Assembly (NCBI RefSeq): GCF_000213055.1
Contig: NZ_CM001165.1
Span: forward strand, 1,798,001-1,862,000
Reading direction: 5' to 3'
DNA: 64,000 bases
DNA from: Streptomyces sp. Tu6071
GTDB lineage: Bacteria; Actinomycetota; Actinomycetes; Streptomycetales; Streptomycetaceae
Positions within the stretch are counted from its first letter, which is position 1; every line of letters begins with the position of its first letter. Shown in pieces: positions 1 to 64,000 of this stretch. The notes under the pieces were generated by a model. The model ran no database searches, was not told the origin of the DNA, and saw only the letters and a list, made by a program, of their open reading frames with translations. Made by a program: the position numbers and the translations under genes.

Positions 1-92
1 GCCACCCGAGGAGCGCACGCCCAGCCCCGGCGCTTCGGGCAACCGGCCCAATCCGCACACGAACGTGCGGCAGCAGCCGACCTCGTACGCCG

Positions 93-124
93 AAGGCCCC
101 GCCGGTCGAAACCGGCGGGGCCTT
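93..124 (-). terminator. hrdB terminator hairpin
   Basis: A perfect 14-bp inverted repeat (AAGGCCCCGCCGGT, loop CGAA, then its complement) begins 40 bp beyond the hrdB stop codon. There is no clear T-run, as is common for Streptomyces terminators. It could also serve a convergent gene lying left of the window. Confidence 0.8.
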
Positions 125-164
125 CGCGGAGCTGCTCGTGGGGGCCTGTCACCGGCCCCGCTGA

Positions 165-1703
165 TCAGTCCAGGTAGTCGCGCAGCACCTGCGAGCGCGA
201 GGGGTGCCGCAGCTTGGACATCGTCTTCGACTCGATCTGGCGGATGCGCTCGCGCGTCACGCCGTAGACCTTGCCGATCTCGTCGAGGGTCTTCGGCTGA
301 CCGTCGGTGAGACCGAAACGCATCGAGACGACGCCCGCCTCGCGCTCGGAGAGCGTGTCCAGGACGGAGTGCAGCTGCTCCTGGAGAAGCGTGAAGCTGA
401 CCGCGTCCGCCGGGACAACGGCCTCGGAGTCCTCGATGAGGTCACCGAACTCGCTGTCGCCGTCCTCGCCGAGCGGGGTGTGCAGCGAGATGGGCTCGCG
501 GCCGTACTTCTGGACCTCGATGACCTTCTCGGGGGTCATGTCGAGTTCCTTGGCCAGCTCCTCCGGGGTGGGCTCGCGGCCCAGGTCCTGGAGCATCTGC
601 CGCTGGACGCGGGCGAGCTTGTTGATGACCTCGACCATGTGCACCGGGATACGGATGGTGCGGGCCTGGTCCGCCATCGCGCGCGTGATCGCCTGGCGGA
701 TCCACCAGGTCGCGTACGTGGAGAACTTGTAGCCCTTGGTGTAGTCGAACTTCTCGACCGCGCGGATCAGACCGAGGTTGCCCTCCTGGATCAGGTCCAG
801 GAAGAGCATGCCGCGACCGGTGTAGCGCTTGGCCAGCGAGACCACGAGGCGGAGGTTCGCCTCCAGGAGGTGGTTCTTCGCGCGACGGCCGTCCTCGGCG
901 ATGATCTCCAGCTCGCGCTGGAGCTTCGGCGCGAGCTTGTCGCTGTTGGCGAGCTTGTCCTCGGCGAAGAGACCGGCCTCGATGCGCTTGGCCAGCTCGA
1001 CCTCCTGCTCCGCGTTGAGGAGCGGGACCTTGCCGATCTGCTTGAGGTAGTCCTTGACCGGGTCGGCGGTGGCACCGGCCGCGGCGACCTGCTGCGCCGG
1101 GGCGTCGTCCTCGTCGTCGTCGGACAGGACGAAGCCCTGGCTCTCGCCACCGGCGGCCGGCTCTGCCGCCTCGTCGCCCTTGCCCGGCGTCTCCTCGGTG
1201 CTCTCCTCGTCGAGGAGCTCGTCCGACTTCTTGCCGGTCTTCTTCGCGGTGGCCTTCTTGGCCGTCGTCTTCTTGGCAGCGGTCTTGCGCGCCGTCGTCT
1301 TCTTGGCGGCGGTCTTCTTCTCGGCGGTCTCGTCCTCGACGGTCACCGCTGCGGAGGCGGACGGAGCGGTCACGGTCGCTGCCGCGGTCTTCTTGACCGC
1401 CGTCTTCGTGGCCACCGTCTTCGTAGCGGTGCGCTTCGCCGGACTCTTCGCTGCGACGCTCTTGCGGGTGCGCTTGGGCTCCGCGGCACTGACCATCAGC
1501 GTCACACCCTCTTCCTCAAGGATTTGATTGAGGCTGCGCAGTACGTTCTTCCACTGAGTGGCCGGAATCTGGTCAGCTTCGAAGGCCCGACGCACATCGT
1601 CACCGGCGATCTGCCCATTAGCCTTTCCCCGCTCGATGAGCGCCATGACAGACACAGACTCGGCGATCTCCGGCGGGAGCGTACGGGATGTGCTGGCCGA
1701 CAC
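165..1703 (-). CDS. hrdB: RNA polymerase principal sigma factor HrdB
   Basis: Housekeeping sigma-70 group 1 factor, giving core RNA polymerase its specificity for vegetative promoters. The 512-residue product has a short conserved N-terminus, an Ala/Lys/Thr-rich linker of repeated AAKKT-type units (about residues 85-185) followed by an acidic stretch, then sigma regions 1.2 to 4.2. Region 2 shows [13 protein letters not shown] and region 4 ends in the helix-turn-helix [12 protein letters not shown]. The GTG at 1703 is chosen because GAGAGG lies seven bases upstream and the N-terminus ([12 protein letters not shown]) matches HrdB as I recall it; longer in-frame starts would add an atypical leader. 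It is monocistronic, with a terminator at 93-124. The length agrees with Streptomyces HrdB (about 511 residues from memory). Confidence 0.97.
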
Positions 1704-1815
1704 GAACAACCTCTCGGAACGTTGGAAAACGGCTTCCGGCTCTCGCCCGAAGGGCGGGGGCCGACGACCGTCGGTGGGGATGACCGACGACGCGGGCGGG
1801 CGCCGCGGGGACCAC

Positions 1816-1841
1816 AGCACCGGAACCAGTGGCCGTATTCC
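1816..1841 (-). promoter_or_regulatory. Possible SigR-type promoter of hrdB
   Basis: On the minus strand GGAAT (1841-1837) is followed after exactly 18 bases by GCT (1818-1816). The SigR consensus is GGAAT-N18-GTT, so one base differs in the -10. It lies 113 bp upstream of the hrdB start. In S. coelicolor one hrdB promoter is known to be SigR-dependent under thiol stress, which makes the match plausible; no transcript data are available here. Confidence 0.4.
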
Positions 1842-2143
1842 CCTGAGCGACTCTCACCTCTTAGGTCATCGCGCTGTACCCGGGAGCGTTACGCACAATC
1901 TGCGTGGCCCGAGTCACACACCGAAAGGACACAAGGAGGCACATAGACGAGCATATGCGCTCACCAAATGTTCCGGAGTGGTCGGTGACGGACACCGGAG
2001 TGACGCGGGGGCGTGGAGGGGCAGAAGGGGACGAAAGAGGCTGCGGGGACGGGTGGGACGCAGCGGTACGAGCGGGGCCGTCCGAGCCGGTCCCATCCGG
2101 GCCGGTCTCCGGTCCGATCCGGCCAGGCGTCCGGTCGAAACTC

Positions 2144-2209
2144 GTGCGGTGTCCGGCTCGATCCCGGTGCGGTCTCCGCTCCGATCGGGTGCGGTCTCCG
2201 GCCCGGTCC
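2144..2209. repeat. Degenerate 22-bp tandem repeat between hrdB and whiH
   Basis: GGTGCGGTCTCCG occurs at 2166 and again at 2188, and a weaker copy starts near 2144, giving a 22-bp period. The flanks from about 2085 are similar CCGGT-rich sequence. The whole 599-bp gap 1704-2302 otherwise holds only the hrdB promoter region and the whiH terminator; I see no gene in it. Confidence 0.5.
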
Positions 2210-2230
2210 CGGTCCTGTCCGCCGCACAAC

Positions 2231-2279
2231 GCCCGGGGCCCCTCCTCCGACACGTGCGATACGGAGAGGGGCCCCGGGC
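2231..2279 (-). terminator. whiH terminator hairpin
   Basis: A perfect 14-bp stem (GCCCGGGGCCCCTC pairing with its complement, which ends at 2279) with a 21-base loop, starting 23 bp past the whiH stop codon. The stem is extremely GC-rich and has no T-run. Confidence 0.75.
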
Positions 2280-2302
2280 CGAGGTGCGCGCGACCAGTGC
2301 TG

Positions 2303-3190
2303 CTAGTGCTGCTCGCGGGGCCCCGGCACGACGCGCTCACCCTCCGGGTGCACGGTGAGCAGCTGGCGCATCGCCGCCTCGGCCCCGCCCCCGTCCCCCG
2401 AGGCGAGGGCGTCGACGATACGGGCGTGGTGGGCGACGGAAGCCTCGTTGGGACGTTCGCAGCCCATCGCGGGGCCGCCCGAAACGTGCAGGGCGGCGCT
2501 CACGATGCCGGAGAGGTGCTCCAGCATGCGGTTGCCACCGATCTGGATGAGCAGGGAGTGGAACTCGGCATCGGCCCGCGAGAACGTGATGCCGTCCCCC
2601 TGTCCGAGCGCGTGCCCCATGATCTCGACCATGTCGACAAGTCGCTGTTGCACGTCCTCGCGGCCGTGCCCGGCGGCGAGCCGCGCGGCGAGCGGCTCGA
2701 TGCTCCACCGCAGCTCGTTCAGCTCACGGCGCTGATCGTCGCGCTGGGGGCCGTAAGCGCGCCATTCGATGATGTCGGGATCGAGCAGATTCCAGTCACT
2801 GACAGGGCGCACCCGGGTCCCCACATTGGGGCGGGCGCTCACCAGGCCCTTGGCCTCCAGGACGCGCAGGGATTCCCGCACGACGGTACGGGACACCTCG
2901 AAACGCTGGCCGATCTCCTCGGGGACGAGGGGGCGGTCCGCACCCAGGTCTCCGGAGACGATCATCTGGCCGAGCTGCTGAACGAGTTGGCCGTGCAGGC
3001 CGCGGCCTCGGCTGGCACCGCCGCGTCGTGGCACCCGGCCAAGTTCCGGCTCCGCGGCACCCCAGGAAGGAACTCCGATCCTGTCCTGGGCGGCCTCGGC
3101 ATAGGGGTAGCGGTCGATGTCGCCCGGACCGGCGAGGCCGGAGTCGGCGGAACGGGCGGCGGTCATCATGGTGTGCGCAACGGTACTCAC
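2303..3190 (-). CDS. whiH: Sporulation regulator WhiH (GntR/FadR family)
   Basis: DNA-binding regulator of the GntR family, FadR-like. WhiH is required for septation of aerial hyphae in S. coelicolor and its gene lies beside hrdB, which is the arrangement here. The 295-residue protein has about 45 variable N-terminal residues, a winged helix-turn-helix (LVPEEIGQRFEVSRTVVRES, then VLEAKGLVSARPNVGTRV) and a helical FCD ligand domain with conserved Arg/His residues (HSLLIQIGGNRML; HHARIVDAL). The GTG at 3190 is preceded by GAGGAG at a rather long distance; an ATG pair eight codons later is the alternative start. A SigWhiG-like -10 element lies upstream. Confidence 0.9.
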   Translation of the reverse strand: MSTVAHTMMTAARSADSGLAGPGDIDRYPYAEAAQDRIGVPSWGAAEPELGRVPRRGGASRGRGLHGQLVQQLGQMIVSGDLGADRPLVPEEIGQRFEVSRTVVRESLRVLEAKGLVSARPNVGTRVRPVSDWNLLDPDIIEWRAYGPQRDDQRRELNELRWSIEPLAARLAAGHGREDVQQRLVDMVEIMGHALGQGDGITFSRADAEFHSLLIQIGGNRMLEHLSGIVSAALHVSGGPAMGCERPNEASVAHHARIVDALASGDGGGAEAAMRQLLTVHPEGERVVPGPREQH

Positions 3191-3282
3191 AAAAGCTTTG
3201 TCGGCGCTCTCCTCAACGGCCTTGAGTTCTTTGGTGAAAAGCACACGAAAGGGTGATCGCTTACCGTTGACCAATTGACGCT

Positions 3283-3290
3283 TTATCGGA
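3283..3290 (-). promoter_or_regulatory. WhiG-like -10 element upstream of whiH
   Basis: Minus-strand TCCGATAA differs in one base from the WhiG-type -10 GCCGATAA, 93-100 bp before the whiH start codon. whiH is known to depend on SigWhiG in S. coelicolor. I could not see a matching TAAA -35 at 14-16 bp, so the assignment is tentative. The rest of the gap 3191-3585 shows no gene. Confidence 0.4.
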
Positions 3291-3585
3291 AATTACCGAG
3301 CAACGGTCGGGGAGTTGCGCGCGTTTCCCCTCAGCTTCCCCCCGCACAAGGCATCTTGCGGTACGGTGCGCGCTCGACAGCGGCCACGACGGTTCCGCGC
3401 CCCCCAACGCGCCCGGCGCAGACCTGATTTCCGGCCGCCGCAAGATCACGCAACGGAACCTTCCCGAAGGAAAGCCCTGTTCGGGAGGCGCAAGCTACTA
3501 CTCTCCGTGAGAAGCGCACTCTTGTGCGTACCGCCGAGGCAGCACCGGCGGGTCTCACGCATGAGCGAAGGCGGCAGGGAACTCG

Positions 3586-4368
3586 TCAGATCTCGGGGCG
3601 CAGCATGGGCGGATTCAGCAGGGTGGCGCCCCCTGCCCTGAAAAGCTGCGCCGGCCTGCCGCCCTGCCGGGTCGTGGTGCCTCCTGTGGGCACGAGAAAT
3701 CCCGGGGTGCCGGTCACCTTGCGGTGAAAATTCCGGGGATCGAGCACCACGCCCCAGACCGCCTCGTAGACCCGTCGGAGTTCGCCGACCGTGAATTCCG
3801 CGGGACAGAAAGCAGTGGCGAGCGAGGAATACTCGATCTTCGAGCGGGCGCGCTCGATCCCGTCGGAGAGAATGCGCGCGTGGTCGAAGGCGAGAGGCAG
3901 CAGTTGCTCGTCGTCCCGCCCCGCGTCCTCCCCCAGAAGCCGCTCGACCGGCGCCCATCTGGCACCGCTGGCGTCACCGCCCGCCGTGGGCGAGGGAAGG
4001 TCGGGGGCGAGCGCGAGGTGGGCCACGCTCACCACTCGCATTCGGGGATCGCGGCCGGGGTCGCCGTAGGTGGCGAGCTGTTCCAGGTGCGCGCCATGCC
4101 GTGCCCCGTCGGAGCCGCTCTCGCACTCACCGTCGTGAGCGCACAAGCCGGTCTCCTCCTCCAGCTCCCGCCCCGCCGCAGCCGCCAGATCCTCCCCGGG
4201 ACGGACAAAACCTCCAGGCAAGGCCCATTGCCCCTGGTACGGGGCCTCCCCGCGGCGGACGAGGAGCGCCCGCAGCCCGTTGTGCCGCACCGTGAGCACG
4301 ACCAGATCGACGGTGACAGCGAAGGGCGGGAAGTCGGAGGGGTCGTAGGGAGCCATGCGACCGATCAT
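3586..4368 (-). CDS. NUDIX hydrolase with C-terminal winged-helix region
   Basis: A 260-residue NUDIX protein. The Nudix box is complete: GGFVRPGEDLAAAAGRELEE followed by ETGL fits GX5EX7REUXEEXGU, so Mg-dependent pyrophosphohydrolase activity is possible. The last 90 or so residues (AEFTVGELRRVYEAVWG, NFHRKVTGTPGFLVPTG) resemble the winged-helix half of the NrtR/ADP-ribose-sensing family, in which NUDIX proteins act as regulators of NAD or sugar metabolism. ATG 4368 is preferred over ATG 4356 because AGGTGG sits six bases upstream of it. The gene stands alone between whiH and the debranching-like gene, so context does not fix its substrate. Confidence 0.8.
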   Translation of the reverse strand: MIGRMAPYDPSDFPPFAVTVDLVVLTVRHNGLRALLVRRGEAPYQGQWALPGGFVRPGEDLAAAAGRELEEETGLCAHDGECESGSDGARHGAHLEQLATYGDPGRDPRMRVVSVAHLALAPDLPSPTAGGDASGARWAPVERLLGEDAGRDDEQLLPLAFDHARILSDGIERARSKIEYSSLATAFCPAEFTVGELRRVYEAVWGVVLDPRNFHRKVTGTPGFLVPTGGTTTRQGGRPAQLFRAGGATLLNPPMLRPEI

Positions 4369-4691
4369 AGTCGTCCACCTGACGATAAACACGTCGTTCG
4401 CTGAAGCTCGGAGGCTCTCTGCCCCTTGAGGAGGCCGAGCCCACCAGCAGCCCCCGGTGTCCGGCCCTGGCCGCCTCCCCCGAGGCTCGCATTCACGGGC
4501 CGCACGATCTCGGACACACTCCCACCCCCCGCGCTTCCCCTCGCTGCCTGGCTCACCCCGCCCAGACCCCGGGGATACAACCGCCGACTGCCATTGATCT
4601 GCGCATTCTTGGCCACCCGAACCGGTCCCGCGTGGCCGCGAACCGCCGCTCCCGAGTCGGCATCGGGAGCGACGGTCCGACGGCCGCGCCC
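4369..4691. other. Intergenic gap, nothing recognised
   Basis: 323 bp between the NUDIX start and the stop of the debranching-like gene. It should hold the NUDIX promoter. No hairpin, repeat or small gene could be supported. Confidence 0.5.
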
Positions 4692-6737
4692 TCACGCCCG
4701 CAGTTGCAGACGCTCGGGCGCCTCCTCCACCATCGCGAGCCCCAGCCGGGTGACTCGCGCGGAGAAGCTCTCCCCGGCGACGCCGAGACCGGTCAGTCCC
4801 AGCTCACCGAGCGGCGCACCCCGCACTGGGCGCAGCGCGACGGACCCCTCGGGCACATCGGGGCGGATACCCACGAGCCCCGCGACGACGTGCACCCCGG
4901 CGGCAGCGGCCACGGCGGCCGGCCGACAGGCGGCGGGGTGCGGCCAGGGCCTGCTCCCCTCCCCCCGCTGCTCACCGGCGAACATCTCCGGCAGCCGGTA
5001 CTCGAAGTGCTCCGCCGCCGCGAGCAGCCCACGCAGCAGAGCATGGGACTGCTTCTCGTAACCAGCCGCGGCGAGCCCCGTCACGGCGATCGCCGTCTCG
5101 TGGACCCGCACCGCGCCGCCCCTGTGCCCGAAGGGGCTGTATCCGTGCTCCTTCGCACCGAGACTCCGCAGTCCCCAGCCGCTGTCCATCACCGGGGTGC
5201 CGAGCAGGTGGGCGAGTTGCCCCGTACGCGCCGGGTCGAGCAGCGAGGGAGCCTGTTCTCCCGCCGGGCCCAAACCGGTGTCGAGCAGGTGCGTCACCGC
5301 GCTGCCCAGGTGCGGCACCGGGCGCCCCGCGGTGTCGAGCGCGGCGGGCGGGCGGCCACCGCCACGGTCGTCGTACCAGAATTCAGTCCGGAACCGATCG
5401 ACGAACTCCACTGACCAGCCGTGGAGTTCTTCAGATCCGGGCCGGTTGATCCCGTCCAGGAGTCCCGCTCCGAGGAGGGCGGCACGGTAGGCATGCGCCT
5501 GCGTCTCGACGCGTGCCATACCGCCGGTTTCCCGGTCCCGGACGTAGGCGTGGCGCTCTGCCTCGCGCCGCAGCCACCCGAGGCAGGACTCGGCGGCCGG
5601 GGCCAGCTCTTCGACGACTGCGGCGTCGAGCCCCCACCTCCACGCCTCGGACAACAGCGCGGGAAAGAGCAGGGTCGCCTCCACGCTCGTGCTTCCCGGC
5701 GGCAGATGGGGCCCGGCGTCCCGCAAAGGGCCCGGGATCCGGCCCTGTTCGGGGCCGCGCCCCACCTGAGTACGCGCCAGGGACCGCAAAGTGCCCGCCG
5801 CGAGCCGGGTGCCGAGCGGCAGAGCCATGCGGGCGGCGGCCAGGGCCTCGGCGGGAGCGAGTCCGCAGCGCCAGGGAGCCCCTGCGGCGAGGTGCACCTC
5901 CCCCGCTTCGCCCGGCTCCCGTACCAGCAGCGCGTTGAGGTCGCCGAGCGAGGCCCGCAGCAGGGCGGCGGCCCGTGGATCGTCTCCGGAGGCTTCGGCG
6001 TCGGCGAAGACCGGCGTCCCGCCGCGCGCCACCGGGCGTACGGCACCACGAAGTTCCGGCCGCAGCCGCAACTCGATGGACTGCCTGCCTCCCGCAGGGA
6101 TCTCCAACTCCCAACGCAACAGGCCCGATGCCGCCACGACATCGGCAGCAGGTGGCTCAGCCGTGAGCGCCACCTTGCCCGCCGGCGACGCCCACTGCAA
6201 TCCGGCGCCGTGCACGGAGGCCCGCAGAGGCGGGACCCGGCGTCCGGCAGCCACCGCCCCGAGGTCCGCGAGGTCGCAGCCCAGGGTGAGTTCGACCACG
6301 AGTCGCAGCGGGCGCACCGACGTGCTCCGTAGGGTGATGCGCTCACTGCCCTCGGCATGCCGCTCGCGCTCCACCAGCAGGTCGGGGTCGGGCCCCGGTC
6401 CGCCGAGCCCCCGCAGCACCCCCACGAACCGGGTTCGGTCCGCGCCCACCCCACGTGCCTCCACCGGCAGCGGGTCCCGCCCCGCGACCTGGAGTCGGCA
6501 CAGCGAGAGCAACCGCTTCCCCGAGTTGTAGAAGCCCTCAAGCCCTTGCCCGGTCAGCTGCCCGTGCTCGGCGGAGATCGCCAGGCCCGGCAGGGCAACG
6601 GCGGTCAACGTCCGGTGCGTCGCCGGAGGTTCCGACGGAGGGCGGCCCCCGCTGCCGTGCGGGCCGGGCACCGGCGCCGGCCTCCCCGGTGCGGATCGGT
6701 ACTCGCGACCACCGGGCCGTGGTGCGGTCAAGGACAT
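4692..6737 (-). CDS. Glycogen debranching-like protein (GDE N-terminal domain plus six-hairpin region)
   Basis: A 681-residue protein resembling the amylo-alpha-1,6-glucosidase-like family common in Streptomyces. The N-terminal beta-rich domain (about residues 40-270) carries EHGQLTGQGLEGFYNSGKR and DRTRFVG, typical of the GDE N-terminal domain. The C-terminal half looks like an alpha/alpha toroid of the six-hairpin glycosidase superfamily (DAGPHLPPGSTSVEATLLFP, ETQAHAYRAALL, MDSGWGLRSLG, GYSPFGHRGGAVRVHETA). It probably acts on an alpha-glucan or oligosaccharide in the cytoplasm, since no signal peptide is seen; the exact substrate is unknown. ATG 6737 has a weak GGAAGAAG site upstream. It stands in the same direction as the DUF4192 gene, 245 bp away. 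Confidence 0.75.
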   Translation of the reverse strand: MSLTAPRPGGREYRSAPGRPAPVPGPHGSGGRPPSEPPATHRTLTAVALPGLAISAEHGQLTGQGLEGFYNSGKRLLSLCRLQVAGRDPLPVEARGVGADRTRFVGVLRGLGGPGPDPDLLVERERHAEGSERITLRSTSVRPLRLVVELTLGCDLADLGAVAAGRRVPPLRASVHGAGLQWASPAGKVALTAEPPAADVVAASGLLRWELEIPAGGRQSIELRLRPELRGAVRPVARGGTPVFADAEASGDDPRAAALLRASLGDLNALLVREPGEAGEVHLAAGAPWRCGLAPAEALAAARMALPLGTRLAAGTLRSLARTQVGRGPEQGRIPGPLRDAGPHLPPGSTSVEATLLFPALLSEAWRWGLDAAVVEELAPAAESCLGWLRREAERHAYVRDRETGGMARVETQAHAYRAALLGAGLLDGINRPGSEELHGWSVEFVDRFRTEFWYDDRGGGRPPAALDTAGRPVPHLGSAVTHLLDTGLGPAGEQAPSLLDPARTGQLAHLLGTPVMDSGWGLRSLGAKEHGYSPFGHRGGAVRVHETAIAVTGLAAAGYEKQSHALLRGLLAAAEHFEYRLPEMFAGEQRGEGSRPWPHPAACRPAAVAAAAGVHVVAGLVGIRPDVPEGSVALRPVRGAPLGELGLTGLGVAGESFSARVTRLGLAMVEEAPERLQLRA

Positions 6738-6982
6738 CAGATGGCTTCTTCCGCGTGCCGATCGGGAGGAGGGGCGGGGGCGGTCGCAGGGTCCGGACGA
6801 CCCCGCCACCGAATGAACGCCCGAAGGGGGGTACGGGTCACGGGCTCCGGACCAGTTGCTCCGACATTCCTCCGCCAGTCCGTCATGCCTCCTGCTCCGA
6901 ACCGCTGGGCTGCCGTCCATGCCCCCTGGTGCCCTCCCCTCCTCGCACGTTTCCCCCTCCCTCACACCTCAGGAAGCCACCG

Positions 6983-9772
6983 CTATTCCGCGCCGTTCGC
7001 AGACCTGTGGTCACCGCCGGGCTGCGCATCGGTCAGCGTTTCCGCCGGACCGGACTCCGCCCGGCCCGCGGGCGCACTGTGGTCGCCCAACTCCGTTCCC
7101 GTGAGGGGTGCGTCGTGACCGCCATGCCCCGGACCGGAGCCGGGGGTCTTCTGGCTCGGTCGCTCAGAGTCGGCCCTGGCGCCTTCCGGGCGCTCCCTAC
7201 CCGAACCGGCCCCCATCGTCTTCTTCCGGCTCTTGCCTCCCGAATCGGGCACAGGCGCTTTTTTGCGGCCCTGATCCATACCGGGACCGGGCCCCTCGGA
7301 CCCGCCTGCGGCTGTGTCCTGGGCGGAGGCATCCCGGCCGGAGACCTCCGCAGACGGTCCGCCGCTCGTCACGGGGGACTCGATCCGGTCCATGGGCTGC
7401 GTGGCTTCCACCTCCCCTCCCTCTTCCAGAGCCCGCAGGGAAGCGTCCGAAGGCTCGGGGTCGGGACACTCTCGCCCGGTCAACGGCGAGCGGTCGACCG
7501 CGGCACGGCGATCGCTTGCCCCGGGCATCCCGACTCCCCGTCCCCGCTGGTCCCGTTCCCGCCCCTGCTCCCGCTCCCGCTCCGGCAAGTTCTCCCGCTC
7601 CTGCGAGTTGGCCCGTTCCGGCGAGCGCGCACCTTCACATCCCGGAGGCGATACAGCGAGACGTCGCCGGGCCCTCGCGTACGACTCCTTCGCCCCGCCT
7701 TCCCTTCGCTTCATGGCCTTGCCTCCGGAACCGCCCGGCGCGACTCCGCCGGGCCGCCCGGCGTCCCGCCGCCGTGTCGCCGGACGCGCAGCGGAGTCCG
7801 TACGAGCGGCGGAACCCTTCCGAGCGCCGGAGCCCGTGCGGCGTCGTCCACCGACCGCCCTCCGTTCCGTCGTCTCCCCTCCTCGACCGCCCTCCGGCGT
7901 CCCCTCAACGCTCTGAGATGCTCGGGCCTCCCGCTCGCCCGCAGTGGCGGACTCTGTTCCAGTGGCCCTTGCGCTGTCGCATGCCGCCGCCGGCCCAGCG
8001 GCGGAACGGCGCGCCGCCGGGCGTCCCGCCCGCCCGCGCAACTGCTGGCGAATCTCGTCCGGTTCGACCCCCTTGTCGAAGGCTTGGTCCAGGAGCGCCG
8101 CGAACACGTAGTGAGGATCGACGGCGAGCGCGAGGTGCAGAGCCAGCCGGGCCTCGCTCTCGTCGGCGAGTGCCCAGGCCGTCCAGCCAACGAGCGAGAG
8201 GGGCGCTGCCGCGTGTTCCTTGTACGAGCGGACACACCGACGCGCGAGAGCACGCCACAAGCGACGCGCGGCGTCGGGGAAGGCGAGGAAGCTCGCCGCC
8301 TCGTCGCGGGCCTCCCGATCCTGGAGACCGATGACGAGCCGCGCGGCTTCCTCGTGCGTGAGCGCTTCGTCGTCCGCGAGGTCGGCTTCGAGCGGGTCCG
8401 GGGGGACAGGCGCGGTTGCGAAGCGCGTCAGAACATTGTCGAGCAGCCCGATCGTCCCCCGCCGGATCTTCAGCAGGTTCTCCCGGCTGCTCAGAATCTG
8501 CGGGAGGAGGTCGAGGGCGACCAGGTCGAGTACGCGCTCCTGTGCTCGGGCGGCGGCGGTGCACCAGGGCAGCAACCGGCTTTCCAGAACCGCGGCAGGG
8601 AGCGGGATCGGCATTCCCTCGTAGACGGAGGTGGCGGCAAGGACCGAACTTCCGGCCGGCAGCAGGGCGGAGCCGGCCGGCTCCTGTTCTTCCAGCGGCG
8701 TCACGTAGGACCAGGAGCGCCCGGTGGAAACACACAGCGCTTCGACGACTGGGACGTCGAAGCGGCCGCAGGCAACGCGGATGTCCTGGGCGAGGGGGCG
8801 CAGCCGCTCGCGCAGCTCCGCGGCACCGGGCGGCGGTACCGCGCCGGGCCTGGCCTCTTCCGGTTCCTGGAAAAGAAAGGCGACGACACCGTCGGGCAGG
8901 GAGCCCCCGCGCCGCTTCCGCAGGACGGCGGCGGCTCCCCCGTCGGGGGCGTCCCCGGCGAAGCTCAGGAGCATCGTGGCCGCCCGCTCGGCGGTCTGCG
9001 GCCACTGCGCCGGATCATCGGGAATGCGCACGGCCGTACGCCGACCGAGTCGGCCCCGTGCGCCGTGCAGCGCGAGGAGGACGACGCTGTTGCCGGGCAC
9101 GTAGCCCAGAAGGTAGGGGAGGGAGTCGGCGAGATCCGCGATGGATTTCAGCGAGATCGCATGTCGCTGCGGAAGCCCTTTCGGCCCTTTTTCAGGAGAA
9201 TCCGCTTCGGGGAGGAAAGCGGCGGGGGCGACGTTGGAGGCCGCGAAGGGGATGGGTTCATCCCATTGGTGCGAGGGATCGTTTTCCGGTGAGCGCCGCT
9301 GAGCGGGGACCCTGGGGTTCTGGGGCGGCGAGGCCGGAGAGTCCCCTCCTGTGCGCTGCGCGGGAATGACAACGTCCGGCTCCGGAGCAGGCGGGTGGCG
9401 GACCGGCGACGGACCGGAGAGATCCGTTTCGGCGGCAGGGGCGGGCGGCTGGGGCTGGTCAGGGTCGGAAGGGTGATCCTGAAGGGCGGGGTGGCCCTGC
9501 GCCACGGCGGATGAACGGCCCTGCCCCATGTCGGGTGCCTGGTCCTCGGCCGCGTCAGACGACTGGTCCCGGGCGGCGCGGGATGACCGGTCCTGAGCCG
9601 CGTCCCTGGGCTCAGGAGGGGACGCGTCCCGCGCGTCAGGGCCGTTCGGCGGCCCGGCGGGCGCACTGGCGGGCGGCCCTTCGAGTGGGGTGGCGGACTG
9701 CTCGGTGAGGTCGGTGGTCCGCTCGGTGAAAGGGAGGGCGGACGAGTCGGATGCGTCGTTGCGATGCGTCAT
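6983..9772 (-). CDS. DUF4192 family protein with long disordered ends
   Basis: A 929-residue protein of unknown function. The central region (about residues 200-560) fits DUF4192: it opens with ISLKSIADLADSLPYLLGYV and PGNSVVLLAL, and continues with a mixed alpha/beta fold. The first 190 residues are Pro/Ser/Asp-rich and the last 330 are Arg/Gly/Glu-rich and low-complexity, both probably disordered. Most DUF4192 proteins are much shorter, so the tails are lineage-specific additions. ATG 9772 is chosen as the start although no strong ribosome site is visible. It is divergent from recQ, and the shared control region contains two DnaA boxes. Confidence 0.7.
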   Translation of the reverse strand: MTHRNDASDSSALPFTERTTDLTEQSATPLEGPPASAPAGPPNGPDARDASPPEPRDAAQDRSSRAARDQSSDAAEDQAPDMGQGRSSAVAQGHPALQDHPSDPDQPQPPAPAAETDLSGPSPVRHPPAPEPDVVIPAQRTGGDSPASPPQNPRVPAQRRSPENDPSHQWDEPIPFAASNVAPAAFLPEADSPEKGPKGLPQRHAISLKSIADLADSLPYLLGYVPGNSVVLLALHGARGRLGRRTAVRIPDDPAQWPQTAERAATMLLSFAGDAPDGGAAAVLRKRRGGSLPDGVVAFLFQEPEEARPGAVPPPGAAELRERLRPLAQDIRVACGRFDVPVVEALCVSTGRSWSYVTPLEEQEPAGSALLPAGSSVLAATSVYEGMPIPLPAAVLESRLLPWCTAAARAQERVLDLVALDLLPQILSSRENLLKIRRGTIGLLDNVLTRFATAPVPPDPLEADLADDEALTHEEAARLVIGLQDREARDEAASFLAFPDAARRLWRALARRCVRSYKEHAAAPLSLVGWTAWALADESEARLALHLALAVDPHYVFAALLDQAFDKGVEPDEIRQQLRGRAGRPAARRSAAGPAAACDSARATGTESATAGEREARASQSVEGTPEGGRGGETTERRAVGGRRRTGSGARKGSAARTDSAARPATRRRDAGRPGGVAPGGSGGKAMKRREGGAKESYARARRRLAVSPPGCEGARSPERANSQERENLPEREREQGRERDQRGRGVGMPGASDRRAAVDRSPLTGRECPDPEPSDASLRALEEGGEVEATQPMDRIESPVTSGGPSAEVSGRDASAQDTAAGGSEGPGPGMDQGRKKAPVPDSGGKSRKKTMGAGSGRERPEGARADSERPSQKTPGSGPGHGGHDAPLTGTELGDHSAPAGRAESGPAETLTDAQPGGDHRSANGAE

Positions 9773-9815
9773 GGAGAGCACTGTGCACGCAAAAGCAAAA
9801 ACTGCGCTCGCCCGC

Positions 9816-9926
9816 CTGTGGATAACCACTCGTATTGAGTTTTGTCGCACAAATTGTTCGTCTGATTTTCTGAATAACCTTGCGCTCGCTCATCCGATGA
9901 TCTCCCGATGGGAAAGTTATCCACAG
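9816..9926. promoter_or_regulatory. Inverted pair of perfect DnaA boxes in a divergent promoter region
   Basis: CTGTGGATAAC at 9816-9826 and its exact reverse complement GTTATCCACAG at 9916-9926 lie 100 bp apart. Each contains TTATCCACA, the strongest E. coli DnaA box, and is close to the Streptomyces consensus TTGTCCACA. The DNA between them is unusually AT-rich for this genome and includes the small palindrome TTTGTCGCACAAA (9841-9853). The sites lie between the DUF4192 gene (starts 9772, minus) and recQ (starts 9979, plus). Confidence 0.7.
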
Positions 9927-9978
9927 CTCACGGAGTCCTCGTTCGCCTGTTGTCGGTCCCATCAGGTTGCATGGGGGC

Positions 9979-12144
9979 ATGAACGACGAAGACCTCCGCA
10001 TCACTGCCGACGCAGTACTCGCCCAGCTGGTGGGGGACCCCTCCGGTCGGGCACGGCTGCGCGAGGACCAGTGGCAGGCCATCGAAGCGCTGGTCGTGCA
10101 CCACCGCAGGGCCCTGGTCGTGCAGCGCACGGGTTGGGGGAAGTCCGCCGTGTACTTCGTGGCCACGGCGCTCATCAGGCGTCGCGGCGGTGGCCCGACC
10201 GTCATCGTCTCCCCCTTGCTCGCCCTCATGCGCAACCAGGTGGAGGCCGCCGCTGCGGCGGGCATCAAGGCACGCACGATCAACTCGGCGAACCGCGAGG
10301 AGTGGGACGCGGTCCAGGAGGAGATCCGTGCCGGTGAGGTCGATGTGCTCCTCGTGAGCCCGGAACGCCTGAACCATCCCGTGTTCCGCGACGAGGTCCT
10401 TCCGAGCCTCACGGCGGCGACGGGCCTGCTCGTGGTCGACGAGGCGCACTGCATCTCCGACTGGGGGCACGATTTCCGCCCGGACTACCGGCGACTGCGC
10501 ACCATGCTCGCCGAGCTGCCGACAGGGGTGCCGGTGCTGGCCACCACCGCGACAGCGAACGCCCGGGTGACCGCGGACGTGGCGGAACAACTCGGTACCG
10601 GCGATGACGGGGACGGTGCTCTCGTCCTGCGCGGACCGCTCGACCGCGAGAGCCTCAGCCTCGGCGTGCTGCGCCTGCCCGACGCCGCCCACCGCCTCGC
10701 CTGGCTCGCGGACCACCTCGACGAGTTGCCCGGCTCGGGCATCATCTACACCCTGACCGTCGCCACCGCCGATGAAGTGGCCGCCTACTTGCGCCAGCGC
10801 GGCCACGAAGTGACCTCGTACACCGGGCGCACGGAGAACGCCGACCGGCTGGAGGCGGAGCAGGCCCTCCTCGCGAACCGTGTGAAGGCGCTCGTGGCGA
10901 CGTCCGCTCTGGGCATGGGCTTCGACAAACCGGACCTCGGCTTCGTGGTCCATCTCGGCGCACCCTCCTCCCCCATCGCCTATTACCAGCAAGTGGGCCG
11001 CGCGGGGCGCGGGGTCGAACACGCCGAGGTGCTGCTGCTGCCGGGCAAGGAGGACGAGGCCATCTGGAAGTACTTCTCCTCGCTGGCCTTTCCTCCGGAG
11101 GAGCAGGTACGACGGACCATCGACGTCCTCGCCGGTTCCTCCCGCCCGATGTCGACCCAGGCTCTCGAACCGCTCGTCGATCTACGGCGTACCAGGCTGG
11201 AGGCCATGCTGAAGGTCCTCGACGTCGACGGGGCGGTCCGGAAGGAGAAGGGCGGCTGGACCGCCACAGGGCAGCCCTGGGCGTACGACGCCGAGCGGTA
11301 CGCCTGGGTGGCCGGCCAGCGGGCGATCGAGCAGCAGGCGATGCGCGACTACGTGACGGGCATCGGGTGCCGGATGGAGTTCCTGCGCCGCGCACTCGAC
11401 GACGAGGCCGCAGTGCCCTGCGGCCGGTGCGACAACTGCGCGGGCTCGCGTTTCGGCACGGAGGTGTCCCCGGTCGCCCTCACCTCCGCGCACGGCGAGC
11501 TGGAGCGCCCCGGGGTCGACGTGGAGCCGCGCCGTATGTGGCCGACCGGTCTGAGTGCCGTCGGCGTGACCCTCAAGGGGCGCATTCCGGCCTCGCAGCG
11601 GGCCGAGACCGGACGGGCTCTGGGCAGGCTCTCGGACATCGGCTGGGGCAACCGGCTCCGCCCCCTCCTCGGCCCCGACGCGCCCGACGGGCCGGTGCCC
11701 GACGACGTACTCCAGGCGGTGGTGGCGGTGCTCGCCGACTGGGCCAAGGGGCCCGGCGGGTGGGCCTCCGGCGAAAAGGACGCGCTCACGCGGCCTGCCG
11801 GGGTGGTCACGCTTCCTTCGCGAACTCACCCCGAATTGGTGGACTCACTGGGCAACCGCGTCGCCCGGATCGGTCAACTGCCCTTCCTCGGCGGATTGGT
11901 CCTGCGCGAGGAGGACGAGCCACGGCGCGTCCACCGGGGAAACAGCGCGCAGCGGCTCCTCTCCCTGCGGGGAGCCGTCGCCCTGCCCACCTCGCTCGCC
12001 GAGGCGCTGAAGGAGCATCCGGGGCCGGTTCTCCTCGTGGACGACTTCACGGACACCGGCTGGACGATCGCGGTGGCAGCGGGCCTGCTCAAGGACGCGG
12101 GCGCTACGGAGGTGCTGCCCCTGGTGCTCGGGGTTCAGGGCTGA
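9979..12144 (+). CDS. RecQ-like ATP-dependent DNA helicase with C-terminal phosphoribosyltransferase-like tail
   Basis: A 721-residue superfamily 2 helicase. RecQ motifs are clear: motif I RTGWGKSAVYF (a Trp where RecQ usually has Gly), motif II DEAHCISDWGHDFRPDYRRL, motif III ATTATANARV, motif VI YYQQVGRAGRG, and a zinc-binding cysteine cluster ending CGRCDNC. The region after about residue 500 does not look like a normal RQC/HRDC end. The last 40 residues contain PVLLVDDFTDTGWT, the PRPP-binding loop signature of type I phosphoribosyltransferases as in ComF. It probably unwinds DNA during repair or recombination. ATG 9979 is taken as the start; a TTG four codons upstream is possible. It is divergent from the DUF4192 gene. 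Confidence 0.88.
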   Translation: MNDEDLRITADAVLAQLVGDPSGRARLREDQWQAIEALVVHHRRALVVQRTGWGKSAVYFVATALIRRRGGGPTVIVSPLLALMRNQVEAAAAAGIKARTINSANREEWDAVQEEIRAGEVDVLLVSPERLNHPVFRDEVLPSLTAATGLLVVDEAHCISDWGHDFRPDYRRLRTMLAELPTGVPVLATTATANARVTADVAEQLGTGDDGDGALVLRGPLDRESLSLGVLRLPDAAHRLAWLADHLDELPGSGIIYTLTVATADEVAAYLRQRGHEVTSYTGRTENADRLEAEQALLANRVKALVATSALGMGFDKPDLGFVVHLGAPSSPIAYYQQVGRAGRGVEHAEVLLLPGKEDEAIWKYFSSLAFPPEEQVRRTIDVLAGSSRPMSTQALEPLVDLRRTRLEAMLKVLDVDGAVRKEKGGWTATGQPWAYDAERYAWVAGQRAIEQQAMRDYVTGIGCRMEFLRRALDDEAAVPCGRCDNCAGSRFGTEVSPVALTSAHGELERPGVDVEPRRMWPTGLSAVGVTLKGRIPASQRAETGRALGRLSDIGWGNRLRPLLGPDAPDGPVPDDVLQAVVAVLADWAKGPGGWASGEKDALTRPAGVVTLPSRTHPELVDSLGNRVARIGQLPFLGGLVLREEDEPRRVHRGNSAQRLLSLRGAVALPTSLAEALKEHPGPVLLVDDFTDTGWTIAVAAGLLKDAGATEVLPLVLGVQG

Positions 12145-12464
12145 GACAACAGGGACGAGCTGCGGAGAAGCGCCCGCCGACAGCCGCCGAGGACTGAATG
12201 GCTGGACCACCCACTTACCGCCGGGGCGTACCGCATCGCGGACGGCGGGGAGTTGAGGGGATGGACAGAGGGGAGGGAAATAGGGAATGCATCGTCAGAT
12301 ATCGGCCCGGCTTGACGAATGCTCGTTGCCGCAGCTCTCTTGTCGTACGAGAATTGAAGTCGCTCCCCGTGCGGCGATTCCGGCTCCGGTGCTGCCGTTT
12401 GGTGGTGCGCTCTCCCACGTCCCGATTCCGCCCGCAGCGCGGGCGCGTAGCCGAAGGGAGGACC
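12145..12464. other. Intergenic gap with putative promoter of the next gene
   Basis: 320 bp between recQ and the next plus-strand gene. A TTGACG at about 12312 could be a -35 box, but no good -10 follows at 16-18 bp. The strong ribosome site AAGGGAGGAC just before 12465 marks the next start. Nothing else is recognised. Confidence 0.4.
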
Positions 12465-13268
12465 GTGACCTTCGGATTCGCTCCGTCCGCCGCGTCGAGG
12501 AAGACGCCACCACCCCCGTCCACAGCCCCCTCGCCCCTGGTGCCAGTGCCGTCCCTGCCCGCGGAACCCACCGGTTCACCACCCCGTGCGGTCGGCCCGC
12601 AGGAGTGGTCCGCCGCGAACGTCCCGCTGCTCGGCAATCCGCGCGAGGTCGTGACCGGACTCTACGAACGGCACCGCCCAGCGGCGGGGACCGTGGTGGT
12701 GGGGGTCCTCGACCCGGACGAACGTCTGAGAGCGAGCGCGTCCTTTACCCGTCGCGCGGGCGAGTCCGATGGCTGGGTCTTCCGCAACACGCTGCTGGCC
12801 CAGTTGCGCCGGGTCATCCCGCACGATCTGCGCCGCAGAACGCCGGTACGCACAGCGGTACTGCTGCACTGCCGCGAGGGCGAGTCCCGGTGGACGGTCG
12901 AGGACGGCGCCTGGATGTGGGGGCTGCGCGACGCCTGCACGTTGCACGGCCTGCGCTGTGGAGCGTACGTGACGCTGACCGGCGCGGGCTGGCAGGTTCT
13001 CGGCGAAGGGCGTGGTGGCCGCCATCCGCAGCTCGGCTCCCATACCACCCTTTTCGTCCCCCGCGCGGACAAGGTCTCGCCCCTCACGGGACAGTTGGGG
13101 CCCCTGCCGGAGCAACGTGCCGGCCGCACAGAGCGTTTCGGAACGGGTACGGAGCGGCCGGAGCAGCGCACCGGACGTGCGGAGTCGCTCACGGAACGGG
13201 CCGCTGGACTGCTGTCCCGGCCGATCGACGCGCCGCGGGAGCAGTGGCCGCGTACCGCCGTGCGCTGA
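12465..13268 (+). CDS. Conserved hypothetical protein (BLUF/nucleotide fold not assignable)
   Basis: A 267-residue protein that I do not recognise beyond its being typical of Streptomyces. The GTG start at 12465 is fixed by AAGGGAGGAC immediately upstream. The first 55 residues are Pro/Ser-rich. Residues about 65-195 form a compact alpha/beta segment (TVVVGVLDPDERLRASASF, VRTAVLLHCREGES, WGLRDACTLHGLRCGAYVTL), and the Arg/Glu-rich tail is probably disordered. There is no signal peptide or membrane helix. It lies 320 bp after recQ and converges with the next gene on a shared hairpin. No function is proposed. Confidence 0.65.
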   Translation: MTFGFAPSAASRKTPPPPSTAPSPLVPVPSLPAEPTGSPPRAVGPQEWSAANVPLLGNPREVVTGLYERHRPAAGTVVVGVLDPDERLRASASFTRRAGESDGWVFRNTLLAQLRRVIPHDLRRRTPVRTAVLLHCREGESRWTVEDGAWMWGLRDACTLHGLRCGAYVTLTGAGWQVLGEGRGGRHPQLGSHTTLFVPRADKVSPLTGQLGPLPEQRAGRTERFGTGTERPEQRTGRAESLTERAAGLLSRPIDAPREQWPRTAVR

Positions 13269-13350
13269 CCGCGACGCGCCTTCTGTTCGAAGAGCGCTGC
13301 ACGGGAACGCCTCGCGGCCGACCCACCGGCGACGGTGGCCGGCTCCGCTC

Positions 13351-13374
13351 CGCCCGGCCGGTGGCGGCCGGGCG
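13351..13374. terminator. Bidirectional terminator hairpin
   Basis: A perfect 10-bp stem (CGCCCGGCCG, loop GTGG, CGGCCGGGCG) sits between two convergent genes whose stops are at 13268 and 13388, so it can end transcription in both directions. Confidence 0.7.
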
Positions 13375-13387
13375 GGGGCGGTGTCGG

Positions 13388-13981
13388 TCAGACGCCCGCG
13401 CCCAGCACCGCGTTGACGCGCTGCGAGTCGCCGCAGACGATCAACAGGGTGCTCGCACGCTCGCGGGCGACGGGCAGGACCGTGGCGACGGCGCTGTCCG
13501 TACCGCCGTTGAGGGCCACCACCACGACGGGGCGGGAAGCGAGCCGAGCGACGTGCGGGAGGTCAGCGTAGAAGACGTCGTCACCCGCGTCGTGCTGGGC
13601 CCAGTAGGCGGCTTCGCCGAAGGACAGCTCGTGGGCTGTCCAGGGGTGCGCCTCGCCTGTGGTCACCACCAGCACCTCACCGGGCGCGCGGCCCGAGTCG
13701 AGGAGCAGGTCGACGGCCTCTTCGGCGGCATCGAGCGCGCCGTCGGCGGGGGCCGGGATGAGCTGGATCTGCGTGGCGGCCGGAGCCGGGGGCTTCGGCT
13801 GCTGCTCGCGCTGGGCCTGAGCTGCCGGGCGCGGGGGCCCCGGACGACCGGGGCGAGGCGGCGCCGCGGGACGCGGGCCGGGTACGGGGCGGGGGGTCTG
13901 GGCGCTGCGGCCTGCGGCCGGAGTCGCGCGGGGACCCTGGGCACTCTCGGGAATCTGAGGCTCCTCGGGACTGAGAGGCAT
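13388..13981 (-). CDS. Conserved hypothetical protein with Pro-rich N-terminus
   Basis: A 197-residue protein. Residues 1-75 are Pro/Gly/Arg-rich and probably disordered. The rest is an alpha/beta domain with alternating hydrophobic strands (EVLVVTTGEAHPWTA, RPVVVVALNGGTDSAVATV, ASTLLIVCGDSQRV). It has no membrane helix or signal. It follows rnhB in the same direction after a 67-bp gap, so the two may be cotranscribed. I do not recognise the family beyond its conservation in Streptomyces next to rnhB. Confidence 0.65.
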   Translation of the reverse strand: MPLSPEEPQIPESAQGPRATPAAGRSAQTPRPVPGPRPAAPPRPGRPGPPRPAAQAQREQQPKPPAPAATQIQLIPAPADGALDAAEEAVDLLLDSGRAPGEVLVVTTGEAHPWTAHELSFGEAAYWAQHDAGDDVFYADLPHVARLASRPVVVVALNGGTDSAVATVLPVARERASTLLIVCGDSQRVNAVLGAGV

Positions 13982-14048
13982 GACATGACTGGTGGGCTGG
14001 TCGCCGGGGTCCGTCCCGGCGATGTCGCCCGTACGGGCGGTCGAACGA

Positions 14049-14750
14049 TCAGAAGTCGAAACCGAGCTGTCCTTCGATCGCCGCAGGGCTCCCGTCCGTC
14101 CCGGCGCGCACCTTCTTCAGATGCCGCCATTGGGGCATCGCGTCGAGGTACGACCAGGAAAGCCGGTGGTACGGGGTCGGACCCCGTTCCGCCAGGGCCG
14201 TCTTGTGCGCCGGCGAAGGGTATCCGGCGTTGGCGGCGAAGGCGAAGTCTTCGTGCTGAGCCCCGAGTTCGGCCATCAGGCGGTCACGGGCGACCTTGGC
14301 GAGCACGGACGCCGCGGCGACCGACACGCAGGACTGGTCCCCCTTGATCACCGTGCGGACGTTCCACGGTGCTCCGAGGTAGTCGTGGTTGCCGTCGAGA
14401 ATCACCCAGTCGGGACGAACCGGGAGTCCGTCGAGGGCCCTGCCGGCGGCGAGCCGCAGGGCGGCCGTCATGCCGAGCTCGTCGATCTCCTCCGGCGAGG
14501 CGTGACCGAGGGAGTGAGCGGTGACCCACCGCTCCAGCTCCACGACGAGAGCGACACGTCGTTTGGGAGTGAGGAGTTTGGAGTCGGTCAGCCCCTCGGG
14601 GGGTCGCCGCAGCCCGGTGACGGCGGCGCAGACCGAGACGGGCCCGGCCCAGGCCCCGCGTCCCACTTCGTCGATACCTGCCACGACCTTGGCTCCGGTC
14701 GTGGCGCGGAGCGAGCGCTCAACGCTGTGGGTGGGTGCTTCGTACGGCAT
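14049..14750 (-). CDS. rnhB: Ribonuclease HII
   Basis: Endonuclease that cuts RNA in RNA-DNA hybrids and removes misincorporated ribonucleotides. The 233-residue protein shows the RNase HII signature [14 protein letters not shown] near residue 25 with the first Asp-Glu pair, the later active-site Asp in [12 protein letters not shown], and [12 protein letters not shown]. The Trp in GAWAGP is slightly unusual, as many homologues have Pro/Leu there. The ATG start at 14750 gives a normal family length. It is probably the first gene of a small operon with the hypothetical gene that ends at 13388. Confidence 0.95.
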
Positions 14751-14820
14751 AGCGGATGACAGCGTACGCGCCCTTCATCCGGTACGACACCCCGGCTCCC
14801 CTCCGCTGCCGTAATGAGAC

Positions 14821-15795
14821 CTACCGGAGACCTGGACCTGGTGGGAGAGGCCGGTCGGCGGGTGTCTCGCAGGCGAGTTCGGCCCAGGCGGGGAGGGGTT
14901 CGGTCTGCTCGCGCCAGGCGGGCGGCGGGGCGCCCGCGGGGCTCGCCGCGACGATTCCGCCGACGATGGCACAGGTCGTGTCGATGTCCCCTCCCGCACG
15001 GGCGGTCGTCCAGAACGCGCGCTCGAAATCGCCGACTGCACGGGCGGCGGACCAGATGGTGAAGGGCACGGTGTCCTGCGCCGTCGTGCGGCGTCCGCAG
15101 CCGAGGACAGCGGCGACGGTGGTGACGTCGTCGTAGTCGAGCATCGAGGCGGCCCGGCGCAGTCCGACTTCGACGGCGCTGCGCGGTACGAGTGCGAGGA
15201 CGGCGTCGAGCAGCGCGGCGGGCTCCGGCGGGGTGGCGCCCGCGGCAGCGACGAGGGCCGCCGTCACGGAGACGGCCACTGCTCCGGCGATGCCCTCGGG
15301 GTGCTGGTGCGTGGGGCGCGCCGAGAGGACGGCCTGACGTGCGGCTTCCGCGGGGTCGTCGGCGTACCAGGCTCCGAGCGGAGCGACGCGCATGGCAGCG
15401 CCGTTGCCCCAGGAGCCCTGGCCGTGGAAGAGGGCGGTGGAGAGTTCCCGCCAGTCGCCTCCTTCGCGTACCAGGCGCAGCAGCCGGTTGGCTCCCGGGC
15501 CGTAGCCGCGGTCGAAATCGTGGTGGCGAGCGAAGGAGTGGGCGAGAACGTCCTCCTCGATCCTTCCTTCGGTGGCCAGGACCGTCACGACCGAACTGGC
15601 CATCTCTGTGTCGTCGGTCCACTGCCAGGGACCCGGAGGCAGCTCTCCGGCGGTCAGGCGCGAGCGATTTCCGGGGACGAAGAACTGCGAGCCGAGTGCG
15701 TCGCCGATCCGGAGGCCGCCGAGGCTGGCGCGGGCGCGGGCGAGACGCGCGGGGGTGGACGAGAAGTCGGGGGAAGAGGTCTGTTCTGCGGTCAT
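14821..15795 (-). CDS. ADP-ribosylglycohydrolase family protein
   Basis: A 324-residue DraG/ARH-type hydrolase that would remove ADP-ribose from proteins or small molecules using two Mg ions. Metal-binding motifs are intact: GDALGSQFF at about residue 31, WTDDTEMASS at about residue 60, GSWGNGAAMRVAPLG in the middle, and ARAGGDIDTTCAIVGGIV near residue 270. It has no signal peptide, so it is cytoplasmic. The gene lies 70 bp upstream of rnhB on the same strand and may be read with it. The substrate cannot be told from the sequence. Confidence 0.9.
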   Translation of the reverse strand: MTAEQTSSPDFSSTPARLARARASLGGLRIGDALGSQFFVPGNRSRLTAGELPPGPWQWTDDTEMASSVVTVLATEGRIEEDVLAHSFARHHDFDRGYGPGANRLLRLVREGGDWRELSTALFHGQGSWGNGAAMRVAPLGAWYADDPAEAARQAVLSARPTHQHPEGIAGAVAVSVTAALVAAAGATPPEPAALLDAVLALVPRSAVEVGLRRAASMLDYDDVTTVAAVLGCGRRTTAQDTVPFTIWSAARAVGDFERAFWTTARAGGDIDTTCAIVGGIVAASPAGAPPPAWREQTEPLPAWAELACETPADRPLPPGPGLR

Positions 15796-15879
15796 GGCCG
15801 CATCACTCTATCCAGCGATGCCCCGTACGCCGAGGGAGAAGAAACGATTCCCCCCCATGCGTCCGACATACCGCGAGAA

Positions 15880-16539
15880 TCAGCTGGTCACACCGTACGG
15901 CTCCGGCTCGCGCCATTTCTCGAAGGGACGGTCGAGGTGATAGCGACCGTCCGGGCCGAGTTCGAGACAGCGGGTCTCACCGTTGTCCGGATTGGAAAGC
16001 GACTCGAATTCGGCCACCGTCCAGTGGAACCAGCGCATGCAGAAGAGCCGCATGGTCAGCCCGTGCGTGACGAGGAGGACGTTCGGCGGGTGGTCCGGGG
16101 CTTCGAAGCTGCGGAAAAGGCTCTCCAGGAAGGCGCCCACGCGGTCGTACACGTCGGCGCCGGATTCGCCCTGCGCGAAGCGGTAGAAGAAATGCCCGTA
16201 GGCGTCGCGGTACGCCTTCTGCAAGCGCACGTCGTCGCGGTCCTGCCAGTTCCCCCAGTCCTGCTCCCGCAGCCTCGGCTCCTCGCGGACCCGGACGTGT
16301 TCGGGGTCCAGGTGGAAGAGCCGCAGGGTCTCGTGGGTTCTGCGGTACGGGGAGACGTAGACGCTGACGCGTTCGTCGCCGAAGAGTGTCCGCAGCCTGT
16401 CCCCGGCGGCGAGGGCCTGGGCGCGCCCGGCGGCGGTCAGGCACAGGGCGTGGTCGGGCTCGCGCTCGTACACACTGTCGTCAGCGTTGCCGTCGGACTC
16501 ACCGTGCCGGACCAGAACGATGCGTCGTGGTCGTGCCAT
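15880..16539 (-). CDS. Histidine phosphatase family protein
   Basis: A 219-residue member of the phosphoglycerate mutase-like branch of histidine phosphatases. It opens with IVLVRHGESDGN, whose His would be phosphorylated, has the arginine in SPYRRTHET, and carries the second catalytic His in VLLVTHGLTMRLF. The motif REQDWGNWQD is typical of a widespread bacterial subgroup of unknown substrate. It lies between the ADP-ribosylglycohydrolase (84 bp downstream) and the YdbC-like gene (95 bp upstream), all on the minus strand. Confidence 0.88.
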   Translation of the reverse strand: MARPRRIVLVRHGESDGNADDSVYEREPDHALCLTAAGRAQALAAGDRLRTLFGDERVSVYVSPYRRTHETLRLFHLDPEHVRVREEPRLREQDWGNWQDRDDVRLQKAYRDAYGHFFYRFAQGESGADVYDRVGAFLESLFRSFEAPDHPPNVLLVTHGLTMRLFCMRWFHWTVAEFESLSNPDNGETRCLELGPDGRYHLDRPFEKWREPEPYGVTS

Positions 16540-16634
16540 GCCCTCCAGCCTAGGACGCGCTCGGCGAGGACGTGCGGCGGGGCGGGCTCCATCCGGAGCA
16601 GCCGTCGCCGCGCTCAGCCGGAACGCGGGCCCGG

Positions 16635-17240
16635 TCAGACGGTCCAGGAAGGCTCCAGCTCGACCATGGCGCCGTCCAGGCCGAGGAGGTCATCCTCCGC
16701 CTCGGCGCGCGTCGAGAGCCGGTGCAGACCCTCGGGCCGGTACTTGCCTCGTTCGGCGGTGGACTGCCACATGGACAGGACGAGGAACTCGCTGCCGGGA
16801 GCCTCGGCGAAGAAGCCGCGGACCATTCCGGGCGAGCCGGCCATGGCCGGGTTCCAGATGCGGCGCTGGGCAAGGGTGAAGTGCTCGACGCGCTCGGGGC
16901 GCACGCGGGTGTGCGCGATACGGACGAGGTCCACGTCGTGGAAGAGCGGTTCGAAGCCCGTTTTCACGTCGAAGCGGTGATCGAAGAGCGTGGTGCGCAC
17001 CTCTGTGCAACTGCCGGCCTGGGCAGCGGCGAGCCGGTCGTGGGTCCGCGCCATGAAGGAGTCGTAGAAGGCCCTGCTCTCCCAGAAGCCGAAGATGTGG
17101 GCCTGTCCGGGTCGTTCGCGGCTCCATCCTCCCGCCTGCCCCTTGAATCCCCGTACGTCGGCGAGTTCCGCCCACCGCCGCTGACCTCGGTCGAACCGGT
17201 TCCGGTCGGCGACCTCGCAGCGAATCCACTTGAACAGCAC
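16635..17240 (-). CDS. YdbC / DUF4937 family protein
   Basis: A 201-residue protein built from two ferredoxin-like halves, probably a dimeric alpha/beta-barrel type fold. Features include MLFKWIRCEV at the start, WAELADVRGFKGQAGGW, IFGFWESRAFYDSFM, and a second repeat with FLVLSMWQSTAERGKY. This pattern fits the YdbC-like DUF4937 proteins, whose role is unknown. The GTG at 17240 gives the usual length. It is divergent from the TerD-like gene at 17406. Confidence 0.7.
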   Translation of the reverse strand: MLFKWIRCEVADRNRFDRGQRRWAELADVRGFKGQAGGWSRERPGQAHIFGFWESRAFYDSFMARTHDRLAAAQAGSCTEVRTTLFDHRFDVKTGFEPLFHDVDLVRIAHTRVRPERVEHFTLAQRRIWNPAMAGSPGMVRGFFAEAPGSEFLVLSMWQSTAERGKYRPEGLHRLSTRAEAEDDLLGLDGAMVELEPSWTV

Positions 17241-17405
17241 CGCGCCATCGTACGGCGGTGGGGCGGGTACCGGTCATCCTGCGCAGCGGCTCCGACATCC
17301 GTTCGGTTCCCGTGCCACCATGGACAACGAATATGGAGAGACGCTTGCCTGACGAAGCGTCAGGCATACGGTCGCTTCATCCGTCCCGAGTGAGGGGAAG
17401 GCCCG

Positions 17406-17942
17406 ATGGAGAGCTTGAGCAAGGGACTCACGAAGGTCGAGGTCGCCCTCAAATGGGACCCGAGTCCGCACGGTGCACCCGCGATGGACCTGGATCTCGT
17501 CGCGGCGGTTTTCACACTGAAAGACCCGCACGGCGCACCGGCCTACGTCGTGCACTTCGACCACCGCGCGCCGGACGGCACGATCAACCTCAACCGTGAC
17601 AGCCGTACGGGTCAGGGCCTGGGCTTCGACGAGATCATGGTCCTGGAGCTCAACCGGCTCTCCGAGGCTTACGGCAGGGTCGCGATCGGAGTGGTGATCC
17701 AGCAGAACGGCGGACACCGCACCTTCGCGGACGTGCATCAGCCCGGCATCCGGCTGCGCGAGGGGTACGACGAGCTCGGCCCCGTGGACTTCACGAGCCT
17801 GGCAGGCGCCACAGGCGCGGTGGTCGCCGAGTTCCAGCGCGGGGAAGAGGGCGCCTGGGGCTACCGGCCCACGGTACGGGGCTACGACACCGAACTGCCC
17901 GACTTCCTGCAGCTGCTGCGCGGCAAGCCCGAGGCCGGCTGA
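17406..17942 (+). CDS. TerD-like stress protein
   Basis: A 178-residue single TerD domain protein (tellurite resistance/stress family, often calcium binding). Diagnostic pieces are ALKWDPSPHGAPAMDLDLVAAVF, with the paired Asp residues of the domain, GLGFDEIMVLELNRL, and RVAIGVVIQQNGGHRTFADV. The ATG at 17406 follows GGGGAAGG at a good distance. No other ter genes are nearby, so it is a lone member and its role in this strain is uncertain. Confidence 0.85.
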   Translation: MESLSKGLTKVEVALKWDPSPHGAPAMDLDLVAAVFTLKDPHGAPAYVVHFDHRAPDGTINLNRDSRTGQGLGFDEIMVLELNRLSEAYGRVAIGVVIQQNGGHRTFADVHQPGIRLREGYDELGPVDFTSLAGATGAVVAEFQRGEEGAWGYRPTVRGYDTELPDFLQLLRGKPEAG

Positions 17943-17980
17943 GGCGGTCCGGCCCACCCAACGGGAGCAGCGGCCAGGCG

Positions 17981-18003
17981 GTAAGCCGGTAAGCCGGTAA
18001 GCC
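17981..18003. repeat. Triple 8-bp tandem repeat
   Basis: GTAAGCCG is repeated almost three times in a row, 39 bp after the TerD stop. It is too short for a clear role. The gap 17943-18329 also holds the hairpin at 18236-18278 and no supported gene. Confidence 0.6.
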
Positions 18004-18235
18004 ACACCATCCTTGCTTATCAGGTGTGACGTGGGAGCGCTCCCGAGCCTGCGAAATGATCAAGGACGCGACATGCCGGACCCTGCGTTGCCTTGCCCTC
18101 CGCTCTGTCACCCTTTCGAAGGAGGATTCGAGCGCAGTACCGTTTCGGCGCTTTTTTCGCTGGCAGGATTGCTCTCACGAAGCCCGCTGCACCACCGCGG
18201 ACGTTGAAACCTTCGCCGTGGACATGGCCTCGTAC

Positions 18236-18278
18236 ACCCCGGGAGGAGCCGGCCAGCCGACTCTTCTCCTCCCGGGGT
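18236..18278. terminator. Strong hairpin downstream of the integrase remnant
   Basis: ACCCCGGGAGGAG and its exact complement form a 13-bp stem around a 17-base loop. It lies 52 bp beyond the stop of the truncated integrase on the minus strand and may end its transcript. Confidence 0.65.
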
Positions 18279-18329
18279 CCTTGGTCCCGCTCCGAGGTCG
18301 TCCCTTTTCCCGCCAGTGAGCCGACGCTC

Positions 18330-18713
18330 TCACTCCGGCGGAATCGGTACGGGCACACGACCGAACTTCTCCTGGCACTCCCGCAGCCACGCGTGCCGGG
18401 GGTCGGTCACATACTCCAGAAAAAGCCGCAGCGCGAGCCGGTACGTGCTGATGGTGGAGAGCCCGATGGGACGCTGGGCGGTGCGGAGGTGGGCGGAGAG
18501 CAGGTGGTCGAGGAAGGCGTCCGCCTGCCCCGGTTCCCACTCCCAGGGGTAGCGGTCGGTGTGGACCGCGAAGCGATAGACGAGGTCGAGTCGCGACTGG
18601 ACGGTGTACGACGGCAAGGAGCCCGCCCGTTGCTGGCGTGTCCAGCCGTCCAGCATCGCTTCGAAAACCGGCTGGGCATGCGGGCTGTGGGCTGCACTTG
18701 TCACGACGCGCAC
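18330..18713 (-). pseudogene. Truncated tyrosine-recombinase integrase (N-terminal core-binding domain only)
   Basis: 127 codons from a GTG at 18713. The sequence (VFEAMLDGWTRQQRAGSLP, RLDLVYRFAVHTDRYPWEWE, STYRLALRLFLEYVTDPRHA, ECQEKFGRVP) matches the SAM-like, DNA-binding N-terminal domain of Streptomyces site-specific integrases. It stops at about the point where the catalytic domain should start; no Arg, His-x-x-Arg or Tyr catalytic motifs are seen in any frame of the next 400 bp, which instead holds a hairpin. I read it as a remnant of a lost mobile element; a stand-alone DNA-binding protein is less likely. No good ribosome site is seen. Confidence 0.7.
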
Positions 18714-19243
18714 AACGCGCGAGAGCGGGCGTGGTTACGCCCGGGGAGAGGAGGGACACGCGAAAGGAGACACCAGCGGGCGACGGGCTGACCTGCTGGT
18801 ACTACAAAGAGGCGGGCAAAAGGGCGGGCACCAGGGGCAAGGTCACTCCCCCGCGGACGCTGCGGGCCGCGGAGACGGCCGCCCCCAGGTGCACGAGGCG
18901 GGCACACGAACGAGGCACGGCACCGGACCTTCCCCGGTGCGGCGCCCCGGTCGAGCCGAGCGCCGTGCGGCGGCTGACAGCCCGATCGGTCGAGGCCACG
19001 CGCCAACAGCCCGCTCGTGCCGGGTCCACATGTCGACGGCCAGTTCGGCGGTAGCCACCCACGGGGAGCACGGCTCAGCGGGCGAGCCGACTCCCCCGGC
19101 CCGTCCTCCGGGTACGCGTCCCCTCAGGGCAAATTCAGGTCCGCCCCCGAGCGGCCTCGTACGGTTCAGCGTCGACCGTAAGCGGGCCGCCGGGCAGCGG
19201 AACGGATGCGGGCCGCCCACGGCACACCGGGCCCCAGTACGCC
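18714..19243. other. Gap between integrase remnant and nrdJ terminator, no supported gene
   Basis: About 530 bp with open frames on both strands but none with a convincing ribosome site or family resemblance. It may contain decayed flanks of the element that left the integrase remnant. Confidence 0.4.
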
Positions 19244-19276
19244 GGAGGGGGCCGCCCCAGTGGGACGGCCCCCTCC
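19244..19276 (-). terminator. nrdJ terminator hairpin
   Basis: GGAGGGGGCCG pairs with CGGCCCCCTCC around an 11-base loop, about 90 bp past the nrdJ stop codon. A short TTT follows the stem on the plus strand only. Confidence 0.7.
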
Positions 19277-19362
19277 TTTCACCCGTGCGTCGCGTCACGC
19301 ACCGTGTGTCGCGCTCCGCGACGGACGCTCGCTGTCGTCAGGCGGAGGGAGCGCCGGGTCGG

Positions 19363-22242
19363 TCAGCTGCACCCGCTCGTCGAGCCGCAGCCCTCGCAGA
19401 TGTAGCAGGAGCCGGCGCGCTGCATCTTCGTGCCGCAGGAGAGGCAGAGCGGGGCGTCGGCACTGATACCGAGCTGCATCTCGACCAGTTCGGCGGAGGT
19501 GTGGGCCTCTCGCGGGGCCGGAGTGGCGGCCTCGTCGGTGCCGGTCACGACCGTCGTCTTCTGGACCGGCGCGGACTGGGCCAGCGCTTCGGTGTCGGAC
19601 TCCGCTTCCGCCGGTTCGTAGGAACCGGTGTCGAGGTGACGCTGGCGCTCCTCGGCGGAGTGGATGCCGAGGGCGGAGCGGGTCTCGAACGGGAGGAAGT
19701 CCAGGGCCAGGCGCCGGAAGATGTAGTCGACGATGGACTGCGCCAGGCGCACGTCCGGGTCGTCGGTCATTCCGGCCGGCTCGAAGCGCATGTTGGTGAA
19801 CTTCGAGACGTACGTCTCCAGCGGGACGCCGTACTGGAGACCCACCGAGACGGCGATGGAGAAGGCGTCCATCATGCCCGCGAGGGTCGACCCCTGCTTG
19901 GACATCTTGAGGAAGACCTCGCCGAGGCCGTCGTCGGGGTAGGAGTTGGCGGTCATGTAGCCCTCGGCGCCGCCCACCGTGAAGGAGGTGGTAATGCCGG
20001 GACGGCCCTTGGGGAGGCGCTTGCGCACCGGGCGGTACTCGACGACCTTCTCGACCGCCGCGCGGATGGTCTCCTCGGACTTCTCCGTGATCTCGGCCTT
20101 CTTCTCCTCCTTCTTCTTGGCGGAGAGGGGCTGGCCGACCTTACAGTTGTCGCGGTAGATCGCGAGGGCCTTGATACCGAGCTTCCACGCCTCGAAGTAG
20201 ATCTCCTCGACCTCTTCGACGGTGGCCGACTCGGGCATGTTGACCGTCTTGGAGATGGCGCCGGAGATCCACGGCTGGATCGCCGCCATCATCCGCACGT
20301 GGCCCATCGGCGAGATGGCGCGGTCGCCCATCGCGCAGTCGAAGACCTCGTAGTGCTCGGGCTTGAGCGCGGGCGCGTCGACGACGTTCCCGTTCTCGGC
20401 GATGTGCGCGACGATCGCCTCGATCTGCTCCTCCTGGTACCCCAGGCGGCGCAGGGCCTGCGGGACCGTGCCGTTGACGATCTGCATCGAGCCGCCGCCG
20501 ACGAGCTTCTTGAACTTGACCAGGGCGAGGTCGGGCTCGACGCCGGTGGTGTCGCACGACATCGCGAGCCCGATGGTGCCGGTCGGGGCGAGCACGCTCG
20601 CCTGCGCGTTGCGGAAACCGTTCTTCTCACCGACGCGGAGGACGTCCTGCCAGGCTTCGGTGGCCGCGGCCCAGACGGGGGTGTCGAGGTCGTCGATGCG
20701 GACGGCGACACCGTTGGCGTCGGCGTGCTGCTTCATGACGCGCTTGTGGGCCGTGGCGTTGCGGGCGTAGCCCTCGTACGGGCCGACGACCGCGGCGAGT
20801 TCGGCGGAGCGGCGGTAGGCCGTGCCGGTCATGAGGGAGGTGATGGCTCCGGCGAGCGAGCGACCGCCCTCGGAGTCGTAGGCGTGGCCCGTCGCCATGA
20901 GGAGGGCGCCCAGGTTGGCGTAGCCGATGCCGAGCTGACGGAAGGCGCGAGTGTTCTCGCCGATCTTCTCGGTCGGGAAGTCGGCGAAGCAGATGGAGAT
21001 GTCCATCGCGGTGATGACCAGCTCGACGAGCTTGGCGAAGCGCTCCACCTCGAAGGACTGGTTGCCCTTGCCGTCGTCCTTGAGGAACTTCATGAGGTTG
21101 AGCGAGGCCAGGTTGCACGAGGTGTTGTCCAGGTGCATGTACTCGCTGCACGGGTTCGAGCCGTTGATCCGGCCGGACTCGGGGCAGGTGTGCCAGTTGT
21201 TGATGGTGTCGTCGTACTGGATGCCGGGGTCCGCGCAGGCCCAGGCGGCCTCGGCCATCTTCCGAAAGAGGCTCTTCGCCTCGACCTCTTCGATGACCTC
21301 GCCGGTGAGGCGGGAGCGCAGGCCGAACTTCCCGGCGGTCTCGACGGCCGTCATGAACTCGTCGTTGACGCGGACGGAGTTGTTGGCGTTCTGGTACTGG
21401 ACGGAGGTGATGTCGTCGCCGCCCAGGTCCATGTCGAAGCCCGCGTCGCGCAGGGCGCGGATCTTCTCCTCCTCCTTGACCTTGGTCTCGATGAAGTTCT
21501 CCACGTCCGGGTGGTCGACATCGAGGATGACCATCTTGGCCGCACGGCGCGTGGCGCCGCCGGACTTGATGGTGCCGGCCGAGGCGTCGGCGCCGCGCAT
21601 GAAGGAGACGGGACCCGAGGCGTTGCCGCCGGAGGTGAGGAGTTCCTTCGAGGAACGGATACGGGACAGGTTGAGACCGGCGCCCGAGCCGCCCTTGAAG
21701 ATCATCCCCTCTTCCTTGTACCAGTTCAGGATCGACTCCATGGAGTCGTCCACGGAGAGGATGAAGCAGGCGGAGACCTGCTGCGGCTGGGGAGTGCCGA
21801 CGTTGAACCAGACCGGCGAGTTGAAGCTGAAGATCTGGTGGAGGAGCGCGTAGGCGAGCTCGTGCTCGAAGATCTCGGCGTCAGCCGGGGAGGCGAAGTA
21901 CTGGTTCTCCTCGCCGGACTTCCGGTAGGTCTTCACGATGCGGTCGATGAGCTGCTTGAGCCCGGTCTCGCGCTGCGGGGTGCCGAGGGCACCGCGGAAG
22001 TACTTGCTGGTGACGATGTTGACCGCGTTGACCGACCAGAAGTCGGGGAACTCGACGCCACGCTGCTCGAAGTTGATCGAACCGTCACGCCAGTTGGTCA
22101 TGACGACGTCGCGCAGCTCCCAGCTCACCTCGTCGTAGGGGTGGACCCCGGGGGTGGTGTGGATGCGCTCGACCTTGAGCCCCTTGCCCGCCTTCGTGTT
22201 CTTACGGGTCCCGCGTGCCGGACCACTCGCCGTCTCTGTCAT
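19363..22242 (-). CDS. nrdJ: Vitamin B12-dependent (class II) ribonucleoside-diphosphate reductase NrdJ
   Basis: Makes deoxyribonucleotides using adenosylcobalamin, with no oxygen needed. The 959-residue protein shows class II catalytic-core features: FSFNSPVWFNVGTP with QVSACFILSVDDSMESI, FKGGSGAGLNLSRIRS, SGGATRRAAKMVILDVDHPD, NPCSEYMHLDNTSCNLASLN and LAPTGTIG. The C-terminus is a Cys-rich tail (CLSCGTKMQRAG, CYICEGCG), which in this class reduces the active-site cysteines and may bind zinc. GAGGAGG lies five bases before the ATG at 22242. It lies downstream of nrdR on the same strand; in S. coelicolor nrdR and nrdJ are cotranscribed, but a terminator-like hairpin separates them here. Confidence 0.97.
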   Translation of the reverse strand: MTETASGPARGTRKNTKAGKGLKVERIHTTPGVHPYDEVSWELRDVVMTNWRDGSINFEQRGVEFPDFWSVNAVNIVTSKYFRGALGTPQRETGLKQLIDRIVKTYRKSGEENQYFASPADAEIFEHELAYALLHQIFSFNSPVWFNVGTPQPQQVSACFILSVDDSMESILNWYKEEGMIFKGGSGAGLNLSRIRSSKELLTSGGNASGPVSFMRGADASAGTIKSGGATRRAAKMVILDVDHPDVENFIETKVKEEEKIRALRDAGFDMDLGGDDITSVQYQNANNSVRVNDEFMTAVETAGKFGLRSRLTGEVIEEVEAKSLFRKMAEAAWACADPGIQYDDTINNWHTCPESGRINGSNPCSEYMHLDNTSCNLASLNLMKFLKDDGKGNQSFEVERFAKLVELVITAMDISICFADFPTEKIGENTRAFRQLGIGYANLGALLMATGHAYDSEGGRSLAGAITSLMTGTAYRRSAELAAVVGPYEGYARNATAHKRVMKQHADANGVAVRIDDLDTPVWAAATEAWQDVLRVGEKNGFRNAQASVLAPTGTIGLAMSCDTTGVEPDLALVKFKKLVGGGSMQIVNGTVPQALRRLGYQEEQIEAIVAHIAENGNVVDAPALKPEHYEVFDCAMGDRAISPMGHVRMMAAIQPWISGAISKTVNMPESATVEEVEEIYFEAWKLGIKALAIYRDNCKVGQPLSAKKKEEKKAEITEKSEETIRAAVEKVVEYRPVRKRLPKGRPGITTSFTVGGAEGYMTANSYPDDGLGEVFLKMSKQGSTLAGMMDAFSIAVSVGLQYGVPLETYVSKFTNMRFEPAGMTDDPDVRLAQSIVDYIFRRLALDFLPFETRSALGIHSAEERQRHLDTGSYEPAEAESDTEALAQSAPVQKTTVVTGTDEAATPAPREAHTSAELVEMQLGISADAPLCLSCGTKMQRAGSCYICEGCGSTSGCS

Positions 22243-22556
22243 GCCGCCTCCTCGTACCAGGCTTCAACGCCTCGTAGCGCCCCAGACTTCCGTCCTGGCG
22301 CGGTTTTCTCCGCTTTCCCCGGGGCCACCCGGGGACCATGGGCCCCATACGTCGCCCACCGCCGGGACGACGCGCACAGGCCCGACCTGGTACGGAACGC
22401 CGGTGGGACGCTCCGTACCGCTCCCGGGCTTCTTCGCTCGCCCGGGCCCCCGCTTTCGCATCTCTCCGCGTGGCGCTCTCCTTACGGAGAGACAGCACAC
22501 GCTCGACCGCACCCCGCCACCGAAGAGGCGGTCATCGGAGCTGGTTACTCAAAGAA

Positions 22557-22580
22557 CAAAAATGATCACGAAAAGTGATC
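22557..22580 (-). terminator. AT-rich hairpin plus U-run between nrdR and nrdJ
   Basis: On the minus strand GATCAC-TTTTC-GTGATC is followed by A and five T. This is a short classical rho-independent terminator shape, rare in Streptomyces, 118 bp past the nrdR stop. It could attenuate read-through into nrdJ. The rest of the 455-bp gap 22243-22697 shows no gene and no B12 riboswitch box that I can see. Confidence 0.5.
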
Positions 22581-22697
22581 GATCGAGTGCGGCGATGCCC
22601 CTTATGGGACGTAGCCGCATTCAGGCAGATCCGATCCGATCTGCTCCGCTCCAGCGCTTCGGCTACGTAGCGGGTGGACTGCCGTTCACGTCCGCAC

Positions 22698-23174
22698 TCA
22701 CTCGCGCGCGCCCGCCGGGGTGGGAACCTCGGGATGTACGCGCAACTCGGCGATGGCGGCCTCGAAGTCCTCCAGCGAGTCGAACGCCCGGTACACGGAC
22801 GCGAACCGCAGGTAGGCGACGAGGTCCAGCTCCTGAAGCGGCCCCAGTATGGCGAGACCGACATCGTGCGTACTCAGCTCGGCGTTCCCTGTCGCCCGCA
22901 GCGCCTCTTCGACGCGCTGACCGAGCAGGGCCAAGGCGTCCTCCGTGACGGGGCGACCCTGGCACGCCTTACGCACTCCGTTGATCACCTTCGTACGACT
23001 GAAGGGCTCCGTGACACCGCTCCGCTTGATCACCATCAGTGAGCAGGACTCGACGGTGGTGAATCGACGGGTGCAGTCCGGGCACTGCCGGCGGCGGCGA
23101 ATGGCCGCCCCGTCGTCAGTGGTCCGACTGTCCACGACCCGACTGTCCGGATGCCTGCAGAAGGGACAGTGCAC
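22698..23174 (-). CDS. nrdR: Transcriptional repressor NrdR
   Basis: ATP/dATP-sensing repressor of ribonucleotide reductase genes. The 158-residue protein has the zinc ribbon with cysteines at 3, 6, 31 and 34 ([26 protein letters not shown]) followed by an ATP-cone (about residues 49-139: [52 protein letters not shown]). The GTG at 23174 gives the exact start of the zinc ribbon; the GGAGGGTGGG upstream supports it. Tandem NrdR boxes lie 110-156 bp upstream, so the gene is probably autoregulated. Confidence 0.96.
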
Positions 23175-23283
23175 GGGACTTCCCACCCTCCAAGACGACA
23201 CGACACTCTGCGCCCACCAGGAACTTGAGCCCCTGGAAGCAGCCCCCAGCATAGGTGATGCCGGCAGGGACCAAGCACCCGGA

Positions 23284-23330
23284 CCACAAGTTCTAGGTTG
23301 TGCCACACGGCTGACCACTAGATCTTGGGC
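23284..23330 (-). promoter_or_regulatory. Tandem NrdR boxes upstream of nrdR
   Basis: CCACAAGTTCTAGGTT (23284-23299) and CCACTAGATCTTGGGC (23315-23330) resemble the 16-bp NrdR box (CCACAAGATCTTGTGG-like in actinobacteria). They are separated by 15 bp (31 bp centre to centre), which is the standard spacing of NrdR box pairs. They probably mediate autorepression of the nrdR-nrdJ unit. Confidence 0.75.
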
Positions 23331-23890
23331 CTTGGGGGCCTCGCAGCCGAAGAGCGCGCCCCGCGTGTCGCGCGGCGGGCACGGAAGCTGGGCCAGCGGA
23401 CCGGGCGCCCCGCGGAGACGAGCGGAAGCCTTCCAGCGCGCATTCATCGCCTGAACGGACACCGCACCCACGGGCCGCGCGAGGACGACCCGCCGGGTTT
23501 GGCCACTCGCACCGCCAGAGTGCACACGGAGCGTGATGCTCAGGTTGGCGCCGAGCGGTGCGAGCGTACGTCGCGCGCGCCGCGCGAAAGGTGCGGGGGG
23601 TGCCCCGTCAGGGGGCTGGCGCGGGTGACAAACTGGGGGCGCCCATTTTCGCGTACGGGGACCTCGCGTATACGAGAGGGCACCCCGGCTTCGTCAACGC
23701 CCCACGCCCCGACCCCCACCTCTTCCTCGCGCGTCACACGCTCAGCGCCGCCTCAGGTGTTCGAGTGCCGGCCCGCAACAGGAGGCTGCTACAGCGGAGC
23801 CGAGTTCGCGCAATCCCCCATTACCCGCACGAAATAACCCCGCCCACATACACCTCAAGCCCCGTTCTCGGTAGGTAAGTACAGGTTTTT
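23331..23890. other. Long intergenic gap between nrdR and lexA, no supported gene
   Basis: About 560 bp between the NrdR boxes and the lexA promoter. Several open frames exist on both strands but none has a ribosome site plus recognisable protein. No clear structured RNA was seen. Confidence 0.4.
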
Positions 23891-23894
23891 CACT

Positions 23895-23935
23895 CGAACG
23901 TGTGTTTGGCGCAACCTTTCGAAAGCCACTACCGT
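23895..23935 (+). promoter_or_regulatory. LexA (SOS) box overlapping the lexA promoter
   Basis: CGAACGTGTGTTTG (23895-23908) matches the actinobacterial SOS box CGAAC-N4-GTTYG. It overlaps a -35 candidate TTGGCG (23906-23911), followed after 18 bp by TACCGT (23930-23935). LexA bound here would block its own promoter, the usual autorepression. Confidence 0.85.
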
Positions 23936-23971
23936 TGTGCTGCCAGGGAGACCATTCGAGAGGGGCCCAAT

Positions 23972-24760
23972 GTGACCACCACAGCCGACAGTGCCACCAT
24001 CACTGCCCAGGACCGCTCCCAGGGACGATTCCAGCCGGCCCGGGCGCTCGGCAATGAGAGCGCCACGCTCCAGGAGGGCGGCAAGCCCGCGCGCTCACTC
24101 CCTGGACGACCTCCTGGCATCCGGGCGGACAGCACCGGACTGACCGACCGGCAACGACGGGTCATCGAGGTGATCAGGGATTCGGTGCAGCGACGGGGCT
24201 ATCCGCCGTCGATGCGTGAGATCGGCCAGGCGGTCGGGCTCTCCAGCACCTCTTCCGTGGCGCACCAGCTCATGGCCCTCGAACGGAAGGGCTTCCTGCG
24301 ACGCGACCCGCACCGCCCTCGCGCCTACGAGGTGCGCGGCTCGGATCAGCCGAGCCCGCAGCCGGCCGACACCACCGGCAAGCCCGCCGCCTCCTACGTT
24401 CCTCTGGTCGGCCGGATCGCGGCCGGTGGCCCGATCCTCGCCGAGGAGTCCGTCGAGGACGTCTTTCCGCTTCCCCGGCAGCTCGTGGGCGACGGCGAGC
24501 TGTTCGTCCTCAAGGTGGTCGGCGACTCCATGATCGAGGCGGCCATCTGTGACGGCGACTGGGTCACCGTGCGGCGCCAGCCCGTGGCGGAGAACGGCGA
24601 CATCGTGGCCGCGATGCTCGACGGTGAGGCGACGGTGAAGCGGTTCAAGCGCGAGGACGGCCATGTCTGGCTGCTCCCGCACAACGCTGCGTACCAGCCC
24701 ATCCCCGGCGACGAGGCGACCATCCTCGGCAAGGTCGTCGCCGTCCTCCGGCGCATCTGA
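23972..24760 (+). CDS. lexA: SOS repressor LexA
   Basis: Represses DNA damage genes and self-cleaves when RecA filaments form. The 262-residue protein has a roughly 55-residue N-terminal extension common in Streptomyces, a helix-turn-helix ([20 protein letters not shown], residues about 78-97), and a serine protease domain. The cleavage bond is Ala151-Gly152 in GRIAAGGPI; the catalytic pair is Ser186 (GDSMIEA) and Lys223 (ATVKRF). The GTG at 23972 follows GAGAGGGG. An SOS box covers the promoter 64 bp upstream. recA lies at the far end of this window. Confidence 0.97.
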
Positions 24761-25151
24761 CCGCCACACCCCCGGTGGTCATCGCACCGCCTCCTTCAGC
24801 AGGGCCCTGAGACTCACTGCGCCGGTCTCGGGGCCCGTCGCGCACACGCCGTGGCAGAGAGCCGAAGAATCCGGTCCACGACCCCGGTTCCCCTCTTGCT
24901 CCGGATATCGGGGCCGCGCGGGGTAGAGGCAGGCCCGTCTGCTCAGCACCGCGACCCGGGGTCAGGGGCGTCGGCGTACCGGCAGCGCAGGCTCGCGCCA
25001 TCAAGGCGCCCCGGCGGCTGACCCCCGTACCGTACGCAGTCACCCCGTACCGTTCGCAGCCTCAGCCGCATCGACTCTCGCCCGGGCATCCGCAACTCGG
25101 CGGCATCCGCGCGCTCGGCGCGGCCCTGAACGGAGCGCGTGGCGCCCCGTC
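24761..25151. other. Convergent gap between lexA and dinG with a 20-bp repeat
   Basis: 391 bp between the convergent stops. CCCCGTACCGTACGCAG and CCCCGTACCGTTCGCAG occur about 20 bp apart near 25024-25060. No gene and no strong terminator hairpin could be supported. Confidence 0.4.
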
Positions 25152-27251
25152 TCACCCCTCCGCGTCAGCACCTACCTGCTCGCCCGAACCCGCCTCCGGC
25201 TCCTTGGCCGTCGCGCCCGTCGCCCCCGCCGTCGTCCCGGGCGTCGCCCCCACCGCCGCCGTCCCGGCCGTCGCCGCCTTCGCAGCCGCGTCGATCGCCG
25301 CGAGGGAGCGGCGGACCTGGTTGCGGTCGTTCGTGTACCAGAAGTCGGGGAGCGAGGCCCGCAGGTAGCTCCCGTACCTGGCCGTCGCGAGACGGGGGTC
25401 GAGAACCGCGACCACTCCCTTGTCCCCCGTGGCCCGCACGAGGCGGCCGGCGCCCTGGGCCATCAGCAGGGCCGCGTGCGTCGCGGCGACCGCCATGAAG
25501 CCGTTGCCCCCGCCCTGCTCCACGGCCTTCTGCCGTGCGCTCATCAGGGGGTCATCGGGGCGCGGGAAGGGAATCCGGTCCATCACGACGAGCTGGCAGC
25601 TCGGCCCCGGCACGTCCACGCCCTGCCACAGGGACAGCGTCCCGAACAGGCAGGTGCGCGGGTCCTCGGCGAAGGCGCGGATCAGCTCGCCGAGGGTCTC
25701 CTCGCCCTGGAGGAGGACGGGGACGTCGAGCCGGGAGCGCAGTTCCTCGGCCGCGGCCTGCGCGCCGCGCATCGAGGAGAAGAGCCCCAGCGTGCGACCG
25801 CCCGCGGCCTCGACCAGCTCGGTCAGCTCGTCGAACATGTCCGTACGGGAGCCCTCGCGCCCCGGCGGGGACAGGTGGCGCGCCACGTAGAGGATGCCCT
25901 GCTTGCGGTACTCGAAGGGCGAGCCGACGTCGATGCCCTTCCAGACGGGCAGTTCGTCCGTCTCCGGGGCGCCTGAGCCCGCCACTCCTTCCGGGGCGAG
26001 GCCGAGCGAGGCCCCGACCCCGTTGAAGTCGCCGCCCAGCTTGAGCGTCGCCGAGGTGAGCGTCACCGAGCGGTCGGCGAAGAGCTTCTCGCGCAGCAGC
26101 CCCGAGACGGAGAGCGGCGCGACCCGCAGCGAGGCGCCGAAGCGGTCGTGCCGCTCGCACCACAGCACGTCGTACTCGGAGAGGCCGGTCATCCGCTCGG
26201 CGACGCCGTGCACGGTCTCGACGGAGGCGAGTGCCTGCTTGCGCACCGCGTCCTCGTCCTGGACCGAGCGATCGCGGGTGTTGCCGATGGCCGTGATCAC
26301 CTGCCGGGCCGCGTCGCGGAGCGCGGCGAGCGCGTACCCGAGATCCTCGGGGAGGGCTTCGAGCCGCCCCGGCAACGCCAGCTCCATGACCCGTTCGAAG
26401 CCCTCGGCCCCGGCCTGGAAGGCGTCGGCGACCTTCTCGTCGACGAGCTTCGCGGCGCGGCGGGCGGCCCTGTTGACCTGGTTCGGGTTCAGCTCGCCGG
26501 TGGCCACGTTCGTGACGCGGCCGACGAGCTCGTGCGCCTCGTCGACGATCAGGACCTCGTGCGAGGGAAGCACGGGGGCGCCCTCGATGGCGTCGATCGC
26601 GAGGAGGGCGTGATTGGTGACGACGACGTCGGCGAGCTTCGCGCGCTCACGCGCCGTCTCGGCGAAGCACTCGGCACCGTAGGCACAGCGGCTCGCGCCG
26701 AGACACTCGCGGGAGGAGACGGAGACCTGCGCCCAGGCACGGTCGGAGACCCCCGGGCTCAAGCCGTCGCGGTCGCCCGTCTCGGTCTCGTCCGCCCAGT
26801 CCCGCAGCCGCAGGAGGTCCTGCCCGAGCTTGCTGGACGGTGCCGCCGCTTCGAACTGGTCGAAGAGCGCCTCCTCCTCGTCCTTCGGCATGCCCTCGTG
26901 GAGACGGTGCAGGCAGAGGTAGTTGGAGCGGCCCTTGAGCATCGCGTACTCGGGGCGGCGGCGCAGTACCGGGTGCAGGGCCTCGACCGTACGGGGCAGG
27001 TCGCGCTCCACCAGCTGGCGCTGCAGCGCCAGCGTCGCTGTCGCGACCACCACCCGCTCCCCGTGCGCCAGCGCCGGCACCAGGTAGCCGAGCGACTTCC
27101 CGGTGCCGGTGCCGGCCTGGACAAGGAGGTGGGAACCGTCGTCGATGGCCGCTTCGACCGCCTCGGCCATGGCCACCTGGCCCGGCCGTTCGGTGCCGCC
27201 CACGGCGGCGACAGCGGCGTGCAGGAGCTCGGGGAGTGAGGGCTTCGTCAT
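25152..27251 (-). CDS. dinG: DinG-family ATP-dependent DNA helicase
   Basis: A 699-residue iron-sulfur superfamily 2 helicase (XPD/DinG-like), unwinding DNA 5'-3' in repair and replication-fork rescue. Walker A is GTGTGKS (residues 46-52), Walker B is VDEAHEL, and the C-terminal motifs are GTLSLWQGVDVPG and GAGRLVRATGD. Four cysteines expected to hold the 4Fe-4S cluster are seen (YLCLHR, RECLG, SRCAYG, AECFA). The ATG at 27251 follows GGTGG-like sequence. It lies 65 bp downstream of the last siderophore gene on the same strand, so read-through is possible. Its last 40 residues are an Ala/Thr/Gly-rich tail. Confidence 0.9.
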   Translation of the reverse strand: MTKPSLPELLHAAVAAVGGTERPGQVAMAEAVEAAIDDGSHLLVQAGTGTGKSLGYLVPALAHGERVVVATATLALQRQLVERDLPRTVEALHPVLRRRPEYAMLKGRSNYLCLHRLHEGMPKDEEEALFDQFEAAAPSSKLGQDLLRLRDWADETETGDRDGLSPGVSDRAWAQVSVSSRECLGASRCAYGAECFAETARERAKLADVVVTNHALLAIDAIEGAPVLPSHEVLIVDEAHELVGRVTNVATGELNPNQVNRAARRAAKLVDEKVADAFQAGAEGFERVMELALPGRLEALPEDLGYALAALRDAARQVITAIGNTRDRSVQDEDAVRKQALASVETVHGVAERMTGLSEYDVLWCERHDRFGASLRVAPLSVSGLLREKLFADRSVTLTSATLKLGGDFNGVGASLGLAPEGVAGSGAPETDELPVWKGIDVGSPFEYRKQGILYVARHLSPPGREGSRTDMFDELTELVEAAGGRTLGLFSSMRGAQAAAEELRSRLDVPVLLQGEETLGELIRAFAEDPRTCLFGTLSLWQGVDVPGPSCQLVVMDRIPFPRPDDPLMSARQKAVEQGGGNGFMAVAATHAALLMAQGAGRLVRATGDKGVVAVLDPRLATARYGSYLRASLPDFWYTNDRNQVRRSLAAIDAAAKAATAGTAAVGATPGTTAGATGATAKEPEAGSGEQVGADAEG

Positions 27252-27315
27252 AGCCAGACCACCCTACGACGCGGCACCGACAGCTCCCGCCGCTCCGTCC
27301 ACAGGCCCCGTCCGA

Positions 27316-29553
27316 TCATGTGACGGGCTCGCCTCCGACCGCACCCTCTCCGGACGGGGTCCCTCCCGCTCCGCTCCGTCCGACCGCACCCCCTCCGGAC
27401 AGGCCCTCGCCGGACGCCTCCCCTCCAGCCGCACCCCCTCCGGACAAACCCCCGTCAGACACTTCCCCTCCAGCCGCGCCCCCTTCCAGCGCACCGTCCC
27501 CCAGCCCGCCGGCCGCCGCCACCCGTGGCCGGAACGCGTCCCCGTGCAGCGGGTTCGCCACCATGCCGTCCACCGCCGCGTGGGGCCGCTCGGCGCGGTC
27601 CCGGTAGCCGTCGAGGTGGAGGCGGTTGCGGTTGAGGCAGAGCCGCTCGATCTCCGGGCCGAGCAGTTCGAAGAGCTCGAAGCGCTCCTTCAGCTCGGGA
27701 AAGCGCGCCTGATAGGCGAGGATCTCGGCACGTACCAGGTTCCAGAAGTCCTCGTCGTGGACGCCGAGCTGGGCGCGGCACAGCGGCGCCAGGTAGCGGA
27801 AGACGCCGACGAAGAGACCGGAATGGATGAACTGCGGGAGGAAGGCGGGGTCTTCCGCCAGCAGGATGTCGCGTACCTCCGCGGGCATGTCCTCGTGCTC
27901 GGGGAGCGTTCGCGCGCTGAGGTTGACGTCGTCGACGAAGTCCTTGACCGCGAGCCTCGTGGGGACGTCGCGCGCGTCGAAGACGACGATCGCGTTCTCG
28001 CCGTGCGGCGAGAAGACGGTGCCGTGGCGGTAGAGGAAGTGCAGGAGCGGCGGCAGCAGGGCGCCGAAGAGGCGCCGCAGCCAGTCGTGCGGCGCGAGGC
28101 CCGAGCGGGCGACGAGTTCGGCGACGAAGGCGCGGCCGTCGCGGTCCACGTGCAGGAGCGAGGCGAGGGTCCGCGCGCGTTCGTCCTCGTCGAGGAGCGG
28201 GGTGAGCGGTTCGCGCCAGATCGCGCCGAGGAGTTCCTTGTACTGGTACGGGACCTCGGGCAGCGCGTCGTAGAAGGGATGGCGCACGGCGACGGAGGCG
28301 ACCTCGCCGAGCAGGACGACGCGGCACTCCTCGCGCAGATAGGGGTCGCGGTCGCGTATCGACTGCACCCAGGCCGTGACGGCGGGCGCGGCGATCGTGC
28401 GGCGGGTAGGCAGTCCGCGCCACACGAGGGTGTTGAGGATGGAGAGCGGCAGTTTGACCGTGTGGCGCGCGGGGTCGTCCAGGTTGAGGAAGGTGCGGAT
28501 GGACTGCTGCGGCAGGCGGCGGGCGCCGTCCGAGGGCAGCGGTACGAGGTCGCCCGCGGCGACGCCCGCGGCGTGCAGGGGCAGCACGGTGCTGTCCCAC
28601 TGCCAGGGGTGCACCGGCAGGTAGAGGTAGTCCGCCGGGTCGAGGCCGCGCCCCGTCAAGACCGCGTCGAAGGACTCCCGCACGGCGGGGGCGAGTTCGG
28701 CGGCGTAGAGCTGCTCGGGCGTGTCGAGACCGGGGACGCCGCGGTAGGTGGCGAGGTGGGTGCGGACGGCGAGCCACGGCAGGCGGGCCTCGGCGCGGCC
28801 CTCCGGGGCCCAGCGCGCGGCGTCGGACGCGCTGAAGCCCAGGCGACCCTTGTTGAGGACGATCCAGGGATGCCCGGTCTGGTGCCCCTCCAGCTCCGCG
28901 TACCCGAGTTCGGCGAGGTCCGCGCTGGTCAGGGCGGTGTGGAGAAGGCGCGCGTCGGCGGCGAGCGTCGCGTTCAGCTCGCGCAGCAGGTGCCCGAGCG
29001 TCGCGCCGTCGAGGCCGAGGACGTGGCGGGCGCGGACGAGGAAGTCGAGCGGATCGGTGGCGGGGTACGGGCCGGTGGAAGCGCGGTCGTCGCCGGTGCG
29101 TTCGGCGCCCGACGTGTCCTCGACCCCTCTTGTGTCGAGGCGCAGGCTTCCGGGGTCGATCTCCCAGTGGCCGTAGGCGCTGCGGGCGGCGCGGAAGAGA
29201 AGCGCGGTCTCCCCCGCACTCTCGCCACCGCGTACCGCCCCGTCCGTTATCCTCCCGGCCCGCGACATCCCCTCCGGCCGCCCCAGCGGCAGCCGGTAGG
29301 CGCGGTGGTGGAAGGGGACGTCGGGCGACTCGGGGTCCTCGGGGCGGGGATCGAAGAGGCCCTCGTACGAGAATTCCGCGACCATCTTGGCGAGGAGCCG
29401 CTGCCCGGCCTCGCGCCACAGCTCGGGGGTCAGTTCGGCCGGGGCGAAGAGCCCGTACGGCGGGGGGCCTTCGGGGGCGGTGACAGGCGGGAGCACGGGC
29501 TCGGTGAGCTCGTCGGCGGTTGTCCGGGGACGCGGTGCGGGGAGGTTCTGCAC
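27316..29553 (-). CDS. NRPS-independent siderophore synthetase, IucA/IucC family (second in operon)
   Basis: A 745-residue ATP-dependent synthetase that joins a carboxylate to an amine or alcohol during siderophore assembly. Family motifs: GHQTGHPWIVLNKGRLGFSA (nucleotide-binding region), YLPVHPWQWD, RRLPQQSIRTFLNLDDP, HTVKLPLSILNT, YRHGTVFSPHGENAIVVF (catalytic loop) and LAVKDFVDDVNLS. The SPHGEN and QQSIRTF forms resemble DesD-like (type C) enzymes, which condense an already citrate- or dicarboxylate-bound precursor; that subtype call is inference. The C-terminus ends in a Gly-rich 15-residue repeat not expected in the family. The ATG at 29553 starts the last gene of the siderophore operon (order like rhbF). 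Confidence 0.9.
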   Translation of the reverse strand: MQNLPAPRPRTTADELTEPVLPPVTAPEGPPPYGLFAPAELTPELWREAGQRLLAKMVAEFSYEGLFDPRPEDPESPDVPFHHRAYRLPLGRPEGMSRAGRITDGAVRGGESAGETALLFRAARSAYGHWEIDPGSLRLDTRGVEDTSGAERTGDDRASTGPYPATDPLDFLVRARHVLGLDGATLGHLLRELNATLAADARLLHTALTSADLAELGYAELEGHQTGHPWIVLNKGRLGFSASDAARWAPEGRAEARLPWLAVRTHLATYRGVPGLDTPEQLYAAELAPAVRESFDAVLTGRGLDPADYLYLPVHPWQWDSTVLPLHAAGVAAGDLVPLPSDGARRLPQQSIRTFLNLDDPARHTVKLPLSILNTLVWRGLPTRRTIAAPAVTAWVQSIRDRDPYLREECRVVLLGEVASVAVRHPFYDALPEVPYQYKELLGAIWREPLTPLLDEDERARTLASLLHVDRDGRAFVAELVARSGLAPHDWLRRLFGALLPPLLHFLYRHGTVFSPHGENAIVVFDARDVPTRLAVKDFVDDVNLSARTLPEHEDMPAEVRDILLAEDPAFLPQFIHSGLFVGVFRYLAPLCRAQLGVHDEDFWNLVRAEILAYQARFPELKERFELFELLGPEIERLCLNRNRLHLDGYRDRAERPHAAVDGMVANPLHGDAFRPRVAAAGGLGDGALEGGAAGGEVSDGGLSGGGAAGGEASGEGLSGGGAVGRSGAGGTPSGEGAVGGEPVT
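27339..27500. repeat. 45-bp coding repeat in the siderophore synthetase tail
   Basis: Copies of a 45-bp unit start at 27339, 27384, 27429 and 27474 (CCGCACCC...CTCCGGA core). In the protein they give imperfect 15-residue GGAAGGE...GLSG units. The period keeps the frame, so copy number can vary without breaking the gene. Confidence 0.75.
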
Positions 29554-29635
29554 GAAGGGCTCCTTCGGTGGCGACCGGTGTGCGGACGTGCGGGTACGGC
29601 GGGAGGCGCACGCCCGCGCGGGAAGGGCGGCGGCG

Positions 29636-29662
29636 CGCGCGGGCCGTGACCGGGCCCGCGCG
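29636..29662 (-). terminator. Intra-operon GC hairpin
   Basis: CGCGCGGGCC and its complement form a 10-bp stem with a 7-base loop between the acyltransferase and the second synthetase. It might lower expression of the downstream synthetase or stabilise upstream mRNA. Confidence 0.5.
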
Positions 29663-29746
29663 GCGTGCCGGAGTGAGTGCGTACCGCTGCGGGGTACGAA
29701 GCCCCGCCGTGTGGGGACAGGCGGCAGGCGGCAGGGCGCGTGCGTG

Positions 29747-30436
29747 TCAGGCGGGAGGAGTCGGGGCTCGGTCCCTGATCATCAGGGCGGCGCGTTTGCC
29801 GGGCAGTTCCAGCTCGCGGTCCTTGCGGTAGCCGGCGCGCAGGAACGCGGCGACGGAGCGGACGTTGCGCACGTCCGGTTCGGCGAGGACGCGGGTGGCG
29901 CACGGGCGGTGCGCGAGGATCAGCGACGTGACGGCGCGCAGCAGCTCCGTACCGAGGCCCCTCCCCCGGTCCGTGCCGCCGCCGAGGAGCAGGTGGATGC
30001 CCACGTCGTACGGTCGCGCGGGGTAGTACGGGGTGAGGACGTCGTGATCGGCGCGGTAGATCTCCCAGTAGCTCATCGGCCGCCCGTCGAGCAGTCCGAG
30101 GCAGGGCACGCTGCGTCCGTCGCCGTCGGTCTGTGCGCGGACGTGGGCCTCGGTCACCTCGGGCGAGCCCGCGAGCTCCCAGAACGCCGCCACTTCGGGG
30201 TCGTTCATCCACCCCGCGATCAGGACGAGGTCGCGCGGCAGCGCGACAGGCCGCAGGCGGAAGAGGCCGTGCGGCGTGGGGACGGGCGCCCAGTCGCCGG
30301 GCGGGGCGTCGGTGGGCGGCGTCGCGCCTTCGGGGTACGGGCCAGGTCCTCCGGCCCCGGCTATGCCGGGGCCCGGCGCCTCGCTGTCGGCGGCGCCGGG
30401 CGCGGGCCCCGCGACGGGGGTGTCCGCTGTGGGCAT
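29747..30436 (-). CDS. Siderophore-type GNAT acyltransferase (AlcB/RhbD/IucB-like)
   Basis: A 229-residue acetyltransferase. After a 70-residue Pro/Gly/Ala-rich leader it shows the siderophore N-acyltransferase pattern: GLFRLRPVALPRDLVLIAGW, MNDPEVAAFWELAG, PMSYWEIYRADHDVL, YDVGIHLLLGG and RGRGLGTELLRAV, the last being the acetyl-CoA loop. In rhizobactin or aerobactin pathways such enzymes acylate an N-hydroxylated diamine; no hydroxylase is encoded here, so the acceptor is open. GAGGAG lies seven bases before the ATG at 30436. It sits between two synthetase genes on the same strand, like rhbD in rhbCD(E)F. Confidence 0.82.
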   Translation of the reverse strand: MPTADTPVAGPAPGAADSEAPGPGIAGAGGPGPYPEGATPPTDAPPGDWAPVPTPHGLFRLRPVALPRDLVLIAGWMNDPEVAAFWELAGSPEVTEAHVRAQTDGDGRSVPCLGLLDGRPMSYWEIYRADHDVLTPYYPARPYDVGIHLLLGGGTDRGRGLGTELLRAVTSLILAHRPCATRVLAEPDVRNVRSVAAFLRAGYRKDRELELPGKRAALMIRDRAPTPPA

Positions 30437-30564
30437 GGTGCACTCCTCGGTTCGAGGCGGTACGGGGACGGGCGCGGCGGTCCGCGTACGGGGCGGGCGG
30501 GGCGGTGCGGGTTCGGCGCGGGGGGGGTGCGGGGCCGACGGGTGAGGGCCGGCCCCGCGCGCGG

Positions 30565-32730
30565 TCAGCAGCTGTGGAGGGGGTTGCGGAAGCGTACGTA
30601 GACGGACTGGGTGTCGACGGGGCCGACGAGTTCGTCGAGTCCGTGCAGCCGCGTGAGCAGATTGGCCTTGCAGCGCAGGACCGGGGTGTCGAGCAGCAGG
30701 GCGGGCAGTCCGGAGCCGAGGGCTTCGGGGCCGTGCGCGGCGCCGGTGAGGAAGCCGCGCAGCGCGGCGAGCAGCAGGTGCTCGTCCGCGAGGCCCTGGG
30801 AGCCGAGGGCGCCGACGAGGCCGAGGACGTTGTTGATGGCGAGGTAGTAGGTGAAGCGCTCGTCCGTCACGTCGTCGGGGACGAACGTGTCGCTCTCGGT
30901 CCCGATGCCCGGCAGCCGTCGCTCCAGGGCCTCGCGGTGCGAGTCGCGGAAGTAGTAGCCCTGATTGTCCCGGTACCTGCCGCCGCTCGGCCAGCCCTCG
31001 GCGTCGAGCAGGACGACGGTGTTCTGCTGGTGCGCCTCCAGGGCGACGCCCGCGTGTCCGTCGAGCCACAGGATCGGGCGGACGACGCGCTCCAGGTAGC
31101 GCAGGAACCACTCGGTGGCGACGGTGCCGCGCGGCCTGCCGGTGCCCTGGGCGAGCCGGGTGATCAGCTCGCTGAGCCGGGAGCGCATGGGCTGCTGGGC
31201 CTGCGAGCCGTGCGCGAGGAGCCCGCTCGGCTGGGCGGGGTGCCCGCCGACCGGGGGCAGGGGGCGTGGCGAGACGAGCCCGGCGAGGCAGGCGGCGTCG
31301 GTCGCCGCGGGGAAGGGGTTGTGGCGGATCATGACGTCCACGCCGCGCAGCGGGTCGCCGTCCGGGCCGTCGACCGCGATCCACGCCGGGTCGCGCACGA
31401 TGTCGAAGCCGGGGTGGGCGGCGTGCCACTCGGCGCCGAGTCCGGTGCGGAGGAGGCGGTGGACCTCGACGCCGCGGTGGAGTTCTTTGCGGAGGTTCTC
31501 GCGGCGCGAGTTGGTGATGCGCAGACCGAGCGAGAGCTTGAGCATGGCCGGGGCCTCGGCGCGGTAGACGGTGCGCACCGACGAGGTGGGGGACCACGGT
31601 TCCCCGTGCGGGCCGAGCGGCGTGAGCAGCCCGGCGTCGACCAGCGCGCGCACCTCAGGGCGCTGCGCCAGGTCGCGAGCCTGCCAGGGGTGCAGGGGCA
31701 GCGCGACGGTGCCGGGCGGGAGGGTGAGTCCCGGGCCCGCGAGGCGCTCGGTGAGCTGTCCGGCCGAAACGGTCCTGCCGCGCTCGGTCCAGGCCGAGTC
31801 GGTGGCGAGGACGTCCTTGTGCACGGCCAGCCAGTGCAGCGGGAAGGCCCCGCGTAGCTCGGGCGAGTAGAGCCGGGCCTCCGCCTCGCTGAGTCCCTGC
31901 CTGCTCTTGGGCGTGGGATGGAGCGGGTGGCCGAGGAGGAGCGCCTGCTCGGCGGCGAGGAAGGGGGCGGGCGAGTCCTCGGCGTGGCGGCGGCGGAAGG
32001 AGAGGAAGACGGCGGTACGGCGTACCGAGTCCCTGACGCGTGCCACGAGGTCGTCGTCGGGAGCGGGCGGGGCCTGCCTCGGAACCGTGGGGGCGGGCTC
32101 GTCAGCGGCGGCGGGCGGTACGGAGGTGGCGCGCGCGGCGCCTGCGCTCCCGCCCTGGTCCGCACCGTCCGCCGTCGTCCCGGCGTATCCCGTACCGTCC
32201 GCCGCCGTCCCGAGGCGTCCCGGGCCGTCCGTCACCGTCCCCGCGCGGACCTCCGCGCTCAGCACCTCCGCGACCGTGGCCGCGTCCAGCGGCGCGGTGA
32301 GGCGCGGTGCCCTGCCCTGGCGGACGACGGCCCGGCGCGGGAAGGCGCCGCCGGGGTGGGCGGGGGCGGGGCCGTGGTGTTCGAGGCGGGGCAGGCCGAA
32401 GCGGTGCAGTCCGGCGGCGGACCAGTACCGCACCGGGACGACGAGCGTCGCCTCCTGGGCCGGCAGGGAGATGCGCAGCGGCCCGTGCTCCGCCGCGTCG
32501 ACGCCGGTCTCGCGCACCCAGCAGCGCAGCAGCGACTCCAGCGCCGCGGCCTCGGCGGCGGTCGGCACGTCGGGGTGTTCGAGGAGGTCGACCGCGGCGC
32601 CGTCGAGGTGTTCCGTGGGGGCGGCCGTGTGCTGCCGGGGGACGACACCGTCTTCGGGGCATGCCGAACTCGTACTTCCGGCCTCGGAGGCGAGGGGGTA
32701 CCGGCCGTCGGGTGCGGTGTTCGGATTCAC
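30565..32730 (-). CDS. NRPS-independent siderophore synthetase, IucA/IucC family (first in operon)
   Basis: A 721-residue IucA/IucC synthetase. Motifs: GHPLHPTPKSRQGLSEAEAR (conserved N-terminal loop), ALPLHPWQARDL, LKLSLGLRITNSRREN, VALEAHQQNTVVLL (active-site HQQN) and RDNQGYYF. The HPxHPxxKxRxG and HQQN forms are those of citrate-using type A enzymes such as IucA and RhbC; subtype is inference. An Ala/Gly/Thr-rich low-complexity insert lies around residues 165-220. The GTG at 32730 follows AAGGAAG. It lies 85 bp after the aminotransferase and 128 bp before the acyltransferase, in the position of rhbC. Confidence 0.9.
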   Translation of the reverse strand: MNPNTAPDGRYPLASEAGSTSSACPEDGVVPRQHTAAPTEHLDGAAVDLLEHPDVPTAAEAAALESLLRCWVRETGVDAAEHGPLRISLPAQEATLVVPVRYWSAAGLHRFGLPRLEHHGPAPAHPGGAFPRRAVVRQGRAPRLTAPLDAATVAEVLSAEVRAGTVTDGPGRLGTAADGTGYAGTTADGADQGGSAGAARATSVPPAAADEPAPTVPRQAPPAPDDDLVARVRDSVRRTAVFLSFRRRHAEDSPAPFLAAEQALLLGHPLHPTPKSRQGLSEAEARLYSPELRGAFPLHWLAVHKDVLATDSAWTERGRTVSAGQLTERLAGPGLTLPPGTVALPLHPWQARDLAQRPEVRALVDAGLLTPLGPHGEPWSPTSSVRTVYRAEAPAMLKLSLGLRITNSRRENLRKELHRGVEVHRLLRTGLGAEWHAAHPGFDIVRDPAWIAVDGPDGDPLRGVDVMIRHNPFPAATDAACLAGLVSPRPLPPVGGHPAQPSGLLAHGSQAQQPMRSRLSELITRLAQGTGRPRGTVATEWFLRYLERVVRPILWLDGHAGVALEAHQQNTVVLLDAEGWPSGGRYRDNQGYYFRDSHREALERRLPGIGTESDTFVPDDVTDERFTYYLAINNVLGLVGALGSQGLADEHLLLAALRGFLTGAAHGPEALGSGLPALLLDTPVLRCKANLLTRLHGLDELVGPVDTQSVYVRFRNPLHSC

Positions 32731-32815
32731 GGGCGCTTCCTTGAGGGACGTGATCGTGTGGCCCCGCGGCTGTGGGGACGGGGCCGGTGGGGGGACTGGC
32801 ACGCGGAGGGGCGGC

Positions 32816-34192
32816 TCAGACGGGTGGGGTGCGCGGCGCCCGTACGCGGGGATCGCGGTCCACGGCGTCGAGCGCGTCGGCGAAACGGTCCAGGACGGCG
32901 GTGGCCTGGTCGTCGGTGAGGGTGAGCGGGGGCAGCAGCCGGACCACGGCCGAGTGGCGGCCCCCCAGCTCCACGATGAGACCGCGGCGCAGGCACTCCC
33001 TGCGCACCGCCACGGCGCGCGCGGCATCGGCGGGCGGTGGCCCGTCCGACCCCGGCCTGGCAGCCTCCGGGTCGACGAGTTCGACGCCGAGCATGAGTCC
33101 GCGCCCGCGCACGTCGCCGATCCAGGCGTGGCGCGTCGCGAGGGAGCGCAGCGCGGAGAGCATCCGGGCGCCCAGGAGCCTGGCCCGCTCGGCGAGCCCG
33201 TTCTCGCGGACGTGGGCGAGGGTCGCGGCTCCGGCGGCCATCGCGAGCTGGTTGCCGCGGAAGGTCCCGGCGTGGGCGCCGGGTTCCCAGACGTCGAGAT
33301 CCTCGTGGTAGACGATGACGGCGAGCGGGAGGCTGCCGCCGATCGCCTTGGAGAGGACCATGACGTCGGGCACGACGCCCGCGTGGTCGACGGCCCAGAA
33401 GGCACCGGTGCGGCCGACGCCCGTCTGCACCTCGTCGGCGATGAGGGGCAGTCCGCGCGCGCGGGTGAGCGCGCGCATACGGCGCAGCCAGGCATCCGGG
33501 GCCGGGTGCACACCGCCCTCGCCCTGGACGGGCTCGACGATCATCCCGGCCGGCTCCGGTACGCCGGACTTGGGATCGTCAAGGTAGCTCTCGGCGAGCC
33601 GGGCACCGAGCGCGGCGCCCTCCTCGCCGCCCACCCCGAAGGGGCAGCGGTAGTCCTGCGGGTACGGAAGACGCAGGGTGTCCCGTACCGAGGTGGCGGC
33701 CGACGAGACGTCGAGCGCCCCGGCGGTCATGCCGTGGTAGGCGCCCGTGAAGCCGAGCACCGCCTGCCGGCCCGTGGCGCGCCGTACGAGCTTGAGCGCG
33801 GCCTCGACGGCGTCGGTGCCCGCGGGTCCGCAGAACTGGATACGGCCGCGGGCGGCCAGCTCACCGGGCAGGGTGCGGAACAGCTCGGTGACGAAGGCGT
33901 CCTTGACCGGGGTCGCGAGGTCCAGGACGTGCAGCGGAGCCTCGGAGTCGAGGACGTCCCTGATCGCCTGGAGGACCACGGGATGGTTGTGACCGAGGGC
34001 GAGGGTGCCCGCCCCGGAGAGACAGTCCAGGTACCTGCGGCCGTCCGCGCCCTCGATGGTCAGGCCCCTGGCCCGGACGGGGACGATAGGCAGGGCACGG
34101 GCATAGGTCCTCGCGGCCGACTCCCGCAGGGACTGCCTGCGCAGCACCCCTTCCTGCGTGGTCGTCGGTGCGATGGGCACGGACTCGGTCAC
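32816..34192 (-). CDS. Diaminobutyrate--2-oxoglutarate aminotransferase-like (RhbA/EctB type)
   Basis: A class III PLP aminotransferase of 458 residues. Conserved parts are YLDCLSGAGTLALGHNHP, CGPAGTDAVEAALKLVRRAT, TGAYHGMTAGAL, PVQGEGGVHPAPDAWLRRMR, ADEVQTGVGRTGAFWA and the PLP lysine in VLSKAIGGSLPLAV. This is the pattern of enzymes making L-2,4-diaminobutyrate from aspartate semialdehyde, as in rhizobactin (RhbA) and ectoine (EctB) synthesis. The GTG at 34192 overlaps the stop of a 38-codon ORF as GTGA, implying translational coupling; a TTG at 34198, nine bases after GGGAGGA, is the alternative. It heads the siderophore operon, with no decarboxylase gene after it. Confidence 0.88.
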   Translation of the reverse strand: MTESVPIAPTTTQEGVLRRQSLRESAARTYARALPIVPVRARGLTIEGADGRRYLDCLSGAGTLALGHNHPVVLQAIRDVLDSEAPLHVLDLATPVKDAFVTELFRTLPGELAARGRIQFCGPAGTDAVEAALKLVRRATGRQAVLGFTGAYHGMTAGALDVSSAATSVRDTLRLPYPQDYRCPFGVGGEEGAALGARLAESYLDDPKSGVPEPAGMIVEPVQGEGGVHPAPDAWLRRMRALTRARGLPLIADEVQTGVGRTGAFWAVDHAGVVPDVMVLSKAIGGSLPLAVIVYHEDLDVWEPGAHAGTFRGNQLAMAAGAATLAHVRENGLAERARLLGARMLSALRSLATRHAWIGDVRGRGLMLGVELVDPEAARPGSDGPPPADAARAVAVRRECLRRGLIVELGGRHSAVVRLLPPLTLTDDQATAVLDRFADALDAVDRDPRVRAPRTPPV

Positions 34193-34305
34193 GGCCAAGG
34201 CGGTAGGTCCTCCCGCGGTGCGAACGGCGTGTCGGGGCCGAGGGCGGGCATGCCGACGACCCCCGTACGTACCAACGACGCGGACCGCTCCGGATAACGG
34301 CTCAT
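34189..34305 (-). CDS. 38-codon small ORF coupled to the siderophore aminotransferase
   Basis: Starts at an ATG (34305) with AAGGA seven bases upstream, the best ribosome site in front of this operon. It encodes MSRYPERSASLVRTGVVGMP and 18 more residues (ending DLPPWP), with no signal, membrane helix or Cys/aromatic stall run. Its TGA overlaps the aminotransferase GTG by the GTGA arrangement. It could be a coupling leader, a regulatory peptide, or a precursor-like small protein; I do not recognise a family. Confidence 0.6.
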   Translation of the reverse strand: MSRYPERSASLVRTGVVGMPALGPDTPFAPREDLPPWP

Positions 34306-34515
34306 CCGAAGATCCTTGCCCGGCACGGCGAAGTCGGCCGGAAACCGACGATGCGACCGGAACGCGACTGCTGGGGCGGGGGGTTGGAGCTGAGACGCGG
34401 GAGCGAGGCCGGGGCTTCCCGCTGTGACCCAACTGTTGCCGCCGCGCGGCGGGCCTGTTGAGGCCCCGTCATAGTGTGGGAGCGGCAAGGTCCGGCACTT
34501 CCAGGGGGATTGAGC

Positions 34516-35733
34516 ATGCGCACCACACGGGCACGGACGGGGCGGGGGCTGCGTCGTGGCTCCTGGCCGGTGGCGGTCGGGGCCGCCCTGACCCTCACGC
34601 TGACGCTGACCGCCTGCGGTCCCGAGGACGACTCGGCGGGCGGCGACGACGGCGGAAAGCCCGTCGCCTCGGAGTCCTCGGCGGGTGAGCACAGGATCCG
34701 TATCCCGGACGGCGTACGGGACCGGCTCAAGGAGCACGGCATCGATCTCGGGAAGTGGGAGGACGGCGCCTGGCGCAAGTGGGACAAGGACACCTGGCTG
34801 CGCAAGGCCGAGGACTACGTCAATCCGATCATCGACGGCCTGTGGGACCCGGACCGGATGCGCCGGGCCGAGGACCCGCAGAAGAAGGTGGACGACGGCG
34901 ACCTCGCGGACGACCGGGGCGTGACCGACCCCGCACCCGCGCCGGTCGAGGCCGCCGCCGTGACCCCGCCGTACCACGACGCGCTGCCGGAGGCGGGGAA
35001 GGTCCTCTTCGACTCCCCCGAGGGCTCGATGGTCTGCTCGGCGACGGTCGTCGAGGACCCGGCCCACCCGGGGAAGTCCAACCTCGTGTGGACGGCGGGC
35101 CACTGCGTGCACGCCGGGCGGAAGGGCGGCTGGTACCGCAACATCGCCTTCGTGCCCGCGTACAACAACGCGGGGAAGCCGACCGCCGAGCTGGAGAAGG
35201 CGACGCGCGAGGAGATCGCTCCGTACGGGGTGTGGTGGAGCGACTGGGCGCAGACCTCGAAGGAGTGGATCGCGAGCGGCGGCCCCACCGGAGGTGCGGG
35301 GGCGCCCTACGACTTCGCCGTCCTGCACGTGACGCCGGAGAACGGCGGCGGGAAATCTCTGGAGGAGACCGTGGGCGGCGCGCTGCCCGTGGACTTCGCC
35401 GCGGCTTCGGCCGCGAAGACGCCTTCCTTGACGGCCTCCGGTTACCCGGCGGCACCGCCCTTCGACGGCCAGGCCCTGTACCAGTGCCCCGCGAAGCCGG
35501 GCCGCCTCTCGCTCGGCCCCGAGCAGCCGACGATGTACCGCATCGGCTGCACCATGACGGGCGGTGCCTCGGGCGGCGGCTGGGTCGGCAGGAACGCGGA
35601 CGGCGAGCCGGCGCTCGTCTCGAACACCTCGATCGGCCCGGTGAGGGGCGGCTGGCTCGCGGGCCCGCGCCTGGGCAAGGAAGCGGAGGACGTCTACCGC
35701 GCGGTGAGCGACAAGGCGGACAGCCTCTCCTGA
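34516..35733 (+). CDS. Lipoprotein trypsin-like serine peptidase
   Basis: A 405-residue secreted protein. The N-terminus has Arg residues, a hydrophobic core and the lipobox LTAC (Cys at about residue 35), so it is probably membrane-anchored outside the cell. The peptidase domain shows His in VWTAGHCVHAG, Asp in APYDFAVLHV and Ser in MTGGASGGGWVG, a complete chymotrypsin-like triad; the pair of Cys around CSATVV and GHC fits a disulfide. A charged linker (residues 36-150) precedes it. The ATG at 34516 follows AGGGGGAT. It is divergent from the siderophore operon and has its own repeat-rich 3' flank. Confidence 0.85.
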   Translation: MRTTRARTGRGLRRGSWPVAVGAALTLTLTLTACGPEDDSAGGDDGGKPVASESSAGEHRIRIPDGVRDRLKEHGIDLGKWEDGAWRKWDKDTWLRKAEDYVNPIIDGLWDPDRMRRAEDPQKKVDDGDLADDRGVTDPAPAPVEAAAVTPPYHDALPEAGKVLFDSPEGSMVCSATVVEDPAHPGKSNLVWTAGHCVHAGRKGGWYRNIAFVPAYNNAGKPTAELEKATREEIAPYGVWWSDWAQTSKEWIASGGPTGGAGAPYDFAVLHVTPENGGGKSLEETVGGALPVDFAAASAAKTPSLTASGYPAAPPFDGQALYQCPAKPGRLSLGPEQPTMYRIGCTMTGGASGGGWVGRNADGEPALVSNTSIGPVRGGWLAGPRLGKEAEDVYRAVSDKADSLS

Positions 35734-35752
35734 GGCGCGGCTGCGGGAGTCG

Positions 35753-35925
35753 GGGGTCGTACTGCCGCCGGACCGGCTACGGGAGTTGACGGACCGCCCC
35801 CGGACCGGCGGTACAGGCGTCGACGGGCCGCCGCCGGATCGGCGGTACGGGCGTCGACGGGCCGCCGCCGGATCGGCGGTACGGGCGTCGACGGACCGCC
35901 GCCGGATCGGCGATACGGGCGCCTG
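35753..35925. repeat. 34-bp tandem repeat array with internal palindromes
   Basis: Units begin at about 35753, 35787, 35821, 35855 and 35889, a strict 34-bp period. Each unit contains CCGCCG..CGGCGG inverted pairs and a shared GTCGACGG core. Because 34 is not a multiple of three and the array lies between two convergent genes, it is noncoding. It could fold into a row of hairpins that end transcription from the peptidase gene. Confidence 0.85.
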
Positions 35926-36041
35926 CCGAGCCGCCGCACCGCTCGCGCGACGGTGGCGCGACAGCGGGCAGCCGACCGTTCCCCCGTTACGGAACCGGCG
36001 GTACGGAGCCTGCCCGGCCACCGAGTCGCGCGCGCGACGCG

Positions 36042-36074
36042 AAGGGCCCGCACCCTCTCGGGGTGCGGGCCCTT
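36042..36074 (-). terminator. hflX terminator hairpin
   Basis: A perfect 14-bp stem (AAGGGCCCGCACCC and its complement) with a 5-base loop, 50 bp beyond the hflX stop. On the plus strand the stem is followed by a TTTT a few bases later, so it may also serve the convergent peptidase transcript. Confidence 0.85.
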
Positions 36075-36123
36075 GGCCGTTTTCGGCGTCTGTCGCGCTA
36101 CGGGCGGGGAGCCGCCCGCGGGC

Positions 36124-37686
36124 TCAGTGCGAGCCGACCGGGCTGAACCTGTGCAGTTCCGCGGCCAGTTCCTCGTGCACCAGGGCCTTGAGCCGGGTGC
36201 CCTCGGGGGTGTGCTCCTCGGAGAGGACCTCGCCCTCGACGTGTGCCCGAGCGATGTACTTGCCCTCGGTGTAGGGGACGAGCACGTCGACCTCGACGGC
36301 GGGACGGGGCAGTTCCTCGTCGATGAGCGCGAGCAGTTCCTCGATGCCCTGCCCACTGCGGGCGGAGACGGCGATCGAGTGCTTCTCGACGCGCAGGAGC
36401 CGCTGGAGGACCACGGGGTCGGCCGCGTCCGCCTTGTTGATCACAACGATCTCGGGGACGTCGGTGGCCCCGACCTCCCTGATCACCTCGCGCACCGCGG
36501 CCAGTTGCTCCTCGGGGGCCGGGTGCGAGCCGTCGACCACGTGGAGGATCAGGTCGGAGTCGCCGACCTCCTCCATCGTGGAGCGGAACGCCTCGACGAG
36601 GTGGTGCGGCAGGTGCCGTACGAAGCCCACCGTGTCCGCGAGCGTGTAGAGCCGCCCGCTCGGTGTCTCCGCCCGGCGCACGGTCGGGTCGAGGGTCGCG
36701 AACAGCGCGTTCTCGACGAGCACCCCCGCGCCAGTGAGGCGGTTGAGCAACGAGGACTTGCCCGCGTTGGTGTAGCCCGCGATGGCCACCGAGGGGACCT
36801 TGTTGCGCCGGCGTTCCTGGCGCTTGAGGTCCCGTCCGGTCTTCATCTCGGCGATCTCCCGGCGCATCTTCGCCATCTTCTCGCGGATGCGCCGGCGGTC
36901 CGTCTCGATCTTGGTCTCACCGGGACCGCGGGTCGCCATGCCGCCGCCGGAGGAGCCGGAGCCACCGCCACCCATCTGCCGGGAGAGCGACTGGCCCCAA
37001 CCGCGCAGGCGCGGCAGCATGTACTGCATCTGCGCGAGCGAGACCTGCGCCTTGCCCTCTCGGGACTTGGCGTGCTGGGCGAAGATGTCGAGGATCAGCG
37101 CCGTGCGGTCGACGACCTTGACCTTGACGACGTCTTCGAGGTGGATGAGCTGCCCGGGGCTCAGCTCACCGTCGCAGACGACGGTGTCGGCGCCGGTCTC
37201 CAGGACGAGGTCCCGCAGTTCGACGGCCTTGCCGGAGCCGATGTAAGTGGCCGGGTCGGGCTTGTCCCTGCGCTGGATGACCCCGTCGAGGACGAGGGCA
37301 CCCGCCGTCTCGGCGAGCGCGGCCAGCTCCGCCAGGGAGTTCTCCGCGTCGTGGACGGTGCCCGAGGTCCAGACCCCGACGAGGATGACCCGCTCCAGAC
37401 GCAGCTGGCGGTACTCGACCTCGGTGACGTCCTCCAGCTCCGTGGAGAGCCCGGCGACCCTGCGCAGGGCCGCGCGCTCCTCACGGTCGTACTGCTCGCC
37501 GTCCCGCGCGCCGTCGGCCCCGTGGCTCCAGGCGGCGTCCTCTTCCATCAGGGCATCGGCCCGCAGGCCGTGGCTGTGGGACGGCTGCTGTCCCCGCGGG
37601 TGCGTCTCGTTCACGGTGTCCTCCGCGCCGAGGGGCGCGTCCTGGTCTCCGGAAGTGTCCTGGGAAAAGGGAGGGGTGTGGGTCAT
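36124..37686 (-). CDS. hflX: Ribosome-associated GTPase HflX
   Basis: A GTPase that splits stalled 70S ribosomes under stress. The 520-residue protein has an about 75-residue acidic N-terminal extension, the HflX domain (YIGSGKAVELRDLV, VVCDGELSPGQLIHLED), a Gly-rich loop then GPGETKIETDRRRI, and a G domain with G1 GYTNAGKS, G3 DTVGF and G4 NKAD. The ATG at 37686 follows AAGGAACCA. A 14-bp terminator hairpin closes the gene, and inverted repeats lie 31-85 bp upstream of it. Confidence 0.95.
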   Translation of the reverse strand: MTHTPPFSQDTSGDQDAPLGAEDTVNETHPRGQQPSHSHGLRADALMEEDAAWSHGADGARDGEQYDREERAALRRVAGLSTELEDVTEVEYRQLRLERVILVGVWTSGTVHDAENSLAELAALAETAGALVLDGVIQRRDKPDPATYIGSGKAVELRDLVLETGADTVVCDGELSPGQLIHLEDVVKVKVVDRTALILDIFAQHAKSREGKAQVSLAQMQYMLPRLRGWGQSLSRQMGGGGSGSSGGGMATRGPGETKIETDRRRIREKMAKMRREIAEMKTGRDLKRQERRRNKVPSVAIAGYTNAGKSSLLNRLTGAGVLVENALFATLDPTVRRAETPSGRLYTLADTVGFVRHLPHHLVEAFRSTMEEVGDSDLILHVVDGSHPAPEEQLAAVREVIREVGATDVPEIVVINKADAADPVVLQRLLRVEKHSIAVSARSGQGIEELLALIDEELPRPAVEVDVLVPYTEGKYIARAHVEGEVLSEEHTPEGTRLKALVHEELAAELHRFSPVGSH

Positions 37687-37716
37687 TGGTTCCTTAATGA
37701 CGAGTGCGGTCGACGA

Positions 37717-37771
37717 GCGGACCCTGTCCGCCGATGTGAGCAACGCCCGGAGAGCCCCGGGAATTCCCGGG
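37717..37771. promoter_or_regulatory. Two inverted repeats upstream of hflX
   Basis: GCGGAC-CCT-GTCCGC (37717-37731) and the perfect 16-bp palindrome CCCGGGAATTCCCGGG (37756-37771), immediately followed by GCCCATGGGC. They lie 31-85 bp before the hflX start on the minus strand, where promoter and operator elements are expected. The regulator is unknown. Confidence 0.45.
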
Positions 37772-37913
37772 CCCATGGGCGCCGCTCGCCCGGAAATGGT
37801 CCCACGGCGCTCCTCGGGGAGTCACGCGAGTTATCAGACGGACCGGCCGGGCCCCGGCGGCCTCGCGCGCCGGGGTGCGGGCAGCGCGCGGCAAGGGCGC
37901 GAAACCTCCCAGG

Positions 37914-39521
37914 TCACCGCATACGTGGTGGCTCGGCGAGACGGTGCGGGGACGTGCTCCGCGGCTGCTCCGTACCGGGCGCGTCGGCGGTCCAGTCCGG
38001 GTGTCCGGGCATTGGCGGCGTCTTCGCCCCGTACAGCCACGGGTGGAGGAAGGCGCCGAGATCGCGCCCCGCGACGTCGGAGGCGAGGCGCACGAAGGCG
38101 GCGGTGTCGGCGGTGCCGTCGCGGTGCCCGGCGACCCAGCGGCGTTCGATGCGGCTGAAGGCGTCCGCCCCGACCTCCTGGCGCAGGGCGTAGAGCACGA
38201 GGGCGCTGCCGTCGTAGACGACGGGGCGGAAGATGCTGATCTTGCCGTTGCCGGGGGCCTTGGGGCGGGCCGGTGGTCCGCCCTCCACGCGCCACTCGTC
38301 GCTCGCGCCGTACGCCTCGCGCATCCGGCGCTCCAGCGTGGGTCCGCCGCGCTCCTCCGCGTAGAGCGTCTCGTACCACGTGGCGTGGCCCTCGTTGAGC
38401 CACAGGTCCGACCAGGTACGGGGGCTCACGCTGTCGCCGAACCACTGGTGCGCCAGCTCGTGCACGAGGACGGAGTCGACGTACCACTCGGGGTAGCGAC
38501 TGTCGGTGAACAGGCGCCGCTCGAAGAGCGAGAGCGTCTGGGTCTCCAGCTCGAAGCCGGTGTTCGTGTCGGCGACGAGCACTCCGTACGCCTCGAAGGG
38601 GAATGTCCCCACGCGCTTCTCCATCCACCGGAGCTGTCCCGGCGTCCTGCGCAGCCACGGCTCCAGGCGCTCGCGGTCCGCCGCCGGGACGACGTCGCGC
38701 ACCGGGAGGCCGTGCGGCCCCGGCCTGCGCGGCACGGCCGAGCGGCCGAGGGAGAGTTGGGCCAGCTCGGTGGCCATCGGGTGCAGGGTGCGGTACGTCC
38801 ATGTCGTGGCACCGCCCGCCGCGTCGGCCCGGCCCGCGAGGAGGCCGTTGGCGACCACGGTCACGCCGCGTGGCGCGGTGACGCGGAAGGTGAAGTCGGC
38901 CTTGTCGGAGGGGTGGTCGTTGCCGGGGAAGACCCGGTGGGCCGCGTCCGCCTGGTTGGCCATGGCCAGGCCGTCCTTCGTGCGGACCCAGCCGCCCTCG
39001 CCCTGCCCCGCGCCCGGCGGGCGTGGATCGCTCGTGTGCCGCACGACGATGCGCAGCCGCTCCCCGGGCCGCACGCGGGCCTCCGGGGTGACGACGAGAT
39101 CCTGTCCCGCGCTCGCGTGGCGGGCGGCGCGGCCGTTGACGGTGACGGAGTGGACCTCGCCGTGGGAGAAGTCGAGGTTGAGGCGGTCGAGGGGTGCCTC
39201 GGCCCTGGCGGTGACGCGGGTGACGGCTTCGAGCGGCGCTCGGTTGTCGCCCTTGTACGTCAGCGAAAGGTCGTAGGCGAGCACGTCGTAGCCGGGGTTG
39301 CCGAGGGCGGGGAAGAGCCGGTCCCCGATCCCCTGCGGCCCCGGGGAGGGCGCGGCGGCGGCGATGAGCGCGAGGCAGACGGCGAGCACCGGTACGAGGA
39401 CGCGGGCCGTGCGGCAGGCACGGCGGCGCGGACGCGGCGGGGCCGGTCGGCCCGCGTGCTCCGCACCGGCACCGGGCCCCGGCCTCGCGAGGGTGTTCGC
39501 AGAGTCGTGCTCCAGGTTCAT
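37914..39521 (-). CDS. Secreted or membrane-anchored M1 family metallopeptidase
   Basis: A 535-residue zinc aminopeptidase-like protein. A hydrophobic stretch at about residues 40-57 after an Arg-rich region is a signal peptide or anchor. The catalytic zinc site is intact: VLVHELAHQWFG with the downstream Glu in LWLNEGHATWYE. The N-terminal beta domain (YDVLAYDLSLTYKGDN) is typical of M1. The C-terminal helical domain of long M1 aminopeptidases is short here, so it belongs to the compact branch found in actinobacteria. The start at 39521 keeps the Arg-rich n-region. It is on the same strand as hflX, 227 bp upstream of it. Confidence 0.88.
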   Translation of the reverse strand: MNLEHDSANTLARPGPGAGAEHAGRPAPPRPRRRACRTARVLVPVLAVCLALIAAAAPSPGPQGIGDRLFPALGNPGYDVLAYDLSLTYKGDNRAPLEAVTRVTARAEAPLDRLNLDFSHGEVHSVTVNGRAARHASAGQDLVVTPEARVRPGERLRIVVRHTSDPRPPGAGQGEGGWVRTKDGLAMANQADAAHRVFPGNDHPSDKADFTFRVTAPRGVTVVANGLLAGRADAAGGATTWTYRTLHPMATELAQLSLGRSAVPRRPGPHGLPVRDVVPAADRERLEPWLRRTPGQLRWMEKRVGTFPFEAYGVLVADTNTGFELETQTLSLFERRLFTDSRYPEWYVDSVLVHELAHQWFGDSVSPRTWSDLWLNEGHATWYETLYAEERGGPTLERRMREAYGASDEWRVEGGPPARPKAPGNGKISIFRPVVYDGSALVLYALRQEVGADAFSRIERRWVAGHRDGTADTAAFVRLASDVAGRDLGAFLHPWLYGAKTPPMPGHPDWTADAPGTEQPRSTSPHRLAEPPRMR

Positions 39522-39795
39522 GACTCGGAGTTACCACTCTGGACACACACAGCAACCATCCGGCAGGCAGAACAACCCGAAGGAGTCAGTTCGTCCACGC
39601 TGTGCTGACGTCTCCGGCGCCGCGCGCCCGGCTGACCGGCACACTCGCCGCCCCGCACGCAGCCCTGTCCGATCGCTCGACGTCCGGCTCACGGCACACC
39701 TCCTCCGCCGCTCACGGCACACCGCCCCCGCGCCCCATGCCCTCCGCGTACTCGCCGGTGCAGAAACCTCTCTGCTCGGGCTCCGCCTCCGCCCC

Positions 39796-42066
39796 TCAGA
39801 CCCCGGACGCGGGCGCCGAACTCCGCGCCCTGCTCACGTCGTACACGCCCGGCACGTCCCGCATGGCCCGCATGAGACCCGGCAGACGCGTGGCGTCGGG
39901 CAGGTGGAGCGTGTAGGTGTGGCGTACCCCGTGCTCGCTCGGGGGCTCGACCGTGGCCGAGATGACGGCGACGCCCTCCCCCGCGATCGCTTCCGTGAGG
40001 TCGGCGAGCAGGTGCGGCCGTCCGAAGGACGCGGCGCGCAGCGTGACGCGGCAGTCCCCGGTGTCGCCCCAGTCCGCGCCGACCGTGCGCCGTCCGGCCG
40101 CGGCCATGCGCACCGCGCGGGGACACTCGGAGCGGTGCACGGTGACCGCGTTGCCCCGTACCGCGAACGCCGTGACGGCGTCGGGGGGCACCGGGGTGCA
40201 GCAGCCCGCGAGGCGCACCGTCGCGCCGGGCTGGTCGACCGTGACGCTCGCGGCGAGCGTCCGCGCGGCGGGCGCGGGGAGGGTGGGACGGGGCAGGGGC
40301 TCCTCACGCCGCGCGTCCTCGGCGGGGGTGTTCGCGGGGTGGGCGGTGAGCCAGCGGCGGATGGCCAGTCCGGCGGCGGGGGTGCGTACGTGGTCGAGCC
40401 AGTCGGGCGAGGGGCCGCCGCCGGCGGCGTCCTGGCCCATGAGGAGCTGGACCGTGTCGCCGTCCTCCAGGACGGTGCTCAGCGGCGCGAGGCGGCCGTT
40501 GACGACCGCGCCCATACACGCGTGCGCGTCCTCGCCGTACTGCGCGTACGCCGCGTCGACACAGCTCGCGCCCGCGGGCAGCCCGAGGGCGCCGCCCCCC
40601 TCGCGGAAGACCGTGATCTCGCGGTTGTGGGCCAGGTCCTCGCGCAGCACGGACCAGAACAGCTCCGAATCGGGCACGGCGCTCTGCCATTGCAGGAGGC
40701 GGGAGAGCCAGCCGGGGCGGGTCGGATCGGCCCGCTCGGCATCGGCGGCGTACGGGTCCCCGGCGCCGGGGACGGCTTCGGCGGCCGTCCCGTCGGGAGA
40801 GCCGGGGCCCGGCACGTCCTGCGGGCGCCGCTCGCCGGTCCCCCGGTTGGCGTCGCCCCGCCCCGTACCCTCGCGGCCCTGGTCGCCGCCCGCCGCGTAC
40901 GGATTGCCGAGCGCGACGACGCCCGCCTCCGCGACGCGGTGCATCTGCCGCGTACGGATGAGGACTTCGGCGATGCCGCCCTCCGAGGTCGCGAGAGCGG
41001 TGTGCAGGGACTGGTACAGGTTGAACTTCGGGACGGCGATGAAGTCCTTGAACTCGGCGACCACCGGGGTCAGGCACGTATGGAGTTCGCCGAGCACCGC
41101 GTAGCAGTCGGCGGTCTCGCCGACCAGGACGAGCAGGCGCCCGAAGTCGGTGTCGCCGAGCCGGCCGCGTTTGCGGTGGACGCGGTGGACGGAGACGAAG
41201 TGCCGGGGCCGCAGCTGCACGTCCGCCGTCAGATCCGCCTCGCGCAGGACGTCGCGCACCCTCTCGGCGACGGCGGCGAGGGGGTCGGGGGACGCGAAGT
41301 GGTCCACGATGAGGCGGCGCGTCTCCTCGTACTCCTCGGGGTGGAGGATGGCGAAGACCCGGTCCTCCAGCTCCGTCTTGAGCGTCTGCACGCCGAGGCG
41401 TTCCGCGAGCGGGATGAGCACGTCGCGCGTGACCTTCGCGATCCGGACCTGTTTCTCGCGCCGCATGACGCCGAGGGTGCGGACGTTGTGGAGGCGGTCG
41501 GCGAGCTTGATCGACATGACGCGCACGTCGTTTCCGGTCGCGAGGAGCATCTTGCGGAAGGTCTCGGGCTCGGCGGCGGCGCCGTAGTCGACCTTCTCCA
41601 GCTTCGTGACCCCGTCGACGAGATAGCCGACCTCGCTGCCGAACCCGGCGCGTACCTGGTCGAGGGTGACGTCGGTGTCCTCGACCGTGTCGTGCAGGAG
41701 CGCCGCCGTCAGGGTCGTGGTCTCGGCCCCGAGTTCCGCGAGGATCAGCGTCACCGCGAGGGGGTGCGTGATGTAGGGCTCGCCGCTCTTGCGCATCTGG
41801 CCGCGGTGCGAGGACTCGGCGAGGACGTAGGCGCGGCGCAGCGTGTCGACATCGGCGTCGGGATGGTGGGCGCGGTGGGCGTCGACGACGTGCGCGATCG
41901 CGTCCGGGGCACGGTCGCGCCCGGTGTGGCCGAGGAGGGCCGCCCGGCCGAGGCGGCGCAGGTCGATGCGGTGCCGGGTGCGCTTGCGGGGCTGCGCGGC
42001 ACCGGCTGCCTGGAGGGCTTCGGGAGGCCCCCCGGGCGTCACTGGATTCATTGCCTCCGCACTCAT
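39796..42066 (-). CDS. rshA: RelA/SpoT homologue RshA
   Basis: A 756-residue (p)ppGpp metabolism enzyme, by position and makeup the RshA homologue of S. coelicolor. The hydrolase HD domain is intact: SSHRGQMRKSGEPYITHP, LLHDTVEDT (residues about 124-130) and IKLADRLHNVRTL. The synthetase domain is recognisable (FKDFIAVPKFNLYQSLHTAL, IRTRQMHRVAEAGV) but looks diverged: the region that normally reads F-D-L-hydrophobic-A-x-R is FGRLLVLVGET. Low-complexity sequence interrupts residues about 390-450, then TGS (ITVFREGGGALGLPAG) and C-terminal ACT domains follow. GGAGG lies five bases before the ATG at 42066. No other gene is cotranscribed. Confidence 0.9.
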   Translation of the reverse strand: MSAEAMNPVTPGGPPEALQAAGAAQPRKRTRHRIDLRRLGRAALLGHTGRDRAPDAIAHVVDAHRAHHPDADVDTLRRAYVLAESSHRGQMRKSGEPYITHPLAVTLILAELGAETTTLTAALLHDTVEDTDVTLDQVRAGFGSEVGYLVDGVTKLEKVDYGAAAEPETFRKMLLATGNDVRVMSIKLADRLHNVRTLGVMRREKQVRIAKVTRDVLIPLAERLGVQTLKTELEDRVFAILHPEEYEETRRLIVDHFASPDPLAAVAERVRDVLREADLTADVQLRPRHFVSVHRVHRKRGRLGDTDFGRLLVLVGETADCYAVLGELHTCLTPVVAEFKDFIAVPKFNLYQSLHTALATSEGGIAEVLIRTRQMHRVAEAGVVALGNPYAAGGDQGREGTGRGDANRGTGERRPQDVPGPGSPDGTAAEAVPGAGDPYAADAERADPTRPGWLSRLLQWQSAVPDSELFWSVLREDLAHNREITVFREGGGALGLPAGASCVDAAYAQYGEDAHACMGAVVNGRLAPLSTVLEDGDTVQLLMGQDAAGGGPSPDWLDHVRTPAAGLAIRRWLTAHPANTPAEDARREEPLPRPTLPAPAARTLAASVTVDQPGATVRLAGCCTPVPPDAVTAFAVRGNAVTVHRSECPRAVRMAAAGRRTVGADWGDTGDCRVTLRAASFGRPHLLADLTEAIAGEGVAVISATVEPPSEHGVRHTYTLHLPDATRLPGLMRAMRDVPGVYDVSRARSSAPASGV

Positions 42067-42448
42067 GGGCACCTCCGGCTGCGTCGACCGGTCGACGGGG
42101 TGCCCGGAGCACGGGGCCCCGGGACAGCGGGCGGTGTCCCCGTCCGGGCCGGTGCTTGATGCTATCGAGCCCACCACGCGCCGCCGACCGCCTCTCGCCG
42201 AGCGTGAAAGGGATCACCCATTCGAGCGAAGTCGGCGGGCGACACGAGCGCGGACAGTGACCTTTGCGGCACTCGCGCGTTGCCCCGGATACGCGTCGGG
42301 CGCGCGCCGGGGGGTGCGGCGCCCGCGCGGCTTACTTTTCCGGGTTCTTCCGCGCTCCGGCCGGACGTGCGGAGCACGCGCCGTTCGGCCCCGAAGGATC
42401 CGGTGCCGGTCGCCCGCCAGCGGGGCGATGCCCTCAATGCAAGGGCTC
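42067..42448. other. Gap upstream of rshA, nothing recognised
   Basis: 382 bp between the rshA start and the dapF stop. It should hold the rshA promoter and the dapF terminator, but I could not support a specific element. Confidence 0.4.
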
Positions 42449-43336
42449 TCAAGCGGTCAGCGCCGCCAGCCAGTCCTGGTCGATCGTGCCCTCCGCGACG
42501 AGGACCGCGGGACCGGTCATCTCCACGACGCCGTCCGCGCGTTCCGTGATGGTGAGCCGGCCGCCGGGCAGGTCGACGGTGTAGGTCGCGGGGTGGCCCG
42601 TACGCGCGGGGTCGAGGCCGTCCCTGCGCGCGGCGGCCACGGCGACGGCGCAGGCGCCCGTACCGCAGGAGCGCGTCTCGCCGGAGCCGCGCTCGTGCAC
42701 GCGCATCACGAGCGCTCCGGGCGCCCGGTCCACGACGAACTCGACGTTGACACCGTGCGGATAGGCGCTCGCCGGGAGCACCTCGGGCGCGGTGCGCAGC
42801 TCACCGGCCTCGGCCAGGTCGGTGACGAAGGTGACGGCGTGCGGATTGCCCATGTCGACGTGCGTGGCGGGGCGCAGCCCGGAGCCGACCCGCACCTCGA
42901 CCTCGCCCTCGGGAAGCCGCGCGACGCCCATCTCCACGGTGATCTCGCCGGGGACCCCGGGCGCCTCGTCCTTGGCCAGGTGGGCGCGCTTCACCCCGGC
43001 CCGCGTCGCGACCGCCAGTTCCCCGGCGTCCACGTGCCCGGCGCGCTGGAGGTACCGGGCGAAGACCCGGACGCCGTTCCCGCACATCTCGGCGACGGAG
43101 CCGTCCGCGTTGCGGTAGTCCATGAACCACTCGGCCTCGTCGGCGTACGCGCGCCCCTCGGGGTGCGCGGCGGAGCGCACGACGTGCAGCAGCCCGTCGC
43201 CCCCGATCCCCGCGCGCCGGTCGCAGAGGGCGGCGACCGCGTCGGGGCCCAGGTCGATGGTGTTCTCCGGATCGGGGATGATCACGAAGTCGTTCTGCGT
43301 GCCGTGGCCCTTGAGGAAGCCGATCGCGGTGCTCAT
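42449..43336 (-). CDS. dapF: Diaminopimelate epimerase
   Basis: Interconverts LL- and meso-diaminopimelate for lysine and peptidoglycan synthesis. The 295-residue protein opens with FLKGHGTQNDFVI and has the two catalytic cysteines in EMCGNGVRVFARYL (Cys85) and TRSCGTGACAVAVAA (Cys224). Length and both halves of the pseudo-symmetric fold are normal. For the ATG at 43336 the only purine-rich stretch (GAGGG) touches the start codon, so translation initiation may be weak. The gene lies downstream of the small membrane protein and miaA on the same strand, with gaps of 225 and 102 bp. Confidence 0.95.
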   Translation of the reverse strand: MSTAIGFLKGHGTQNDFVIIPDPENTIDLGPDAVAALCDRRAGIGGDGLLHVVRSAAHPEGRAYADEAEWFMDYRNADGSVAEMCGNGVRVFARYLQRAGHVDAGELAVATRAGVKRAHLAKDEAPGVPGEITVEMGVARLPEGEVEVRVGSGLRPATHVDMGNPHAVTFVTDLAEAGELRTAPEVLPASAYPHGVNVEFVVDRAPGALVMRVHERGSGETRSCGTGACAVAVAAARRDGLDPARTGHPATYTVDLPGGRLTITERADGVVEMTGPAVLVAEGTIDQDWLAALTA

Positions 43337-43561
43337 CCCTCGATCGTACGGCGCGGGGGGCGAGGTCCGCGCGGCCGTACGGGGCCGGCGGGGCGAGGTC
43401 CGCGCGCGAGGGCGCGGTGTGCGTGAGCAGCGATGTCGGGTGTACGGGCCCGGGGGGCAGCCCCTCGGGCGTGGCTTCAGCGCAGCCGTACGCGCGTCAC
43501 CCGCGGCGCGTGTACGGCTCGGCGCCACCGCGTGACGCGGCAGGCCGCTTACCCGACGGGC

Positions 43562-44080
43562 TCAGCGCAGCCGCGCGACGCGCCAGACCGCGAGGCCCGC
43601 CACGACGAGGACGACGAGCGCGTAGAGGCCGATGGCGCGCCAGCGCGGCCTGCCGCCGCCCTGGGCGAGCCCCGGCCAGCTGTAACCGACGCGACGGGCC
43701 GCCATCACGGCGCCACCCGCGGCCGAGGAACTGAGGAGGAGGCCGAGCATCGCGACGACGGCGCCGCCGTCACCGGCCTCGAAGGCGAGCGGGAACGCGA
43801 ACATGAGCGAGCCGATCGCGGCGAGCACGACGATGGGTGCCAGCTGCCAGAGGCGCAGTCTGCGCTGCGGCCTCAGCTCGACCTCCACTGCCGCGTCCTC
43901 GACCACCGCTTCGTCCGCCGTGACGTCCTCCCGGCCCGACGCGAGCGCACCCAGGGCCACGACACCACCGTCCGTCACCGTCCGGTCGGCAGCCGCCGGA
44001 GGTTCGTCGGCCGGGCCGTCCTGGACGAGCTGGTCCCGCTCTTCGCGTCCGGTGTCACGAGGGCCGGCCTCCATCGCCAC
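43562..44080 (-). CDS. Small membrane protein of unknown function
   Basis: A 172-residue protein with an acidic cytoplasmic N-terminus of about 75 residues and three hydrophobic segments (APIVVLAAIGSLMFAFPLAF; AVVAMLGLLLSSSAAGGAVM; AIGLYALVVLVVAGLAVW). The GTG at 44080 is chosen because GGGAGGG lies four bases upstream; an ATG two codons later is possible. It sits between miaA and dapF, an arrangement conserved in Streptomyces as far as I recall. No function is suggested. Confidence 0.7.
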   Translation of the reverse strand: MAMEAGPRDTGREERDQLVQDGPADEPPAAADRTVTDGGVVALGALASGREDVTADEAVVEDAAVEVELRPQRRLRLWQLAPIVVLAAIGSLMFAFPLAFEAGDGGAVVAMLGLLLSSSAAGGAVMAARRVGYSWPGLAQGGGRPRWRAIGLYALVVLVVAGLAVWRVARLR

Positions 44081-44182
44081 TGTGCCCTCCCACTCGGACT
44101 CCGCCAGGTCGATCGCAGCTTGATGATGGCACGGCGTCGGGGGCCCGTATGTCGCCCGGAGCGTCCCGATGCCATCACGTGA

Positions 44183-45121
44183 TCAGGCTGTAACCGCCCG
44201 TTCGACCAACGCGAGAGCACGCCCGGAAAGTTCCGCTCGTCCGGAGAGTCCCCCATCGAGCCAGTGGATGCGGGGATCGCGCCGGAACCACGTGTCCTGA
44301 CGGCGTGCGAAGCGCTTCGTGGCGCGCACCGTCTCGGCGCGCGCTTCCTCCTCGCCGCACTCCCCCGCGAGCGCCGCGAGGACCTGCTGGTAGCCGAGCG
44401 CGCGCGAGGCGGTGCGGCCCTCGCGCAGCCCCGCCGCCTCCAGCGCGCGCACCTCGGCGACGAGGCCGCGCTCCCACATCACGTCGACGCGGGCGGCGAT
44501 GCGCGCGTCGAGTTCGGGCCGGGCGACGTCGACCCCGATCTGAAGGGTGTCGTAGTACGCCTCGCGCCCCGGCAGGTTCGCGGTGAAGGGCTTGCCGGTG
44601 ATCTCGATGACCTCCAGGGCGCGCACGATGCGACGCCCGTTGCCGGAGAGGATCGCGGCGGCGGCCTCGGGGTCGGCGCGCGCGAGCCGCGCGTGCAACA
44701 CGGCGGGACCCGCCTCCTCCAGCTCCGCCTCCAGGCGCGCGCGGACGGCCGGGTCGGTGCCGGGGAACTCCATACGGTCGACGACGCCCCGCACGTAGAG
44801 CCCCGAGCCGCCCACGAGCACGGGAACGCGGCCCGCGGCGAGGAGGCGGTCGATCTCGGCGCGCGCGAGCGCCTGGTACTCGGCGACGCTCGCGGTGCGG
44901 GTGACGTCCCAGACGTCGAGGAGGTGGTGCGGGACGCCCTCGCGCTCGGCGAGCGTCAATTTCGCGGTCCCGATATCCATCCCACGGTAGAGCTGCATGG
45001 AGTCGGCGTTGACGACTTCGCCGCCGAGCCGCTGCGCGAGGAAGACGCCGAGATCGGACTTGCCCGCGGCGGTAGGCCCGACGACGGCGATGACCCGTGG
45101 GGAGGGAGGTGCGGTACTCAC
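44183..45121 (-). CDS. miaA: tRNA dimethylallyltransferase
   Basis: Adds a dimethylallyl group to A37 of tRNAs reading UNN codons, the first step before MiaB acts. The 312-residue protein has the P-loop VVGPTAAGKSDLG, the substrate loop GGEVVNADSMQLYRGMDIGTAK, LVGGSGLYVRGVV, and the C-terminal ALGYQQVLAAL and KRFARRQDTWFRRD. The GTG at 45121 gives a standard N-terminus directly before the P-loop region. miaB lies about 3 kb away on the same strand. Confidence 0.95.
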   Translation of the reverse strand: MSTAPPSPRVIAVVGPTAAGKSDLGVFLAQRLGGEVVNADSMQLYRGMDIGTAKLTLAEREGVPHHLLDVWDVTRTASVAEYQALARAEIDRLLAAGRVPVLVGGSGLYVRGVVDRMEFPGTDPAVRARLEAELEEAGPAVLHARLARADPEAAAAILSGNGRRIVRALEVIEITGKPFTANLPGREAYYDTLQIGVDVARPELDARIAARVDVMWERGLVAEVRALEAAGLREGRTASRALGYQQVLAALAGECGEEEARAETVRATKRFARRQDTWFRRDPRIHWLDGGLSGRAELSGRALALVERAVTA

Positions 45122-45305
45122 CGCACCAGTGTCCCAAACCAGGAGGAGCGCCTCGAACGAGTTACGTGACGCGACGCGGGCCGCCTCGTTTGCCGTTGCG
45201 AGGTCCCGACCGTCGGTCGCGGGCCGCCGGGGCCGTGGCCGCGCGCCGTCTCTGCGCTGCCTCCGCCCGTATCCACCTGTCACCACCTGTCCCTTGGAGC
45301 ACGCA

Positions 45306-45746
45306 ATGGGCCTCTTCTCCTTCCTCCGCCGCAAGCCGCAGGCGACCGATCCCGCGTCGACCCCGCAGGAGGAGGCCGCCGCGACGGAGAGCGTGGCCGC
45401 GGACGCGGCAGGTACGGAAGCCGCCGGTAGCGAAGCCGCTACGGACAAGACGGGGACGGAATCCGCCGCGGAAGCCGCCGACGCGGATGCTCCCGCGGCC
45501 GGAGCCGAGCCGAAGGCGGAGGGCGCGACCGAGCCGGAGGCCGCTGCCGGGGGCGAGGACGCCGGCACGGAGGCGGACGGTGCGGCTCCCACCGCCGAAG
45601 AGGGGGAGAAGTCCGCCGACGTGGCCGCCGCCGCGCCGGACACGGCCGCCACCGCCGAGGGCGAGACCGCCGAGGGCGGCATTCCCAAGCAGCAGTCGGT
45701 CGACGAGGCCGCCGAGCGCGAGGCCGCCGACCACGTACGGCGCTGA
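45306..45746 (+). CDS. Acidic Ala/Glu-rich low-complexity protein
   Basis: A 146-residue protein that starts with a basic amphipathic segment MGLFSFLRRK and then consists almost wholly of Ala, Glu, Thr, Gly and Asp in imperfect AAE/TE units, so it is predicted to be disordered. A short ordered-looking end reads IPKQQSVDEAAEREAADHVRR. TTGGAG lies before the ATG at 45306. It is divergent from miaA and followed by a terminator and the antitoxin-like gene. Function unknown; the N-terminus could touch the membrane. Confidence 0.65.
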   Translation: MGLFSFLRRKPQATDPASTPQEEAAATESVAADAAGTEAAGSEAATDKTGTESAAEAADADAPAAGAEPKAEGATEPEAAAGGEDAGTEADGAAPTAEEGEKSADVAAAAPDTAATAEGETAEGGIPKQQSVDEAAEREAADHVRR

Positions 45747-45850
45747 GCGGGCGAGCGGCACTCCGCGCGCCTGCCGAGCCCTCCGGGACGAGCCGACGCC
45801 CCCGGGAGCCCGACAGGCGCGCGCGGCCGATCCGTAGTAAGCCAGCAGTA

Positions 45851-45871
45851 GGCGCCCCGCGCGGGGGCGCC
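45851..45871 (+). terminator. Hairpin after the acidic protein gene
   Basis: GGCGCCCC and its complement with a 5-base loop, followed by TCTTCC, 105 bp past the stop codon and 32 bp before the next start. Confidence 0.6.
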
Positions 45872-45902
45872 GTCTTCCCGGTTTCCGGCGAGGAGGGACC
45901 CC

Positions 45903-46196
45903 ATGGGTTTCATCGACAACATCCGGGCACGACTGTCCCCGGCGAAGGACAAGGTGACCGATCTCGCCCAGCAGCACGGCGACAAGATCGGCGACGGCCT
46001 CGACAAGGCCGCCAAGACCGTGGACGAGCGCACCAAAGGCAAGTACTCCGACCGCATCCAGTCGGGCACGGACAAGGCCAAGGACGCTGTCGAACGGATG
46101 GGCAAGAAGGACGGCGAGGGCGACGGCGGTACGGGCGGGGGCGGTACGGGCGGGGGCGGAGGCTCGCAGCAGCCGCCCGGCTCGTCGGGAGGCTGA
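45903..46196 (+). CDS. MT0933-like antitoxin family protein
   Basis: A 97-residue protein of the Rv0909/MT0933-like antitoxin family. The ordered part (residues 1-62) is charged and helical: GFIDNIRARLSPAKDKVTDL, AQQHGDKIGDGLDKAAKTVD and RTKGKYSDRIQSGTDKAKDA. The tail is Gly/Ser-rich. GAGGAGGGA stands ahead of the ATG at 45903. In mycobacteria such genes pair with a toxin gene, but no toxin-like neighbour is present here, so an antitoxin role in this strain is doubtful. Confidence 0.72.
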   Translation: MGFIDNIRARLSPAKDKVTDLAQQHGDKIGDGLDKAAKTVDERTKGKYSDRIQSGTDKAKDAVERMGKKDGEGDGGTGGGGTGGGGGSQQPPGSSGG

Positions 46197-46236
46197 GGCC
46201 GCGCTCGCGGACGCTTCACGAGTCCGATGGCTCGTA

Positions 46237-46350
46237 GGGGCCGGTGCGGGTGGCTATGGGCCGGTGCGGATGGTGCCGGTGCGGAGGGTTACGAGCCGGT
46301 GCGGGGGCTACGGGCCGGTGCGGGGGGCTACGGGGCCGGTGCGGGTGGTT
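46237..46350. repeat. GCCGGTGCGG minisatellite
   Basis: GCCGGTGCGG recurs about every 18-22 bp (six or so copies) with variable GGCTACGG spacers, in the 307-bp gap between the antitoxin-like gene and the LigB-like gene. Noncoding; no other element is seen in the gap. Confidence 0.75.
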
Positions 46351-46503
46351 GCAGGCCAACGCCTCGCACCGGGCCTTTCCGCCGCGCGGGTCGGAGCTGC
46401 GCGGCGCACCGGCTGCGGTCGTCCGTGCCGTACGCCGCCTGCCGGGCTCGCCGCCTGCCGTCGGGGGCCCCTGTCTTTGGGTTGCCCGGGGCGGAGGCGG
46501 GGC

Positions 46504-47235
46504 TCAGGACCACGCGGCGACGAAGTAGCCCACTCCGTACGGGGCCTCCTCGTAGAGCAGGCTGCCCGTGAGGTCCGTGCCGCGCGCGGCACCCGCGAGC
46601 ACCTGCCAGGGTGCCCTTCCGGCGCAGCCGAGCGCACGTGCGGTGGCGGGGTCGAGCGCGGCAAGGCCCTCGGTGTCCGCGTCGGCGAGTGCTTTCGCGA
46701 CGGCGCTGTCCCAGGGGGCAGCGCGCTCGTCCAGGTAGCCGGGGGCCTTGACCGTCCGCATCGTGCTCCCGTCGCCGAGGGCCAGCACCGCGAGGCGCTC
46801 CTCGGGGACCCGCAGTGACTCGCCGAGGGCGAGGCACTCCTCGGTCCCGCTCTCCTCACCGACCGCGAGCCCGGAGACGGGGGCCGCCGCCCAAGCGGCG
46901 TTCTCCAGCAGCCAGGCGCCCACGGCGAGGGAAGCGGGCAGCACGGGCCTGTCATCCGTCGTACGCGCCGACTCCGCCTGGCCCACTCGCGCGAGCCGTA
47001 CGTTCACCGGCACGCCGAACCCGTGGAAGCCACCACGCGCGCCTTCACCGTGTCGCACGGCCCCGGCACCCGCGACGGGCCCGACGACGAGCAGCCGGTC
47101 GGGCCGCGACGCGGCGAGCACGGAGAGCGCGTCGGCACACGCGGCCCGCAAAGCGTCGAGCTCCCCCGCGGCTCCCGCCGCGATCCGGGGAACCAGCAAA
47201 GGAGGGCACGGGCAGAGAGCTGCGGCGACAAGCAT
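46504..47235 (-). CDS. Class III extradiol dioxygenase LigB-like domain protein
   Basis: A 243-residue protein that resembles the class III extradiol ring-cleavage dioxygenase subunit B / MEMO-like fold found upstream of miaA in many Streptomyces. It begins MLVAAALCPCPPLLVPRIAA, followed by LDALRAACADALSVLAASRP and DRLLVVGPV, and continues with LAVLALGDGSTMRTVKAPGY. The iron-binding His pair of true dioxygenases is not clearly present (HGFGVPVN region is the only candidate), so catalytic activity is uncertain. It stands alone with repeat-rich gaps on both sides. Confidence 0.7.
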   Translation of the reverse strand: MLVAAALCPCPPLLVPRIAAGAAGELDALRAACADALSVLAASRPDRLLVVGPVAGAGAVRHGEGARGGFHGFGVPVNVRLARVGQAESARTTDDRPVLPASLAVGAWLLENAAWAAAPVSGLAVGEESGTEECLALGESLRVPEERLAVLALGDGSTMRTVKAPGYLDERAAPWDSAVAKALADADTEGLAALDPATARALGCAGRAPWQVLAGAARGTDLTGSLLYEEAPYGVGYFVAAWS

Positions 47236-47381
47236 GATCGGCAGCGTAGTCCGTGGGGGCGACGGGATGGGGGTTGCGGGGCGGGGGCGGGGCGACGGGG
47301 CGGTGCGGTGGTGTGACGGCAGGTGCGGTGGTGCGGTGGGTCGTGAGGCACGGCGCGGGGGCGACGGCGGGCATCGGGGGA

Positions 47382-47515
47382 CCTGGCTGGCGCGAGGCTA
47401 GGGCGTCCGGAGACGTTGCGGGGGGCTCGGCTGGGCACGGGGCAAGGACGTCGTGAGGCGTTACGGGGGCTCGACTGGCGCGGGGAGAAGGCATCGGCAG
47501 GCGTTGCGGAACGGC
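47382..47515. repeat. About 44-bp imperfect tandem repeat
   Basis: Three units, each with a GGCTGGC/GACTGGC-type start and a GGCGTTGCGGGG-type end, begin near 47382, 47427 and 47471. They lie in the 859-bp gap between the LigB-like gene and miaB, where no gene is supported. Confidence 0.55.
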
Positions 47516-47651
47516 CCTCGGCATGCGCGGTGCGGGGGCGTCGGCAGGCGAGAACCGGGACTCGGGCTAGGCCAAGCGTCCATCCACGGCAGGTCCGCGC
47601 AGGGCAGGTGCGAACTGCCGAAGTCTTTGCGCCCGTCGCGGTCCGGTCCGG

Positions 47652-47890
47652 CTGTCCGTCGACCCCGGGTGCGGGGCGAAGCTCTCGCTGAGGGCCCAGT
47701 CCCTCCGAGGGCGTCCCCTGGCAAATCAGCGCGCCGCATCCGGCCGGGACATTGCCCAGTCGCCGTTCGGCTGTCCGCCGGCCCCGGGGACGGGGCGGAG
47801 TTGCCGCCGAGGGCGGCGCCTTCCGAGGGCAGCCCCCGGCGGATCAGCGCGGCAGATCCGCCCAGCCCGGGGGCGTTGCCCCGTCGCCGT
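47652..47890. repeat. Diverged direct duplication of about 119 bp
   Basis: The segment starting CTGTCCGTCGACCCCGGG at 47652 recurs at 47771 as CTGTCCGCCGGCCCCGGG. Shared landmarks follow in order in both copies: GAGGGC, TCCGAGGGC, ATCAGCGCG, ATTGCCC/GTTGCCC and GTCGCCGT. Conservation of these blocks within a noncoding gap suggests a duplicated element or remnants of one. Confidence 0.7.
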
Positions 47891-48094
47891 ACGACTGCCC
47901 AACTCGCCGAGTGAGCGGCGCAGCCGGTACGCCTACTGCTGGTCACCGCAATCCCTGCGCCGCCACACCAGGGCCCGCGTTCCAAGCCCCCACTGAGGCT
48001 CGGCCCCCGCCCGGTTGAAACCCACGCACGGAGCTCGGCTCCATGCGCCCTCGGCCCGCCCACCCTGCGTGCTTCCACGAGGCCCCTGAAGGGG

Positions 48095-49639
48095 TCAGTC
48101 GCAGCCGCAGCCCTGCGTGACGGCGGCGGCCGGCTGGGGGGCCGGGGCGCCGATGGTCGGGAGGCCCAGCATGACGCCGGCCGGCTTTGCCGTCTCGGCG
48201 GTCGTGCGCTTCTCCCAGGCGTCACCCGCGCGGGTGCGCCGGACGCCGCGGGGGGTGCCCTCGGCGAGGAGGTGGTGGGGAGCCGCGTAGGTGATGTCGA
48301 CGGTGACGACGTCCCCTGGTCGCACCGGCTCCTGCGGCTTGGTGAAGTGGACCAGGCGGTTGTCGGGGGCGCGCCCCGAGAGCCGCTGTGTCGCGCCGTC
48401 CTTGCGCCCCTCACCCTCGGCGACCATGACGTCCAGGGTGCGGCCGACCAGCTTCTTGTTCTCCTCCCAGGAGATCTCCTCCTGGAGCGCGACCAGCCGC
48501 TCGTAGCGCTTCTGGACGACCTCCTTGGGGATCTGGTTCTCCATCTCGGCCGCCGGAGTGCCGGGGCGCTTCGAGTACTGGAAGGTGAAGGCCGCGGCGA
48601 AACGCGCCTCGCGGACGACGTGCAGCGTCTGCTCGAAGTCCTCCTCGGTCTCGCCGGGGAAGCCCACGATGATGTCGGTGCTGATGGCGGCGTCCGGGAT
48701 CGCGGCACGGACCTTCTCGATGATGCCGAGGTACCGGTCCTGGCGATAGGAGCGGCGCATCGCGCGCAGCACGGTGTCCGAGCCGGACTGGAGCGGCATG
48801 TGCAGCTGGGGCATCACGTTGGGCGTCTCGGCCATGGCGGCGATGACGTCGTCGGTGAAGTCGCGCGGGTGCGGGGACGTGAAGCGGACGCGCTCCAGGC
48901 CCTCGATGCCGCCGCAGGCACGCAGCAGCTTGCTGAACGCCTCGCGGTCGCCGATGTCGCTGCCGTAGGCGTTGACGTTCTGGCCGAGGAGGGTGATCTC
49001 GCTGACGCCCTCGGCGACGAGCGCCTCGACCTCGGCCAGGATGTCGCCCGGCCTGCGGTCCTTCTCCTTGCCGCGCAGGGCGGGGACGATGCAGAAGGTG
49101 CAGGTGTTGTTGCAGCCGACGGAGACGGAGACCCACGCGGCGTAGGCGGACTCGCGGCGGGTCGGCAGCGTGGAGGGGAACGCCTCCAGGGACTCGGCGA
49201 TCTCCACCTGGGCCTCCTCCTGGACGCGGGCGCGTTCGAGGAGGACGGGGAGCTTACCGATGTTGTGGGTGCCGAAGACGACGTCGACCCAGGGGGCCCG
49301 GTCGACGATGGTCTGCCGGTCCTTCTGGGCCAGGCAGCCCCCGACCGCGATCTGCATGCCGGGGCGCTCGGTCTTCTTCGGGGCGAGGCGGCCGAGGTTG
49401 CCGTAGAGACGGTTGTCGGCGTTCTCGCGCACCGCGCAGGTGTTGAAGACGACGACGTCCGCGCCGCCGTCCTCGGCGCCCTCGGGGGCGCGCACGTATC
49501 CGGCACCCTCCAGGAGGCCGGCGAGCCGTTCCGAGTCGTGCACGTTCATCTGACATCCGTAGGTGCGGATCTCGTATGTCCTGGCCTGTGTGCCGGCCTG
49601 CTGAACGTCCACCACGGGGCTCCGGTCGCTGCTGCTCAT
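48095..49639 (-). CDS. miaB: tRNA-2-methylthio-N6-dimethylallyladenosine synthase
   Basis: Radical SAM methylthiotransferase acting on i6A37 of tRNA after MiaA. The 514-residue protein has the N-terminal UPF0004 domain with cluster cysteines in [14 protein letters not shown] and VGGCLAQ, the radical SAM motif [12 protein letters not shown], and a TRAM domain ([20 protein letters not shown]). The tail ends TQGCGCD after an Ala/Pro-rich linker. The ATG at 49639 gives the usual start ahead of [13 protein letters not shown]. It is divergent from the TAXI gene. Confidence 0.95.
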
Positions 49640-49840
49640 GCGGACAAGGGTAGGCGAGTGGGGAGAAGCGCCCGACCGCCGGTGGGACGGGCGGCAGAGG
49701 CCACCCTGAGGGCGAGGGAGACCGCACCCTGAGCGCGCGGGCCCGGCGGGAGCCTTGGGAGCACTGGGATGCGGCGGTCCGGACCGGGCGCGGTCCCCGG
49801 TCGGGACGGAGCGGAACCCCGAGACGGACGGGGCACAGGC

Positions 49841-49925
49841 TCAGGGATGTTTCAGGGAAGCCCCTGAGTGATCTCTCAGGGACTTCCCCGAGGGTCGATC
49901 AGGGTGAACCCTGAGGCATCCCTGA
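49841..49925. promoter_or_regulatory. Dense TCAGGG/CCCTGA operator-like array
   Basis: Seven copies of TCAGGG or its complement occur in 85 bp: 49841, 49852, 49862, 49876, 49899, 49909 and 49920. Two pairs form perfect inverted repeats with 4-bp spacers, TCAGGGAAGCCCCTGA (49852-49867) and TCAGGGTGAACCCTGA (49899-49914), 47 bp apart. The array ends 53 bp before the TAXI gene start and is 200 bp from the miaB start. It looks like a cooperative repressor or response-regulator site. Confidence 0.65.
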
Positions 49926-49977
49926 TCTCTGCCGGAACCTCTGGTGTTCACCCTGTGTGACTGGCAGGATCGTGGCC

Positions 49978-50973
49978 ATGACCTCGTTCCTCTCCCGGTT
50001 CGGCCGGGGCACGGTGCTCGGCGGCGCGGCGGTGTGTGCCGTCGTGATCGGGCTGCTCCTGTGGTGGCTGCTGCCCCTCGGGAGCGCGCAGCCGCGCGGG
50101 ACCGTGGTGTTCAGCACCGGGGTGCGCTCGGGCGTCTACGAGAAGTACGGCGAACTCCTCAAGCACGCCGTGGACCGTGATCTGCCGCGTGTCCGGATGG
50201 AGTTGCGCGCGAGCGAGGGCTCGCAGGAGAACGTGGCCCGGGTGGCGACCGGGAAGGCGGACTTCACCATCGCGGCGGCCGACGCCGTGGAGAAGTACCG
50301 GGAGGACGGCGGCGAGGGCGCGGAGAGCCTGCGTGGCTGCGCGCGACTCTACGACGACTACCTGCAACTCGTCGTCGCCGAGTCCTCCGGCATCCACAAA
50401 GTCGCCGATCTCCGGGGCAAGCGGGTCGCGGTGGGGCAGGTGGGGTCCGGGGTGCGGCTGATAGCGGACCGCTTGCTCACGAAGGCGGGCCTCGATCCCG
50501 AGCACGACATCACCCCGGTGGGCATCGGGATCGACACGATGAACGAGCAGCTGAAGCGCGGGAAGATCGACGCCTTCTTCTGGTCCGGCGGTCTGCCTAC
50601 GGTCTCCGTGCGTGAGCTGTCCGAGACGTTCCCGGTACGGTTCGTGCCGCTCGGGGACCTGGTGGACGCTGTGCGGCACGCGGGCGGCGAGGGGCGTTTC
50701 TACCGGACGGCGGTCATGCCGCGAGATGCCTACCCCGCCGCGCACAACGACGGCACCGTGATGACGCTCGCGGTCGCGAATCTGCTGGTCACCCGGGATT
50801 CCCTGGACCCGGACCTGACGGAGGGAGTCACGCGGACTGTCATTGCCAGCCGCGACGGCATAGGCCAGCAGGTGCACGCGGCACAGAAGGTCGATCTGCG
50901 CACCGCCATCTACACCGACCCCCTCGAACTGCACGAGGGCGCGCAGCAGTACTACCGGTCGGTGAAGCCATGA
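49978..50973 (+). CDS. TAXI family TRAP-type solute-binding protein (orphan)
   Basis: A 331-residue extracytoplasmic binding protein. One hydrophobic segment near the start (LGGAAVCAVVIGLLLWWLLPLG) is an uncleaved anchor or signal peptide. The TAXI pattern follows: FSTGVRSGVYEKYGELLKH, ASEGSQENVARVATGKADF, LRGKRVAVGQVGSGVRLIAD, and KIDAFFWSGGLPTVSVREL. TAXI proteins bind dicarboxylates or amino acids such as glutamate. No TRAP permease genes are present; instead the convergent gene is the sensor kinase gluK, so a sensory partner role is likely. The ATG at 49978 follows AGGAT at seven bases. An operator-like array lies 53 bp upstream. Confidence 0.85.
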   Translation: MTSFLSRFGRGTVLGGAAVCAVVIGLLLWWLLPLGSAQPRGTVVFSTGVRSGVYEKYGELLKHAVDRDLPRVRMELRASEGSQENVARVATGKADFTIAAADAVEKYREDGGEGAESLRGCARLYDDYLQLVVAESSGIHKVADLRGKRVAVGQVGSGVRLIADRLLTKAGLDPEHDITPVGIGIDTMNEQLKRGKIDAFFWSGGLPTVSVRELSETFPVRFVPLGDLVDAVRHAGGEGRFYRTAVMPRDAYPAAHNDGTVMTLAVANLLVTRDSLDPDLTEGVTRTVIASRDGIGQQVHAAQKVDLRTAIYTDPLELHEGAQQYYRSVKP

Positions 50974-51291
50974 CCTCGTGGTGGCTGACCTCGTGACGGC
51001 CCTGGCCCCGCGACGACCCTGTCCTCGTGAGGGCTCTGGCTTGAGGGCCATGTCTTGTGAGGGTGTTGGTCTCGTGAGGCTGTGACCGCGCCGGGTCGGG
51101 CGCGTCGGGTGGCGCCAGGCTCGGGCGGCGTCGTGACCGCGTGGTACTGGGACGGCGTGTACGCGGCGCTGGGACCGCGTGGTGTTGTGACTGCCGGTGC
51201 CACCACCGCCTGACGGCATGACAGGGGTACAGCGAGAAGCCGTACAGCGAGAAGCCTCCAGCCCCTCCCCCGGCCGGACGCACCTCTCGCC
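50974..51291. other. Convergent gap with degenerate CTCGTGAGG repeats
   Basis: 318 bp between the TAXI gene and gluK stops. TCGTGAGGGC/TTGTGAGGGT/TCGTGAGGCT-like copies occur between 51025 and 51085. No gene is supported. Confidence 0.45.
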
Positions 51292-52836
51292 CTACTCGCC
51301 GGTCAACGGCGCCGTGTTCGCGGGGCGGTTGCGGGGGATGACCAGGTCGGCGCTGAGGCCGTGGGGGTGGTGGTGGCGGTACTCCAGGGCGCCGCCGCCG
51401 GCTTCGAGGAGGGCGCGGGTGATGGAGAGGCCGAGACCGGAGCCGTGGATGTTCTGGTGGCGGTTGCTGCGCCAGAAGCGGTCGCCGATACGGCCGAGTT
51501 CCTCCTCGGTGAGTCCGGGGCCCTCGTCGGTGACGGTGATGACGACCTCGCCGGGTCTGGCCTCCACCGTGAGGTCGACGGCGGCATCGGCGGGGGTGAA
51601 CTTGAGAGCGTTGTCGAGTACGGCGTCGAGGGCGCTGGAGAGCGCGATGGGGTCGGCCCAGCCGGTGACGGCGGGGCAGGTGCCGGTGAGCCGAACGCCT
51701 TTCTCCTCGGCGAGGGGCCGCCAGGAGGAGAGGCGTTCCTGGGCGAGGGCGCCGATGTCGGTGAGGGTGAGGTCGGCCTCGGTGTGCTCGGCGAGGGCGA
51801 GGCCGAGGAGGTCGTCGAGCACGCGGGCGAGGCGTTGGCCCTCGGTGCGGACGGAGGCGACCTCCTCGTTGTCCTCGGGGAGTTCGAGGGCGAGGAGTTC
51901 GATGCGAAGCAGGAGCGCGGAGAGGGGGTTGCGGAGTTGGTGCGAGGCGTCGGCCACGAAGGCGCGTTGTTGTTCGAGGACGCTCTCGACGTTGTCGGCC
52001 ATCTCGTTGAAGGAGGTGGCGAGGCGGCGGAGTTCGGGCGGGCCGCCGGTGGGGGCGACGCGGGACTTGAGCCTGCCGGTGGCGATGTCGTGGGTCGTGG
52101 CGTCCAGGACGCGTACGGGACGCAGCACCCAGCCGGTCAGGCGCAGGGCCGCGCCGAGCGCGAGGAGCATGGCGGCGCCCTCGCCGACGGCGACGAGGAG
52201 CCACTTCTGGAGGGTGCGGGAGCGCAGCGCGCCGGTCGGGGAGTCGGTGACGACGACGGCGATGACATCGCCGTCCCGTATCACCGGCGAGGCCACGACG
52301 AGGCGGCGGCTCGTCTGCCAGGGCCACACCTGCTCGGGGTCGGGGCTGCGACGGCCGTTGAGGGCCTCGTCGTAGGCGGAGCGCGCCTCCTCGCCCGCGT
52401 CCTGGAAGGGCCGCGCGCGGCTGTGGACGGAGCCGGTGGGCTCCGGAAGCGCCGAGGCTCCTCCCTGGGAAATGGTCGTCCCGGGAAGGGAGGCGTCGGC
52501 TTCCGCGGGCGGCAGGTGCCAGCTGTGCGGGGCGGTCGCGAAGGGTTCACCGAGGCGGTCGAAGACGCCGACGTGGATGCCGTAGAGGCGGTAGTAGCGC
52601 CCGAGTTCGGTGTCGAGCGTGGCACTGCGCTCGGCGTCCTCGACGGTCGCGCCCGCGCCGCCGCCGTCCGTGTTGACGAACTGGGCGAGCGAGGCGAACC
52701 GCGCGGAGTCGTCGATGCGGTCGACGATCACCTTCTGCTGCTCCCCCGCCGCCATGCTGATGGCGAGCGGGAAGCCGAGGGCGAGCAGGACCCCGGCGAG
52801 CAGGACGATGAGCAGGGGAAGGAGCCGAGTGCGCAC
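51292..52836 (-). CDS. gluK: Sensor histidine kinase GluK
   Basis: Membrane sensor of the GluR-GluK system, which senses glutamate and controls its uptake in S. coelicolor. The 514-residue protein has TM1 (residues about 5-28), an extracellular sensor region of about 180 residues, TM2 (about 212-237), a HAMP linker, and the kinase core with the phospho-acceptor His299 in DASHQLRNPL, an N-box DAVLDNALKF, and DEGPGLTEEE and GSGLGLSITR ATP loops. The GTG at 52836 lies 9 bp after the gluR stop, so the pair is one operon. It converges on the TAXI binding protein gene. Confidence 0.92.
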   Translation of the reverse strand: MRTRLLPLLIVLLAGVLLALGFPLAISMAAGEQQKVIVDRIDDSARFASLAQFVNTDGGGAGATVEDAERSATLDTELGRYYRLYGIHVGVFDRLGEPFATAPHSWHLPPAEADASLPGTTISQGGASALPEPTGSVHSRARPFQDAGEEARSAYDEALNGRRSPDPEQVWPWQTSRRLVVASPVIRDGDVIAVVVTDSPTGALRSRTLQKWLLVAVGEGAAMLLALGAALRLTGWVLRPVRVLDATTHDIATGRLKSRVAPTGGPPELRRLATSFNEMADNVESVLEQQRAFVADASHQLRNPLSALLLRIELLALELPEDNEEVASVRTEGQRLARVLDDLLGLALAEHTEADLTLTDIGALAQERLSSWRPLAEEKGVRLTGTCPAVTGWADPIALSSALDAVLDNALKFTPADAAVDLTVEARPGEVVITVTDEGPGLTEEELGRIGDRFWRSNRHQNIHGSGLGLSITRALLEAGGGALEYRHHHPHGLSADLVIPRNRPANTAPLTGE

Positions 52837-52845
52837 CAGGACCCG

Positions 52846-53532
52846 CTAGGCGCCGGGGACGACGAGCTTGTACCCCACGCCGCGCACGGTCTCGATGAGG
52901 GCGGGGACCCCGATCTTGGCGCGCAGCGAGGCGATGTGGACCTCCAGGGTGCGCCCCGTGCCCTCCCAGCTCGTGCGCCAGACCTCGCTGATGATCTGCT
53001 CGCGGCGGTAGACGACGCCGGGGCGCAGGGCGAGGAGGGCGAGGAGGTCGAACTCCTTGCGGGTGAGCTGGACGGGCACGCCGTGGACGCTCACCTCGCG
53101 GGTCTCCGGCGTGAGGCGGACCGGGCCGAGCGCGGTCGTCCCGGGCTCGGAGGCGCTGGAGTGGGTACGGCGGGCGACGGCGTGGATGCGGGCGAGGAGT
53201 TCCCTCGTGTCGTACGGCTTGACGACGTAGTCGTCGGCGCCGAGGTTGAGCCCGTGTATGCGGGAGCGGACATCGGCACGCGCGGTGACCATGATGACGG
53301 GTACGGCGGAGCGCGTACGTATCTTGCCGCAGACCTCGTAGCCGTCCTGGTCGGGCAGTCCCAGGTCGAGGAGGACGACAGCGTACGGCTCCTCCTGCTC
53401 CTCGCCGGGGAGCAGGGCGCGCAGCGCGTCCTCGCCGTTCCGGGCGTGCGTCACCCGCAGGCCGTGGCGGGCCAGTACGGCGGAGAGCGCGGCGGCGACA
53501 TGGTTGTCGTCCTCCACGAGCAGCAGTCTCAC
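52846..53532 (-). CDS. gluR: Response regulator GluR (OmpR family)
   Basis: DNA-binding partner of GluK. The 228-residue protein has a receiver domain with the acidic pair EDD (residues 7-9), phospho-acceptor Asp56 (VVLLDLGLPDQDG), Thr in MVTARAD and Lys in VVKPYD, then an OmpR-type winged helix (LTRKEFDLLALLALRPGVVY, TLEVHIASLRAKIG, VRGVGYKL). The GTG start at 53532 is directly before RLLLVEDD. It is divergent from gluABCD, whose promoter region carries phased repeats that suit a regulator of this family. Confidence 0.93.
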   Translation of the reverse strand: MRLLLVEDDNHVAAALSAVLARHGLRVTHARNGEDALRALLPGEEQEEPYAVVLLDLGLPDQDGYEVCGKIRTRSAVPVIMVTARADVRSRIHGLNLGADDYVVKPYDTRELLARIHAVARRTHSSASEPGTTALGPVRLTPETREVSVHGVPVQLTRKEFDLLALLALRPGVVYRREQIISEVWRTSWEGTGRTLEVHIASLRAKIGVPALIETVRGVGYKLVVPGA

Positions 53533-53802
53533 CGTCCGTCACCTCCGTCGGCTGGGGTGGCCCGGCCCCCACCGGGGCCGGGTGTGCTGGTACGTACGCG
53601 ATCCGCGCCGCCCACGGTTCCCCGCGGGCGCGCGGGCAGGCGGGTGGTACGGGCGGGAGCGCGCGGGGGCGCTTTGGCATGTACTCCGATTCGCCCGGCG
53701 TGCGTCAAGAGGCTTCGGGGTTCGGGCGCGTTCTGTTATCCAGCCGGTACGAGGCGGCGGCGGAACAGGCACGCGACGTGCGCGGATGATCCCGGATCGT
53801 GA

Positions 53803-53849
53803 TGCTCAATTTCCGCTCAGATGTGCTGACGGTGCTCGCACCTGCTCAC
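53803..53849 (+). promoter_or_regulatory. Five phased TGCTCA-like direct repeats upstream of gluA
   Basis: TGCTCAA (53803), CGCTCAG (53814), TGCTGAC (53824), TGCTCGC (53833) and TGCTCAC (53843) follow one another at 11, 10, 9 and 10 bp, about one helical turn. This is the layout bound by OmpR-type response regulators. The last copy ends 40 bp before the gluA start codon. GluR, encoded divergently 270 bp away, is the obvious candidate. Confidence 0.7.
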
Positions 53850-53888
53850 TAGGGTCCACCCAACCGAGGAGGACGGAGTTGTGAGCCG

Positions 53889-54665
53889 ATGACCGCAGTA
53901 TCGGTGTCGAAGGACGCCGCGCCCACGAGCGAGGACCTGGTGGTCCTGAGCAAGGTGAACAAGCACTTCGGCGCACTCCATGTGCTTCAGGACATCGATC
54001 TGACGATCGGGCGCGGCGAGGTCGTCGTGGTGATCGGTCCCTCGGGGTCCGGGAAGTCCACGCTGTGCCGCACCATCAACCGCCTGGAGACGATCGACGA
54101 CGGCGCCATCACCATCGATGGCCTGCCGCTGCCGCAGGAGGGCAAGGAACTGGCCAGGCTGCGCGCCGACGTGGGCATGGTCTTCCAGTCGTTCAACCTG
54201 TTCGCCCACAAGACCGTGCTCCAGAACGTGATGCTCGGCCAGGTGAAGGTGCGCAAGGCCGAGAAGGGGGCCGCCGAGGAGAAGGCGCGGCAGCTCCTCG
54301 ACCGGGTGGGCGTCGGCTCGCAGGCCGACAAGTACCCCGCGCAGCTCTCCGGTGGTCAGCAGCAGCGCGTCGCGATCGCGCGGGCGCTGGCGATGGACCC
54401 GAAGGTCATGCTCTTCGACGAGCCGACCTCCGCGCTCGACCCGGAGATGATCAACGAGGTCCTGGAGGTCATGCAGCAACTGGCCCAGGAGGGCATGACG
54501 ATGGTGGTCGTCACGCACGAGATGGGCTTCGCCCGCTCCGCGGCGAACCGTGTGGTCTTCATGGCCGACGGGCGCATCGTGGAGGAGGCGACGCCGGACA
54601 AGTTCTTCAGCGCCCCGCGCAGCGACCGCGCCAAGGACTTCCTGTCGAAGATCCTCCAGCACTGA
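53889..54665 (+). CDS. gluA: Glutamate ABC transporter ATP-binding protein GluA
   Basis: Energises glutamate import together with GluBCD. The 258-residue ATPase has Walker [10 protein letters not shown], the Q-loop [15 protein letters not shown], signature [15 protein letters not shown], Walker [16 protein letters not shown] and the H-loop [10 protein letters not shown], typical of polar amino acid transporters. The only purine-rich site (GAGGAGGACGGAG) is somewhat far from the ATG at 53889, but no better in-frame start exists. First gene of gluABCD; a 343-bp spacer separates it from gluB. Confidence 0.95.
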
Positions 54666-54722
54666 GCAACCCGCGGCGCCGAGCGTCCTCCGGCACCGGC
54701 ACACACCGGCCGCCGAAAGCCC

Positions 54723-54812
54723 GGCCCGCCCGACGTACAGCACGCCCGACGTACACCCCGCCGGACGCACAGGTCCCCGGACGCATAGTTCGCCGGACCT
54801 CAGAGGTCCCCG
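54723..54812. repeat. Degenerate 16-bp repeats between gluA and gluB
   Basis: CGCCCGACGTACAGCA, CGCCCGACGTACACC and then CGCCGGACGCACAGGT-like, CCCCGGACGCATAGTT-like and CGCCGGACCTCAGAGG-like units run in series at a 15-17 bp period. They fill part of the 343-bp gluA-gluB spacer. They may form RNA structure that sets the ratio of binding protein to ATPase. Confidence 0.55.
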
Positions 54813-55008
54813 GCCCCACCGGCCGCCGGAGACCACCACGGACAACCGCGCCTCCCCCACAGGCACCGGCGCACCACCGCACGGTCCCGCCGTTCACCGG
54901 CGTGCGCCGTGCGGGTCGGCGGGCGTCCCCAGGCCCGTACCCGCCACCGCCGTTCCACCGATTCCGACCCGCCGTCGATCACGATCGACCGTTATCGAAG
55001 GACTCACC

Positions 55009-55851
55009 ATGAAGTTCCGTAAGGTTTCCGCCGCCGTCGCCGTGGTCCTCACCGTCGGCCTCGCCGCGAGCGCCTGTGGCAAGAACGACGACGACAAGGC
55101 TTCGGGCGGCTCCGGCGGTGGCAAGAAGATCACCATCGGGATCAAGTTCGACCAGCCGGGTCTCGGCCAGAAGCTGCCGAGCGGCAAGTTCGCCGGCTTC
55201 GACGTCGACGTCGCCACGTACGTCGCGAAGGCCCTCGGCTACAAGACGAACCAGATCGTCTGGAAGGAAGCGAAGAGCGCCGACCGCGAGACGATGCTGG
55301 AGCGCGGCGACGTGGACTTCATCGCCGCCTCGTACTCGATCACGGACGAGCGTGAGGCGAAGGTCGACTTCGCCGGTCCGTACCTCCTCGCCCACCAGGA
55401 CATCCTGGTCCGCTCGGACGAGAGCAAGATCAACGACCCGAAGGACCTGAACAGCAAGAAGCTGTGTTCGGTCACCGGCTCCACCTCCGCCCAGAACATC
55501 AAGAAGGAGCTGGCCCCGAAGGCTCAGCTCCAGGAGTACGGCGGCTACTCCGAGTGCCTCACCGGCCTGGAGAACAAGGCCGTCGACGCGCTGACCACGG
55601 ACGACTCCATCCTCGCTGGCTACGCGGCGCAGAAGGAGTTCCAGGGCAAGTTCAAGCTCGCCGGCTTCAAGATGACGAACGAGAACTACGGCATCGGCGT
55701 CAAGAAGGCCAGCGACCTCAAGGACAAGATCAACGACGCCCTGAAGAAGATGGTCGACGACAAGTCCTGGGACAAGGCCGTCCAGGACAACTTCGGCCCG
55801 GCGAACTACAAGAACGAGCCCGCCCCGGCGATCGGCGACGTCAAGAAGTAG
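55009..55851 (+). CDS. gluB: Glutamate-binding lipoprotein GluB
   Basis: Captures glutamate outside the membrane for the GluACD transporter. The 280-residue product has a lipoprotein signal with lipobox LAASAC (Cys at about residue 24), a charged linker, then a cluster F binding fold: ITIGIKFDQPGLGQKLPSGK, FAGFDVDVATYVAKALGY, DFIAASYSITDEREAKVDFA, CSVTGSTSAQNIKK and DALTTDDSILAGYA. AAGGA lies before the ATG at 55009. Codon use is strongly biased, suggesting high expression. Confidence 0.95.
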   Translation: MKFRKVSAAVAVVLTVGLAASACGKNDDDKASGGSGGGKKITIGIKFDQPGLGQKLPSGKFAGFDVDVATYVAKALGYKTNQIVWKEAKSADRETMLERGDVDFIAASYSITDEREAKVDFAGPYLLAHQDILVRSDESKINDPKDLNSKKLCSVTGSTSAQNIKKELAPKAQLQEYGGYSECLTGLENKAVDALTTDDSILAGYAAQKEFQGKFKLAGFKMTNENYGIGVKKASDLKDKINDALKKMVDDKSWDKAVQDNFGPANYKNEPAPAIGDVKK

Positions 55852-56011
55852 TCGACGGCGCTCAGCAGATGACAGCTCGCGTGCGCTTCCCCGCCCGCTC
55901 CCGCGCGGCGGCGGGCGGGGACCGCGCGGGACAGTAGTCGGGGTGCGGTCGGTGCGCGGACGGTGACGCCCGCCCACCGGGCCCATCCCCCGCGTGGAAG
56001 CACGGGAGATC

Positions 56012-56677
56012 GTGTTCGACTTTCTTGATGGTTACGACCTGCTCGGGGCGTTCTGGGTGACGGTGAAGCTCACCGCGCTCTCCGCCGTGGGCTCCCTGAT
56101 CTGGGGCACCGTGCTCGCCGCCATGCGGGTCGGCCCTGTCCCCCTGATGCGTGGCTTCGCCACGGGTTACATCAACATCGTGCGGAACATCCCGCTCACG
56201 GTGATCATCGTCTTCACCTCGCTCGGCCTGTTCCAGACGCTCAGCATCGATCTGGGCGCGAGCGACTTCAAGGCGATCAACTTCCGCTTGGCAGTGCTCG
56301 GACTCATCCTCTACACCTCCACTTTCGTGTGCGAGGCGGTCCGTTCCGGCATCAACACGGTCCCGATGGGACAGGCAGAAGCGGCTCGCGCGCTGGGGCT
56401 GAACTTCCGTCAGGTTCTGACGATGATCATCCTTCCGCAGGCGTTCCGTTCGGTGGTCAATCCGCTCGCCAACGTGCTGATCGCCCTCACCAAGAACACG
56501 ACGATCGCGGCGGCGATCGGCGTCGGCGAGGCCGCGGTGCTGATGAAGGAGATGATCGAGAACGAGGCGGAACTCGTCCTGATCTCGCTCGTCTTCGCCT
56601 TCGGCTTCGTCGTGCTCACACTTCCCACGGGGCTCATCCTCGGCTGGGTCAGCAAGAAGGTGGCGATCAAGCGATGA
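56012..56677 (+). CDS. gluC: Glutamate ABC transporter permease GluC
   Basis: A 221-residue inner-membrane permease of the His/Glu/Gln family with about five hydrophobic segments and the EAA loop (GQAEAARALGLNFRQVLTMI followed by ILPQAFR). It pairs with GluD to form the channel. GTG 56012 is preferred over GTG 55994 because GGGAG lies four bases before it and the protein then begins FDFLDGYD, as in homologues I recall. It ends in an ATGA overlap with gluD. Confidence 0.94.
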   Translation: MFDFLDGYDLLGAFWVTVKLTALSAVGSLIWGTVLAAMRVGPVPLMRGFATGYINIVRNIPLTVIIVFTSLGLFQTLSIDLGASDFKAINFRLAVLGLILYTSTFVCEAVRSGINTVPMGQAEAARALGLNFRQVLTMIILPQAFRSVVNPLANVLIALTKNTTIAAAIGVGEAAVLMKEMIENEAELVLISLVFAFGFVVLTLPTGLILGWVSKKVAIKR

Positions 56678-57582
56678 CCTCGGTGCTCTTCGACGCCCCC
56701 GGCCCCCGGGCCAAGTGGCGCAACATCGTCTACTCCGTGCTCTTCGTCGTCGTCGCCGCCCTCGTCGTGTGGTGGGTCGTCGCGAAGCTGAACGACAAGA
56801 ACCAGCTCGACTGGGTCAAGTGGAAGCCCTTCTTCACGGACAGTCAGGCGTGGACCACGTACCTGCTGCCGGGCCTCGGGCAGACGCTCCTCGCGGCGGC
56901 GATATCCGTGGTCATCGCGCTGCCGCTCGGCGCGGTGTTCGGGATCGCGCGGCTCTCGGACCATGCCTGGGTGCGGGGGCCCGCCGCGACGATCGTCGAG
57001 TTCTTCCGCTCGATCCCGGTCCTGATCATGATGCTCGTGGCGAACGAGGTGTACGCGCAGTACACATCGGTCTCCACCGACGACCGCCCGCTCTACGCGG
57101 TGATCACCGGCCTCGTGCTCTACAACGCCTCGGTCCTCGCCGAGATCGTCCGCGCCGGCATCCTCTCGCTCCCCAAGGGACAGACCGAGGCCGCGCAGGC
57201 GATCGGGCTGCGCAAGGGGCAGATCATGCGGTCCATCCTGCTGCCGCAGTCGGTCACCGCGATGCTCCCCGCGATCGTCAGCCAGCTCGTCGTCATCGTC
57301 AAGGACACCGCGATCGGCGGCTCGCTGCTCAACTTCTCCGAGCTGATCGCCTCGGTCCGCCCGCTCTCGGCCGCCTACGGCGCCAACACGATCGCGTGCT
57401 TCACCATCGTCGCGCTGATCTACATCGTCGTGAACTTCTCCCTGACGAGCTTCGCCACGTGGCTGGAGAAGCGACTGCGCGCGGGCAAGAAGTCCACCGG
57501 CGCGGTCCTGAGCGCCACCACGGTGGACACCGGCGGCAGCGGTACGACGGGGGTGCAGCCGCTGGCGAAGGCCGACGCCTGA
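56674..57582 (+). CDS. gluD: Glutamate ABC transporter permease GluD
   Basis: A 302-residue second permease. It begins with a cytoplasmic stretch, then TM1 (VLFVVVAALVVWWVVAKL), an external loop, and the permease core with LLPGLGQTLLAAAIS, FFRSIPVLIMMLVANEVYA and the EAA loop KGQTEAAQAIGLRKGQIMRS. The last 45 residues form a cytoplasmic tail. The start ATG overlaps the gluC stop (ATGA), so translation is coupled. A terminator hairpin follows at 57701. Confidence 0.94.
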   Translation: MTSVLFDAPGPRAKWRNIVYSVLFVVVAALVVWWVVAKLNDKNQLDWVKWKPFFTDSQAWTTYLLPGLGQTLLAAAISVVIALPLGAVFGIARLSDHAWVRGPAATIVEFFRSIPVLIMMLVANEVYAQYTSVSTDDRPLYAVITGLVLYNASVLAEIVRAGILSLPKGQTEAAQAIGLRKGQIMRSILLPQSVTAMLPAIVSQLVVIVKDTAIGGSLLNFSELIASVRPLSAAYGANTIACFTIVALIYIVVNFSLTSFATWLEKRLRAGKKSTGAVLSATTVDTGGSGTTGVQPLAKADA

Positions 57583-57700
57583 CGGCCTGCCACAGACTCC
57601 CGGTACATCCGGGTCTCGCGGCCCGCACGCGGGAGGCTCCGGTCTCCCGCCACGGGTGCCCCGTCGGCGGCGGGGTACGCGACGCGGACACGCACGAGAG

Positions 57701-57736
57701 GGCGGGACGAGAGCCTTGGGGGGCTTTCGTCCCGCC
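57701..57736 (+). terminator. gluABCD terminator hairpin
   Basis: GGCGGGACGA pairs with TCGTCCCGCC around an inner AGCC/GGCT stem, 118 bp past the gluD stop. Ten outer and four inner base pairs. Confidence 0.8.
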
Positions 57737-57780
57737 TTCGCGTCGTCCCGCCTTTGCGCGTGGTGCGTCGCGGCGCGTGC

Positions 57781-57820
57781 GGCGTCGCGGCTTTGCGGGC
57801 GGCGTCGCGGCTTTGCGGGC
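57781..57820. repeat. Exact 20-bp tandem duplication
   Basis: GGCGTCGCGGCTTTGCGGGC occurs twice in direct succession, with related fragments on both sides (57720-57860). The 546-bp gap 57583-58128 holds this, the gluD terminator and the promoter region of the monooxygenase gene, and no supported gene. Confidence 0.8.
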
Positions 57821-58128
57821 GGCTTCGCGTATGGTCCGTCGCGCCTCGCGGCTCTGCGCGTACGGCTGCGCGTGCCGCGTCGGGGCGTACGCGCGCTCCT
57901 GCCCCGAGGGCGCGTCGTTGCCCTGTACGTGCTCCCCCGCGCCCCCTCGCCGCGCCGACGCCGCGCCCCGGCGGAGCCGTCGGCGGGTCCGTGCCCCGCG
58001 CGCCCGGGGGTGCTTCGCTTGACGCGGGCACCCGCAGTAGGTTGCATACGGTCTGTGATCACGCACCGGTTTCCACTCGCACGCATCACCGAAGCCTCCT
58101 CCTGCCGGGACCGCACCGGAGCGCTGTC

Positions 58129-60264
58129 GTGGAACCGGTGATCGTGGTGGGCGCGGGCCCTGTCGGTCTCGCGCTCGCGCTGGCCCTGACCCGGCACGAC
58201 GTCCCCTGCGTCGTCCTCGACGAGGGCTCGTGGAAGGACGAGGCACGACTCGCGCGTACGGCGGTGCTGCGCGCCGACACCGCGAGCTGGCTCGAACGGC
58301 TGGCCGACGTCGCGCTCTCCGCCCCCGCGGGCGTTCCGGGCACCGCGCCCGCGCGCGCGGAACGGCGTGACCCGGCATCGGCCGCCCTCACGCACGCCGC
58401 ACTCCCCGCCGCGTCGCCGGTCACGCAGGGCGACGCCCCGGTGGCCGGGCTCCGGTGGTCCGGCTGGCGCCTGATGCGCCGTAAGCAGACGGTGCGCCAC
58501 GTCACCTTCGGCGAGGACGAGGACGAGGCCACGGCGGGCGGTACCAGGTCGCGCACGGGAGAACCGTTCGCCGCACCGTTGCACGTCCCGCAGCACGGCC
58601 TCGCCGTGGCGCTGCGCCGCGCGCTCGTCGGTTCGCCGCTCGTGACGCTCGTCGGTTCGCCGCTCGTGACGCTCGTCGCCGACAGTCGCGTCGTCGCGCT
58701 GGAGCAGGACGCGCACGGCGTGACGGTGCGCACCCGTGGCGCGGGAGGCAACTGGTGGCGCGGCAGTCACGTCGTCGGCTGCGACGGGCCGCGTTCCACG
58801 GTGCGCAAGCTCATCGACGTGCGCTTCCCGGGGCGCTCGGGCCTGGAACGGCACGCGGTCGCCGCGCTGCGCGCGGAACTGCCGCACCCCGGCGAGGCGC
58901 TGCTGCACCGTTCGCCGCCGTGGCGCGGCGCGAGCCCGGAGATCGCGGCGCGTCCGCTGCCGGACGGCGCGTGGCGCCTCGACTGGCTGCTGCCCGCCGA
59001 GGGCGACCTCGTCACGCCGGACGCCCTCGTGACGCGGGTACGGGAGACGCTGGCCGGCTGGTGCGGGGGCGAGACTCCTCCGTACGAACTTCTCGACACC
59101 GGCGTGTACACGGTGCACCACCGGCTCGCGCGGAGCTGGCGCGTGGACCGCGCGTTCCTCGCGGGGGACGCGGCGCACCTGGTCGGCGCGGTCGGCACGC
59201 AGGGTCTCGACGAGGGGCTGCGCGACGTGCGCAACCTCGCCTGGAAGCTCGCTGCCGCCGCGCGCGGCGAGGCGGGCCCCGCGCTGCTCGACAGCTACCA
59301 GGCCGAGCGGCTCGGCGCGGTCGCCGCCCGGCTGCGCGCCGCCGACCAGTCGCTGCCGATACTGCGCGGCGGCGGCCTGCTGCGCGAACTGGTCCCCGGT
59401 ACGGCGCGCGGGCAGGAGTCGCTGCTGAGCGACGCGCACCTCGGCGACGGCCCGCTCGGCGCCGCGCCCTCGTACGCGCGCTCGCCGCTCGCGCCCCGCG
59501 TGGCCGACAGCGCGGTCGCGGTGGGCACCGCGCCGGGCGCCCCGGTCGCCGACGTGCCCGCGACGGGTGAGGACGGCGCGTCCGCGCCGCTCTCCGCGCG
59601 CCTCGGCCGCGGCGCCTTCCTCGTCCTGCTCATCGCTCCGGGCACGGGGGTGTGGGACGCGCGGCACTGGCGCACGGCGGGCATCATGCCGCGTCTCGCC
59701 GCCGCCGTGAACGCCCTGCCGTGCCGCGCGGAACTCCTCGTCGCCGAGGGCTACCCGGGCGCCGCCGCGCACACGGTGCTGCTCGTCCGGCCCGACGGCC
59801 ACCTCGTCACGGCGCTGCACGGCGTCCAGCCCGCCGCGTTGTACGGGGCGGCCGACGCGGCGTACGGCGGCGCGGGCACGCCCGGGGACGACGCGCGCGG
59901 CCCGGAGGGCGGGGCGGACGGCCGGGCAGCGGCGGAGGACGACGCGTACGGCGACGACCCGGACGGCGCCTACGGCGTGGAACCCGGCGGGGCCTATCAG
60001 GACGAGACGGAGCCGGGCGGCGGCCACCGGGACGGGACGGAGGCCGACGGCGCATACGGCGACGGCGGTGAGGAGACCTCGTACGGCCGTCGGGGCGGGG
60101 ACGCGCCGACGCGTCGCCTGCGGTCCGCACCGGCGCTCGGTCCCGCGCACGACCAGCCGCCCGCTCCTCGTCGCGGGGAGTCCTCCGCGCGCGAGGGCGC
60201 CGCCTCCGGAGCGCGCGGCGACACGGAGACCCGGCGGCTCACCACCCGTCCCGGGAACGAGTGA
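58129..60264 (+). CDS. FAD-dependent monooxygenase (aromatic hydroxylase family)
   Basis: A 711-residue class A flavoprotein monooxygenase. The FAD-binding motifs are complete: VIVVGAGPVGLALALAL at the N-terminus, VGCDGPRSTVRKL in the middle and DRAFLAGDAAHLVGAVGTQG. The C-terminal thioredoxin-like domain (FLVLLIAPGTGVWDARHW) is also present. Compared with homologues I recall, residues about 65-105 look like an extra Ala/Pro-rich insert, VGSPLVTL is exactly duplicated at about residue 170, and the last 130 residues are a Gly/Asp/Tyr-rich extension. The GTG at 58129 follows CGGAG. Substrate unknown; it lies alone after the glu operon. Confidence 0.85.
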   Translation: MEPVIVVGAGPVGLALALALTRHDVPCVVLDEGSWKDEARLARTAVLRADTASWLERLADVALSAPAGVPGTAPARAERRDPASAALTHAALPAASPVTQGDAPVAGLRWSGWRLMRRKQTVRHVTFGEDEDEATAGGTRSRTGEPFAAPLHVPQHGLAVALRRALVGSPLVTLVGSPLVTLVADSRVVALEQDAHGVTVRTRGAGGNWWRGSHVVGCDGPRSTVRKLIDVRFPGRSGLERHAVAALRAELPHPGEALLHRSPPWRGASPEIAARPLPDGAWRLDWLLPAEGDLVTPDALVTRVRETLAGWCGGETPPYELLDTGVYTVHHRLARSWRVDRAFLAGDAAHLVGAVGTQGLDEGLRDVRNLAWKLAAAARGEAGPALLDSYQAERLGAVAARLRAADQSLPILRGGGLLRELVPGTARGQESLLSDAHLGDGPLGAAPSYARSPLAPRVADSAVAVGTAPGAPVADVPATGEDGASAPLSARLGRGAFLVLLIAPGTGVWDARHWRTAGIMPRLAAAVNALPCRAELLVAEGYPGAAAHTVLLVRPDGHLVTALHGVQPAALYGAADAAYGGAGTPGDDARGPEGGADGRAAAEDDAYGDDPDGAYGVEPGGAYQDETEPGGGHRDGTEADGAYGDGGEETSYGRRGGDAPTRRLRSAPALGPAHDQPPAPRRGESSAREGAASGARGDTETRRLTTRPGNE

Positions 60265-60465
60265 GCGGCGGGGCGCGGACTCCCGATAAGGGCTCGGAAG
60301 CAGTGGGGGCGCACGGCGCGCGGCCGGTACGTGACGGGCGGACGCGGGGGCGCGTGGCGGGCGGACGCGGGGGCGTGTGACGGCTCCCGTCCCGCTCCCG
60401 CGCGCCATCGACCGCCGGGTACGGGTGAATTGACGGCTCTCCGCCGCCGTGGTCTACTCCGGATC

Positions 60466-60552
60466 ATGACCGACACCGATGTGCGCCTGTGGCGACGGGT
60501 CCATATGGACCTGCTGCGCTACGCGGGCTGCGTGTGTCGCCGTTCTCGCTGA
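60466..60552 (+). CDS. Cys-containing leader peptide of the cysteine dioxygenase gene
   Basis: A 28-codon ORF, starting at ATG 60466 or GTG 60481, ending YAGCVCRRSR. Small peptides of the form MRLWRRVHMDLLRYAGCVC are widespread ahead of sulfur-metabolism genes in actinobacteria, and cysteine-rich upstream ORFs act as cysteine attenuators in mycobacteria. Two Cys codons near the end separated by one Val, 103 bp before the cysteine dioxygenase start, fit such a role. Confidence 0.75.
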   Translation: MTDTDVRLWRRVHMDLLRYAGCVCRRSR

Positions 60553-60655
60553 CTTCCTTTTCCGGCACCTCCTCGTGCCCTCCCCCGCGTACGCGCCGTG
60601 GCCTGTCGTGGCCCCCCTCGCGTTGCGCCCCCTCAGCGAACCCAGGACGGTTCAC

Positions 60656-61225
60656 ATGTCTGTCGCCACGCCCGCCACCCCTGTCCCCGCGCCCGGCACC
60701 GAAGCTCCTGCGGCCCCGGCCCCCTCGCCCGCCGGACCGACCCCCGCCGAACTCCTCGAATTCGTCCGCACCACCGCAGCCGACGCCGACCTCGTCGCCG
60801 CCCTCCCCCTCGATCCCGAGAACCGCACGTGGGTGCAGCTCGAAGGCCCCGGCGGCAGCGAGGCATGGCTGATCGGCTGGCCGCCCGGGACCGGCACGGG
60901 CTGGCACGATCACGGGGGCTCGCAGGGCGCCTTCGCGACCGCCGCCGGGACCTTGCGCGAGGACTCGCTCGCCGTACGGCTGCCCACCGAGGGCTGGCGC
61001 ACCCTGGAGCTGGAAGACGGCGTCGACCGCTACCGCGCCCTCTCGGCGGGCGACGGCCGTGCCTTCGGCCGCCACCACGTCCACCAGGTGATCAACGAAT
61101 CCGGCGCCGAGCACGCCGTCTCCGTGCACGCCTACTACCCGCCGCTGCCGCTCATGCGCCGGTACAGCCGCACGGGGCCGCTGCTCCGTCTCGAAGAAGT
61201 CGAACGTCCGGAGGACTGGCAGTGA
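60656..61225 (+). CDS. Cysteine dioxygenase
   Basis: Iron enzyme oxidising L-cysteine to cysteine sulfinate. The 189-residue protein has a 40-residue Pro/Ala-rich lead-in, then the cupin with iron-ligand histidines in GTGWHDHGGSQGAF and GRHHVHQVINESG, typical of bacterial cysteine dioxygenases. The ATG at 60656 follows AGGACGG. The stop overlaps the next gene's GTG (GTGA), so it is coupled with a rhodanese. A leader peptide with C-V-C upstream suggests control by cysteine. Confidence 0.92.
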   Translation: MSVATPATPVPAPGTEAPAAPAPSPAGPTPAELLEFVRTTAADADLVAALPLDPENRTWVQLEGPGGSEAWLIGWPPGTGTGWHDHGGSQGAFATAAGTLREDSLAVRLPTEGWRTLELEDGVDRYRALSAGDGRAFGRHHVHQVINESGAEHAVSVHAYYPPLPLMRRYSRTGPLLRLEEVERPEDWQ

Positions 61226-61659
61226 CCACCCCACCGACTCCCGGGCCCTCCGGGATAGACGAACTCGTCGACCGGGCCCGGGCCGGGCTCGACCGGCTCA
61301 GCGCGCCTCGGGCCAGGGACGCCGCCGCCGAGGGCGCTCTCCTCGTCGACATCCGCTATGCGGCGCTGCGCGAGCGCGACGGGGTGATCCCGGGTGCGCT
61401 GATCGTGGAGCGCAACGAGCTGGAGTGGCGACTCGACCCCTCGGGCAGCCACCGCGTCCGCGAGGCGAGCGGCCACGACCTGCGTGTCGTGGTGATCTGC
61501 GACGAGGGCTACGCCTCCAGCCTCGCCGCCGAGTCCTTGCGCCGCCTCGGCCTGCACCGTGCCACCGACCTGGACGGCGGTTTCCAGGCATGGCGCGCGG
61601 CCGGCCTCCCGGTTGTACCGGGGCCGGGCACGGCGGCCCGGCCCGCCGTCGAAAGCTGA
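61222..61659 (+). CDS. Rhodanese-like protein
   Basis: A 145-residue single rhodanese domain. It shows LLVDIRYAALRERDGVIPGA, LVERNELEWRL, and the active-site loop VVICDEGYASSLAAESLRRL with the catalytic Cys, and ends GGFQAWRAAGLPVV. It would carry a persulfide sulfur. Coupled by GTGA to the cysteine dioxygenase gene; the two probably handle excess cysteine and its sulfur products. Confidence 0.9.
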   Translation: MTTPPTPGPSGIDELVDRARAGLDRLSAPRARDAAAEGALLVDIRYAALRERDGVIPGALIVERNELEWRLDPSGSHRVREASGHDLRVVVICDEGYASSLAAESLRRLGLHRATDLDGGFQAWRAAGLPVVPGPGTAARPAVES

Positions 61660-61684
61660 GGACGGCGGGGGCGCGTCCGGGACT

Positions 61685-61730
61685 CCCCCACGCGCGAGAC
61701 CGTGCGCAGCGGTCGCAACGGGCGTGGGGG
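61685..61730 (+). terminator. Hairpin after the rhodanese gene
   Basis: CCCCCACGC pairs with GCGTGGGGG around a 28-base loop that can fold further. It lies 25 bp past the stop. The rest of the 488-bp gap to 62147 shows no supported gene. Confidence 0.6.
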
Positions 61731-62147
61731 GCTGGGTCCTGTGACGTCAGGGAAGGGAAGGGCCAGCCGGTCCCCCCGGGGATCGGCCTGCCGAAGCTGC
61801 CCCCTCCGACCCGGACACGGCTCACCCGGACACCGCACAGCGCGACGGCAACCGCCCGGGTGCCTCCCCGGGGACATCACCGCAGCGCCCCGCACCCCGC
61901 ACCGCGTCCCTACCCCGACGGTGAGCCGACAGCCGGGCCGTGCCACCACCGCACGCCACCCCGGGGGCCACCCCCGCGTGTGTCCTCTCCACGTGACGGC
62001 CCGTCCGTCACCGCTGCCCGACGGGATGTCCCGTCCTGGCGATTCCGGCAGCCCGCGCACCCCCACCTCCGGCCCGCTCCGCCGCGTGACCGCCCTCCGC
62101 CCGGCGGCACCGCGCGTCCCGTCACCTCCGCATCCCGCTTCCGTCCG

Positions 62148-62771
62148 CTACACCCCGTCCGGGAACTCCTCCAGTTCCTCCCCCTCCGCCTCCAGCGCCT
62201 GCCGTACGACCCGCAGAGCCAGGCCCTCCGGGTATCCCTTGCGGGCGAGCATCCCCGCGAGCCGGCGCAGGCGCTTGTCACGGTCGAGTCCGCGTGTCGC
62301 CCGCAGCTTCCGGTCGACGAGTTCGCGGGCGGTCGCCTCCTCCCGCTCGGAGTCGAGCTGCCCCACCGCCTCGTCGATGAGGCTGCTCTCGACGCCCTTG
62401 GTCCGCAACTCCCTCGCCAGGGCGCGGCGGGCGAGTCCCCGGCTGTGGTGCCGGGACTCGACCCAGGCCCCGGCGAAAGCGGCGTCGTCGATGAGGCCGA
62501 CCTCCTCGAAGCGCGAAAGCACCTCTTCGGCCGCCTCCTCGGGGATCTCCCGCTTGCGCAGTGCCTCGGCGAGCTGCTTGCGGGTGCGCGCCGTTCCGGT
62601 GAGGAGGCGCAGGCAGATCGCCCGTGCCTGCTCCACCGGGTCCTGGGGCTGCTCCTCCCGGCGTCGGCCCCGGGCGGAGGGGGGCCCTGCCGGTGGTGGC
62701 CCCCCTCCCTCCGTACCGTCGTCGTGCCCGTCCCCCGCGAAGGGGGGCGTGTAGTCGCCGCGTCGTGTCAC
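62148..62771 (-). CDS. recX: RecA regulator RecX
   Basis: Binds RecA filaments and limits their activity. The 207-residue protein has a disordered N-terminus of about 45 residues, then the three tandem three-helix repeats of RecX (ARAICLRLLTGTARTRKQLA, LSRFEEVGLIDDAAFAGAWV, SRGLARRALARELRTKGV, RLRRLAGMLARKGYPEGLAL). The GTG start lies three bases after the recA stop codon, so recA and recX are one transcription unit with coupled translation. Confidence 0.94.
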   Translation of the reverse strand: MTRRGDYTPPFAGDGHDDGTEGGGPPPAGPPSARGRRREEQPQDPVEQARAICLRLLTGTARTRKQLAEALRKREIPEEAAEEVLSRFEEVGLIDDAAFAGAWVESRHHSRGLARRALARELRTKGVESSLIDEAVGQLDSEREEATARELVDRKLRATRGLDRDKRLRRLAGMLARKGYPEGLALRVVRQALEAEGEELEEFPDGV

Positions 62772-62774
62772 GGC

Positions 62775-63911
<1,137 letters not shown>

Positions 63912-64000
63912 GGGTTCCACCCGATTTGCTTGAGTCGATCGCTTCACGTCGAAGACGCTACTGCCTGCCACTGACAATGCGCCGCGACCGCCTCCTGACC

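Follow-up and report, generated by a model that had tools for sequence, protein, structure and literature searches.

The window, the 64,000 nucleotides of Streptomyces DNA analysed here, contains a siderophore-type operon whose pathway is visibly incomplete, and the question that it raises is where the missing steps are performed. The locus is cryptic, occurs in roughly every second Streptomyces genome sampled and has hitherto had no demonstrated product; naming a specific, distant pair of enzymes as its counterpart makes the missing steps directly testable.

The operon and its flanks

The operon (27316-34192, minus strand) is a known locus, the csb cluster, and not a new one. It is taken as the same locus from its gene set and its dinG-lexA flank; in Streptomyces sp. 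YIM 121038 the csb cluster has the same four genes, in the same order, beside the same DinG-LexA flank, with nrdR as a further flanking gene of the published cluster (PMC9600172). All four genes lie on the minus strand. The csbA-like gene (32816..34192; PF00202, 294 bits) encodes a diaminobutyrate-2-oxoglutarate aminotransferase of the Dat family, which scores 471 bits on TIGR00709 dat (cut-off 401.6) and falls just below the cut-off of the narrower NF005393 model (637.5 versus 671); its top relatives of solved structure are the diaminobutyrate transaminases 6rl5 and 9s1q. With an alternative TTG start at 34198, this gene begins at about 34192-34198, and the operon edge of 34305 given in the preliminary description has to be moved accordingly. 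The csbB-like product (30565..32730; PF04183, 230 bits; PF06276, 116 bits) is an IucA-type synthetase, here NIS-B, with IucA (5jm7) as its top relative of solved structure. It is followed by a csbC-like N-acyltransferase of the GNAT, Acetyltransf_8 and AlcB/IucB/MbtK type (29747..30436; PF13523, 157 bits), closest among solved structures to MbtK and then to BH2621 and Rv1347c, and by a csbD-like type C synthetase, NIS-D (27316..29553; PF04183, 239 bits; PF06276, 136 bits), whose best solved relatives are DesD, AlcC and IucC and whose C-terminal tail is Gly/Ala-rich and repetitive. Both synthetase genes are open frames that align over their length with IucA (NIS-B) and DesD (NIS-D), and both carry PF04183 and PF06276 well over the cut-offs, as NRPS-independent (NIS) synthetases do. 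One IucA-type and one IucC-type synthetase with an IucB/AlcB-type acyltransferase make up the set expected of a citrate hydroxamate pathway of the rhizobactin/aerobactin/schizokinen type, and these two are the only IucA/IucC genes found in the genome (G000).

The domain scan thus recovered, in order and strand, the aminotransferase, IucA/IucC synthetase, AlcB-like acyltransferase and second synthetase that had been read from the sequence beforehand. It also bore out the claim that a decarboxylase and a monooxygenase are missing: a Pfam/NCBIfam scan of the window genes found no decarboxylase or N-hydroxylase within the operon or among its flanking genes. Table 1 of PMC9600172 likewise lists iucD as missing from csb, and sections 8 and 11 of that paper name no source for a decarboxylase or hydroxylase, the word "decarboxylase" occurring in the main text only within a reference. 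The same paper reports that CsbC of YIM 121038 favours succinyl-CoA in vitro with antibiotics as substrates, that it also acylates plain amines in vitro, that its N-succinylation of antibiotics confers low-level resistance in E. coli, that csbC disruptions failed, and that LC-MS found no csb product in this strain.

Downstream of csbD, at a distance of 64 bases, the domain scan identified a DinG/YoaA-type helicase (25152..27251, minus strand), which holds the same position in the orthologous loci L042-L049; it is a conserved neighbour outside the pathway, possibly co-transcribed with csbD, and LexA (23900-24760) lies beyond it. On the other side, a divergent gene (34516..35733, plus strand), by position orf1 of the csb paper, encodes a predicted lipoprotein with trypsin-like motifs and had no Pfam or NCBIfam match; HflX follows (36124-37776). 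By eye, the gene calls show the lipoprotein gene doubled in other loci. The four-gene set stands between hflX and dinG/lexA in 8/8 orthologous loci drawn (L042-L049), where genes were called with a home-made caller and starts are approximate. Upstream of the operon is a conserved non-coding element, CCCGTGATCC...CGTCGTTGGTACGTACGGGGG (34260..34319, minus strand), putatively a promoter; its strict pattern matched 43 of the 79 upstream regions that could be extracted. An open frame of 38 codons immediately before the aminotransferase gene shows no conservation in the upstream alignment.

On lexA/dinG synteny, we take the operon to be probably SCO5799-SCO5801 of Streptomyces coelicolor. The passages found with these locus tags speak of a siderophore-synthetase-type or putative siderophore cluster and name no product, in agreement with the preliminary description, which gives the matching S. 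coelicolor cluster no assigned product.

A distant decarboxylase and N-hydroxylase pair

A genome search for rhbB- and rhbE-like genes found none just outside the operon. It did find one adjacent decarboxylase and diamine-N-hydroxylase pair (locus L011), 4.3 Mb away and adjoining no IucA/IucC gene, which is newly identified here as a candidate matching half for csb. The decarboxylase (PF00282; G000:C1:6157393-6158781) is adjacent to the flavin monooxygenase (PF13434; ending at 6160323); gene names around the pair were taken from reading the sequence. Full-length PF13434 hydroxylases number two in G000, this one and another, CchB-like, whose neighbourhood is of coelichelin type by its gene content, beside three further, partial matches of 26-31 bits. 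The pair hydroxylase is of the diamine type, its best solved relatives being DfoA, DesB and a putrescine N-hydroxylase.

PF00282 matches the pair decarboxylase and two other proteins of G000 (L008, L010). Compared with the desferrioxamine decarboxylase 5o5c the pair enzyme reaches 209 bits, and with the diaminobutyrate enzyme 2qma 235 bits, a balance opposite to that of DesA from another genome (536 versus 337 bits) and like that of the L034 decarboxylase, whose gene overlaps a Dat gene (195 versus 212 bits); this argues that it is not DesA-like. A decarboxylase tree of 21 rows places the pair enzyme, together with its copy at the metE locus and L034/L035, in a single group at 100/100. The NCBIfam RhbB model was discarded as proof of diaminobutyrate specificity: DesA scores 436 bits on it and the pair enzyme 303, both far under the equivalog cut-off of 900 bits; as this curated model ranks DesA higher, diaminobutyrate can be no more than a candidate substrate of the pair decarboxylase.

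Between G000 and strain SID11385, dN/dS is 0.24 for each of the two pair genes and 0.08-0.41 for the four operon genes; both the operon genes and the pair are under purifying selection between these strains. The hydroxylase frame of G000 has no ATG, GTG or TTG ahead of the FAD motif, so this copy may be broken or misassembled; that of SID11385 is intact.

A close relative of NIS-D (at least 63% identity) is present in 105/199 Streptomyces genomes, fragments and G000 included. Pair-type genes are near-core, being present, some as fragments, in 188 of the 199: they occur in 102/105 NIS-D-positive and 86/94 NIS-D-negative genomes (two-sided Fisher p = 0.12), and co-occurrence was therefore rejected as proof of a link between pair and operon. 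A tally of the decarboxylase alone gave 79/105 versus 63/94 (one-sided p = 0.13) and understated the pair, because only 8 candidates per genome were scored. By hand tally, all 30 sampled genomes with NIS-D as their single NIS-D match (no DesD seen) carry pair-type genes, and so do five (G014, G051, G094, G133 and G187) of six genomes with neither NIS-D nor DesD seen, which indicates that these genes have, or had, another use. In three of the 30, G010, G070 and G081, pair-type genes are present only as pieces or fragments; G010 was dismissed as a counterexample with operon and no decarboxylase match, since its pair locus has 3017 masked/unknown bases and frame breaks. In the draft genome of NRRL F-5630, csb is present and no match to the pair hydroxylase was found.

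A proposed split pathway and its alternatives

We propose, with moderate confidence, an NRPS-independent hydroxamate pathway that is split between two loci, with csbABCD as one half and schizokinen, or a close or succinyl analogue, as the product; each reaction, the cooperation of the two halves and the product are what we infer from the genes. The csbA-like aminotransferase would make L-2,4-diaminobutyrate, which the unlinked decarboxylase would convert to 1,3-diaminopropane for N-hydroxylation by the pair monooxygenase; the csbC-like acyltransferase would then acylate the hydroxylamine, and citrate would receive a first arm through the IucA-type synthetase and a second through the type C enzyme, to give schizokinen or its succinyl analogue. 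We know of no report of a bis-succinyl schizokinen analogue. If the proposal is true, cluster-based genome mining overlooks half of a widespread pathway, and a siderophore-type pathway can stand outside the iron regulon.

The proposal is favoured by the gene inventory of G000 (two IucA/IucC genes, and two full-length PF13434 hydroxylases of which the pair's is of the diamine type), by a decarboxylase that is not DesA-like and groups with L034/L035, by one-operon relatives that combine both halves, by the 30/30 genomes without DesD seen, and by the dN/dS of 0.24 on the pair genes in two strains without a further IucA/IucC gene. Against it stand the near-core status of pair-type genes, which keeps co-occurrence from discriminating, NRRL F-5630, the higher score of DesA than of the pair enzyme on the RhbB model, the G000 hydroxylase frame without a usual start codon, and, from PMC9600172, the succinyl-CoA preference of CsbC and the product-free LC-MS of YIM 121038. 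Iron control bears on both sides. A DmdR/IdeR-type iron box was found in 11/12 other siderophore loci used as controls, in 0/89 operon loci (79 of which include the promoter region) and in 0/39 pair upstream regions, and Zur boxes (up to 3 mismatches) in 0/89 loci. The lack of an iron box in both halves alike is unexpected for a siderophore pathway, and as a trait that they share it favours the proposal. A common promoter motif was looked for and not found: the two conserved elements of operon and pair have in common a CGTTG(G) core, which is too short to count as one, and the absence of a shared promoter element disfavours the proposal.

Schizokinen itself has been reported by LC-MS from three Streptomyces strains: S. 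anulatus RLA103 and, with the identification called putative or tentative, S. mutomycini SL02 and strain SL03. In three species csb is the only two-synthetase locus found, which also favours the proposal; these we presume to belong to the S. anulatus clade. The reports assign schizokinen to a numbered cluster, with no genetics in the passages concerned; that cluster may be csb. The possibility raised beforehand that a known siderophore comes from the locus is half borne out, in that schizokinen is reported from Streptomyces and its tie to csb is putative. Where stated, the growth medium was SM17, described in PMC13136089 as its only medium without added iron, with which a csb lacking an iron box fits badly as the source of schizokinen.

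A variant that we consider unlikely is a two-locus citrate-hydroxamate pathway outside the iron regulon, near-core in its decarboxylase/hydroxylase half, with schizokinen or a bis-succinyl analogue acting in development or in internal metal handling and not in scavenging under iron starvation. The failed csbC disruptions would fit it, as would a differentiation transcriptome table where SCO5799/SCO5801 are opposite in sign to desA/coelichelin in 2/3 columns; the joint fall of SCO5799-5801, des and coelichelin clusters on SCO3201 over-expression does not. Being opposite to des in two cases and in the same direction in one, the expression tables give mixed evidence. The regulon section of PMC12161575 names cch and des, not the csb locus.

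The operon might also be complete alone, joining acylated diaminobutyrate or another amine to citrate in a hydroxamate-free, carboxylate-type chelator, with the pair unrelated. Its lack of hydroxylase and decarboxylase, the independence of the near-core pair from csb and the acylation of plain amines by CsbC speak for this. IucA and DesD/AlcC/IucC act on hydroxamate substrates, however, and NIS-B resembles the former and NIS-D the latter; both synthetases have one-operon relatives accompanied by a decarboxylase and a hydroxylase, and the schizokinen reports point the same way, which leaves such a chelator rather improbable. Of the two options offered by the preliminary description, enzymes acting from elsewhere fits best, given the adjacent pair 4.3 Mb away, and condensation of diaminobutyrate itself with citrate is less likely, given the enzymes carried by the one-operon relatives. 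Use of cadaverine hydroxylated by DesA/DesB, giving an arthrobactin-like product, could draw on the at least two NIS-D-like matches in 75/105 NIS-D-positive genomes, where matches listed at 37-42% identity are taken for DesD and that of G107 sits in a des operon (L050). It is nevertheless very improbable: G000, SID11385, NRRL F-5630 and S. halstedii have no IucA/IucC gene beyond two found, G000 has no DesB-like hydroxylase except the pair's, and a diamine made from lysine would leave the Dat aminotransferase of the operon without a purpose. That the locus mainly detoxifies or modifies amines and antibiotics through its acyltransferase, any siderophore product being vestigial, would suit the resistance conferred by CsbC, the product-free LC-MS, the missing iron box and the absence, by eye, of a transporter among the gene calls around L042-L049. 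We regard it as quite unlikely: purifying selection between two strains acts on the intact synthetases and aminotransferase, 8/8 loci drawn retain the four genes, and NIS-D is kept in 105/199 genomes.

Comparison with known siderophore systems

The gene orders of rhizobactin 1021 and aerobactin are rhbABCDEF and iucABCD. The window operon has the aminotransferase, IucA type, acyltransferase and IucC type in the same order as rhizobactin 1021 (rhb A-C-D-F), but differs from the two systems in having no RhbB decarboxylase, RhbE/IucD hydroxylase or iron box, and in that no adjoining transporter gene was seen. What the proposed split pathway divides stands together in one-operon clusters: L031-L035 and L181 combine aminotransferase, decarboxylase, IucA type, hydroxylase and type C, and L036 and L038 have all of these except the aminotransferase, plus an acyltransferase. 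No aminotransferase was called in L036, L038 or L039, and no acyltransferase homologue was seen in L031-L035, where a glutamine-synthetase-like gene is present (scanned in L034). Unlike the window operon, eight of these nine clusters have iron boxes, the exception, L032, being cut near its 5' end. The desferrioxamine operon desABCD (L050) has a related decarboxylase, diamine hydroxylase, acyltransferase and type C synthetase, 34-41% identical to the csb and pair parts, with one synthetase and two iron boxes. The one-operon homologues share with the two halves 60-67% identity in the aminotransferase, 40-57% in the decarboxylase, 44-55% in the hydroxylase, 43-49% in the IucA-type and 45-49% in the type C synthetase.

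The four-gene operon and its flanks

The operon comprises four genes on the minus strand: a Dat-type aminotransferase (32816-34192), whose nearest solved relatives are diaminobutyrate transaminases; an IucA-type synthetase (NIS-B, 30565-32730), which groups with IucA among solved relatives; a GNAT acyltransferase (29747-30436), closest to MbtK; and a type C synthetase (NIS-D, 27316-29553), with DesD, AlcC and IucC as solved relatives. Gene calls, family matches and these relatives bear out the genes, order and strand of the preliminary description, and likewise its claim that decarboxylase and monooxygenase are absent, as neither a decarboxylase nor a hydroxylase gene was found adjoining the four. 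A repetitive Gly/Ala-rich tail of ~85 residues closes NIS-D (27316-27570, minus), outside the region that aligns with solved relatives.

The flanks carry HflX, a divergent predicted lipoprotein gene, a DinG-type helicase and LexA. The predicted lipoprotein (34516-35733, plus; 5' of the operon) has no Pfam or NCBIfam match and shows, by eye, trypsin-like TAGHC and GGASGGG motifs; judged by eye from gene calls, a second similar gene adjoins it in the orthologous loci L042, L043 and L046-L049. The helicase gene (25152-27251, minus) starts 64 bases past csbD and is placed likewise in L042-L049, which suggests possible co-transcription with the siderophore genes.

A distant decarboxylase and hydroxylase pair

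A search of the 7.5 Mb genome (completeness rating 100%) for rhbB- and rhbE-like genes, the check proposed in the preliminary description, recovered one adjacent decarboxylase-hydroxylase pair, 4.3 Mb from the operon. Only two of five whole-genome PF13434 matches are full-length: one is CchB-like, in a neighbourhood (L012) of coelichelin type by gene content, and the other (C1:6158932-6159978) has a PF00282 decarboxylase directly upstream. An aminopeptidase-like gene lies on one side of the pair and a nucleotidase-like and pyruvate-kinase-like group on the other (names by reading sequence). Whole-genome searches gave no IucA/IucC or Acetyltransf_8 match at the pair; both IucA/IucC matches fall inside the window, as does the best Acetyltransf_8 match (158 bits; next best 55 bits). 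No usual start codon precedes the FAD motif of the hydroxylase frame (9778-10646 of the pair locus, L011), and a C-rich stretch there differs in length from that of a close relative, SID11385, where both genes are intact with a four-base overlap; the Tu6071 start reflects either an assembly error or a real break.

Between these two strains, dN/dS was 0.08 for the aminotransferase, 0.18 for NIS-B, 0.41 for the acyltransferase, 0.30 for NIS-D and 0.24 for each pair gene, compared with 0.06 for the neighbouring DinG and 0.02 for LexA. A third IucA/IucC gene was found in neither strain. Both operon and pair are maintained in the absence of des, with a looser constraint on the acyltransferase and NIS-D.

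A second decarboxylase-hydroxylase pair, sharing ~57% and ~65% identity with its counterparts in the first, occurs in L175, L179 and L180 beside a gene that we take to be metE-like; in L037, the neighbours of a 65% hydroxylase are a type C synthetase and a glutamine-synthetase-like gene.

The pair hydroxylase is of the diamine type (solved relatives DfoA, DesB and putrescine N-hydroxylase). The decarboxylase scores 235 bits to the diaminobutyrate enzyme 2qma and 209 to the desferrioxamine enzyme 5o5c; the L034 decarboxylase, whose gene overlaps a Dat gene, leans likewise (212 and 195 bits), whereas DesA leans strongly the opposite way (337 and 536 bits). Counting against the diaminobutyrate reading, DesA outscores the pair on the NCBIfam RhbB model, with neither near the cut-off. 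In a 21-row decarboxylase tree, flagged for long branches and uneven letter make-up, including the Tu6071 row, the pair, the metE-locus copy and L034/L035 form one group (100/100), L034/L035 being closest to the metE-locus copy. The hydroxylase tree is less resolved, with 7/20 inner branches open and the pair row L177 unplaced.

Of the two routes offered in the preliminary description, missing enzymes acting from elsewhere is the better supported, and condensation of diaminobutyrate itself with citrate the less so. We judge it rather probable that operon and distant pair work jointly.

Distribution and regulation

Co-occurrence was scored in a sample of 199 Streptomyces genomes, Tu6071 included, calling pair-type genes at decarboxylase identity of at least 63% or hydroxylase identity of at least 65%, a call that also takes in the metE-side copy (the only form in G178). 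NIS-D is present in 105/199 genomes, and 102 of these have pair-type genes: 79 by decarboxylase and 23 of the remaining 26 by hydroxylase, five as pieces or fragments (G010, G041, G070, G081, G194). The exceptions, G008, G050 and G114, are assemblies of 740, 1770 and 800 contigs. NIS-D-negative genomes have them in 86/94 cases (63 by decarboxylase, 23/31 by hydroxylase, three of the 23 as pieces or fragments: G099, G196 and G012, the last split between two distant places). With two-sided Fisher p = 0.12, co-occurrence is ruled out as proof of linkage. Where a single NIS-D match and no DesD were seen among the best six candidates per genome, pair-type genes occur in 30/30 NIS-D-positive genomes, in three as pieces or fragments only. 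They also occur in 5/6 genomes with neither NIS-D nor DesD seen (G014, G051, G094, G133, G187; absent in G092), so the pair must have, or once have had, some additional use. The hydroxylase is present in nine of ten named genomes, the draft NRRL F-5630 giving no match.

Scanning with a 19-base DmdR/IdeR consensus at up to 4 mismatches gave an iron box in 0/89 operon loci (1.8 Mb total; 79 including the region upstream of the aminotransferase) and 0/39 pair upstream regions, compared with 11/12 control siderophore loci (the exception, L032, is cut near its 5' end) and 0/30 shuffled loci. Upstream of the operon lies a conserved element of 60 bases, whose strict pattern 43/79 loci match; the pair's conserved element differs.

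By synteny, SCO5799-5801 of S. coelicolor is probably the counterpart of the operon. The passages available call these genes a siderophore cluster, or a putative one (PMC7324645, PMC3224560, PMC6414726). The available account of the DmdR1 regulon gives cch and des, the operon locus not being among them (PMC12161575), and SCO5799 and SCO5800 are absent from its main text. In the excerpts available, the values of SCO5799 and SCO5801 in 2/3 table columns have the reverse sign of those for SCO2782 and several coelichelin genes (PMC3610822), SCO5800 is opposite to SCO2783/2785 (PMC6414726), and all three clusters fall jointly (PMC7324645). This expression evidence is mixed, which slightly lowers the odds of a reading that we think unlikely in any case: a two-locus pathway outside the iron regulon whose product would serve development or internal metal handling and not iron-starvation scavenging.

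Product and relation to known clusters

In S. globisporus, S. rubiginosohelvolus and S. microflavus, presumably of the S. anulatus clade, csb is the only two-synthetase locus found, the third synthetase adjoining a DesB-like hydroxylase; by elimination, this points to csb as a candidate schizokinen source. In the passages available, schizokinen is reported from S. anulatus RLA103, 'specified by BGC 1.15' (PMC11865988); for S. mutomycini SL02 its assignment is putative, and for strain SL03 tentative (PMC13136089), with genetics in neither set of passages. Against the link, CsbC prefers succinyl-CoA, a preference determined with non-native substrates and for a different strain (PMC9600172), and the reports come, where the medium is given, from SM17, the one medium without added iron (PMC13136089).

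The operon is a known locus, the csb cluster: csbABCD of Streptomyces sp. YIM 121038 is alike in genes, order and DinG-LexA flank, according to the sections available of PMC9600172. There, the authors already remarked on the missing iucD, CsbC succinylated antibiotics with acetyl-CoA a poorer donor, disruption of csbC was not achieved, and LC-MS revealed no csb product in YIM 121038. Within the literature passages covered, mostly outside subscription journals, no source of the missing csb enzymes was found. What is new is the distant pair, and the iron-box absence common to both halves; the locus itself was known, and the preliminary observation is confirmed.

L031-L035 and L181 are NIS operons with an iron box in 5/6; they also carry a glutamine-synthetase-like gene and a decarboxylase gene of Orn/DAP type, both identified by a scan of L034. 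They unite aminotransferase, decarboxylase, IucA type, hydroxylase and type C in a single cluster, while L036 and L038 unite type C, decarboxylase, IucA type, acyltransferase and hydroxylase, as does L039 but with no acyltransferase called. Identity to the two halves here is 40-67%; the corresponding figures for the des operon (L050) are 34-41%. DesA trails by only 0-3 points when set against the decarboxylases of L036, L038 and L039. Judged on gene content, operon and pair together would make up a full gene set, as in these one-operon clusters.
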